Assembly (NCBI GenBank): GCA_019163335.1
Contig: JAFLKM010000045.1
Coordinates: 58,153-94,710, forward strand
Origin: Desulfobulbaceae bacterium
GTDB lineage: Bacteria > Desulfobacterota > Desulfobulbia > Desulfobulbales > Desulfocapsaceae
Direction of reading: 5' to 3'
DNA length: 36,558 bases
The position numbers were made by a program, and so were the translations under genes. This document shows positions 1-36,558 of the stretch, one piece after another (positions within the stretch are counted from its first letter, which is position 1; the number at the start of each line of letters is the position of its first letter). The notes beneath the pieces are model-generated. The model did not search any database, was not told the DNA's origin, and worked only from the letters and a program-made list of their open reading frames with translations.

Positions 1-35
1 TCTTCAGTCTTCAGTCTTCAGTCTTCAGTCTTCAG
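1..35. repeat. 7-bp tandem repeat, (TCTTCAG)x5
   Basis: Five perfect head-to-tail copies of TCTTCAG start at the first base of the window, so the array probably continues to the left. It ends ten bases before the stop codon of the minus-strand hydrolase gene, so it lies just downstream of that gene. Arrays of this kind vary in copy number by replication slippage. No function is apparent. Confidence 0.9.
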
Positions 36-44
36 TCATAAATT

Positions 45-866
45 TTATTTTGTCGCTTTTCGTCTCTTTCGCCATGAAGAGACTCCGGTAATTTTGTCGA
101 TAAATTGCTTGATTGCCTGAAAGTAGAGCTTTCCTGCCACAGCGATGATGGAGTTATGATCCGCTCCGGGCACGACCTGGAATTCTTTACTTTTTGCGCC
201 GCAGCAAGATTGTAATATTTCCGCCTCAGCCGCTGGAATAATTTCATCCCTGGCGCCATGGAGGATAAATGTGGGCTTAGTGATGAGGGCGATTTTGGCC
301 ACATTGTTGAAACACTCATCTTCTGCAATATCATGCTCATCCAACTCCAAACCCAGGGAGCATGCCAGAGGGAGGGTGTCCGCAAAGCCGCTTTCTATGA
401 TAACACCCTTGATCTCATCAGAATATTTTGCTGCAAGATCAATGGCACAAGCGGACCCCAGCGATCGGCCCATAAGAAAGAGGGCGCCGGTACAGCCGTT
501 TTCCTCCATCCATTTCCTCGATTCCTGAAAGAGGATCTCGCCATCGCTGAACATGGTGGTCACGCTGGGTTGACCAGTGCTCCAGCCATAGCCGCGATAA
601 TCCGTCACCAGGAGGTTTATTCCCACTTCATTGTAGAGAGGTCCGATGGAGTCATGATCGCTGACCGTTTCTCCATTCCCGTGAAAGTAGAGAATACACG
701 GAGCGGTTGAGTCGCAGATGTAGAAGCGACAGCCGATTATGACTCCTGGTTCCATGGTCACATTGAGATCAGTCGCCCCGGGCGGCAGGGGAGTGATGGA
801 CTCCTGCCGTGGATAAAAGATGTGGGAAAGAATTTCTGGACGATCTAATTTTGTATAATCAGCCAT
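45..866 (-). CDS. alpha/beta hydrolase (BEM46/YfhR-like, serine hydrolase)
   Basis: A 273-aa cytoplasmic alpha/beta-hydrolase without a signal peptide. The oxyanion-hole motif FHGNGE is at residues 61-66, the nucleophile elbow GRSLGS places Ser at 135, the acid is probably Asp207 in HGARDEIIP, and the base is His237 in GADHNS. This order and spacing match BEM46/YfhR-type hydrolases (DUF1749/S9-like fold), so ester or peptide hydrolysis is expected but the substrate is unknown. The gene stands alone, reading toward the left edge, and is followed by the TCTTCAG array. The Lys/Arg-rich C-terminal tail (SWRKRRKATK) is slightly unusual. The family call is firm; the specific substrate cannot be inferred. 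Confidence 0.88.
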   Translation of the reverse strand: MADYTKLDRPEILSHIFYPRQESITPLPPGATDLNVTMEPGVIIGCRFYICDSTAPCILYFHGNGETVSDHDSIGPLYNEVGINLLVTDYRGYGWSTGQPSVTTMFSDGEILFQESRKWMEENGCTGALFLMGRSLGSACAIDLAAKYSDEIKGVIIESGFADTLPLACSLGLELDEHDIAEDECFNNVAKIALITKPTFILHGARDEIIPAAEAEILQSCCGAKSKEFQVVPGADHNSIIAVAGKLYFQAIKQFIDKITGVSSWRKRRKATK

Positions 867-1491
867 GATATAAACCTAACCTGAATTAAATGGAGGAAGC
901 ATTTCCCCGGATGAACTTCATAATTTCTGCAGAGACGAAAGAAAGCGACAAACGATGCACAACTAAGACCACCCGCCTCCCCTCCCACCCAAATAGCGTT
1001 GTGGAGCCAGAATTTCTGAGCTGGATTATGCCTGCAAAACTTCCGTATTCCTGGTAGGCAAGCAATTTCAACTGCTTATAGTTCAAGACTATTCAGGAAA
1101 CGGCTTTCTTTTATAGCATCAACCATCTGATTTTACAACAATTAGATAAATCGGCAGCCTCTTTTTTACTCCCCGACACAGAGGAGAAACGGCCATGCTC
1201 ACGGTCTATACTCTCCGATAAAACCATCTTGCAGTTAGAATAACACCCGTCCCGGGAGAGATAGCCCGTCCTCTCCTGGGTTTGTCATGCAAACTTGTAA
1301 TCTCAAGGCGGTTCCTCCACTGGCACAAGTCGTTCTGATCAAGGCGGCAGTGTCCTCGTTTCACCATTTCTTCATGTTCTAAAACAGAACCGACCATCAC
1401 ACAAGGGTTGGAGGCAACCGGCGTCCCCCTTCACCAGATTTTAGAGCCAAATCCCCTCTGCTCTTTGGAGCAATTATAAAACTAGAATCAC
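867..1491. other. non-coding stretch with one strong hairpin
   Basis: About 600 bases between the start of the hydrolase gene and the activator site at 1492. Short open frames exist on the minus strand (886-1086 and 1206-1400), but they use weak starts, lack a ribosome binding site and resemble no family I recognise. The only clear structure is the hairpin at 1251-1280, listed separately. The hydrolase promoter must lie in the left part; I could not pick a convincing one. Confidence 0.6.
1251..1280. other. 10-bp stem hairpin in non-coding DNA
   Basis: CCCGGGAGAG at 1251-1260 pairs with CTCTCCTGGG at 1271-1280 (nine Watson-Crick pairs and one G-U) around a 10-base loop. On the plus strand it is followed only by TTTGTC, so it is a weak terminator candidate. 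No gene ends close by on that strand. It could belong to an unannotated small RNA or be a relic. Confidence 0.6.
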
Positions 1492-1524
1492 GGTCAGATA
1501 TGACCACTGGTTAAATATACGCTT
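1492..1524 (+). promoter_or_regulatory. tandem-dyad activator site (UAS) for the 1624 sigma-54 promoter
   Basis: A perfect-arm dyad GGTCA-GATA-TGACC (1492-1505) is followed after three bases by a weaker dyad GGTTA-AATA-TACGC (1509-1522), with centres 17 bp apart. The 33-bp block agrees with the block at 35999-36031 at 22 of 33 positions by eye. It ends 99 bp before the sigma-54 core at 1624. Enhancer-binding proteins with Fis-type domains bind paired dyads roughly 100 bp upstream of such promoters. The assignment to a particular activator is inference. Confidence 0.7.
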
Positions 1525-1623
1525 TTTTTCAGAGAGATTAATGGCAATCTGGAGAATTCAATTAAGCTAAAATATGTATAAATATCATAAAGATATGCTG
1601 GATAACAGAGAGCATTTTGAGCT

Positions 1624-1639
1624 TGGCATAAAGATTGCT
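1624..1639 (+). promoter_or_regulatory. sigma-54 (RpoN) promoter upstream of the YflT/BON stress genes
   Basis: TGGCATAAAGATTGCT has the -24 GG (1625-1626) and -12 GC (1637-1638) exactly 10 bases apart, as sigma-54 requires. It differs at one base from the promoter at 36129-36144. Transcription should start near 1650, giving a leader of about 155 bases before the ATG at 1807. The probable transcript covers the YflT-like gene, the BON protein, DUF3309 and DUF883. Confidence 0.8.
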
Positions 1640-1806
1640 CTTACTATAAGGAGTGAACATCGACGTAGTTTTCATTTGGCGCCTCATTACTTCCATCTTT
1701 ACGGGTCGCGAAAAAAAAGAGGAGGAATTAAAACAATAATTCCTTCAAAATTTCTCCACGAGATCATGGGATGGGACATGACAATTAAAGTAGAAAGAGG
1801 AAAAAC

Positions 1807-2322
1807 ATGAGCAAGAATAACTCCATTGTAGCGATCTATCCATCTCATACTGTCGCCGAAGAGGCTGTCAAAGAACTTCAGCACGCTGGGTTCGACATGA
1901 AAAAATTGTCTATTGTCGGCCGCGACTATCACACAGAAGACCAGGTCGTCGGCTACTATAATGTCGATGACAGAATGAAGGCATGGGGCAAAGCAGGTGC
2001 TTTCTGGGGTGGGATATGGGGTTTTTTATTTGGGTCTGCATTCTTTTGGGTTCCCGGTTTAGGACCGCTTCTCGTGGCCGGTCCTTTGGTCGGGTGGATC
2101 GTTGGTGCCTTGGAAGGTGCCATCGTGGTGGGTGGCTTGAGTGCGATCGGAGCTGGTTTGTACAGCCTGGGCATCCCGAAAGACAGCATACTTCAGTATG
2201 AGAAGGCACTCAAGAGCGGAAAGTTTGTTCTCGTTGTTCACGGCACCATTGAGGATACAACCCATGCCAAAGAGATTCTCAACCGGACAAATTCTGAAAC
2301 GTTGGAGCAGCATCAGGCATAA
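1807..2322 (+). CDS. general stress protein, YflT-like domain with glycine-zipper membrane segments
   Basis: A 171-aa protein. Residues 5-55 (IVAIYPSHTVAEEAVKELQ..GFDMKKLSIVGRD) match the YflT / general stress protein 17M pattern, a small ferredoxin-like domain. Residues 62-120 are Gly- and Trp-rich and hydrophobic (WGKAGAFWGGIWGFLFG, then GWIVGALEGAIVVGGLSAIGAG), forming Gly-zipper membrane segments like those of DUF1269-type stress proteins. The tail (125-171) returns to a soluble strand-helix pattern with VVHGT. It has a good ribosome binding site (AGAGG, 1797-1801) and is first behind the sigma-54 promoter at 1624. The related motif at the N-terminus of the large glucan synthase (17584-26772) is notable. 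Exact molecular role unknown. Confidence 0.85.
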   Translation: MSKNNSIVAIYPSHTVAEEAVKELQHAGFDMKKLSIVGRDYHTEDQVVGYYNVDDRMKAWGKAGAFWGGIWGFLFGSAFFWVPGLGPLLVAGPLVGWIVGALEGAIVVGGLSAIGAGLYSLGIPKDSILQYEKALKSGKFVLVVHGTIEDTTHAKEILNRTNSETLEQHQA

Positions 2323-2443
2323 ACTCGTCAAAGACATTCTAACCCAGATAATCTCTAAGGCACGAACAAGAGATTAAAATTATTCCTGAAAATGTATTTT
2401 GGGAAGTAAAAAAAAATTAGACAAAATAAGGATGATAAGAATC

Positions 2444-3268
2444 ATGCAAAAGAAAATTATGTACCATTTAGTACTGGCGGGAACTGTAGCTTCTTTATTT
2501 GTATGCAATGTTCCTCTCTTTGCATTGGATAATGATGCGCGAATAGAAGAATCTGCTCAAAAATCCTATGTATTTAGAACTTACCTCAAGGGTGATGACA
2601 TTAAAGTCCAGTCCAAGGATGGGATTGTCACATTAACCGGCACGGTTTCCGAGGGAGACCATAAGGTTTTGGCCAAAGAGACTGTTGCGGGATTACCGGG
2701 AGTAAAAGACGTAAACAACAAATTGGAAGACAAGAAAGAAGTCCCTGCTGTCTCTTCAGACGCCTGGCTGATTGCAAAAGTGAAATCAACGTTATTGTTT
2801 CATAACAATGTGAGTGGCACACAGACCAATATCACTGCAGAAAATGGCACCATCACGTTACGTGGTGAAGCCATCAATACTGCCCAGAAAGATTTAGCAA
2901 CTGAATATGCCAAAGATGTCGAAGGTGTAAAAGGCGTCAAAAATGAAATGACCGTTGCATCAACCGTCCAGAAATCAGACAAAGCCGTCGGTCAGAAAGT
3001 GGAGACCGTGGGTGAACTAATTGATGACGCATCCATCACTGCCCTGGTGAAGACAACCTTGCTGAGTCATCGTTCGACCAGTGCTCTGAATACCACTGTC
3101 GAGACCAAAGATGGCATGGTTAAATTGGGCGGAAAGGCCAAAAATGCTGCTGAAAAGGACCTTGCGGCCAAGATTGTCACTGACGTTCACGGTGTAAAGA
3201 GCGTTTTCAACAATATGACTGTCGAGGAACCCAAATCCAAGAAAAAAGGTGCCATCGAAGGATGCTAA
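2444..3268 (+). CDS. periplasmic triple-BON-domain protein (OsmY-like)
   Basis: A 274-aa exported protein. I start it at the ATG at 2444 (AAGGA 11 bases upstream) rather than an in-frame TTG at 2399, because the minus-strand paralog at 34626-35408 begins with the same signal peptide (basic MQKK, hydrophobic core, cleavage near the FALDN region). Three BON modules follow: about residues 35-100, 110-175 and 195-265, each with the xVxxGxV...A...xxVxGVxxVxNxx pattern. OsmY-type BON proteins are periplasmic, bind membranes and protect the envelope during osmotic stress. It lies 121 bp after the YflT gene without a terminator, so co-transcription from the sigma-54 promoter is likely. The gene is paralogous to 34626-35408 over its whole length. 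Confidence 0.9.
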   Translation: MQKKIMYHLVLAGTVASLFVCNVPLFALDNDARIEESAQKSYVFRTYLKGDDIKVQSKDGIVTLTGTVSEGDHKVLAKETVAGLPGVKDVNNKLEDKKEVPAVSSDAWLIAKVKSTLLFHNNVSGTQTNITAENGTITLRGEAINTAQKDLATEYAKDVEGVKGVKNEMTVASTVQKSDKAVGQKVETVGELIDDASITALVKTTLLSHRSTSALNTTVETKDGMVKLGGKAKNAAEKDLAAKIVTDVHGVKSVFNNMTVEEPKSKKKGAIEGC

Positions 3269-3283
3269 CCAACACCATTAATA

Positions 3284-3299
3284 TTCCCTGCCCAGGGAA
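3284..3299. other. small perfect hairpin after the BON gene
   Basis: TTCCCT (3284-3289) pairs with AGGGAA (3294-3299) around a 4-base loop, 15 bases after the BON stop codon. There is no following T-run, so it is more likely a 3'-end stabiliser or processing hairpin than a terminator. Confidence 0.45.
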
Positions 3300-3384
3300 C
3301 TTGAAGTGAGAGTCGCTCATTATACTCTTCAGATGAAGCGGGTTCGTTGTGGAGTGGGGATCATTTTTAACAGGAGGATAAATT

Positions 3385-3543
3385 ATGTCACTTAGTGCAA
3401 TTTTACTCATCATTTTGATACTGGCACTTTTAGGAATAATCCCAATTTGGCCCCATAGCCGTTCATGGGGATACGGCCCCAGTGGCGGGGTCGGACTGAT
3501 CGTGCTGATCCTGGTGATCTTGCTCGTATTAGGACGGATTTAG
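3385..3543 (+). CDS. DUF3309 family small membrane protein
   Basis: A 52-aa ORF with a strong ribosome binding site (AGGAGG at 3372-3377, eight bases before the ATG). The translation is two hydrophobic helices joined by a turn containing PIWPHSRSWGYGPSGG, ending VLGRI. That turn (W-P-x-S-R-x-W-G-Y-x-P-S-G-G) is the hallmark of DUF3309, a family of about 50-residue inner-membrane proteins common in proteobacteria, often beside stress genes. The function is unknown. It is short enough to be missed by length-filtered gene calling. It lies between BON and DUF883 genes in the same direction, probably in one transcript. Confidence 0.88.
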   Translation: MSLSAILLIILILALLGIIPIWPHSRSWGYGPSGGVGLIVLILVILLVLGRI

Positions 3544-3611
3544 TTAGAAACATCAATGAACAAAGCTGCAATAATTCAATTTTTATAAATAATTAAGGGA
3601 GTTTATACAAC

Positions 3612-3908
3612 ATGGCAACGACACAGGACGATTCAAAAACATTGAGAGAAGAAATGCAGACCATCATGAACCAGGCACATGCCCTTGTTGATGCAACCTC
3701 CGGAGAGGTTGACGACCGGATCAAATCTGCAAGAGCGGCCTTGAAGGAGCGTCTCGATTTATCCCAAAGCAACTTCAGCAGGATTGAAACTCAAATTCTC
3801 GACAAGGCCCAGGCCGTTGATGAGTTTATTCATGTGAAACCATACGTTGCCATCGGTGGCACTTTTGTAGGCGGGCTGCTCCTGGGTTGGTTTATGTCCA
3901 GAAAATAG
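3612..3908 (+). CDS. DUF883 family protein (ElaB/YqjD-like ribosome- and membrane-associated stress protein)
   Basis: A 98-aa protein with a long amphipathic helix (residues 5-72, charged and Ala-rich) followed by the DUF883 C-terminal anchor: VKPYVAIGGTFVGGLLLGWFMSRK, a Gly-rich transmembrane segment ending in basic residues. E. coli ElaB, YgaM and YqjD share this architecture; YqjD is reported to bind ribosomes and tether them to the inner membrane in stationary phase. It has a GGGAG ribosome binding site at 3597-3601. About 80% of residues match the minus-strand paralog at 34168-34464 by eye. It probably closes the operon begun at 1807. Confidence 0.92.
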   Translation: MATTQDDSKTLREEMQTIMNQAHALVDATSGEVDDRIKSARAALKERLDLSQSNFSRIETQILDKAQAVDEFIHVKPYVAIGGTFVGGLLLGWFMSRK

Positions 3909-4055
3909 TTGGATTGAAAGGCGCGGATGATTCCCGTGCTGCTAATAAGGAGAAGAACTGCTCAAGGAGAGCATCGTCTCAAAGAGTTGCTCTGCTTGTT
4001 GTTTCACAAAGGAAAATGATTCCCATTTTCTATAATTTCATTCAAGGAAAACAAA

Positions 4056-4550
4056 ATGAAAAAAGTGTTCGTAGTGACTGCATTGGTTGTTGGGTTAGGA
4101 TTTTTTAGTGCACAGCAGGCGTCTGCAAATTGGGGGATGAACGGAGGTGCCGGCATGGGGAGTGGAAACCTTCGAGGAGAACCATGTTATACCCAATTAG
4201 ATGCTGCAACGAAGGTCAAGGTGGACAAGTTTTACACTGAAACCACGGATCTCAGGAAACAAATTGTCATGAAAAACGCAGAAGAACATGCCGTTATGTC
4301 TTCAGATAATCCAGATCCCGTCAAGGCCGCCAAGCTGGCTGGGGAGATGTTTGACCTGAGAACAGCCATGCATGCAAAAGTTGAAGCAGCTGGTGTTACC
4401 GGGCTTTTTCAATGTGGTGATTGTGCCGGCCGTGATCATGCTATGGGCCCACACGACGGCGGTGGCCGAAAAGTAAGGAATGATAGGAATGGCAGGGGGG
4501 GCAGCCCAGCTGCAGCACCGGCAGCGCCAGCCCCAACGAATGCTAAATAA
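4056..4550 (+). CDS. periplasmic ZraP/Spy-like metal-associated protein
   Basis: A 164-aa exported protein with signal peptide MKKVFVVTALVVGLGFFSAQQASA (cleavage after ASA). The mature part resembles ZraP/CpxP-type periplasmic proteins: LDAATKVKVDKFYTETTDLRKQI, then a second helix with DPVKAAKLAGEMFDLRTAMHAKVEAAG (LTxxQ-like helical hairpin). A CxxC and several His follow (FQCGDCAGRDHAMGPHD), consistent with zinc or other metal binding. The C-terminus is a low-complexity Gly/Arg then Ala/Pro tail. Ribosome binding site AAGGA at 4044-4048. Followed by a strong intrinsic terminator. ZraP in enterobacteria is controlled by a sigma-54 activator (ZraR), but I see no sigma-54 promoter here. Confidence 0.75.
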   Translation: MKKVFVVTALVVGLGFFSAQQASANWGMNGGAGMGSGNLRGEPCYTQLDAATKVKVDKFYTETTDLRKQIVMKNAEEHAVMSSDNPDPVKAAKLAGEMFDLRTAMHAKVEAAGVTGLFQCGDCAGRDHAMGPHDGGGRKVRNDRNGRGGSPAAAPAAPAPTNAK

Positions 4551-4634
4551 CAGCGAACATCCTGTAATCTTTCGAGCTTCGTGCAGGGAAGGATTACTGT
4601 GTTGAGTCCAACTTCGTCAAAAGAGTAGGCCGTT

Positions 4635-4676
4635 AAAAGGGGTTCATCCTAACTTGAGCCGGATGAGCCCCTTTTT
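4635..4676 (+). terminator. intrinsic terminator after the ZraP-like gene
   Basis: AAAAGGGGTTCATCC (4635-4649) pairs with GGATGAGCCCCTTTT (4661-4675), 15 bp with one G-U, around an 11-base loop and ending in a run of T. A textbook Rho-independent terminator, 85 bp after the stop codon. The A/T flanks make it potentially bidirectional. Confidence 0.92.
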
Positions 4677-4726
4677 CAACGGGCGGGATTACTGACTACA
4701 ATGGCTCTCTGAAGGAGATAAAGAGT

Positions 4727-5209
4727 ATGAACAATCTGAAATTGGCAGGTGTTTTCCTTTCCGCTGTTTGCATGTTTGGGTTTATGGGGACATTTTATGA
4801 CGGACTGGCTACAGAGCAGAATCCAGAATTGAAAATTGAGCAGAAAGCAGACCAGAAAGCCTTGCAGGAAGGATTGAAAGAATCCTTAGGGGTGAAGGTT
4901 CTCAAGGGAGATGTCTGGCAAAAGATGACACATGATTCCAAGGTGGCTTTTATCTGGGGATTTGGTCATGTCGTGTCCATTGAACAGAACCTGATGGAAA
5001 AATTTCCGGAACTTCAAAGGGAAAGTTTTTCTGCAAAGGTCGTGCAGGGGATGGCTGATATGCCCATGGAAAAAGTCGTTGCCGGTATCGATGATTACTT
5101 CAGAGCGAATCCGAATCAGTTAGAAACTCCTGTTACGAATGTGATCTGGGATTTAATGATCAAGCCGAATATCAAAACGGGCATTGCCGGGCGTCCGCTA
5201 AAGAATTAA
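4727..5209 (+). CDS. secreted conserved hypothetical protein (possibly Rap1a/Tai-like)
   Basis: A 160-aa protein with an N-terminal hydrophobic signal (residues 4-22, then GTFYDGLA). The mature region is helical with WQKMTHDSKVAFIWGFGHVVSIEQ, a central MADMPMEKVVAGIDDYFRANPNQLETPVTNVIWDLMIKP segment and no Cys. The pattern 'K.AFI.G...V....Q' followed by 'V..IDDYF..NP......V..VIWD' recalls small helical periplasmic proteins such as the Rap1a/Tai immunity fold, but this is a weak resemblance from memory. Excellent ribosome binding site GAAGGAG at 4712-4718. It forms a two-gene unit with the lipoprotein at 5242, 32 bp away. Confidence 0.7.
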   Translation: MNNLKLAGVFLSAVCMFGFMGTFYDGLATEQNPELKIEQKADQKALQEGLKESLGVKVLKGDVWQKMTHDSKVAFIWGFGHVVSIEQNLMEKFPELQRESFSAKVVQGMADMPMEKVVAGIDDYFRANPNQLETPVTNVIWDLMIKPNIKTGIAGRPLKN

Positions 5210-5241
5210 GGAAATATTATCAATAGACCAGGAGAGATAAA

Positions 5242-5469
5242 ATGAGAAATATTACAGCTATTATGATTATTCTTGCAACTGTCTCGATGTACGGGTGTGC
5301 CGGAATGACGAATACAGAACAAAAAACTCTGAGCGGAGCAGGAATCGGCGCCGGCGGTGGAGCAGTTCTTGGCATCATCACCGGTGGAAGTCCGGTTGTC
5401 GGAGCCGTTGTCGGTGGTGGTGTAGGGGCCGTTACAGGTCACATCATCGGTGAGAATGACAAAAAATAA
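5242..5469 (+). CDS. glycine-zipper lipoprotein (OmpA-like Gly-zipper/YMGG family)
   Basis: A 75-aa lipoprotein with signal peptide and lipobox VSMYGC, lipidated Cys at 19. The rest is almost entirely a glycine zipper: SGAGIGAGGGAVLGIITGGSPVVGAVVGGGVGAVTGHIIG, the form found in SlyB/YMGG-like small outer-membrane lipoproteins that respond to envelope stress. Ribosome binding site AGGAGAG at 5229-5235. It is preceded by the secreted protein at 4727 and followed by a probable terminator. Confidence 0.85.
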   Translation: MRNITAIMIILATVSMYGCAGMTNTEQKTLSGAGIGAGGGAVLGIITGGSPVVGAVVGGGVGAVTGHIIGENDKK

Positions 5470-5487
5470 GAACCAAGTTTTTTAACT

Positions 5488-5526
5488 CATCCGGTCAAGA
5501 AGACATTAAATCTGGATGTTTTTTTT
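5488..5526 (+). terminator. probable intrinsic terminator
   Basis: CATCCGG (5488-5494) pairs with CTGGATG (5512-5518) with one G-U, followed directly by eight T. The loop is long (17 bases), so stability is moderate, but the T-run position 19 bases after the lipoprotein stop codon supports termination. Confidence 0.7.
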
Positions 5527-5590
5527 GGGAGGTGACAGCTCTTAGCTACCTTGCAGATTATTTATTCTTTTACAAGGAACCTTTCTGCGA

Positions 5591-5620
5591 AAGGCACTTA
5601 TTCCGTTCATCGGGGTTAGA
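5591..5620 (+). repeat. 30-nt dispersed element, copy 1
   Basis: The sequence from AAGGCACTTA to GGGGTTAGA recurs at 34511-34540 (22 of the first 26 bases identical, all differences transitions) and in part at 29836-29861 on the minus strand. The core contains a tiny stem (CCG-TTCAT-CGG) that is preserved with wobble changes in the other copies. It sits 16 bases before the coiled-coil gene at 5636. Function unknown. Confidence 0.55.
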
Positions 5621-5635
5621 TATAAAGGAAAATAT

Positions 5636-5842
5636 ATGATGACCAACGAATCCTACAAAGAAGAAATAGCGAAGGAATTGAGACAGGTACAGAAAAAATT
5701 GGCCGAGCTCGATGCTCCAGGAAGAAATTATACGACCAATCTTCCTGCTAATCATGCCTTGCCAATCGATACACCAAAAACTTACGTAAATGTCCGAACC
5801 GAGGCCAACGACCACATTTGGGACCTTCTACGCTATTGCTGA
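5636..5842 (+). CDS. small coiled-coil protein, shortened relative of the next gene
   Basis: A 68-aa ORF with AAAGGA at 5625-5630. Residues 6-26 (YKEEIAKELRQVQKKLAELDA) align with the start of the 100-aa protein encoded at 5901 (YKQKIETELELIEARLAEFRG), and residues 57-66 (ANDHIWDLLR) align with its ANEDVWEQLK. The intervening long helix is replaced by an unrelated 30-residue Pro-containing linker, and the protein stops shortly after. It may be a degenerating duplicate or a divergent short form. Translation is plausible given the ribosome binding site. Function unknown. Confidence 0.6.
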   Translation: MMTNESYKEEIAKELRQVQKKLAELDAPGRNYTTNLPANHALPIDTPKTYVNVRTEANDHIWDLLRYC

Positions 5843-5900
5843 AAATGTCGTGCAGGCCTGAAACCCTCCCATCTCAATCTATTAAACAAGGACATACGCT

Positions 5901-6203
5901 ATGAACATGAGAAATGCTTACAAACAAAAGATAGAAACCGAGCTTGAGCTGATTGAGGCCAGATTAGCTGAGTTCAGGGGCCGAGCTAAGAGTCATGCTA
6001 ATGATGCGCGCATTCAGCATGCCCAGCAGGTTAATGACCTTGATCAAATGGTTGCGACTGCTAAGGTTCAATTGAAAGATTTGAATGATGCCAACGAAGA
6101 CGTTTGGGAACAGCTTAAAGACGGAATAGATGGTAGTTGGGAGATGTTACAATCAACATTAGAATCAACGATTCAGGATTTTGCGACAAACTCTACAAAA
6201 TGA
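5901..6203 (+). CDS. coiled-coil stress-associated hypothetical protein (sll1863-like)
   Basis: A 100-aa soluble, highly charged, almost wholly helical protein: a heptad-like region from residue 5 to 65 (YKQKIETELELIEARLAEFRGRAKSHANDARIQH...), then VWEQLKDGIDGSWEMLQSTLESTIQDF. This resembles the small sll1863-type coiled-coil proteins often found beside stress genes. There is no signal peptide or Cys. Ribosome binding site AAGGA at 5888-5892. The AAA+ gene starts 68 bases downstream in the same direction. Confidence 0.75.
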   Translation: MNMRNAYKQKIETELELIEARLAEFRGRAKSHANDARIQHAQQVNDLDQMVATAKVQLKDLNDANEDVWEQLKDGIDGSWEMLQSTLESTIQDFATNSTK

Positions 6204-6271
6204 GCAGTCACCGCTCAACACACAAAAAATCATTGAGTTTCAATGGAATTTAATCACATAAAAGGCTTTAT

Positions 6272-7354
6272 ATGAACAACAACCCACTCGAATTATTATC
6301 ACCGGAAGAGTGCCGCAATAAAATTCTGGAACTCAGCGGAGTGGAATTTGAGTCGGATATCGCCATTGACCTCTGGTCAAATATATTTAAGCATAAGTGG
6401 CTTCTTTCGGAAAAACTGGGACGAGACGTGGGGTTGCGAACGGCCTGCATTGATTTCCTGGAAAACATGGATCAGGCCCCCGAGGAATACCTCAACTATC
6501 AACAGAAAAACATTCTCAATGAGATGGGAGCTCAGACTATCAGTAGAAAAATCTGGGATACCATCTCCGACTCCCAACCTCCCAAGCAGTTGGTTCAACG
6601 TCGAATTATCCTTCCCCTTATGGAGGAGAGCCTTTCACTAAAGCACGGAGTTGTTCCGCCTAAGGCCATCGTGTTTTTCGGCCCACCGGGCACCGGGAAA
6701 ACTCATTTTGTCAAAGCGATAGCCGGTGTCCTGTCCTGGCGCTATATCGAGATCATGCCCAGTATGCTGATGGCAGACGGGGTAGAGAAAATAGGCGCCA
6801 ATTTACGGGAAGTCATGGAAAGGGCCAGAAATCTTGACGAGGTCGTTCTCTTTATCGACGAATTTGAAGAGATTGCCGGCAGTCGTGATATGGGTGACCG
6901 GATTGATAAATCCATCACCAATGAGTTTCTCAAACAGATTCCATTATTGAAGGAGCAGAAGAATAAGATACTGCTTGTGTGTGCCACCAATTACATACGC
7001 GACCTGGATGCGGCCATGCTTCGTCCTGGAAGGTTTGACTGTATCATTCCCGTTGGCGGATTAGACAAGGCAGGGAGGACAACGATCCTCGAACATTATC
7101 TTTCCACGCTCAATACCGGCCAAATCGATCTGGATCGCCTGATTGACATGACATCCGGGTTCACTCCTGCCGATATACAGTATCTCTTCCAGCAAGTTGC
7201 TCACTTTGCCTTTGAACAAGAGCTTGCAACCCATAAAAATTACTTGGTAACGGCTGAGACATTCATCAACCTCACGCCAAAAGTGCTTCCATCTTTGAGC
7301 GATGACGTGATTAAAGAGTTTGAAAAAGACAGCATCAACTATGCCCGAGTCTAA
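6272..7354 (+). CDS. AAA+ ATPase with N-terminal DUF4032-like domain
   Basis: A 360-aa cytoplasmic protein. Residues about 128-300 form a classic single AAA+ module: Walker A FGPPGTGKTH (Lys143), Walker B VVLFIDEFEE (Asp196, Glu197), sensor-1 Asn240 in CATN, and DAAMLRPGRFD supplying Arg251/Arg254, as in FtsH/Cdc48/SpoVK-type ATPases. Residues about 31-65 (AIDLWSNIFKHKWLLSEKLGRDVGLRTACIDFLENM) are shared with the next protein and recall a motif I associate with DUF4032. The C-terminal part is an AAA+ lid (DLDRLIDMTSGFTPADIQYLFQQ). No protease or membrane domain is fused, so it probably remodels a partner protein. The diguanylate cyclase gene begins 35 bases downstream. Confidence 0.88.
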   Translation: MNNNPLELLSPEECRNKILELSGVEFESDIAIDLWSNIFKHKWLLSEKLGRDVGLRTACIDFLENMDQAPEEYLNYQQKNILNEMGAQTISRKIWDTISDSQPPKQLVQRRIILPLMEESLSLKHGVVPPKAIVFFGPPGTGKTHFVKAIAGVLSWRYIEIMPSMLMADGVEKIGANLREVMERARNLDEVVLFIDEFEEIAGSRDMGDRIDKSITNEFLKQIPLLKEQKNKILLVCATNYIRDLDAAMLRPGRFDCIIPVGGLDKAGRTTILEHYLSTLNTGQIDLDRLIDMTSGFTPADIQYLFQQVAHFAFEQELATHKNYLVTAETFINLTPKVLPSLSDDVIKEFEKDSINYARV

Positions 7355-7389
7355 ACTGCTGCTCTCAATATGTGTGAAGGGGAATTTAA

Positions 7390-8319
7390 ATGATGATGGG
7401 AGCAAATAAATATTCGTCGCCTTTCGAAGAGAGCGATGCTGATCGTCGACGGGGTATCCTTGATGACGATGCGCTTTCTGTCGAGCTGGTATCGGCCTTT
7501 GCCGGAGATCGATTACTCACGAAAAGCGAGCGGCTTCGAATGGAAGAGCTCCGGAGAAGTCGTGGACTCAGATTTTTTTCCGATCTTCTCTATTCGATTT
7601 CCCACCAGTTTTTTTCTCCAGAGGTTGCCGAAGACTTGTGGACTGAAGTCCTGCAACATAAAATCCATCTGTCGACGGTGCTGGGAAGAAATGTCAGGAC
7701 AGTCGTGGCAGCGCTGGATTACCTTTCCAATATCACAGGCAACATGCACTTTCCTACCCTGGTGGGCGAGGCGGTAATTGAGGAAATAGTGGGGCTTTCG
7801 TTGCGAGATGGCCTGACGGGTCTGTTCAATCATACCTATTTTTTTCAGCAGATCGACCTGGAAGTGAGACGCGCTGTGCGATATGGCGTGGACGTTTCCC
7901 TGATGCTGATCGATATTGATGATTTCAAGACAGTGAATGATACCTATGGGCACCAGCACGGCGACACTATATTGGCCGCCATGGGGAAAACACTTTTGTC
8001 CGTGGCGAGAGATTCAGATATTTGCTGTCGTTACGGAGGGGATGAGTTCTCGGTAATCCTGCCTTTGACCGATGTCCATGAAGCAGGAGAGATTGCCGAA
8101 AGAATAAAGGCTGAAATGGCTGACTACATGCCTGCCGGCCAGAAGGTTACGGTGAGCATAGGTGTGGCCTCGTTCGGGAAAACAATACGAACCTATCGTG
8201 ATCTCGTGGAGAGGGCGGATGCAGCGCTTTATGAGGTCAAGAGAAACGGAAAGAATCGGGTGGAGGCCATGGCCGATTCCGGATGGAATGGGGGTGTTCA
8301 ACTATCGAAGAATAACTGA
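7390..8319 (+). CDS. GGDEF diguanylate cyclase with N-terminal DUF4032-like domain
   Basis: A 309-aa soluble protein. The C-terminal GGDEF domain (about 135-300) has DGLTGLFNHTYF, the metal-binding IDIDDFK, the intact active site RYGGDEF (216-220) and an inhibitory I-site RDSD (207-210) exactly five residues before it, so active and product-inhibited c-di-GMP synthesis is expected. Residues 81-115 (EDLWTEVLQHKIHLSTVLGRNVRTVVAALDYLSNI) are homologous to residues 32-65 of the AAA+ protein just upstream. There is no PAS, GAF or REC domain, so this N-terminal domain is the likely input. Three consecutive ATG codons open the gene; the first follows AAGGGGA at 7377-7383. Confidence 0.92.
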   Translation: MMMGANKYSSPFEESDADRRRGILDDDALSVELVSAFAGDRLLTKSERLRMEELRRSRGLRFFSDLLYSISHQFFSPEVAEDLWTEVLQHKIHLSTVLGRNVRTVVAALDYLSNITGNMHFPTLVGEAVIEEIVGLSLRDGLTGLFNHTYFFQQIDLEVRRAVRYGVDVSLMLIDIDDFKTVNDTYGHQHGDTILAAMGKTLLSVARDSDICCRYGGDEFSVILPLTDVHEAGEIAERIKAEMADYMPAGQKVTVSIGVASFGKTIRTYRDLVERADAALYEVKRNGKNRVEAMADSGWNGGVQLSKNN

Positions 8320-8324
8320 CCTTG

Positions 8325-8350
8325 CAGCTTCCGGTATTCCCCGGAAGCTG
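8325..8350. other. hairpin between convergent genes
   Basis: CAGCTTCCGG (8325-8334) pairs perfectly with CCGGAAGCTG (8341-8350) around a 6-base loop. It lies between the stops of the GGDEF gene (+) and the activator gene (-). Neither strand has a T-run after it, so it is a 3'-end hairpin shared by both transcripts rather than a standard terminator. Confidence 0.6.
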
Positions 8351-8369
8351 ATCAAATGGGAAGAGGGCT

Positions 8370-9890
8370 CTATGGCTTCTCGATATTGAGTTTTGCCATT
8401 CGGGCACGCAAGGTGCTGCGATCAAGGCCAAGAATCTCCGAGGCACTATTTTTTCCGCTCACCTTCCAGTTGCTTAGCTCAAGTACCCGCAGAATATACT
8501 CTTGCTCATAGGCTTCCAGGGTTTTCGGGCTTGAAGGCAAATTCTTGAACGATTTTTTAAGCTCATCGACCAGGCGCAACTTCGGACCCGTCGAGTTGAT
8601 CACCGCCCGCTCAAGGACATTTTCCAGTTCCCGAACATTGCCCGGCCAGTGATACTCCTGTAACGCCGCCATCACGACCGCTGGAATGATCTCAATGGTC
8701 TTGCCCAAGCGTCTGGCAATCTTTTTGACAAAGGCATCAACAAGCAGCGGGATGTCATCGAGGCGCTCCCGAAGCGGCGGCATGGTGATCGGAAAAATAT
8801 TTAATCGGTACCAGAGATCTTCACGGAAGCGGCCTTCGCGGACTTCCTTCTCCAGATTGCGATTGGTGGCGGCCACAATACGGGTATCAACTTTAATGGT
8901 CTGAGAACCGCCCAAGCGCTCAAACTCGCCTTCCTGAAGTACTCTGAGTAACTTTGCCTGGAGCTCAATCGGCAATTCGCCAATTTCATCGAGAAAAATT
9001 GTGGTGCCGTTGGCGACCTCAAATCGTCCAAGATGCCTCGACAGAGAACCGGTAAAGGCCCCTTTTTCGTAGCCGAACAAGTCGCTTTCGATGAGGCTGG
9101 CAGACAGACAGGCACAATTTACCTTTACCAGAGTCCGGTTTTTACGTGAACTCAGGGCATGAATAGCCCGGGCGGCCAACTCTTTGCCTGTTCCGGTCTC
9201 ACCAAGAATCAGAACGGTGGTCTCGCTGCCGGCAACTTGTTCAATTTTAAGGAGAACGTGTTTAAGGCTATCACTTTGACCGATTATATTCTGATGATTT
9301 CCTTCCAGTTTAATTTCATCTTGCAGGTAGGCTCGCTCTGCTTCCAGTTGATCCTGCAGCTCTCTTATTTCAGCAAAATCGGCTTCAGCTTTTTTTCTTC
9401 TTTCTTCTGCCTCGTCTCTGGCAAGGACAAGCTCGAACGTACGGTTTTGAACAAGCAACTCAAGATCTCTTTTCTGCTCTTCCCGTTCTGTCATATCCTC
9501 AATGGCCAAGAGGATCATTGGAGTGTGGCTCGTCTTGGTATAAATCTTCCTAGCGTTTAAATGCAATATCTTGCGGCCAATAACATCAAAGATATGTTCC
9601 ACTACAAAATCATTGACTTCGGCATTTTTGGGAATGATCTCTTCAAGTAAATCTCTCAGCTTTGGAATGTTCCATTGCCGGTTGTCAAGATCAAACAGGA
9701 GAATCCCCTCCAACTCATTTGGATGGACATGAAACATTTGGTAAAAAGAACGATTTGCCTTTACCACCTTCAAGTCAGCATCAAGAACGACTAAAGGTTC
9801 ATGAACTGCACCCATGATATTATCAAAAACCTCAGGGCAAGATTGTTCCTGTGACGGTTCGCCCCCAGACACTTTGTTTTTAATCTCCAT
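8370..9890 (-). CDS. sigma-54-dependent activator, PAS-AAA+-Fis
   Basis: A 506-aa enhancer-binding protein. An N-terminal PAS domain (about 20-135, ending in IEDMTEREEQK) is followed by a coiled-coil linker (140-205), the AAA+ domain with Walker A GETGTGKE, the sigma-54 contact loop GAFTGS, Walker B TIFLDEIGELP and sensor region FREDLWYRLNIFPITMPPLRER, and a Fis-type HTH at the end (NSASEILGLDRSTLRARMAKLNI). The sensory input is the PAS domain, not a receiver. From the linker onward it is about 93% identical by eye to the activator encoded at 10187-11707, and the DNA-binding ends are nearly the same. It is likely transcribed separately from that neighbour, 296 bp away. It is a plausible regulator of the three sigma-54 promoters in this window. 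Confidence 0.95.
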   Translation of the reverse strand: MEIKNKVSGGEPSQEQSCPEVFDNIMGAVHEPLVVLDADLKVVKANRSFYQMFHVHPNELEGILLFDLDNRQWNIPKLRDLLEEIIPKNAEVNDFVVEHIFDVIGRKILHLNARKIYTKTSHTPMILLAIEDMTEREEQKRDLELLVQNRTFELVLARDEAEERRKKAEADFAEIRELQDQLEAERAYLQDEIKLEGNHQNIIGQSDSLKHVLLKIEQVAGSETTVLILGETGTGKELAARAIHALSSRKNRTLVKVNCACLSASLIESDLFGYEKGAFTGSLSRHLGRFEVANGTTIFLDEIGELPIELQAKLLRVLQEGEFERLGGSQTIKVDTRIVAATNRNLEKEVREGRFREDLWYRLNIFPITMPPLRERLDDIPLLVDAFVKKIARRLGKTIEIIPAVVMAALQEYHWPGNVRELENVLERAVINSTGPKLRLVDELKKSFKNLPSSPKTLEAYEQEYILRVLELSNWKVSGKNSASEILGLDRSTLRARMAKLNIEKP

Positions 9891-9933
9891 GTCTTCAGTG
9901 AGTCCATTAAATGGTTGTTGTTATAGGAAAAAT

Positions 9934-9980
9934 GTCTGCGCGTCACTTCGATCATTTAGTGAGCAGACGTTAGGGATAAC
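9934..9980. promoter_or_regulatory. hairpin plus palindrome upstream of the PAS activator gene
   Basis: GTCTGC (9934-9939) and GCAGAC (9963-9968) are inverted repeats, with an inner CACT/AGTG pair, and are followed at once by the palindrome GTTA-GGGA-TAAC (9969-9980). The latter has the same arms and spacing as the dyads of the proposed activator sites (GGTTA-N4-TAACC), minus the outer G/C pair. It is 79 bp before the start codon, so autoregulation is possible. No second dyad is found 17 bp away. Confidence 0.4.
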
Positions 9981-10186
9981 AGAAACTCAACCAAATAATA
10001 TCATATCCACTGGCTGATATACAAATAATGACTTCACTCGAGTAAAATGGAGTTTGTTGTATGAAGGGGCAAAACACCTCTCTGGACGGGACTTAAATCC
10101 TTTGAAGATATTTGCTTTTACTGCGAAGGGGGCTTTTTTTGTATGAACTTGAGACGAGGACTGCGTGGTTCAATGGCACGAAGGCT
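9981..10186. other. non-coding spacer between the two activator genes
   Basis: About 200 AT-rich bases separate the stop of the REC activator from the palindrome at 9969-9980. Apart from a run GAAGGGGGCTTTTTTTG near 10124-10142, I see no gene, terminator stem or promoter that I can support. Confidence 0.5.
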
Positions 10187-11707
10187 CTATGGTTTCTCGA
10201 TATTGAGTTTTGTCATACGGGCTCGCAAGGTGCTGCGATCAAGGCCAAGGATCTCAGAGGCACTATTTTTTCCGCTCACCTTCCAATTACTCAGTTCAAG
10301 TACCCGCAGAATATACTCTTGCTCATAGGCTTCCAGGGTTTTCGGGCTTGAAGGCAAATTCTTGCACGATTTTTTAAGCTCATCGACCAGGCGCAACTTC
10401 GGTCCCGTCGAGTTGATCACCGCCCGCTCAAGGACATTTTCCAGTTCCCGAACATTCCCCGGCCACTGATACTCCTGTAACGCCGCCATCACGACCACCG
10501 GAATGATCTCAATGGTTTTGCCTAACCGTCTGGCAATTTTTTTGACGAAGGCATCAACGAGCAGTGGGATGTCACCCAGACGCTCCCGAAGCGGCGGCAT
10601 GGTGATCGGGAAAATATTTAAACGGTACCAGAGATCTTCACGGAATCGGCCTTTGCGGACTTCTTCCTCAAGATTACGGTTGGTGGCGGCCACAATCCGG
10701 ACATCAACTTTAATGGTATGAGAGCTGCCCAAGCGCTCAAACTCGCCTTCCTGAAGCACTCTTAAGAGTTTCGCCTGGAGTTCCAACGGTAATTCGCCGA
10801 TCTCATCCAAAAAAAGCGTCGCGCCGTTGGCGACCTCAAATCGTCCCAGATGCCTGGACAGAGAGCCGGTAAAGGCCCCTTTCTCATGGCCGAACAATTC
10901 GCTTTCGATAAGGGTAGCGGAAAGGGAAGCGCAATTTACCTTTACCAGTGTCCGATTTTTACGCAAACTTAAGTCGTGAATAGCCCGGGCGGCCAACTCT
11001 TTGCCTGTTCCGGTCTCACCAAGAATCAGAACGGTGGTTTCGCTGGCAGCAACTTGTTCAATTTTATAAAGCACTGATTTGAGGCTATCACTTTGACCGA
11101 TTATATTCTGATGATTGCCTTCCAGTTTAATTTCTTCTTGCAGATAGGCTCGTTCCGCTTCCAGTTGCTCTTTTAACTGGATCGTTTCGACAAGGGCGGC
11201 CTCCGCGATTTCCTTTCTTTTTTCAGCCTCATCCCTGGCGACGACAAGCTCCGCTGTGCGTTTGACCACCTCAAGCTCAAGCAAGGTGTTCTGCTCCCTA
11301 AGTGATTCTGCCATGCTCTTTAATGCCAGATGATTCTTGATCCTGGCCATGAGGATGGGCGGGCTGATCGGCTTGATGATGTAGTCAACGGCACCAAGCT
11401 CCAGTCCTTTCTGTTCATCTTCAATATCCGAGCTGGCAGTGAGAAAGATCACCGGAATGTTCATCGTCTCGGGGTTGCGTTTAAGTCGTCGGCATACCTC
11501 ATATCCATCCATGTCGGGCATCTTGATATCCAGCAGGATCAGGCTCGGCGGCGATTCCGCGGCCGCAATCTTCAGTGCTTTCTCGCCCCCGTTAGCTACC
11601 TTCACCTTGTACTCATCCCTGAGGAGGCTGCTCACCAGGAGCAGGTTGTCCGGGGTGTCGTCAACGACCAGGATCGTTGCCTTATCAGTGTGATCAATTT
11701 CATCCAT
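10187..11707 (-). CDS. sigma-54-dependent response regulator, REC-AAA+-Fis
   Basis: A 506-aa NtrC-class regulator. The receiver domain (10-125) has the acidic pair in VVDD, the phospho-acceptor Asp60 in LILLDIKMPDMDG, the conserved Thr in FLTASS and Lys in YIIKPI. A coiled-coil linker (135-205) leads to an AAA+ domain with GETGTGKE, GAFTGS and LFLDEIGELP, and a C-terminal Fis-type HTH matching its neighbour's almost residue for residue. It starts 2 bp after the stop of the six-PAS hybrid kinase, so the two are co-transcribed and very probably a phosphorelay pair: the kinase's Hpt domain could pass phosphate to Asp60. The expected output is activation of sigma-54 promoters. Confidence 0.95.
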   Translation of the reverse strand: MDEIDHTDKATILVVDDTPDNLLLVSSLLRDEYKVKVANGGEKALKIAAAESPPSLILLDIKMPDMDGYEVCRRLKRNPETMNIPVIFLTASSDIEDEQKGLELGAVDYIIKPISPPILMARIKNHLALKSMAESLREQNTLLELEVVKRTAELVVARDEAEKRKEIAEAALVETIQLKEQLEAERAYLQEEIKLEGNHQNIIGQSDSLKSVLYKIEQVAASETTVLILGETGTGKELAARAIHDLSLRKNRTLVKVNCASLSATLIESELFGHEKGAFTGSLSRHLGRFEVANGATLFLDEIGELPLELQAKLLRVLQEGEFERLGSSHTIKVDVRIVAATNRNLEEEVRKGRFREDLWYRLNIFPITMPPLRERLGDIPLLVDAFVKKIARRLGKTIEIIPVVVMAALQEYQWPGNVRELENVLERAVINSTGPKLRLVDELKKSCKNLPSSPKTLEAYEQEYILRVLELSNWKVSGKNSASEILGLDRSTLRARMTKLNIEKP

Positions 11708-11709
11708 AA

Positions 11710-14700
11710 TTATGTCAATGTCGCGGTGGCGGACCTCAGGGTTGTAAGTGCTGTCTCGAAGTCAAACATTCGAATAGCCTCATCAATTTTGCGCGCATGG
11801 TTGGGAAAGGCGGCATGCAATAACGCCGCGTTTGCCTCAAGCACATCAAGTGCCTCGGCGTCATCATCGGAAAGCTTTGCCGCCAGGGTGTCACAAACAG
11901 CCATAAGCTGTTCGGTGGGAACATTGATAACTGTCTTGATCGTATCAGCCGGCAGTTGCTGTTCTAATTGGTTGACTAGATCTTCGAGCAGCACCTTCAG
12001 CTGGTCAAGTCGGGCATCAATTTCTGCGTGCGCAAGACGTTCCTTTATCGCGGTTTCCAGTTGTTCCGCCATTTGCTGGAGGTCGGTGGCGCCAATGGTG
12101 CCGGAAACACTTTTCAGTGTGTGGGCCAGACGTTCCGCAGACTCCCAGAGATTATCCTCCATAGCCTTGCGGATTTCCACGGCAAATGATTTTTGCCCGG
12201 CTACAAACTTGCGCAGCAAAGAGAGGTAGAGTGGTTTCTTGCCAAGAACCCGGCGGAGACCATCGGCAATATCCAGCCTCGTGATACCTGTCGGCAGTTT
12301 GACGTCAAGCACAGCCTGGGTTTTTTTGATGGCCGCAGAAGCTATCGTTTGACGCGGCTTGACCCATTTCAGCAGTGCCTCCCACAACTTTTCCGGTTCT
12401 ATCGGCTTGGCCACATGATCATTCATGCCCGCCGCTATGCAGCGATCACGAGCATCCTGCGTGGCATTGGCAGTCATTGCCACCACTGGAAGATCCTTGA
12501 AACGTTTCTCCTTGCGAATCTCACGGGTTGCAGTCACGCCGTCCATCACCGGCATCTGCATATCCATGAGCACGATGTCGTAGTCGGCAACCCGGAGCTT
12601 ATCCAATGCAATCTGGCCATTCTCAGCCAGATCAATAGTGAAACCGGCATCGTTCAGCAGGGAGGTAGCAACTTCCTGGTTAAGATCATTGTCCTCCACC
12701 AGCAGGATACGAGAGCCCTTGAGAGAGGCAAGTTGCAGAAAAGTATCGGTCGGTGCATCGGCTGCTATGGGCATGCCATCATCAACACCTCCGAGAATTC
12801 GCATGACACTCTCAAAGAGAATCGAGCAGCTGACAGGCTTGATCAGCACATCCGTAATATCCGCTCCTGCCGCAGCTTTTAGTACTTCCTCACGACCAAA
12901 AGCGGTGACCATGATCAGGTGTGGGATACGACTGAGAGAAAGCTTCTTGAGCCGTCTGGCGGTCTCGTTGCCATCCATGCCATCCATTTTCCAGTCGAGA
13001 AAGACGATCTTATAGGGCGAACCTTGCGCATCGGCCTGTGTCACAGCATCAAGGGCAGCCTGGCCGGAATCAACCTGATCGATCTTGAAACCCAAATCGA
13101 TAAGCTGTTCGCCCAGCATCTGGCTGGCGTTTTTGTTATCATCGACTACAAGCGCATGCATTCCTTGCAGGTTCTTTGACAGTGAACGCTTGCGCGGTTG
13201 ATCGATCCCTTTGCCAAGACGAGCGGTAAACCAGAAGGTGCTTCCCTTACCCAATTCGCTGCTGACACCAACCTCACCGCCCATAAGTTCAGCCAGTTTT
13301 TTGGAAATGGCCAAGCCAAGACCGGTGCCGCCAAATTTACGGGTGATTGAGGAGTCGGCCTGGACAAATCGCTGAAACAACCGCCCCATCTCCTCTTCCG
13401 ACAGGCCAGATCCTGTGTCACGCACAGCGCAATACAGCAGCACATCATTGTCGGTCTGCTCCTGGATGCGGATGATGATATCGACCTCACCCTGTTCGGT
13501 GAACTTGACGGCATTGTTGCAGTAATTGATCAGAATCTGCCCCATCCGTAATGGATCACCGATCAGATATTGAGGTACGTCCTGGTCTATATTGAAGATT
13601 AACTCCAAACCCTTGGCAAAGGTCTTTTCGGCAATCAGGTTAGACACATTGTCGAGCATCTTTTCCAGTTCAAACTCGGTGGATTCAATGGTCAACTTGC
13701 CCACCTCGATTTTCGAAAAATCAAGGATATCGTTGATGATATTGAGTAGATGGCGGCTGGAACCCTTGATCTTTTTGATGTAGTCGCGCTGACGGGGTGT
13801 CAGCTCGGTCTTCATTACCAGATGAGACATGCCGATAATGGCGTTCATCGGGGTACGGATTTCGTGGCTCATATTGGAGAGAAAATCCGATTTGGCAAGA
13901 TTGGCCTGTTCCGCTACGGCTTTGGCTTTCTCCAGCTCGGTAGTCTTTTCCAGCAGCACCTGATCGAGAATCTGGCGTTCTGTCATATCCCTTGCCGCTG
14001 CGAAGACGCCCTGCAATCGCCTGTCCCGATCATAGAAGGTCGTCGCATTGAGAGACACCACCGTTTCCTTGCCATCCCTGGTGCAGGCGGTGAGCTCATA
14101 GTTGGTGACCTTTTTTTCGTTCAGCACGAGTTTGATGCCGGCCTCGGCCCGCTCCGGATTCGTGAAGTAATTTTTAAAAGGTGCGCCGATTAATTCATCC
14201 CTGGTGCAATCGGTGAGCGCCTCCATCTGTTTGTTGACATCGGTAATAATACCGGATGGATCGGTGGTCATCAGCGCGTCGATATTGGATTCAAACAGGG
14301 AACGGGTATAAAACTGATGATCCCGCAGACGCTGGCTGAGCTGTTTCTGGTCGGCCTCAATCTCCTTGCGGGCCGTGTTGTCCGTGCCGATAAGCAGATA
14401 GCCGATAATGGTGTCCTGCTCGTCACGCAGGGCCGTGACCGACACGACAGCCGGGAAGCGGCTGCCATCCTTGCGGATGTAGGTCAACTCGTAAATATCC
14501 TCGATACCGCGTGTAGCCTTGAATACCAAGGCCTCGAAACCGGGTGTAATCGGCGTTCCAAGCTCGACGCTGAGTGATTCGGCTCGGGCAATCACTTCCT
14601 GCGGATCAGAAATGTCAGCCGGGGTGATCTTGTTCATGACTTCGGCGGCCGTGTAGCCCAACATACGCTCGGCGCCAACATTAAAGATCTGGATGACGCC

Positions 14701-16527
14701 TTTGGCATCGGTGGCAATACTCGAAAAATTAGCGCTGTTAAAAATCGCACTCTGCAAAGCTCCAGCCTTAAGCAGTGCATCTTCCGCCTGCTTGCGGGCG
14801 GTGTTGTCGGTGCCGATAAGCAGATATCCAATGATGGTATTTTGCTCGTCACGCAGGGCCGTGACCGACACGACAGCCGGGAAGCGGCTGCCATCCTTGC
14901 GGATGTAGGTCAACTCGTAAATATCCTCGATACCGCGTGTAGCCTTGAATACCAAGGCCTCGAAACCGGGTGTAATCGGCGTTCCAAGCTCGACGCTGAG
15001 TGATTCGGCTCGGGCAATCACTTCCTGCGGATCAGAAATGTCAGCCGGGGTGATCTTGTTCATGACTTCGGCGGCCGTGTAGCCCAACATACGCTCGGCG
15101 CCAACATTAAAGATCTGGATGACGCCTTTGGCATCCGTGGCAATACTCGAAAAATTGGCGCTGTTAAAGATCGCGTCTTGCAGGGCACCCGCTTTGAAAA
15201 GGGCCTCTTCAGCGTTCTTGCGCACGGTGATGTCCCGCAAAATACCGGTGAAATATCGCTGGCCACCAAGCCACATTTCGCTCACCGTGATCTCCAGGGG
15301 AAAGGTGCTGCCATCCTTGCGTCTGCCCACAACCTCGCGTCCAAGACCGAGCGCACGGGCCTCTTCACTGGCGCTGTAATACTCAAGTGAACCATTATGA
15401 TGGCCTCGATTCAGCTCGGGGATCAGCAGGCTGAAGGGTTGTTCGATGATCTCAGCCGAATCATAGCCAAACATTCGCTCAGCGGCGGGATTCACCGTCC
15501 CGACGATGCCGCCATGGGCATGAAGGGTGACAATCCCATCCTCCACAGTGTTAAGAATTGTCTGGATCAGGGCAATGCTGTCTCGTAAGGCCTGTTCTGA
15601 TGCATAATCCTGGGTGACATCACGGAAGACCAGCACCGCGCCGATTACCTGGGAATCACGGTCACGAATCGGCGCGCAACTATCGGCAATATCACGCTCA
15701 CTTCCATCTCGGGCAATAAGCACGGTATGGTTGGCCAGGCCTTGAATCGTGCCCTTCGCCAAGGTCTCCATTACCGGGATCGTCGCTGGGAGTCGGGTCT
15801 CTTTATTAATGATATGGAAAATTTCTTCCACCGGAAGACCGATGGCTTGCGCCTGAGTCCACCCTGTGAGCTTTTCGGCAAGGGGATTCAGGAGGGTCAC
15901 CCGCGCATTTGCGTCGGTGGCAATCACCGCATCGCCGATGGAGTTGAGCGTCACGGCAAGCTTTTCCTCGCTCTCGCGCAGGGTAATATTGGCCTGCTCG
16001 AGTTGCCTGTTTGTCTCCTCCTGAATTACGAGCAAGTGTTGCCGCTCGGCTTCGGCCTGTTTGCGGGCGGAGTTGTCGGTGCCGATCAGCAGATACCCGA
16101 TGATGGCGTTTTTTTTGTCGCGCAGGGCCGTGACTGAAACGACTGCTGGGAAGCGACTGCCGTCTTTGCGGATCTTGGTTAGCTCGTAGATGTCTTCGAT
16201 ACCGCGTGAAGCCTTAAACACTAACGCCTCAAAGCCGGGTGCAATCGGGGTTCCGAACTCAACGCTGAGTTCTCTGGCGCGCTCAATCAGTTCCTGGGGG
16301 TCGGAGAGGACGGCGGGCGTGATTGTATTGATCACCTCGGCTGCCGTGTAGCCCAACATGCACTCGGCGCCGACGTTAAAGATCTGGATGACACCCTTGG
16401 CATCGGTGGCGATACTGGAGAAGTTGGCGCTGTTGAAAATCGCGTTCTGCAAGGCTCCGGTTTTGAGCAATGTCGTTTCCGCATGCTTGCGCACGGTATC
16501 GGCGGAAAGTTTTTCGATGTCATTCAT
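11710..16527 (-). CDS. hybrid sensor histidine kinase: six PAS, HisKA, HATPase, two REC, Hpt
   Basis: A soluble kinase of about 1605 aa (an in-frame TTG at 16599 would add 24 residues; neither start has a good ribosome binding site). Six PAS/PAC modules occur in order, of which the first, fourth and fifth are homologous (GALQxAIFNSANFSSIATD). The fourth and fifth are nearly identical with a 142-aa (426-nt) period. Then come HisKA with SNMSHEIRTPMNAI (His near residue 888), HATPase with DTGSGLSEEE and GTGLGLAISKKL, REC1 (VVDDNK..VFLDWKMDG), REC2 (LVEDND..VLMDMQMPVMDG) and Hpt (LAHTLKSVSGTIGA). It has no transmembrane segment, so the signal is cytoplasmic. This BarA/ArcB-like layout ends in an Hpt domain that can phosphorylate a separate receiver, and the REC-sigma-54 regulator gene follows directly. 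Confidence 0.93.
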   Translation of the reverse strand: MNDIEKLSADTVRKHAETTLLKTGALQNAIFNSANFSSIATDAKGVIQIFNVGAECMLGYTAAEVINTITPAVLSDPQELIERARELSVEFGTPIAPGFEALVFKASRGIEDIYELTKIRKDGSRFPAVVSVTALRDKKNAIIGYLLIGTDNSARKQAEAERQHLLVIQEETNRQLEQANITLRESEEKLAVTLNSIGDAVIATDANARVTLLNPLAEKLTGWTQAQAIGLPVEEIFHIINKETRLPATIPVMETLAKGTIQGLANHTVLIARDGSERDIADSCAPIRDRDSQVIGAVLVFRDVTQDYASEQALRDSIALIQTILNTVEDGIVTLHAHGGIVGTVNPAAERMFGYDSAEIIEQPFSLLIPELNRGHHNGSLEYYSASEEARALGLGREVVGRRKDGSTFPLEITVSEMWLGGQRYFTGILRDITVRKNAEEALFKAGALQDAIFNSANFSSIATDAKGVIQIFNVGAERMLGYTAAEVMNKITPADISDPQEVIARAESLSVELGTPITPGFEALVFKATRGIEDIYELTYIRKDGSRFPAVVSVTALRDEQNTIIGYLLIGTDNTARKQAEDALLKAGALQSAIFNSANFSSIATDAKGVIQIFNVGAERMLGYTAAEVMNKITPADISDPQEVIARAESLSVELGTPITPGFEALVFKATRGIEDIYELTYIRKDGSRFPAVVSVTALRDEQDTIIGYLLIGTDNTARKEIEADQKQLSQRLRDHQFYTRSLFESNIDALMTTDPSGIITDVNKQMEALTDCTRDELIGAPFKNYFTNPERAEAGIKLVLNEKKVTNYELTACTRDGKETVVSLNATTFYDRDRRLQGVFAAARDMTERQILDQVLLEKTTELEKAKAVAEQANLAKSDFLSNMSHEIRTPMNAIIGMSHLVMKTELTPRQRDYIKKIKGSSRHLLNIINDILDFSKIEVGKLTIESTEFELEKMLDNVSNLIAEKTFAKGLELIFNIDQDVPQYLIGDPLRMGQILINYCNNAVKFTEQGEVDIIIRIQEQTDNDVLLYCAVRDTGSGLSEEEMGRLFQRFVQADSSITRKFGGTGLGLAISKKLAELMGGEVGVSSELGKGSTFWFTARLGKGIDQPRKRSLSKNLQGMHALVVDDNKNASQMLGEQLIDLGFKIDQVDSGQAALDAVTQADAQGSPYKIVFLDWKMDGMDGNETARRLKKLSLSRIPHLIMVTAFGREEVLKAAAGADITDVLIKPVSCSILFESVMRILGGVDDGMPIAADAPTDTFLQLASLKGSRILLVEDNDLNQEVATSLLNDAGFTIDLAENGQIALDKLRVADYDIVLMDMQMPVMDGVTATREIRKEKRFKDLPVVAMTANATQDARDRCIAAGMNDHVAKPIEPEKLWEALLKWVKPRQTIASAAIKKTQAVLDVKLPTGITRLDIADGLRRVLGKKPLYLSLLRKFVAGQKSFAVEIRKAMEDNLWESAERLAHTLKSVSGTIGATDLQQMAEQLETAIKERLAHAEIDARLDQLKVLLEDLVNQLEQQLPADTIKTVINVPTEQLMAVCDTLAAKLSDDDAEALDVLEANAALLHAAFPNHARKIDEAIRMFDFETALTTLRSATATLT
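14390..15241 (-). repeat. internal tandem duplication of a PAS module (426-bp period)
   Basis: Within the six-PAS kinase, positions 14391 onward match 14817 onward almost base for base for more than 300 bp (for example from the CGTCACGCAGGGCCGTGACC stretch to GCCAACATTAAAGATCTGGA). Silent as well as coding positions are conserved, so this is a recent duplication or ongoing gene conversion, not just shared ancestry. The first PAS of the protein is a more diverged third copy (16050-16470). Confidence 0.9.
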
Positions 16528-16748
16528 AGGGGGTAGGTTTGTACAGTATTGTGGAAATTGTTTAAGGAGCCTGAAAAATTCAGTGAGAGGGCTGGACAAT
16601 CGTGAGGTTGCAGTGGAGGGGGTACCTGCACATCATACAAGGTGTCTTCCCAACGATCAACAGCGAACGTCGTAATGTCAAGGATTAATGAAGATACTCA
16701 CGTTTCACTCTCAAGTGTTAAATTGTATTCCTCAATGGGTGTTATGCT

Positions 16749-17306
16749 TCATACCGCCCCGATCCCGGCGGCTCGCATCTCTTTCAGCAAGGTGAGCTGC
16801 TCCGTCTGGATGGCAAGGAGCTCGCTCCACTGGCTCTCTCTCAAGGCATCCATTTTCTCGTGCAGCAGGATGATTTCAAGTTCAGCCTTCAGATTTACCT
16901 CGTAATCATGTTCTGCATTCATTCGGTCTTTTTCTGCCTGACGGTTTTGCGACATCAGGATAACGGGTGCCTGAATGGCCGCAAGCATAGAGAGAACCAG
17001 ATTGAGCAGGATGTAAGGATAGGGATCAAAAGTTTTGTTCTGCGAAACAAGGATGAATGAATTCAAGCCAATCCAGACAATCATGACTGTTGCAAAAAGA
17101 GCTATGAATGTCCATGATCCCCCGAATTTTGCAACCGCATCCGCAGCACGTTGCCCGAAAGTGGACTTGGCCCCATCCTCCTTGAACGTATTTCTGGAAA
17201 TGTGTTTTCGTCCAGCAATGTGCTGCAAAACCTTTCTGGTAAGATCATCCAGTGACGTATAGGGAACGCCAAGAAGTTTCTTGGCAATGTCTTCAGCTGT
17301 TCTCAT
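16749..17306 (-). CDS. DUF1003 family membrane protein
   Basis: A 185-aa protein. Residues 50-65 carry FGQRAADAVAKFGGSW, the DUF1003 entry motif, followed by two transmembrane helices (about 66-88 and 98-120) around NKTFDPYPYILLNLVLSMLAAIQAPVILMSQNRQ, the family's signature. The last 60 residues form an amphipathic helix (EVNLKAELEIILLHEKMDALR). DUF1003 proteins are inner-membrane proteins of unknown function, often seen with cation transport or stress genes. The start ATG has only a weak ribosome binding site. The small Lys-rich gene lies 58 bp upstream in the same direction. Confidence 0.92.
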   Translation of the reverse strand: MRTAEDIAKKLLGVPYTSLDDLTRKVLQHIAGRKHISRNTFKEDGAKSTFGQRAADAVAKFGGSWTFIALFATVMIVWIGLNSFILVSQNKTFDPYPYILLNLVLSMLAAIQAPVILMSQNRQAEKDRMNAEHDYEVNLKAELEIILLHEKMDALRESQWSELLAIQTEQLTLLKEMRAAGIGAV

Positions 17307-17364
17307 GATATCTCAAGTTTTAGTATCTATTTTTAAAATAGGGTTCACACAAATCTCAGGCAAG

Positions 17365-17508
17365 TCATTTGTCACCGGCAGGTTTCGGGAGGGATGACAG
17401 CTTACTTTTTGGTTGTTTATCAGACTTGCTCTGATCTTTTTGTTTTTGTTTGTCGCCACTTTGCTTTTGGCTTTTCTCTTTGTTCTTCTTACCGCCCTTG
17501 TCGCCCAT
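17365..17508 (-). CDS. short Lys-rich MGDKGGKK-type peptide
   Basis: A 47-aa ORF with a strong ribosome binding site (AAGGAG, nine bases before the ATG on the minus strand). It begins MGDKGGKKNKEKSQKQ and is about one third Lys, with Gln, Asp and Ser, no hydrophobic core and a short SLPKPAGDK end. Peptides opening MGDKGGKK are a recurrent uncharacterised family in Gram-negative bacteria. It is basic and probably disordered; nucleic-acid binding is only a guess. It is below common length cut-offs for gene calling. Confidence 0.8.
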   Translation of the reverse strand: MGDKGGKKNKEKSQKQSGDKQKQKDQSKSDKQPKSKLSSLPKPAGDK

Positions 17509-17583
17509 GGTCGTACTCCTTCTTTAAAAGATTAACGTACACATTTATCAATATAACGAGAGCTTACCGCATTAAAAAAATAA

Positions 17584-20500
17584 TCAACTCGTCATCGCTG
17601 GACGTCCCATTCGGACCTGAACCTGATGGATCATCAGTCCTTGTTCCAGCGGAATGACACCATCGTGCATCCGCTGTCCGTCCATTTCCACCCAGGCGAC
17701 ACCGTGCCGGCAGGCGTCCGGGTTCTCAACTGCAATAGTATAGATCGTCTCTCCGTGGCGATACCGGAGGCTGAAACCAGGCCAGTTTGAAGGGATAACC
17801 GGATCAATCCGCATCTGTTCACCACGGATCTGCAGACCCAGAATCTCTTCCAGCCAGGCCCGATACATCCACGCTGCCGAGCCGGTATACCAGGACCAGC
17901 CGCCCTGGCCTACGTGGCCGGGCAGGCGGTAGACATCAGCCGCCACAACGTAAGGTTCGACCCCGTAATGCCAGACCGCCTCGGCATCGCGGGCGTGCTC
18001 GATGGGATTAAGCATGCGCAGCAGTTGCACCGCCCGCTCGCCGTCTTTTTTGCGGGCCATGGCCATTGCCATCCACAGGGCGGCGTGGGTGTACTGGCCG
18101 CCGTTTTCCCGCACTCCCGGTGGATATCCCTTGATGTAGCCGGGTGAGGGGATAGCTTGTTCAAAAGGTGGAGCAAACAGCAAAGCCAGGCCCTCATCGG
18201 GCCGGACCAACTGGCTCCAGGCCGATTCCAGAGCCTGATCAGCGCGCCCAGGATCAGCGGCTCCGGAGAGCCAGGCCCAGGATTGCGGCAGACTATCGAT
18301 CCTCGCCTCCTGGTTGGCCGCAGAGCCAAGCGGGGTGCCGTCATCAAAGGTCCCGCGCAGATACCATTCACCGTCCCAGCCGGCCTTTTCGACTCGCTGG
18401 ATCAGGGCCTGCCGGTCTGCCTGAAAGCTCTGAACAAGCTCAGGTTGCTGGAGGTGATTTGCTAGTTCGCCCATTCCCTGCAGGGCATCGCAAAGGAACC
18501 AGCCGAGCCAGACGCTCTCCCCTTTTCCCTTTGCACCCACCAGGTTCATCCCATCGTTCCAATCCCCGGTCCCGATCAGGGGCAGGCCATGGGGACCGAT
18601 GGTCAGGCCGCGGTTGATTGCACGCCTACAGTGTTCAAAGAGGGTGGCACGTTCCAAGGTTACTTCCGGGGTGGAGAATTGTTCGTGTTGATCATCACTC
18701 AGAGTGGGGGCGTTAAGAAATGGCACCTCTGCGTTCAGGATTGCAACATCGCCGGTGATCCGGACGTAATGGGCGACCACATAGGGCAACCAGAGGAGAT
18801 CATCGCTGATACGTGAACGGATTCCGGCGCCGACAGGGGGATGCCACCAGTGCTGGACATCCCCCTCCTTGAACTGCCGGCTGGCGCACAGAAGAATATG
18901 TTCCCGGGCCAGTTCGGGATTGGCATAGAGGATTGCCATAACATCTTGTAATTGATCCCGAAAGCCGAAAGCGCCACCGGACTGGTAAAAGCCGGAGCGT
19001 CCCCAGATGCGGCAACTTAACGACTGATACTGCAGCCAGCGGTTAAGCATGAGATCGACAGCCAGTTCCGGAGTCTTCACCTCAATCGTGCCGAGCAGCT
19101 CATCCCACCAGGCCCTGGTCTGGTCAAAGGCGGTTTCAAAGGCGAGATCCTGACGGTAGCTGCGCACCCACTCCCGCGCCTGATCCGCAGATTCGGCCTG
19201 ACCGAGCATAAAGATGATATCCCGTTGTTCATGGGGCGCCATTTCAATGGTCACGCGCAGGACGGCGCAGGGATCAAGCCCGGCGCCAATTCGAGGTGAC
19301 AGCCGGGTCAGTTCCATGGCAACGGGACTTGCCAGCGATCGATTCCGGCCGATAAAGGCGGTGCGGTCGCCGCTGTATGCCTCGGCCTCGGGGGTGATGG
19401 CCACAAAGGCGACCCGCTCCGGGTACTCAGGGTGATAATGGTTTTGGGCCAGCAGGGTTTTGAACTCGTCATCCCAATGGGTCAGGATGTGCATTCTCGA
19501 GGTCTCGCGGCTTTCTCCCAGGGTCAATTCCACATAATAGGTGACCGAGAGTTGCCGCCTTCGGGAGGAACCATTGGTGAGACGCAGACGCTGCAGTTTG
19601 ATCGGCGTCCCCCCGTCTTTATCGACTGGTACGAAGACGGTCAATTCCTGTTCAATACCGTTACTGTTATGTTCAAAGACCGTATACCCCGCTCCGTGCC
19701 GGGCTCGATAGGCGCTATCTTCCCGGATCGGACTTGCCGTCGGTGACCAATAAATCCCGCTTTCCTCATCCCGGATATATAATGCCTCGGAAGCCGGGTC
19801 CAGCACCGGGTCGTTCGACCAGCCGGTCAGGCGGTTGCGCTGACTGTTGCCGTACCAGGTGAATCCTGATCCGGTTTCGCTGATCAAGGTGCCGAAGGTG
19901 GGACCGGCGATGACGTTCACCCAGGGGGCCGGGGTACTGGTGCCAGGACCGAGATAGATTGCATATTCCCGGCCGCCTGGTGTGAAACCTCCAAGACTGT
20001 TGAAATAGTCGAGCTCCATAAAGGGCAAGGGCGCCGATGGTTCGCGTGCGCTGCGTTTTCCAGTGAACCGATTCAATTTTTCAGGCGCTTCCACCGGCAG
20101 GCCCAGTTGCTGGGGAAGGGTACCGCGAGCGGCAACCAGCACTACGCTTGCTGACGCCTTCAGGAGTTTGAGATCATCCTCCGGAATGTGTGCCACGTTT
20201 TTAAGGAATATCCCCCCAGTCTGATTCACTGCGGCTGAGAGGGCATGGTTCTGAATCATTTGCACCAGTCGTTCCTGGAGCGGTCGCTCATAACTTTTCG
20301 CCTCTTCGTTCAGAATAACAAGATCCGTGGAAAAGCCATGCATCCGCCAAAAGGTATGGGCCTGCAGTATCTGGCGGACCAGGCTGATCTCCCGCACCTC
20401 GCCGATGGTAATCAGGATCATGGGCAGGTCGCCGGAAATGGCGTAAGGCCACAATCCCGCCTGGCCCTTGCGGTTTTCTTCCAGGCGTTCGGCCGGTGCG

Positions 20501-23500
20501 CGCAACAGCTTGTTCGGGAAAAGAAGGTGGCTTGCCAGTTGCTGGAAACGACGGGCCTCATCGGCCTTGATCCGCAGCATTTGCAGTTGTTGCTGGGCCG
20601 AGTGCCAGGCAAAATCCATGGCTCGGTCGGTGGCATGATGGTCGCTGTACTTGGCGATAAGCTGCAGCACCTGCTCACGGCTGGCTGCGGCGGCGATCAC
20701 CAGAGAAACCCGGACGCGCTGACCGGGTTTCAGGGTGAGTTTCTGTCTGGAACTGAAAATTGGATCCAGGACAAACCCCTGGGTGTTGCCGAGTTCCTGC
20801 ACCGCTCCCATGGGATGGGCAAGGGTTCGGCCGCGGCCGATGAATCGGGCCCGGTCGGTTTCAAACTGCCAGTCCTGTTCCTGCGAGCCCTCATCTTCTG
20901 TCTGTTCCAGGATCAGGCCATGGCCAACATACAGCGGTGGTTCGTTTTCACTTCGTGGACGTCGATGGGCGATGAGTGCCTGAATTTCGGGCAGGGCTTC
21001 GGTCTGGATAAACAGTTTATTAAACGCCGGATGCTGACGGTCGGCGTTGTGGGGCGACATCGAGAGCTCCACATAGCTGGTCAAATTGAGTTGGCGGGTG
21101 CGCGAGGATCGATTGATCAGGGTGATCCGGCGTACCTCGACATCGTCTTCCGGCGAGACAATCACCTCGGTTTCGGTGTGGATCTTATGATCAATACGAT
21201 GAAAAACCGCCCGGTCCAGGGTGAAGTCCGCTGAATAGCCGGTGATCGGGCCGCCGACCGGATGTGGAGTGACAGACCAGAGCCGCTCCCCGGCCACTTC
21301 ATGGATGTAGCAGAAGGTGCCCATTGCGTCACAGGTCGAATCCGCCCGCCAGCGGGTCAGTTCCTGGCCGTCCCACTGGCTGTAGCCGCCGCCGCTGTTG
21401 GTGAGCATCAACCCATATCGTCCGTTGGAGAGTAGCAGGGTCACCGGGATGGTGGTGTCGGGGGTGAGACAGGTGCTGCTCATTGGGGCGACCGAATCGT
21501 CACCCAACAACGGCGGTTCGATCTGTCGGGTCGAGATCAGGTGCAGGGGCGGCAGATTCGGGATGCGTTCCTGGAGCAGGGCCTCAAAAGCTCGTACTCG
21601 TGGGTCGTTGTGGAAACGGCGCGGGAAAGGATTGCCATGGAGAAAATTGGTCAGGGCCAGAAAGGCCATGCCCTGATGATGGGCCATGTAGGCCTCGATG
21701 ACCACTCCGCGTTTGCGCCCCTCGTTGCTGCTGTCGCGCTGTGGTTGCCGACTGAAATCCATGGCTTCGAAATAGCCGTATTCGCCCAGCAGACCCAGTC
21801 CGGCAAGGCGTTTGAGATTTTCCACAGTATCGTTGGGGGCAAGATTCAGAGCCAGCATCGTGGCATAGGGCGCCACCACCAGTTGTTCTTCCAGCCCACG
21901 CTTCAGGCCTAGCGCCGGCACGCCAAATGCCTTGTACTGGTAGGTTTTATTGAGGTCAAGATCGGCATAGGCGGACTCGGAAATGCCCCAGGGCACGCGG
22001 TGGGTGCGGCCATAGGCTATCTGGACGGTCACCGCCTCCCGTGCCGATTTATCCAGCAACGAATTGCCATAGGAATGCTGAAACAGCAGCGGCATCAGGT
22101 ATTCAAACATGGTCCCGGTCCAGCTCAAGAGCACCCGTTGCCGGCCAATGGCACCATAGGGGCGGCTCATGGAGAACCAGTGCTCCAGGGGAACATCGCC
22201 CCGGGCAATGGCCACGAAGCTGCCGAGCCGGGCCTCACTGGCCAGAAGGTCGTAACTGGACTGGTCGAGACAGGCGGTGGACACATTATAGCCGATGGAG
22301 AACAGTTTGCGTTTGGGGGCATAGAGAAACTGCATGTTCATTCCGGCCGAGAGGGTCTGGACGTCATGGGTCAGTTGCTCGATCATTCCCAGGGTTTCGC
22401 CGGCCAGCCATCGAGCTTCTGCAAAGGCGGCCAGGAGCCTTTCGATCCAGACAATCAGGGTTGCTTCGATGGGAGGTGAGGATTCCCGAAGGGCAGCAAG
22501 AATGTGGATCGACTCGATCTCGTCCTGTGCCAGCGACTCAAGTGTAGGCGACTGCGTAAGGTCATGGTGAATGGCGTGTTGGGCCAAGCTTCCCAGCGGT
22601 TCCAGCTCCTCTTCAGTTTTTTCCGCAAGGATTTCTATCCAGCTGAGATAACGATGGCTGTTTTCTGTCCAGGCCGCCATCTGTTGCGCCAACTCGCCCA
22701 CCCAGGGCATGCCGCCCGCCACCCCAACCAGCTCGGAAACCGGAGTCTGAAGGCGCTGTTGCAAACGAAGCCGCTCGATGATCTCCAGTGGCGGTGTATT
22801 ACAATCAAGAATCAACTGGTCGAGCAGGGGGTGACAAAAGTTGGCAACACCCTGAACGGTTACGGCTTGTTTTAAGATCAAGCCGGTATCTGCAAGACCA
22901 GTGAAAGCTCGGCCATCGAGGACAGGTTGCTGCGCCAGTTCGCTTAAGCCCTGCTCCAGGGCCCAGAGGGCGCCAAGAAGGTTGCCGCTGTCCACGGTGG
23001 AGACGTAGCGGGGTTCAAGCGGTACCAAAGTTTTGATGTCGTACCAGTTGAGCAGATGGCCCTGGTGGCGATGCAGACGGCTGATGGTCGCCATGGTGTG
23101 GCCAAGGGTTTCGATGGTCTGGTTGATCGTCTGATAGCCGCAATCATAGGCACCCAGGGTGCTGGTCATCCAGAGGCCGATGTTGGTCGGGCTGGTACGC
23201 ATGGCGAGACAGCGATTGTGAGCCACCTGATAATTATCGGGCGGAAGCCAGGAAGTGTTTTCACCAACAAAGGTGGAAAAATAGCGCCAGGTCCGCCGGG
23301 CTATTTGTCTAAGGAAAAGACGGTCATCATCCGGCAGCGGATATTCCTGTAATGACACCACAGGACGAAGATTGAGTACCCAGCCGAGGAGTGGAGCGAT
23401 CAGCCAAAGCGAGAGCCAGGGCAGAGCGTGGAGCAGGCTCTGGGGCAGGAAGATCCAGACCGTCGCGGCGGCTGTCAGGCTGAAAAGACTGCTCAGAGCC

Positions 23501-26500
23501 AGGCCCGCGACAAAGAATGACTGCTGCCGGGACCCGCGCCGACGAGAAACCGGAGAAGTCCATTCCAGCAGTCCATGGTGAGAAAAAACCTGTCGATACC
23601 AGACCCGAAGGATTGCATCCAGGCTCACCGCTGCCTGGTGCGGCAGCAGGGCAGCATCAGTGGCCGCCCGTAACAGATCATGAAAAACTTTTGACAGTTC
23701 AAAATATTTTAAGCCCTTGCGGGTGGTGGCCATGGTCAGGGGCTGGGCCAGAGGATGAAAAAGGAGCTGTACTCCCACCACCAACGAGGCCAGACCACCG
23801 ATTTTCGACGAAATCAGCCAGGCTGCCAGCAGCAGGATCAGGCTGGTAACGGGCAGCAGGCTGCGGCGCAGGTTGTCGAGGATCTTCCACCGGTTGAGCA
23901 GCGAGAGTGGATTGCCCTCATGACCAGGTTCACCCTTGCCGGTTGGGACGTGGGTGAAGATCCAGGCCGCGATCTGCCAGTCGCCACGAATCCAGCGATG
24001 GGAACGTTTGCTGTAACTCTGGTAGCCTTGCGGAAAGTCATCGAAGAGTTCAATGTCGCTGGCCAGTCCAACCCGGATGTAGGCCCCTTCAATCAGGTCA
24101 TGGCTTAAAATCCGTTCTTCCGGAAAGCGTCCAGACAGCACCCGGCTGAAGGTGCGTACGTCATAAATCCCCTTGCCGTGATAGGAGCCTTCTCCGCTTA
24201 AATCCTGATAGACATCGGATACAGCCTGGGAGTAGGGATCGATGCCCACCGCATCGGCAAAGAGCCGGCTGAAGATCGAGACGCTGGTACTTGCCAGGGT
24301 TGGGCTGACGCGTGGCTGGATCAGGGTGTAACCGGCGGTGACCCGGCCTTTTGCATCAAAACGGGGCTGATTGAGGGGGTGGGCCAGGGTTTCGATCATC
24401 CTTCGGGCGGTGGCGTGCGGCAATTGGGTGTCGCTGTCAAGGGTGATGACAAAACGGACGTCCGCCAACCGATCCGGATCACCAACCTCCACCAGCCGGG
24501 GAGCCAGCAACGGGCGAGTGCCGTCGATCAGGCGGTTGAGTTCTTCCAGTTTTCCCCGCTTTCGTTCCCAACCGATGAAATGCTGTTCGGACTCGCTCCA
24601 GACACGTTCACGATGAAAGAGAAAAAAACGGTCGCCGCCATGGCGCGCATTCAATACCTCAATGGATTCGCGGGCGATCCGGACTAAATCGATGTCTTCC
24701 GGGCAATTGAGGGTGTCGGCATCAGTATAGTCTGAAAACAGGCCAAAGAGCAGATTGGCTTCTTTGTTGGCGAGAAAACGGATTTCCAGCTTCTCTGCCT
24801 CGCCCAGAATTGTTTCCTCATTCACCAGCATCATCGGCACCACGACAAGGGTGAGGTAGGCATCGGGAATTCCGGATTCCTCAAAATCCATCTTGGCGAG
24901 CGGTCGGGTCGGTAGAAAGCGCGTGATCACGTAATTGACGATGTCGATTGCCAACTGGCTGACCGGGATCAACAGCAGAAAACCCAAACCAAAGCCAAGA
25001 AGAGGCGACGAAGAGATGTGGGAAAGGGTGATGAGCATCAACAGCAGCAAGGCGGTAATGGAACCGATGCTCAGGAGATAGATACTGGTATGATGGTGGA
25101 AAATCCATTGGAGCAAACGGTAGGGCAGGGTTTCGCGGCAGGCAAGCAGCCGGGCCAGCGACGCTCTTCGTTCTCCGACCAGCCAGGCGCCGACATGATC
25201 CAGATGTTCTTCAATACTTGATGCGCGGCCGGTGGCATCGGTGCAAAGCTTGATCACTTGTTCTGCGACCTCTGTTTCCGTCTGTGCCGATGCCTTGGCG
25301 AGTTCTTCAATGGCCCGGCGGCAACGGTCGCGGGTGGCAAAATCCATGCGGGGATAGATTCCGGCTGGATCGAGGCGCAATAACTGCTCGACGCGGCTGG
25401 TCTGCTCGAATACCTGGCGCCAATCCAGCAGGCCAAGCTGGCGCAGGCTGGTGAAGGCGTTGCCGCAGGACAACTGTTCCCTGGTCTGGCGGTTTTGTTC
25501 CTGCAGATTGAGGTCGTAAATGGGGATTTTGAGGGTGCGTTCCAGCCAGCTCTGCACCGGGCTGAGGGCCGCCGCCTCATCATAGAGCAGGCCGACCAGC
25601 TGAACCCCGAAATAGGGGCTGGGATGGGGTTCAGCCTGGGAAAGTTCGGCCAGGATGACGAACAACTGGTTGGGCTCGCGACGATTGGCGGCAATAAGCC
25701 GATTGGCCCAGAAGTCGGCCAGTTGTCGTTCACGCAAATCAGACAGGGCGATTAATGCCAGGCTCTGGATACTCTCGATCAGTGCCAGCCGCATCATCTG
25801 GGGGAGTGCCCAGAGCTCGCCGCTGGTCAGGGTTCGGATTGATTGATAGGTCTCGAGAAAGGCCAGGATATTCTCACGATCCAGGCGCATCTCGGTATGG
25901 GCGACGAGATCCTTGGCCAGACCGTAGATGCAGGGCAGTCCGTGGTAGGGATCAGTGGAGAGAATAGGCAGTTGCCGGTAAAAATGACGAGGCAGGTTGA
26001 GCAGGATATCGCGGATGTTGCTTTCCAGGACATATTCATTGTCGAGGATCCAGTCAGCCGCCGCTGTGGTTTTCTGTTCAAGATCGCTGGCTGCAGTAAG
26101 ATCGGCACAGACCTGGCGGATCCATTGGCGGGATTTTTTAAGGCGATTCAGCAACTCGGTGGTGTGTTGCGGTCTGGAGTCCAAGCGCTGTTCACTGGCA
26201 TGACGATGAGCATGCTCCAGAATCTGGGCCGGGGTGAGTTTGATCGCGGTTGCCCGTTCTTGGGCGCGTCGATCAAGTTTGGGATAGAGGACGAACAACG
26301 CCGGAGGCGTATCCCCGATTTCACGGAGCAGGATCACCGGACGTTGTAAAGACGCAACCGGTGCCCGCAGGATAAGGACATACTCCCCGGGCAGGAGCCA
26401 GCGCCCATGTTCTCGGATATCGCCGGCATCAGCCGTTTGCAGAAAGAATCGAAACCAGAAGAAGACCACCATCATGCCGATGGCAGCCCCGGATAATTGC

Positions 26501-26772
26501 ACCCACAAGGAAGTGGAAGGACTCCAGAGCGGAAACAATTTCAGCCCGTACAAGAGGAAAGGAGCTATTCCGGCAATCCCTCCGAACAGGAAGGCCGCCA
26601 AGGTTATCTTCAGGGGAAGACGTTGGGTAAAGAGATTAACAAGGTGAACAAATCCGGCGGAATCTTTGTGTGCCAGGGCGGTACGGCTGAACCCATGCTG
26701 ACTGAGCTTCCGCAGCGCTTTCCGGGCCTGCTCCTGTTGTGCGAAATAACCAATAAGAATGCCAACGCCCAA
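17584..26772 (-). CDS. ndvB: cyclic beta-1,2-glucan synthase (NdvB/ChvB type) with YflT-like N-terminus
   Basis: A 3062-aa membrane enzyme, somewhat longer than Brucella Cgs or Sinorhizobium NdvB (about 2830). It starts at TTG 26772 with AAAGGA seven bases upstream. Residues 1-45 (ILIGYFAQQEQARKALRKL..GFSRTALAHKD) resemble a YflT stress domain. Two transmembrane helices (about 54-120) follow. The glycosyltransferase (GT84) region holds DSDTQLP near 778 and SHRWIRGDWQ, with more membrane helices around 580 and 1020-1130. A glucoamylase-type domain (GTMFEYLMPLLF near 1551) and two GH94-type beta-sandwich regions precede the GH94 catalytic domain with TGDWNDGMN near 2736 (catalytic Asp). These families initiate, extend and cyclise periplasmic glucans used in osmoadaptation. 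No separate transporter gene is seen. The leader has a hairpin and a palindrome. Confidence 0.93.
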   Translation of the reverse strand: MGVGILIGYFAQQEQARKALRKLSQHGFSRTALAHKDSAGFVHLVNLFTQRLPLKITLAAFLFGGIAGIAPFLLYGLKLFPLWSPSTSLWVQLSGAAIGMMVVFFWFRFFLQTADAGDIREHGRWLLPGEYVLILRAPVASLQRPVILLREIGDTPPALFVLYPKLDRRAQERATAIKLTPAQILEHAHRHASEQRLDSRPQHTTELLNRLKKSRQWIRQVCADLTAASDLEQKTTAAADWILDNEYVLESNIRDILLNLPRHFYRQLPILSTDPYHGLPCIYGLAKDLVAHTEMRLDRENILAFLETYQSIRTLTSGELWALPQMMRLALIESIQSLALIALSDLRERQLADFWANRLIAANRREPNQLFVILAELSQAEPHPSPYFGVQLVGLLYDEAAALSPVQSWLERTLKIPIYDLNLQEQNRQTREQLSCGNAFTSLRQLGLLDWRQVFEQTSRVEQLLRLDPAGIYPRMDFATRDRCRRAIEELAKASAQTETEVAEQVIKLCTDATGRASSIEEHLDHVGAWLVGERRASLARLLACRETLPYRLLQWIFHHHTSIYLLSIGSITALLLLMLITLSHISSSPLLGFGLGFLLLIPVSQLAIDIVNYVITRFLPTRPLAKMDFEESGIPDAYLTLVVVPMMLVNEETILGEAEKLEIRFLANKEANLLFGLFSDYTDADTLNCPEDIDLVRIARESIEVLNARHGGDRFFLFHRERVWSESEQHFIGWERKRGKLEELNRLIDGTRPLLAPRLVEVGDPDRLADVRFVITLDSDTQLPHATARRMIETLAHPLNQPRFDAKGRVTAGYTLIQPRVSPTLASTSVSIFSRLFADAVGIDPYSQAVSDVYQDLSGEGSYHGKGIYDVRTFSRVLSGRFPEERILSHDLIEGAYIRVGLASDIELFDDFPQGYQSYSKRSHRWIRGDWQIAAWIFTHVPTGKGEPGHEGNPLSLLNRWKILDNLRRSLLPVTSLILLLAAWLISSKIGGLASLVVGVQLLFHPLAQPLTMATTRKGLKYFELSKVFHDLLRAATDAALLPHQAAVSLDAILRVWYRQVFSHHGLLEWTSPVSRRRGSRQQSFFVAGLALSSLFSLTAAATVWIFLPQSLLHALPWLSLWLIAPLLGWVLNLRPVVSLQEYPLPDDDRLFLRQIARRTWRYFSTFVGENTSWLPPDNYQVAHNRCLAMRTSPTNIGLWMTSTLGAYDCGYQTINQTIETLGHTMATISRLHRHQGHLLNWYDIKTLVPLEPRYVSTVDSGNLLGALWALEQGLSELAQQPVLDGRAFTGLADTGLILKQAVTVQGVANFCHPLLDQLILDCNTPPLEIIERLRLQQRLQTPVSELVGVAGGMPWVGELAQQMAAWTENSHRYLSWIEILAEKTEEELEPLGSLAQHAIHHDLTQSPTLESLAQDEIESIHILAALRESSPPIEATLIVWIERLLAAFAEARWLAGETLGMIEQLTHDVQTLSAGMNMQFLYAPKRKLFSIGYNVSTACLDQSSYDLLASEARLGSFVAIARGDVPLEHWFSMSRPYGAIGRQRVLLSWTGTMFEYLMPLLFQHSYGNSLLDKSAREAVTVQIAYGRTHRVPWGISESAYADLDLNKTYQYKAFGVPALGLKRGLEEQLVVAPYATMLALNLAPNDTVENLKRLAGLGLLGEYGYFEAMDFSRQPQRDSSNEGRKRGVVIEAYMAHHQGMAFLALTNFLHGNPFPRRFHNDPRVRAFEALLQERIPNLPPLHLISTRQIEPPLLGDDSVAPMSSTCLTPDTTIPVTLLLSNGRYGLMLTNSGGGYSQWDGQELTRWRADSTCDAMGTFCYIHEVAGERLWSVTPHPVGGPITGYSADFTLDRAVFHRIDHKIHTETEVIVSPEDDVEVRRITLINRSSRTRQLNLTSYVELSMSPHNADRQHPAFNKLFIQTEALPEIQALIAHRRPRSENEPPLYVGHGLILEQTEDEGSQEQDWQFETDRARFIGRGRTLAHPMGAVQELGNTQGFVLDPIFSSRQKLTLKPGQRVRVSLVIAAAASREQVLQLIAKYSDHHATDRAMDFAWHSAQQQLQMLRIKADEARRFQQLASHLLFPNKLLRAPAERLEENRKGQAGLWPYAISGDLPMILITIGEVREISLVRQILQAHTFWRMHGFSTDLVILNEEAKSYERPLQERLVQMIQNHALSAAVNQTGGIFLKNVAHIPEDDLKLLKASASVVLVAARGTLPQQLGLPVEAPEKLNRFTGKRSAREPSAPLPFMELDYFNSLGGFTPGGREYAIYLGPGTSTPAPWVNVIAGPTFGTLISETGSGFTWYGNSQRNRLTGWSNDPVLDPASEALYIRDEESGIYWSPTASPIREDSAYRARHGAGYTVFEHNSNGIEQELTVFVPVDKDGGTPIKLQRLRLTNGSSRRRQLSVTYYVELTLGESRETSRMHILTHWDDEFKTLLAQNHYHPEYPERVAFVAITPEAEAYSGDRTAFIGRNRSLASPVAMELTRLSPRIGAGLDPCAVLRVTIEMAPHEQRDIIFMLGQAESADQAREWVRSYRQDLAFETAFDQTRAWWDELLGTIEVKTPELAVDLMLNRWLQYQSLSCRIWGRSGFYQSGGAFGFRDQLQDVMAILYANPELAREHILLCASRQFKEGDVQHWWHPPVGAGIRSRISDDLLWLPYVVAHYVRITGDVAILNAEVPFLNAPTLSDDQHEQFSTPEVTLERATLFEHCRRAINRGLTIGPHGLPLIGTGDWNDGMNLVGAKGKGESVWLGWFLCDALQGMGELANHLQQPELVQSFQADRQALIQRVEKAGWDGEWYLRGTFDDGTPLGSAANQEARIDSLPQSWAWLSGAADPGRADQALESAWSQLVRPDEGLALLFAPPFEQAIPSPGYIKGYPPGVRENGGQYTHAALWMAMAMARKKDGERAVQLLRMLNPIEHARDAEAVWHYGVEPYVVAADVYRLPGHVGQGGWSWYTGSAAWMYRAWLEEILGLQIRGEQMRIDPVIPSNWPGFSLRYRHGETIYTIAVENPDACRHGVAWVEMDGQRMHDGVIPLEQGLMIHQVQVRMGRPAMTS

Positions 26773-26797
26773 TTTTTCGTCCTTTGTTCTCTAGAAT

Positions 26798-26835
26798 GGT
26801 CAGAGTGACCGGCGATGATATATTGCTCATGCCGG
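26798..26835 (-). promoter_or_regulatory. palindrome and leader hairpin before the glucan synthase
   Basis: GGTCA-GAG-TGACC (26798-26810) is a perfect-arm dyad 26 bp upstream of the TTG start; its arms match the activator dyad at 1492 but the spacer is 3, not 4. Overlapping it, CCGGCGATGA (26809-26818) pairs with TCATGCCGG (26827-26835) with one bulged G. The position just before the start codon suggests an operator or translational control hairpin rather than an enhancer site. Confidence 0.4.
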
Positions 26836-27008
26836 AAAAACTCAGTGAGGAACAATGGGAACAGTTCCGGGTGAAATGATGGCCTACCTCAGTTTTTCTT
26901 GGTTGCGATGTCGGGCAAATTTCATCTGCCCAAGATCATCCAAAGGGCCACTCTTAAGCATAGAAAATCCAAGATATTTTTGTACGAGGGCTTATCCTTA
27001 TTGTTTAC

Positions 27009-29000
27009 CTACTTTTCTTTCAGTGCTCTTTGCACTTTGACGGACAAGTCCTGAAACGAAAATGGCTTCTGAATATAATGAATGTCTTTATCGAGGAGAC
27101 CATCTTGCGCAATGACATCGGCGGTGTACCCGGACATGAACAAGACTTTCGTGTTGGGGTAAAGAGACTGTATTCGTTTTGCCAGATCCCGACCATTCAT
27201 TCCCGGCATAATAACATCGGTGACAAGGAGCTGTATTTCGTTTGGGTGTTTGTCTGCTATCTTCAAGGCTTCCTCAGGCACATCCGTGGCCAGTACACGA
27301 TAACCTAAGCTTTCCAGCATTGTTTTACCCATATTCAGGATGACAGGCTCGTCCTCTACCAGCAGCAAAGTTTCGCCGCAACCAAGAGAGATTTCTTCTG
27401 CATTTCCCTGCTGGTTCTCAATCACCGGGCTTTTGTGCTGGGGCAGGAAAATCTTGAAGGTCGTCCCTCTTCCCGGTTCGCTGTCAACAATGATGAACCC
27501 ATGGTTCTGCTTGACTATGCCATAGACGATGGAAAGCCCTAAGCCAGTTCCATTGGCCATTCCCTTGCTGGTAAAAAACGGATCGAAAATCTGGTCAATG
27601 GTCTTCTTGTCCATGCCGCAGCCATTGTCATTAACCGCTAAAAGCACATACTCACCTGTTATGTATTCAGGATGATCAATACAGTAGTGCTTATCAAAGA
27701 AGGCATTTTTCGTTTCAATCGTAATCTTGCCATGTTCGGTGAGGGCATCCCGGGCATTGATACAAAGATTGACCAGGATTTGATCAACCTGGACGGGGTC
27801 TATCCTGACCTGATAAGGGTCTGCTCTGAGCTGCCAGGCCAGTTCGATGTCCTCGCCGATAAGCCGCCTGATCATTTTAAGCATGCTCGACACGACCTGG
27901 TTTAAGTCAAGCACCTCAGGTGTAATGGTCTGTTTGTGGGCAAAAGTCAGTAATTGCCGGGTTATTTCTGCGGAACGCCTGGCGGCCTTGATAATTTCTT
28001 CAAGGTTGGCCCGCAGAGATGGATCTGGGGCCGCATGCAAGAGCGCAACTTCTGCGTAGCCAAGAATAACGCCGAGCATGTTATTAAAATCGTGGGCCAC
28101 ACCACCTGCCAGCAGACCAATTGCTTCCATTTTGTGGGCCTGCTGGAGTTGATCAGCTAATCGGAGATTTTCGGTGATATCCCGTTGGACGGCCACATAG
28201 TTGACAATTCGCTCCGATGCATTGAGAACCGGAGAAATCGTAGTTGCCACGGTATAGAAAGATCCGTCCCGGCGTTTGTTGACCAGCCGGCCCGTCCAGG
28301 TTTTGCCATTGGAGATAGTTTCCCAAAGAGTACGGTAAAAATGCTTGTCCTGTCTACCGCTTCTGAGGATGCGAGGATGCTGGCCGGTAATATCATTATC
28401 GTGGTAACCAGTCATTTCCTTGAAGGCGGGGTTGACGAACTGAATAATTCCTTTGGTATCAGTCATGACAATGCCATCTCCAACTTGCTCGATGGCCGCC
28501 ATCAACCGCATGCGTTCGGCCTTTGCCTGCTTGCTTGCGCTGATGTCACGGATATTGCACTGGATCACCTTGCTCTGATCCACCAGATACACATTGCTGA
28601 CAAATTCGACAGCTTTGGACTGCCCACCCTTAGTTTCCAGCGGCAAGTCTTCATACCGGATATATTCGTTATCCTGCAGGGTCTGGAAAGCATCTTTGGA
28701 GGCGGCAATATCTTTAAATGCGCCGATTTCCCAGATATATTTTCCACAAAATTCGTCATACGAATAGCCGAGTAACTGGATCAGGAAAGGATTGACATCA
28801 ACTACCTGGCCAGTATCGGCATTGAGAATCAGGATTCCATCCTTTGCTGACTCAAAAAGACGGCGGTAGCGTTTCTCGGATTCCAGCAATGCCTTTCCGT
28901 CTTTTTCCTTTGCGTCAAGCTGTTCTTTCAATAGCGCAATCTTGTAGCTCATTTCAATATGAGTGGCTATTTGATGGGTCTCCGTGGTTGGGTCTGACAT
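27009..29000 (-). CDS. hybrid sensor histidine kinase: two PAS, HisKA, HATPase, REC
   Basis: A cytoplasmic kinase of about 663 aa, started at the ATG at 29000 (an in-frame TTG at 29033 adds 11 residues). An N-terminal coiled coil is followed by PAS1 (RLFESAKDGILILNADTG) and PAS2 (MAAIEQVGDGIVMTDTKG), each ending in a PAC segment. The H-box is VAHDFNNMLGVILGYAE, the type used by ATP-dependent FixL/NtrB-like kinases. HATPase has DNGCGMD and GTGLGLSIVYGIVKQ. The C-terminal receiver has LLLVEDEP and the acceptor Asp in LLVTDVIMPGMNG. No HTH or Hpt is present, and no partner regulator gene adjoins it. It may feed either activator in this window, but that is speculation. Confidence 0.93.
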   Translation of the reverse strand: MSDPTTETHQIATHIEMSYKIALLKEQLDAKEKDGKALLESEKRYRRLFESAKDGILILNADTGQVVDVNPFLIQLLGYSYDEFCGKYIWEIGAFKDIAASKDAFQTLQDNEYIRYEDLPLETKGGQSKAVEFVSNVYLVDQSKVIQCNIRDISASKQAKAERMRLMAAIEQVGDGIVMTDTKGIIQFVNPAFKEMTGYHDNDITGQHPRILRSGRQDKHFYRTLWETISNGKTWTGRLVNKRRDGSFYTVATTISPVLNASERIVNYVAVQRDITENLRLADQLQQAHKMEAIGLLAGGVAHDFNNMLGVILGYAEVALLHAAPDPSLRANLEEIIKAARRSAEITRQLLTFAHKQTITPEVLDLNQVVSSMLKMIRRLIGEDIELAWQLRADPYQVRIDPVQVDQILVNLCINARDALTEHGKITIETKNAFFDKHYCIDHPEYITGEYVLLAVNDNGCGMDKKTIDQIFDPFFTSKGMANGTGLGLSIVYGIVKQNHGFIIVDSEPGRGTTFKIFLPQHKSPVIENQQGNAEEISLGCGETLLLVEDEPVILNMGKTMLESLGYRVLATDVPEEALKIADKHPNEIQLLVTDVIMPGMNGRDLAKRIQSLYPNTKVLFMSGYTADVIAQDGLLDKDIHYIQKPFSFQDLSVKVQRALKEK

Positions 29001-29055
29001 ATCTGATCTCTCGATAAATTTAATGCCTGGCAATCAGCCGACAAATATCTCCGCT

Positions 29056-29087
29056 CCTTCCAGACGATGTCTGTACCGTCTGGAAGG
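29056..29087 (-). other. 11-bp perfect hairpin after the secreted Thr-rich protein gene
   Basis: CCTTCCAGACG (29056-29066) pairs without mismatch with CGTCTGGAAGG (29077-29087) around 10 bases. It sits 11 bp after the stop of the minus-strand gene at 29098-29505 and 56 bp before the kinase start. There is no T-run, so it may be a processing or attenuation hairpin between the two genes. Confidence 0.7.
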
Positions 29088-29097
29088 CGAATACGAA

Positions 29098-29505
29098 TTA
29101 TTTCGTTTCGGTTTCGATCGTTCTTGTTTTGGTCTCGGTCCGCTCATGAATCATGGGTTTTTCGGTTGTGGTGGTAATTTTTCGAACGACCACTTTGTCA
29201 GCAACCATACGATCGCCATCACGGGTGTAATACACCGTTACAGGCAAACCGGATCTAACCGTTTCAATGGAGACAGGATTGCCATTCTCATCAACATAGG
29301 TGGTGCTTTTCGTTGAGTTGTAACGTAATGGAGTCGTGCTGGTTTGCGATTGTATTATTATATTGTCAGGGCCGACTTCGCTGATTGTTCCCATATTTTC
29401 TGTGCTTGTGGTTGTTCTGACCACTGTCGTTTCCTGTTGAGCAAAAAGCGCACAGGGCATACTCAGAACAGCCGCTGTTAACACCATTGGGATTAATTTT
29501 TTCAT
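29098..29505 (-). CDS. exported Thr-rich small protein
   Basis: A 135-aa protein with a signal peptide (MKKLIPMVLTAAVLSMPCALFAQQ, cleavage after LFA) and a GGAGA ribosome binding site. The mature part has a predicted beta-rich centre (NIIIQSQTSTTPLRYNSTKSTTYVDENGNPVSIETVRSGLPVTVYYTRDGDRMVADKVVVRK), similar to small OB-like periplasmic proteins of the 'DUF5666-like' kind, flanked by Thr-rich ends. Its tail (ITTTTEKPMIHERTETKTRTIE) is repeated in the next protein upstream (29600-29785). Function unknown; the pairing suggests a shared partner or anchor sequence. Confidence 0.75.
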   Translation of the reverse strand: MKKLIPMVLTAAVLSMPCALFAQQETTVVRTTTSTENMGTISEVGPDNIIIQSQTSTTPLRYNSTKSTTYVDENGNPVSIETVRSGLPVTVYYTRDGDRMVADKVVVRKITTTTEKPMIHERTETKTRTIETETK

Positions 29506-29572
29506 AACATTCTCCTTTAGTTGTAATTTTTCTCTATGGCCTCTGGTACCTCAAAGCCATTCCTTATTCGAT

Positions 29573-29590
29573 GCTGGACTTTGAACCAGC
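29573..29590 (-). other. small hairpin after the Thr-rich lipoprotein gene
   Basis: GCTGG (29573-29577) pairs with CCAGC (29586-29590), about ten bases after the lipoprotein stop. No T-run follows. A weak 3'-end structure between two related genes. Confidence 0.35.
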
Positions 29591-29599
29591 TTGGCTCGA

Positions 29600-29785
29600 C
29601 TAGTTTCTTTCAGTCCTGGTCGTTGTGGTCTGCGTCTCTTCAATTACCGGCCTTTCGATGGTCGTGGTGGTTTTGTGAATGACGTTTTCTGAACTTGCGC
29701 TGTCAGATTTCGATGAACATGCCGCCAGGGGGGCAATCAAGAACAGGGGGATTACATAAGCGATAAGGTGCTTTTTTGTTTTCAT
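29600..29785 (-). CDS. small Thr-rich lipoprotein
   Basis: A 61-aa lipoprotein: basic start, hydrophobic core, lipobox PLAAC with the lipid Cys at 23, then SSKSDSASSENV and a tail KTTTTIERPVIEETQTTTTRTE. The tail matches the C-terminus of the exported protein encoded just downstream at 29098-29505. Ribosome binding site AGAGAGG. It probably sits on the outer membrane. It is likely a member of the short 'TTTT-ER-VIEE' lipoprotein group; no function is known. Confidence 0.75.
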   Translation of the reverse strand: MKTKKHLIAYVIPLFLIAPLAACSSKSDSASSENVIHKTTTTIERPVIEETQTTTTRTERN

Positions 29786-29835
29786 AGCGGTTAAACCTCT
29801 CTTTACGTTTGTGGAAAAATAACTGAAGAGCCAAC

Positions 29836-29861
29836 AAGACCCGATGAACGAGATAAGCTCA
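29836..29861 (-). repeat. 30-nt dispersed element, partial copy 3
   Basis: Read on the minus strand this contains CTTATCTCGTTCATCGGG, 16 of 18 bases identical to the core of the copy at 5591-5620. It lies in the leader of the lipoprotein gene (29600-29785), in the same orientation to the gene as copy 1. Confidence 0.5.
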
Positions 29862-29881
29862 GCAGTCGCCTTTAGGACAAC

Positions 29882-30586
29882 CTATTTATTCGTGACGGCC
29901 TTGGCCATCTGTTCGTAGATATTAAGAAATGACTCCACATCCAGGCTGGCCTGACCGATGAAAAGTCCAGCGAGTTCCGGGATCTGCAGGTAGTTTTTGA
30001 CATTCTCAGGCCCAAGGGAGCCACCATAAACAACCGGCCTGCCATGCAGAATTTTCGAAAGAGAACGGGCCGTTTCAGCGGCCTTTATGGGAGGCTCCGG
30101 CGTTCTTGCTGTCGTTTCATCCATTGGACCGAAGGCGACAATCATTTCCTTGCTGTCGAGGTCATTGAGGGGCAAGGCCTGATATGCCGCATAGGGTTGC
30201 TCCATACAGACAATGGGAATCAGGCCGGCGTCTATCGCTTCGCTCATCTTTCCTGCAATGTCGTCCTTCGTTTCATGAAAATAGACTCTTCGTTCCGAGT
30301 GACCAAGAATCACATAATCAGCAAAAGACTTGACCATGTCGGCATCCACGGCCCCGGTATAGGAACCCTTGGGAAAGGGTGAAACATCCTGAGCAGCAAG
30401 GGACACATTTTCAAGACCCAAGGTTTTTAAAGTGTTGGAGAGGGAAAGCAGACTGATAAAGGAAGGGGCAACAATAATGGTAAGTCCTTCCACCGGACGA
30501 TACACCCTTGCAAACGCATCAAACCAGCGTTGTGCTTCTTCAATTCCTTTGTTGCACTTCCAGTTGGCAATCAGATACTTGTTCAT
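29882..30586 (-). CDS. triosephosphate isomerase-like protein lacking the catalytic Glu
   Basis: A 234-aa TIM-barrel protein clearly of the TpiA family: ANWKCN (Lys10), GHSERR (His96), PIVC, YGGSLGPENV and IGQASLD are all in place. However, the loop-6 region that reads AYEPVWAIGTG in active enzymes is AFGPMDETTAR here. The catalytic Glu aligns with Gly153, and the flexible lid is altered. The segment after VC (VCMEQPYAAYQ instead of VCxGE) is also unusual, and the protein is about 15 residues shorter than typical. It may be inactive in glycolysis or have a new role. It may be co-transcribed with the branching enzyme gene (157 bp upstream). A second, canonical tpiA elsewhere would be expected. 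Confidence 0.88.
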   Translation of the reverse strand: MNKYLIANWKCNKGIEEAQRWFDAFARVYRPVEGLTIIVAPSFISLLSLSNTLKTLGLENVSLAAQDVSPFPKGSYTGAVDADMVKSFADYVILGHSERRVYFHETKDDIAGKMSEAIDAGLIPIVCMEQPYAAYQALPLNDLDSKEMIVAFGPMDETTARTPEPPIKAAETARSLSKILHGRPVVYGGSLGPENVKNYLQIPELAGLFIGQASLDVESFLNIYEQMAKAVTNK

Positions 30587-30708
30587 TATTCAACTCCTCG
30601 TTGGCCTGAAATAGAAGGCGTATTTTTTATTTTCCACACCGAACTTCTTTCGATATTCAGCATGTTTGCCACTTTAGCGGTTCCGATTTTCTCTATGGTA
30701 TTTCCTAC
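30586..30708 (-). pseudogene. remnant of a helix-turn-helix (resolvase/Fis-like) C-terminus
   Basis: An open frame without a start codon covers 40 codons and ends in TAA overlapping the ATG of the TIM-like gene. It encodes TIEKIGTAKVANMLNIERSS followed by VWKIKNTP, which reads as a resolvase/invertase-type HTH ('GxxxVAxxLxIxRSSVxxI'). No upstream part of a recombinase is readable in any frame because the branching-enzyme gene ends at 30743. Likely a fragment left by an insertion or deletion. The match is from pattern only. Confidence 0.45.
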
Positions 30709-30742
30709 TCATTGCCACCATGGTGACAGAGTTCTTGGCGAA

Positions 30743-32530
30743 CTATTGTGAAAAGATCAGCACACTGTAGGGGCCGATGGAAACCTTTGCCTGCCAGGGA
30801 AGCCCATCGCAGTCACCTGCCTCGGCAAGGACGTCAATACTCGGATGATTGTTGAAATCGTCATTGTAGCCCTGCCAATCGCTGTTAAACCGCAGTCGCC
30901 AGGTTCCTGGAGCCGGGAAACCGATGCGATAGCCTTCATGCTTTTCGTGCAGGAAATTTGCAACGACCACAACATCATCCGACGGTCCGCCCTGATCCCA
31001 GCGGTGGAAGGCGAGAACCTTACGGTCATCGTTCAGATGAAAGACCTGGGTGGATTGCCCGCACAGACCACGGGTAAAGCCCTGACGATTGAGACGCAGC
31101 ATGATGAGATCGCGGTATAAGCGAACAATGCCGTGAAACTCATTGTTTTGGTCCCAATCAACGGGAACCGTATCGCGAAACCATCCTCCCTCGAGGAATT
31201 CCTGGCCCTGAAAGAGCATGGGGATGCCGGGAGCGGTAAAAACCATGGAGACCGCAAGCGTGGAACGTTTTTGCGCATACCAGCCTTTGGGGTCGTCCGG
31301 GTTGATTTCCTCTGGCACCCGTGCCTTGCCGTTTGCCACCTCGTCGTGTGATTCGCTGTAGATGACCCGATCAAAGGCGTCATTATTATAACGGTAGCAA
31401 ATGGCATCTCGGATGGCGACAAGCGAGCGTTGCTGGTCATCTGGGGTGATCACGGCCTGGCGGATGGGGTGGACGAACTTGGCGTCCCACTGCGATCCAA
31501 ACCCGGCACCACCAGCCCCAACATCCTTGGTAAGCCATTTGTTGTTTTGCAGGTCCTCGGCAATGGTGATCCGTCCGGGATATTTCTGCGCAACCTGGTC
31601 ATTGATCCATTGGAGCAGGCTCCAGCCATCGGGTAGATCATGGGCGTCAACCCCATCAACTGTGCGGATAAATTGAGTGCAGTCAAAACGAATACCGTCA
31701 ATATGGTAATCTTCCAGCCACATCAGGACGTTATCGAGGAGGTACTGACGAACCTGGTCACGTCCATAATCAGGCCGGGTTTCTCCCCAAGGCGTTTTGC
31801 CCCGCTCATCGTTGTAGAAATAGATTCCGCCGCGATTGTTCTCGCTCCAGCCGTCAAACTGCCAAAGATCGAGGTCTCCCGGGCCCAGGTGGTTGTAGAC
31901 AACATCGAGAATCACCGCGATTCCCTCCTGATGGGCGCGCTTGACAAACTGTTTGAAGGCGATCGGGCCTCCGTAGGCAAGCTCCACCGAGAAGATCTGG
32001 GCAGGATTGTAGCCCCATGACCGTTCTCCTGCGAACTCGCCCACCGGCATGATCTGGATTGTATTAATCCCAAGTCTTTTTAAATGTCCGAGCTTGGCTG
32101 TCACCGAAGAAAACTTCCCGGGATGATTGACATCCTCCTGGTCATTGAAGGTTCCGACATGCAGCTCATAAATGACCAGCTCGTTCCATGGCGCGAGCTT
32201 GAACGCATCTCCTTGCCAGTCAAAATGTGGATCGTAAACAATGGCGTTGCCGACAGAGCTTGTCACCTCACGGGCATAGGGGTCAATGCGATTGAACTCT
32301 CCATTCGGCGTGGACAGGAGGTAGCGATACTCATCTCCGACATGGGCCTCGGTCACGTTGGCATACCAGCAGCCGTTCTCCTCACCTTGCATGGGATGCT
32401 TGGCTCCATCCCAATCATTGAACGACCCGATAACAGACACCTGTTGAGCATTGGGCGCCCACACCCGGAAAGCAACTCCATGTGCGTGTGGTGTCGCTCC
32501 CATGCCATTTATCTTTTTTGAATCGCTCAT
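30743..32530 (-). CDS. GH13 1,4-alpha-glucan branching enzyme-like protein
   Basis: A 595-aa cytoplasmic enzyme. I start at the ATG at 32530 (GAGGA eight bases upstream) instead of an in-frame codon at 32581. An N-terminal CBM48-type domain (about 10-110: GVAFRVWAPNAQQVSVIGSFNDWDG) precedes the GH13 barrel with all four regions: DVVYNH, GIRFDCTQ (nucleophile Asp), ITIAEDL (acid/base Glu) and ESHDEV (stabiliser Asp). The C-terminal beta domain ends in SVLIFSQ. SHDEV and the CBM48 favour a branching enzyme or a close GH13 subfamily over amylase; a trehalose-releasing enzyme is less likely. It could act on glycogen-like storage glucan, in line with the neighbouring isomerase-like and glucan-synthase genes. 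Confidence 0.88.
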   Translation of the reverse strand: MSDSKKINGMGATPHAHGVAFRVWAPNAQQVSVIGSFNDWDGAKHPMQGEENGCWYANVTEAHVGDEYRYLLSTPNGEFNRIDPYAREVTSSVGNAIVYDPHFDWQGDAFKLAPWNELVIYELHVGTFNDQEDVNHPGKFSSVTAKLGHLKRLGINTIQIMPVGEFAGERSWGYNPAQIFSVELAYGGPIAFKQFVKRAHQEGIAVILDVVYNHLGPGDLDLWQFDGWSENNRGGIYFYNDERGKTPWGETRPDYGRDQVRQYLLDNVLMWLEDYHIDGIRFDCTQFIRTVDGVDAHDLPDGWSLLQWINDQVAQKYPGRITIAEDLQNNKWLTKDVGAGGAGFGSQWDAKFVHPIRQAVITPDDQQRSLVAIRDAICYRYNNDAFDRVIYSESHDEVANGKARVPEEINPDDPKGWYAQKRSTLAVSMVFTAPGIPMLFQGQEFLEGGWFRDTVPVDWDQNNEFHGIVRLYRDLIMLRLNRQGFTRGLCGQSTQVFHLNDDRKVLAFHRWDQGGPSDDVVVVANFLHEKHEGYRIGFPAPGTWRLRFNSDWQGYNDDFNNHPSIDVLAEAGDCDGLPWQAKVSIGPYSVLIFSQ

Positions 32531-32573
32531 GATTGGGGGTCCTCGACTAAATGACTGATGCTGAAAAATAACA

Positions 32574-32607
32574 GCCACCACTGTACTTCAACCCGTTCAG
32601 TGGCCTG
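32574..32607 (-). terminator. probable terminator after the two-TM protein gene
   Basis: On the minus strand, CCACTG pairs with CAGTGG (32598-32603 with 32578-32583), extended by flanking GGC/GCC contacts, and is followed by TGTTATTTTTC. It lies 15-50 bases after the stop of the gene at 32622-32843 and 40 bases before the branching-enzyme start, so it should separate the two transcripts. Confidence 0.6.
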
Positions 32608-32621
32608 GCATATTTATATCT

Positions 32622-32843
32622 TCACGACTTTTTCTGTCCCATAACCAGCAATACAATGCCGCCGACAAGTGCAATCGCACCCACGATCGGTGGTAACGGC
32701 AGGGTTTTTTTGGTTTCTGCCGTCACTTGCAATGCGCCGAGATCAACGACTTTTTCTTTTGTGGTATAGGTGATTCCTTGATACGCAAAGGCTACGATTC
32801 CCAGAGCAATCAGCATAACGGCAATAAGTGTGGTTGTTCTCAT
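32622..32843 (-). CDS. two-TM small conserved membrane protein
   Basis: A 73-aa protein with two transmembrane helices (residues 4-24 and 50-69) joined by a polar loop QGITYTTKEKVVDLGALQVTAETKKTLPLPPIVG. This helix-'YTTKEKVVDLG'-helix arrangement, ending in VMGQKKS, is a frequent small inner-membrane protein of stress islands (DUF3185-like). Strong ribosome binding site AGGGAGGA. It follows the secreted protein at 32865 by 21 bases, with which it is probably co-transcribed. Confidence 0.78.
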   Translation of the reverse strand: MRTTTLIAVMLIALGIVAFAYQGITYTTKEKVVDLGALQVTAETKKTLPLPPIVGAIALVGGIVLLVMGQKKS

Positions 32844-32857
32844 TGGATCCTCCCTTG

Positions 32858-32873
32858 ACAGGGGTTACCTGTC
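32858..32873 (-). other. palindrome overlapping a stop codon
   Basis: GACAGG (32858-32863) and CCTGTC (32868-32873) flank the TAA of the gene at 32865-33548. In RNA this forms a 6-bp hairpin just before the AGGGAGGA ribosome binding site of the next gene, where it could affect coupling of translation. Confidence 0.4.
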
Positions 32874-33548
32874 TTGTTTTCCATGGTGTTTATCATTATC
32901 TCTTGAATGCTTTTCTTGTTGCTGAGGTCCATCTTGGTTCTCATCTCTCTTACTGTTTTTTTGCTCTGTCCGCTGATGTTGTGGTTGATCATTTTCTCGA
33001 AATTGTTGGGGGGTATGATTTATTTCACGGTGCTGATCTGGCCGTTGTTGCTGAACGGATCGTGCCCGTGGTTGGGGTTGTCGACGATGCAAATCTTCTA
33101 CACCCCAGGATTTTTGTTTTTCCCAATATCGGCTCTTTTTCCATGCCTGCCAGTTATTTTCGACATGCTGTTGAGGGATGTGCTGGTAATTCCATTGATG
33201 TCCTCTCCAGCGATGCTCGCGATAATCACTTCTCCAGCTTGAGGGGATCGAGGCATAAAATGAGGGGACGTGCGAATAATGGTTCCAGCCGGATCGATAA
33301 TCACGCGAGCGAAACCATCGGCCTTCCCAGGGACGCCACCACCAACCATCGTAGAAAAAAAGCTCCTCTTCCATGTCAGGGACGACATAAACATTTGTCT
33401 CCGGCAACACGATCATCTGTGGTGATCCTGAATACATAATGGGATGGGGGAGAGAGATGTGAATCCCCACATTCACACCCGCCATCATTGGCTGAGGAGC
33501 TGCACAGATCAGCGCTAAAAACAATGTTCCGGAAAGTATCTTGTTCAT
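32865..33548 (-). CDS. secreted Trp/Tyr-rich, Gln/His-rich hypothetical protein
   Basis: A 227-aa exported protein with signal peptide MNKILSGTLFLALICAAPQPMMA. Residues 27-85 form a beta-rich region with ELFFYDGWWWRPWEGRWFRSRDY, resembling the WWxxGxWY motifs of YXWGXW-type envelope proteins. From residue 105 it is low in hydrophobics and extremely rich in Gln, His, Arg and Asn (QHVENNWQAWKKSR, QQQRPDQHREIN, DKHHGKQDR), probably disordered and able to bind metals or polyanions. No catalytic motif is seen. It is transcribed in the same direction as the small membrane protein below it. Confidence 0.75.
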   Translation of the reverse strand: MNKILSGTLFLALICAAPQPMMAGVNVGIHISLPHPIMYSGSPQMIVLPETNVYVVPDMEEELFFYDGWWWRPWEGRWFRSRDYRSGWNHYSHVPSFYASIPSSWRSDYREHRWRGHQWNYQHIPQQHVENNWQAWKKSRYWEKQKSWGVEDLHRRQPQPRARSVQQQRPDQHREINHTPQQFRENDQPQHQRTEQKNSKRDENQDGPQQQEKHSRDNDKHHGKQDR

Positions 33549-33594
33549 TTTATCGATTCCAACCCTTGATTTTTTTTATTTCCACGATCAGTCC

Positions 33595-33798
33595 TTATCG
33601 ACGTGCTTTGCGTTCGTGCCAATAACTGAGAATCTGCTGAACTATGGTCACCCCCAAGGTCACATCCGTTAACGTTCGTCGTATCCCGAGAAAAAAACCC
33701 TCGACCTCGACATGAATTAAATGACGGCGGAGTTCACAACATAAGGCCAAGCGGTCCTTTTCCTTCTGGATGTTCTTTAGTTTCTGGTCGAGAAACAT
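33595..33798 (-). CDS. YqjK-like small protein
   Basis: A 67-aa basic protein, start ATG preceded by AAGGAtaccca. It overlaps the end of the DUF1469/YqjE gene by 22 bases. Its sequence is a charged helix (LDQKLKNIQKEKDRLALCCELRRHLIHV) followed by an amphipathic helix and a basic end (YWHERKARR). Position, size and order after yqjD- and yqjE-like genes match E. coli yqjK, although sequence similarity is only general. Function unknown. Confidence 0.7.
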   Translation of the reverse strand: MFLDQKLKNIQKEKDRLALCCELRRHLIHVEVEGFFLGIRRTLTDVTLGVTIVQQILSYWHERKARR

Positions 33799-34166
33799 TG
33801 GGTATCCTTTTTTAGTTCAGCCAGGCTCTGGTCAAAAGCCAGCGGTTTTTGTTCAAGATGACGGCACAGGGCAATAAAAACGACCACCCCGGCCAGGATG
33901 CTGACCCCTGCTGCAAGTACAAGTCCGTAAAGCCGCCACTCAGGGGGTAAGATGTGCAGCCCGGCCAGAACCAGCAGCAGAAGTCCAAGCAGAGAAAAGA
34001 CTACAGCCATGCAGGCCATAAGCAATGCCTGTACTAAATGAATTTTGGCCTCGCGCAGTTCCAGAGCCAGGAGCTCCAGCCGATCCTGAAAAATCTGGAT
34101 GACTGTCCCGCTGAAGCGGCCGGCAAACCCTGAGAATCCGAAATTAATGAATGGCAGTTTGTTCAT
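33777..34166 (-). CDS. yqjE: DUF1469/YqjE-type membrane protein (phage-holin superfamily)
   Basis: A 129-aa protein with a short N-terminal amphipathic part, an EL-rich linker (QDRLELLALELREAKIHLVQ) and two transmembrane helices (about 45-70 and 80-103) separated by PPEWRLYG. This is the YqjE / Actinobacterial Holin-X pattern. The ATG is in the context TAGCATG, one base after the DUF883 stop codon, so translation is probably coupled. E. coli has the same yqjD-yqjE order. It likely works with the DUF883 membrane anchor in stationary-phase envelope adaptation. Confidence 0.85.
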   Translation of the reverse strand: MNKLPFINFGFSGFAGRFSGTVIQIFQDRLELLALELREAKIHLVQALLMACMAVVFSLLGLLLLVLAGLHILPPEWRLYGLVLAAGVSILAGVVVFIALCRHLEQKPLAFDQSLAELKKDTQCFSTRN

Positions 34167-34167
34167 G

Positions 34168-34464
34168 CTATTTCCTGGCCATGAACCAGCCTAAAAGCAG
34201 CGCGCCAACAAAGGTGCCGCCGATGGCATAGTATGGTTTTACATGAATAAATTCATCCGCAGCTTGAACCTTGTCGAGAATTTGAGATTCAATATTGCGA
34301 AAGTCACTTCGGGATAAATCCAGACGTTCCTTCAGGGCTGTTCTGGCAGCAGTAATCTTGTCGTCAATCTCTCCAGAGGTAGCATCTACGAGGGCATGGG
34401 CATGATTCATGATGGTCTGCATTTCCTCTCTCAATGTATTTGAATTTTCTTGTGTCGTTGCCAT
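34168..34464 (-). CDS. yqjD: DUF883 family protein (YqjD-like), paralog of 3612-3908
   Basis: A 98-aa protein with the same design as the plus-strand copy: a long charged helix (5-72) and a Gly-rich C-terminal membrane anchor ending GWFMARK. About 80% of residues are identical to the other copy, and the differences are mostly conservative. Here it is followed at once by yqjE- and yqjK-like genes, matching the E. coli order, whereas the copy at 3612 stands beside DUF3309 and BON genes. Ribosome binding site AGGAGA. Its leader contains the 30-nt element at 34511. Confidence 0.92.
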   Translation of the reverse strand: MATTQENSNTLREEMQTIMNHAHALVDATSGEIDDKITAARTALKERLDLSRSDFRNIESQILDKVQAADEFIHVKPYYAIGGTFVGALLLGWFMARK

Positions 34465-34510
34465 GTTGAGTAATCTCCTTTAGAAATTAGATTGCATTTA
34501 ATTTGTGCTT

Positions 34511-34540
34511 AAGGCACTTGTCCCGTTTATTGGGGTAGAC
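34511..34540 (+). repeat. 30-nt dispersed element, copy 2
   Basis: Matches 5591-5620 from AAGGCACTT through CCGTTTAT to GGGGT with four transitions in 26 bases. It is in the leader of the minus-strand DUF883 gene, so it is inverted relative to its gene compared with copy 1. The small stem CCCG-TTTAT-TGGG is kept by compensating and wobble changes. Confidence 0.55.
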
Positions 34541-34566
34541 TTGTTGTGGTGACTTCATTTATTCAG

Positions 34567-34582
34567 CACCCTATATAGAGTG
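34567..34582. other. 16-bp near-perfect palindrome
   Basis: CACCCTATATAGAGTG has arms matching at seven of eight positions. It lies between the BON gene and the DUF883 gene (both minus strand), about 100 bp before the DUF883 start. A possible operator or chance; no second copy was found. Confidence 0.3.
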
Positions 34583-34625
34583 TCAGTTTCCTTCCATTGC
34601 CCGCTGTCTGCATCCTGGAGTGGGT

Positions 34626-35408
34626 CTATTCAATGGTCATATTGTTGAACACGCTCTTCACACCATGCACGTCAACGACGATTTTCGAAGCGAGATCTCT
34701 CTCAGCTGCATTTTTAGCCTTCCCGCCCAGTTTGACCATGCCATCTTTCGTATCGACAGTGGTATGGAGAGCACTGGTGGAACGATGACTCAGCAATGTC
34801 GTCTTCACCAGGGCCGTAATCGATGCGTCATCAATCAATTCGCCCATGGTATCCACTTTCTGACCGAATGTTGTGTCTGGTTTTTCGCCGGCAGATGCCA
34901 CTGTCATCTCATTTATAACGTCCTTAACGCCTTCTACGTCCTTGGCATATTCAGTCGACAGATCCTTCTGGGCAGTATTGATTGCTTCACCCCGTAACGT
35001 GACCGTGCCGTTTTTTGCAAAAATATCGGTTTGAGTGCCGCTCACATTGCGATGAAATAATAAGGTTGATTTCACCCTCGCAGCTACCCAGGCATCTGAA
35101 TTGGCCGCAGGATTATCTCCTTTATCTACAAGATTGTTACTCACGCTTTTCACTCCCGGTAATCCCGCAACAGTTTCACTGGCCAATGCTTTATGGTCTC
35201 CTTCAGAAACAGTCCCGGATAAGGTGACAAGACCATCTTCGGACTGGACTTTTATGTCATCACCTTTGAGGTAGGTTCTAAAAACATAGGATTGTTGAGC
35301 GGAGGTTTCTATACGATTGTCTGTCTCTGATGCAAAGAGCGGGGCATTGCATAAAAATAATGAAGCCACAGTTCCTATCAGTGCTAAACAGTACGTTTTT
35401 TTGTGCAT
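34626..35408 (-). CDS. periplasmic triple-BON-domain protein, paralog of 2444-3268
   Basis: A 260-aa exported protein with signal peptide MHKKTYCLALIGTVASLFLCNAPLFA and three BON modules in the same order and spacing as the plus-strand copy. Long stretches such as SYVFRTYLKGDDIKVQS and DDASITALVKTTLLSHRSTS are the same. It ends at the third module (NNMTIE), lacking the Lys-rich tail of its paralog. It is the first gene behind the sigma-54 promoter at 35562-35577, with a leader of about 145 bases. The DUF883 and yqjE/yqjK genes follow and may be on the same transcript. Expected role: envelope protection under osmotic or membrane stress. Confidence 0.92.
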   Translation of the reverse strand: MHKKTYCLALIGTVASLFLCNAPLFASETDNRIETSAQQSYVFRTYLKGDDIKVQSEDGLVTLSGTVSEGDHKALASETVAGLPGVKSVSNNLVDKGDNPAANSDAWVAARVKSTLLFHRNVSGTQTDIFAKNGTVTLRGEAINTAQKDLSTEYAKDVEGVKDVINEMTVASAGEKPDTTFGQKVDTMGELIDDASITALVKTTLLSHRSTSALHTTVDTKDGMVKLGGKAKNAAERDLASKIVVDVHGVKSVFNNMTIE

Positions 35409-35561
35409 GATTCATAAACTCCTTCTGTCAAATTGAATATTTCTAATACGGTATCTCTGGATACATGCCATTGCGGTCTTGTGAGTTTTCGGTCCTTCGT
35501 AGGTATGACGACATTTACATATCAAAGAGAAGTTGTGACGCCATTCCTACATTCTTATAAG

Positions 35562-35577
35562 AGCAAACTGTATGCCA
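35562..35577 (-). promoter_or_regulatory. sigma-54 promoter of the BON gene at 34626-35408
   Basis: Read on the minus strand: TGGCATACAGTTTGCT, with GG and GC 10 bases apart. It is followed by CTTATAAGAA, close to the CTTACTATAAGGA that follows the promoter at 1624, so even the early transcribed region is similar. Transcription should start near 35551. Confidence 0.82.
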
Positions 35578-35676
35578 TGTTCCTGATGTTCGTGTTAACA
35601 CCACTCATCTTGCCGATATGTTGAAGAAAAAATGAGAAATCATAGTTCCGGAATTAAGCATTAAGGCCGCTTGTTA

Positions 35677-35709
35677 ATGGTTATATATGGCCATAGGTTG
35701 CATGTAACC
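35677..35709 (-). promoter_or_regulatory. tandem-dyad activator site for the 35562 sigma-54 promoter
   Basis: On the minus strand: GGTTACATGCAACC (35709-35696), three bases, then GGCCATATATAACC (35692-35679), centres 17 bp apart. The 33-bp block is 27/33 identical to the plus-strand block at 35999-36031 and ends 99 bp before the sigma-54 core. Confidence 0.78.
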
Positions 35710-35998
35710 ATTCCAAGGCGAATTCCAGACGAACCCGTCTGCCTGGGTAGGGGATTGTGATGTGTAGAAAATTTCAGGTGAGAGGCTTTTCCTGCTTACC
35801 CGTCCAGTGACCCAAAACAATTTCATTCATCTCTTGATTTCAAACAGACTTGAAACACAGGCAACCATGTTCAATGACTCGATTGAATGGAACCCATCTG
35901 AATTATTCCTTTTATTCCATCTCATCTCTACCATGAGTGCTTCCTCGTAAGGATCGTATCGACCCTTAAAGAAGTGTCCGTTCTTTTGCATTAGCTCT

Positions 35999-36031
35999 GG
36001 TTGGATATAACCAATGGCCATATGTAACCAT
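35999..36031 (+). promoter_or_regulatory. tandem-dyad activator site for the 36129 sigma-54 promoter
   Basis: GGTTGGATATAACC (35999-36012), three bases, then GGCCATATGTAACC (36016-36029); centres 17 bp apart and 97 bp between block and promoter. Its last 18 bases are the inverted copy (17/18) of 35677-35694. Confidence 0.78.
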
Positions 36032-36128
36032 ATTTTACGTTCAGGAATGTCCAGGGTACAATTTAAATATTTTATAATTATTAAATAAAAACAATATTAT
36101 ACGCTATTTTTGAGGATGGTTTAAACTC

Positions 36129-36144
36129 TGGCATAAACATTGCT
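36129..36144 (+). promoter_or_regulatory. sigma-54 promoter of the BON lipoprotein gene
   Basis: TGGCATAAACATTGCT, with GG at 36130-36131 and GC at 36142-36143, 10 bases apart. One base differs from the core at 1624-1639. The predicted leader to the ATG at 36250 is about 95 bases. Confidence 0.83.
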
Positions 36145-36249
36145 TTAATGATGACCAGTAGTGAAGAGTGACAGGCAAGTATTACAGGAATCCCTGATAT
36201 ATTGAGTATCAAGGGGTATTGAGTTTATTTTAATTGGGAGGATTGCACC

Positions 36250-36558
36250 ATGAGACCACAGAAATTTTTTTCGGCTTTATCATTTATCGTTTTGTTGACC
36301 TTTTTTGTAGGATGCGCTTCGACAACGAAGCATGAGGGCACAGGTGAATATGTTGACGATACCGTTATCACCACAAAGGTTAAGGCGATGATCATGGATG
36401 AAGCTTCACTGAAATCGGCTGAGATTAACGTAGAAACGTTTAAGGGTGTTGTTCAATTAAGCGGTTTTGTGAATTCTAAAGCGGATATCAATAAAGCGAC
36501 CGAAGTTGCCCGTAAGGTCAAAGGGGTAACTTCAGTTAAAAATGACATGCGATTGAAG
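36250..36558 (+). CDS. BON-domain lipoprotein, cut by the window end
   Basis: The first 103 codons of a gene continuing past the window. Ribosome binding site GGGAGG at 36236-36241. A lipoprotein signal (MRPQKFFSALSFIVLLTFFVGC, lipid Cys at 22) is followed by STTKHEGTGEYVDDTVITTKVKAMI and a BON module (INVETFKGVVQLSGFVNSKADINKATEVARKVKGVTSVKNDM). This is the pattern of the BON lipoproteins related to OsmY and YraP (DolP), which sit at the outer membrane and guard envelope integrity. It is directly behind a sigma-54 promoter and divergent from the triple-BON gene. Confidence 0.88.
   Translation, partial: MRPQKFFSALSFIVLLTFFVGCASTTKHEGTGEYVDDTVITTKVKAMIMDEASLKSAEINVETFKGVVQLSGFVNSKADINKATEVARKVKGVTSVKNDMRLK

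Follow-up and report, generated by a model that had tools for sequence, protein, structure and literature searches.

Tandem-dyad blocks at a near-constant distance from sigma-54 promoters: a candidate stress regulon around two BON-domain genes

Divergent BON promoters and further sites in the window

Towards the right end of the window (by which we mean the whole analysed stretch of 36,558 nucleotides), two genes for BON-domain proteins face away from each other. The left gene (34626-35408, minus strand) encodes a protein of 260 aa, in which Pfam PF04972 is matched in three stretches and whose likeness to OsmY remains below the cut-off, while the right gene (36250-36558, plus strand), truncated by the end of both window and contig, encodes one PF04972 domain behind a start that reads, from its letters, as lipoprotein-like. 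The intergenic region (35409-36249) contains two outward-facing sigma-54 cores of the -24/-12 type, TGGCATACAGTTTGCT (minus strand, 35577 to 35562), which would serve the left gene, and TGGCATAAACATTGCT (plus strand, 36129-36144), which would serve the right one. Upstream of each core lies a putative tandem-dyad enhancer block of 33 bp (35678-35710 on the minus strand for the left promoter and 35998-36030 on the plus strand for the right one). Each block consists of two dyads with a centre spacing of 17 bp, and the two blocks are identical at 27 of 33 positions.

A preliminary description of this region had claimed the two cores, the paired blocks with their dyad geometry, an AT-rich non-coding setting and BON genes on both sides, and we recovered all of these; the GC content is 38% in the intergenic region vs 51% across the window. 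The block-to-core distances of 99 and 97 bp given there were each one short, but the regularity of about 100 bp stands: measured from the 33-bp blocks, the gaps are 100 bp on the left and 98 bp on the right, and measured from a 31-bp motif they are 101 and 99 bp. An RNA element was also considered and dropped, as no Rfam family reached its gathering score within the window.

A motif scan added a third tandem-dyad block, absent from the preliminary description, at 1492-1522 (plus strand), with a sigma-54 core, TGGCATAAAGATTGCT (1624-1639, plus strand), after a gap of 101 bp. Downstream of this site lie the gene of a YflT-domain protein (1807-2322, plus strand; PF11181) and that of another three-BON-domain protein (2399-3268, plus strand; PF04972 in three stretches). 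All three cores in the window match TGGCAYNNNNNTTGCW (GG-N10-GC, -24/-12) with 0 mismatches. Since the sites lie near both ends of the window, the presumably regulated promoters flank the candidate activators located between them. The genome as a whole (3.2 Mb in 103 contigs) holds four sites, i.e., the three in the window and one on contig C2, which has a weaker core and an outer-membrane efflux gene downstream. A looser pattern gave one extra match with three mismatches (C3:122678), and the reversed control likewise gave one.

Recurrence, spacing and downstream genes of the block

A search with the block in strict form gave 8 of 97 relatives, each belonging to the genus of 17 genomes; the 80 relatives outside the genus lacked it, and the reversed pattern was absent throughout. 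When up to three mismatches were allowed, it was present in 12 of the 17 genus genomes (reversed pattern 0), in 33 of 93 family genomes with a slightly different pattern (reversed pattern 0) and in 38 of the 257 genomes searched across the order, five of them beyond the family; the reversed pattern occurred in 0 of 257. Moreover, block and core were found again before unrelated genes in many genomes, which bears out the expected conservation among relatives. In 80 named loci around related activators (1.26 Mb), the block (up to three mismatches) was seen in two, L122 (Desulfobacteraceae bacterium CSMAG_891) and L124 (Desulfosarcina sp.), neither of which has a core within 200 bp.

The distance between block and core was derived as a rule in the genus and then tried on other genera and on a second family, with the core rate within the same DNA providing the expected counts and with identical rows dropped from the lists of block-core pairs. 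At 41 of the 43 genus block places, which come from the scan with three mismatches allowed, a sigma-54 core lies 90-112 bp downstream (0.44 expected), and never on both sides; the two places without one are G005:C82:26369 and G005:C180:10131. Two extra pairs from a looser scan, outside the 43 places (L036 and window 1492), bring the genus pairs to 43, and their gaps measure 101 bp in 25 cases, 100 bp in nine and 99 bp in three, with one each at 95, 97, 98, 103, 108 and 109 bp. In the other genera of the family, where the regions fetched represent most, though not all, block places, a core lies at 90-112 bp from 44 of the 64 blocks (0.75 expected) and is missing from that range for the other 20; five additional blocks from G126 and G128 gave a core in three cases. 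In the second family, a search at 85-115 bp found cores at 95-102 bp for 15 of 18 blocks (0.36 expected). Hence, the enrichment of blocks upstream of sigma-54 cores recurs in all three sets, and the view that the geometry goes beyond chance is upheld; a chance likeness of the window's two blocks is ruled out by core counts far above expectation together with the reversed-pattern control in 257 genomes. Outlying gaps fall at 87, 89-91 and 108-112 bp, with none at 92-94 or 104-107 bp, and as some of these cores may be chance matches, the distribution is only suggestive of helical phasing.

Individual loci depart from the layout seen in the window. At L208 and L233, a single block lies between two divergent cores (gaps of 97/100 and 100/100 bp), an arrangement that is an alternative to the two-block layout, and at L230 (about 2074-2121) three dyads in a row arise from the overlap of two blocks set 17 bp apart, with one core after a gap of 99 bp. 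G200 has a single block (G200:C88, L279), which matches in its letters a block of G055:C131 (L217), and the starts of the downstream proteins match too, though G200 and G055 belong to different families; a contaminated metagenome bin may be the explanation.

The genes behind the blocks, chosen by a longest-ORF rule, encode one- and three-BON proteins, YflT proteins and small lipoprotein-like proteins. A Pfam scan of 29 of the downstream proteins also identified two superoxide dismutases, a DsrD-family protein, a TPS-type outer-membrane transporter, an outer-membrane efflux protein, a glyoxalase-family protein, a PRC-barrel protein, an AI-2E-family transporter, a sodium/proton exchanger, a holin-X-type membrane protein, an MCRA-family protein, a response regulator and a giant GH94 protein, and eight of the 29 had no Pfam family at 0.001. 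Other products, recognised from their letters alone, we take to be CsbD-like and UspA-like. Judged by these families, the target set looks like stress protection in a sense wider than the envelope. The earlier term, envelope-stress genes, thus looks too narrow, given that oxidative and general stress are suggested as well.

Two of these families call for additional remarks. The DsrD-family protein identified by Pfam (L208:4105-4344) follows a block and core, and so do proteins at L221, L224 and L229 that appear DsrD-like from their first letters. The window itself encodes a GH94 protein of 3062 aa (17584-26772), whose relative in G123 (3079 aa, L237:3433-12669) sits behind a weaker block and core; no block-core site was found before the GH94 gene of the window.

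Candidate activators and the spacer element

Between the promoter sites, three consecutive genes on the minus strand encode, according to Pfam, a multi-PAS hybrid histidine kinase with two receivers and an Hpt domain (11710-16599), a receiver-input sigma-54 activator directly downstream of it (10187-11707; Response_reg, Sigma54_activat, HTH_8) and a PAS-input sigma-54 activator (8370-9890; PAS, Sigma54_activat, HTH_8). As far as can be judged from gene order, the kinase is the probable signal source of the receiver-input activator. Both activators carry the AAA+ domain PF00158 and the Fis-type helix-turn-helix PF02954, and they are 87% identical over residues 127-506, with one difference in the last 48 residues. 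Because their DNA-binding halves are nearly identical, we propose that both would read the same sites. The genome also encodes rpoN (PF04552, E 1.1e-61), on which transcription from the cores would depend.

With respect to the NCBIfam equivalogs ZraR, NtrC, NifA, PspF and NorR, both activators stay below the cut-off among the best 25 models for each, and a named identity was dropped on this basis. The closest named matches are Desulfobacteraceae and Desulfosarcina records, hence our label 'Desulfosarcina-like'. In both proteins the loop reads GAFTGS, a variant of the GAFTGA usual in sigma-54 activators. When the shared C-terminal halves were placed in a tree, the PAS-input protein of this genome joined its own receiver-input paralogue (support 100/94), apart from the other PAS-input proteins, a grouping that suggests gene conversion or a domain swap. 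One PAS-input activator gene elsewhere (G015:C25:11092-12600, L075) has one in-frame TAA stop.

An activator match at E 1e-120 is present in 34 of 93 family genomes, and blocks occur in 27 of these 34 vs 6 of the 59 others (Fisher p 1.6e-11, uncorrected for relatedness). Outside the genus, six genomes have a full-length receiver-type relative (76-80%), and all six have blocks. In genus g29 of the second family, the activator (71-76%) is found in all four block-bearing genomes and in none of the 12 block-free genomes tested (of 19) at E 1e-115. Additionally, in the single-contig genomes G020, G051 and G058, none of the six blocks is more than 23 kb away from the activator gene. By co-occurrence and closeness, the two activators of the window are therefore the best candidates for the block site.

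The correspondence has exceptions in both directions, and these bear on the possibility that the blocks are sigma-54 enhancers of another activator and merely travel with this neighbourhood. Blocks without an activator match at E 1e-120 were seen in six family genomes (G001, G004, G012, G056, G116 and G124), the sharpest exception being G004 (95% complete), with three blocks, each with a core, and a best activator match of 53% identity; G056 has one block, without a core. Candidates for such a role would not be scarce, as ten family genomes examined contain 6 to 37 activator matches at E 1e-50. However, across 538 kb comprising the window and the block regions, some of which had been cut to take in the activator gene, all 20 activator-type ORFs belong to the window's activator family, and both the joint presence of block and window-type activator in the second family and the closeness of the two in single-contig genomes further argue against a different activator, which we regard as unlikely. 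In the opposite direction, seven genomes have an activator match without a block (G023, G027, G028, G041, G115, G121 and G129). The recognition helix is near-constant across the compared block-bearing genomes and altered in block-free G115; in block-free G028 it is nearly unaltered. The g58 genome G200 carries its block and core without an activator, and the matches in three block-free genomes of g58 are weaker, at 53-65%.

The spacer between block and core was compared in core-aligned promoters, freed of identical rows and of those at least 60% identical upstream of the core, which left 19 of 37 genus promoters (gaps of 99-101 bp) and 35 of 39 from other genera. In both sets, conservation within the spacer is clearest in a T-tract at -53 to -48 followed by an A-tract at -43 to -36. 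An IHF-like word (at most one mismatch) was found in only 16 of 43 genus promoters and 15 of 56 others, against shuffled means of 7.7 and 6.5. It starts exactly 41 bp before the core in 11 of 17 genus matches and 36-41 bp before it in 13 of 20 matches outside the genus; at L058, with its gap of 109 bp, it starts at 49, which places the extra bases on the core side. The alignment of the other promoters puts the element at 35613-35630 (minus strand, 36-53 bp before the core) in the left BON promoter and at 36076-36093 (plus strand) in the right one, and in both it is A/T-rich and weakly matched. The left spacer contains no IHF-like word at up to one mismatch, and the right spacer has a single such word, in reverse orientation, with its start 65 bp ahead of the core. 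Taken over the whole set of promoters, it is likely that IHF acts here.

The same alignment is relevant to the idea that block and core form a dispersed, recently copied promoter module, with a spacing that reflects copying rather than function. Near-copies do exist in the genus, where about half of the aligned promoters were removed by the identity filter. In other genera, however, nearly all promoters are non-redundant, with block, tract and core conserved and the remaining spacer not, and the downstream genes belong to unrelated families, so that we give this idea very little credence. Equally improbable is that the blocks are operators of a repressor or other DNA-binding protein and the cores serve an unrelated activator: dyads serve as sites for many regulators, and the minority of blocks without a recognisable core (20 of 64) would fit, but most blocks lie upstream of a sigma-54 core at a nearly set distance, which, like the link to a sigma-54 activator, speaks against it.

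A proposed sigma-54 stress regulon

We consider it very probable that the blocks are enhancers of a hitherto uncharacterised sigma-54 stress regulon run by the activator pair of the window, with an IHF-type bend as a probable component. Enrichment, conservation and co-occurrence with the activator all favour what the preliminary description had proposed, namely an uncharacterised enhancer-binding-protein site. In the mechanism that we envisage, NtrC-type activator dimers would sit next to each other on the two dyads of GGTYAYATNTRACC-NNN-GGYYAAATRTRACC. The DNA would be folded by an A/T-rich, IHF-like bend beginning some 60 bp past the block and 41 bp short of the core, and the AAA+ ring of the activator would thereby be brought to the sigma-54 polymerase at TGGCAY-N5-TTGC, about 100 bp downstream. 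One paralogue would probably receive a phosphoryl signal from the adjacent hybrid kinase, and the other would sense through its PAS domain. The regulon would extend over Desulfosarcina-like bacteria and some of their relatives.

The system falls within a known category, that of sigma-54 regulons that have activators of their own. Divergent sigma-54 promoters and palindromic activator sites are also features of the orp operons of Desulfovibrio vulgaris (DVU2106, sigma-54, IHF), whose promoters need IHF sites located between activator sites and cores, at -42/-43 and -79 from the start (PMC3897727). Unlike here, the orp genes concern septum positioning, and the sections of that paper considered by us describe neither a stress regulon of many promoters nor a tandem block of the present motif (PMC3897727). 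In the same species, a sulfate reducer, sigma-54 activators are assigned to stress genes (DVU3305 in general stress, DVU1419 and DVU3381 in envelope stress), and the paralogues DVU0539 and DVU0946 bind one site; these regulons, which resemble ours in the type of regulator and target, mostly comprise one to four operons, unlike the present one (PMC4641369, PMC3333781).

The combination of a sigma-54 activator with envelope protection is also reminiscent of enterobacterial ZraSR/ZraP, and the window has a weakly ZraP-like gene (4056-4550; 34.7 bits vs a cut-off of 200), but unlike ZraR, the activators of the window reach 333 and 283 bits vs a cut-off of 760. For the BON proteins of the window the best match is the OsmY model, below its cut-off. 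OsmY-type BON proteins are under general stress control; in E. coli, osmY is an RpoS gene and not a sigma-54 one. Two features of the proposed regulon appear less usual, a block-to-core distance that hardly varies in either of two families and a pair of activators whose inputs are swapped. Neither motif nor regulon was found described in the literature searched, where the dyad words were also absent; subscription papers, figures and supplements lay outside the scope of that search.

More tentatively, we speculate that this is a sigma-54-based general stress response of Desulfobacterales-type bacteria, in which one enhancer word and two activators whose inputs have been swapped, one at the end of a phosphorelay and one with a PAS sensor, would govern movable genes for envelope, oxidative, osmotic and metabolic protection, performing an RpoS-type job. 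In this view the enhancer would function only at distances of about 90, 100 or 111 bp, near-fixed and in helical phase. Such a restriction, if true, contrasts with the distance-tolerant sigma-54 enhancers of textbooks, and the near-constancy of the spacing in two families offers a natural test of the rigidity of sigma-54 promoters. In one survey of 1,628 organisms, sigma-54 activators were most numerous in the class Desulfobacteria (PMC12316311). Our analysis supplies a testable regulon, with a motif, a spacing, candidate activators and candidate targets, and this may be a route by which these bacteria coordinate stress protection.
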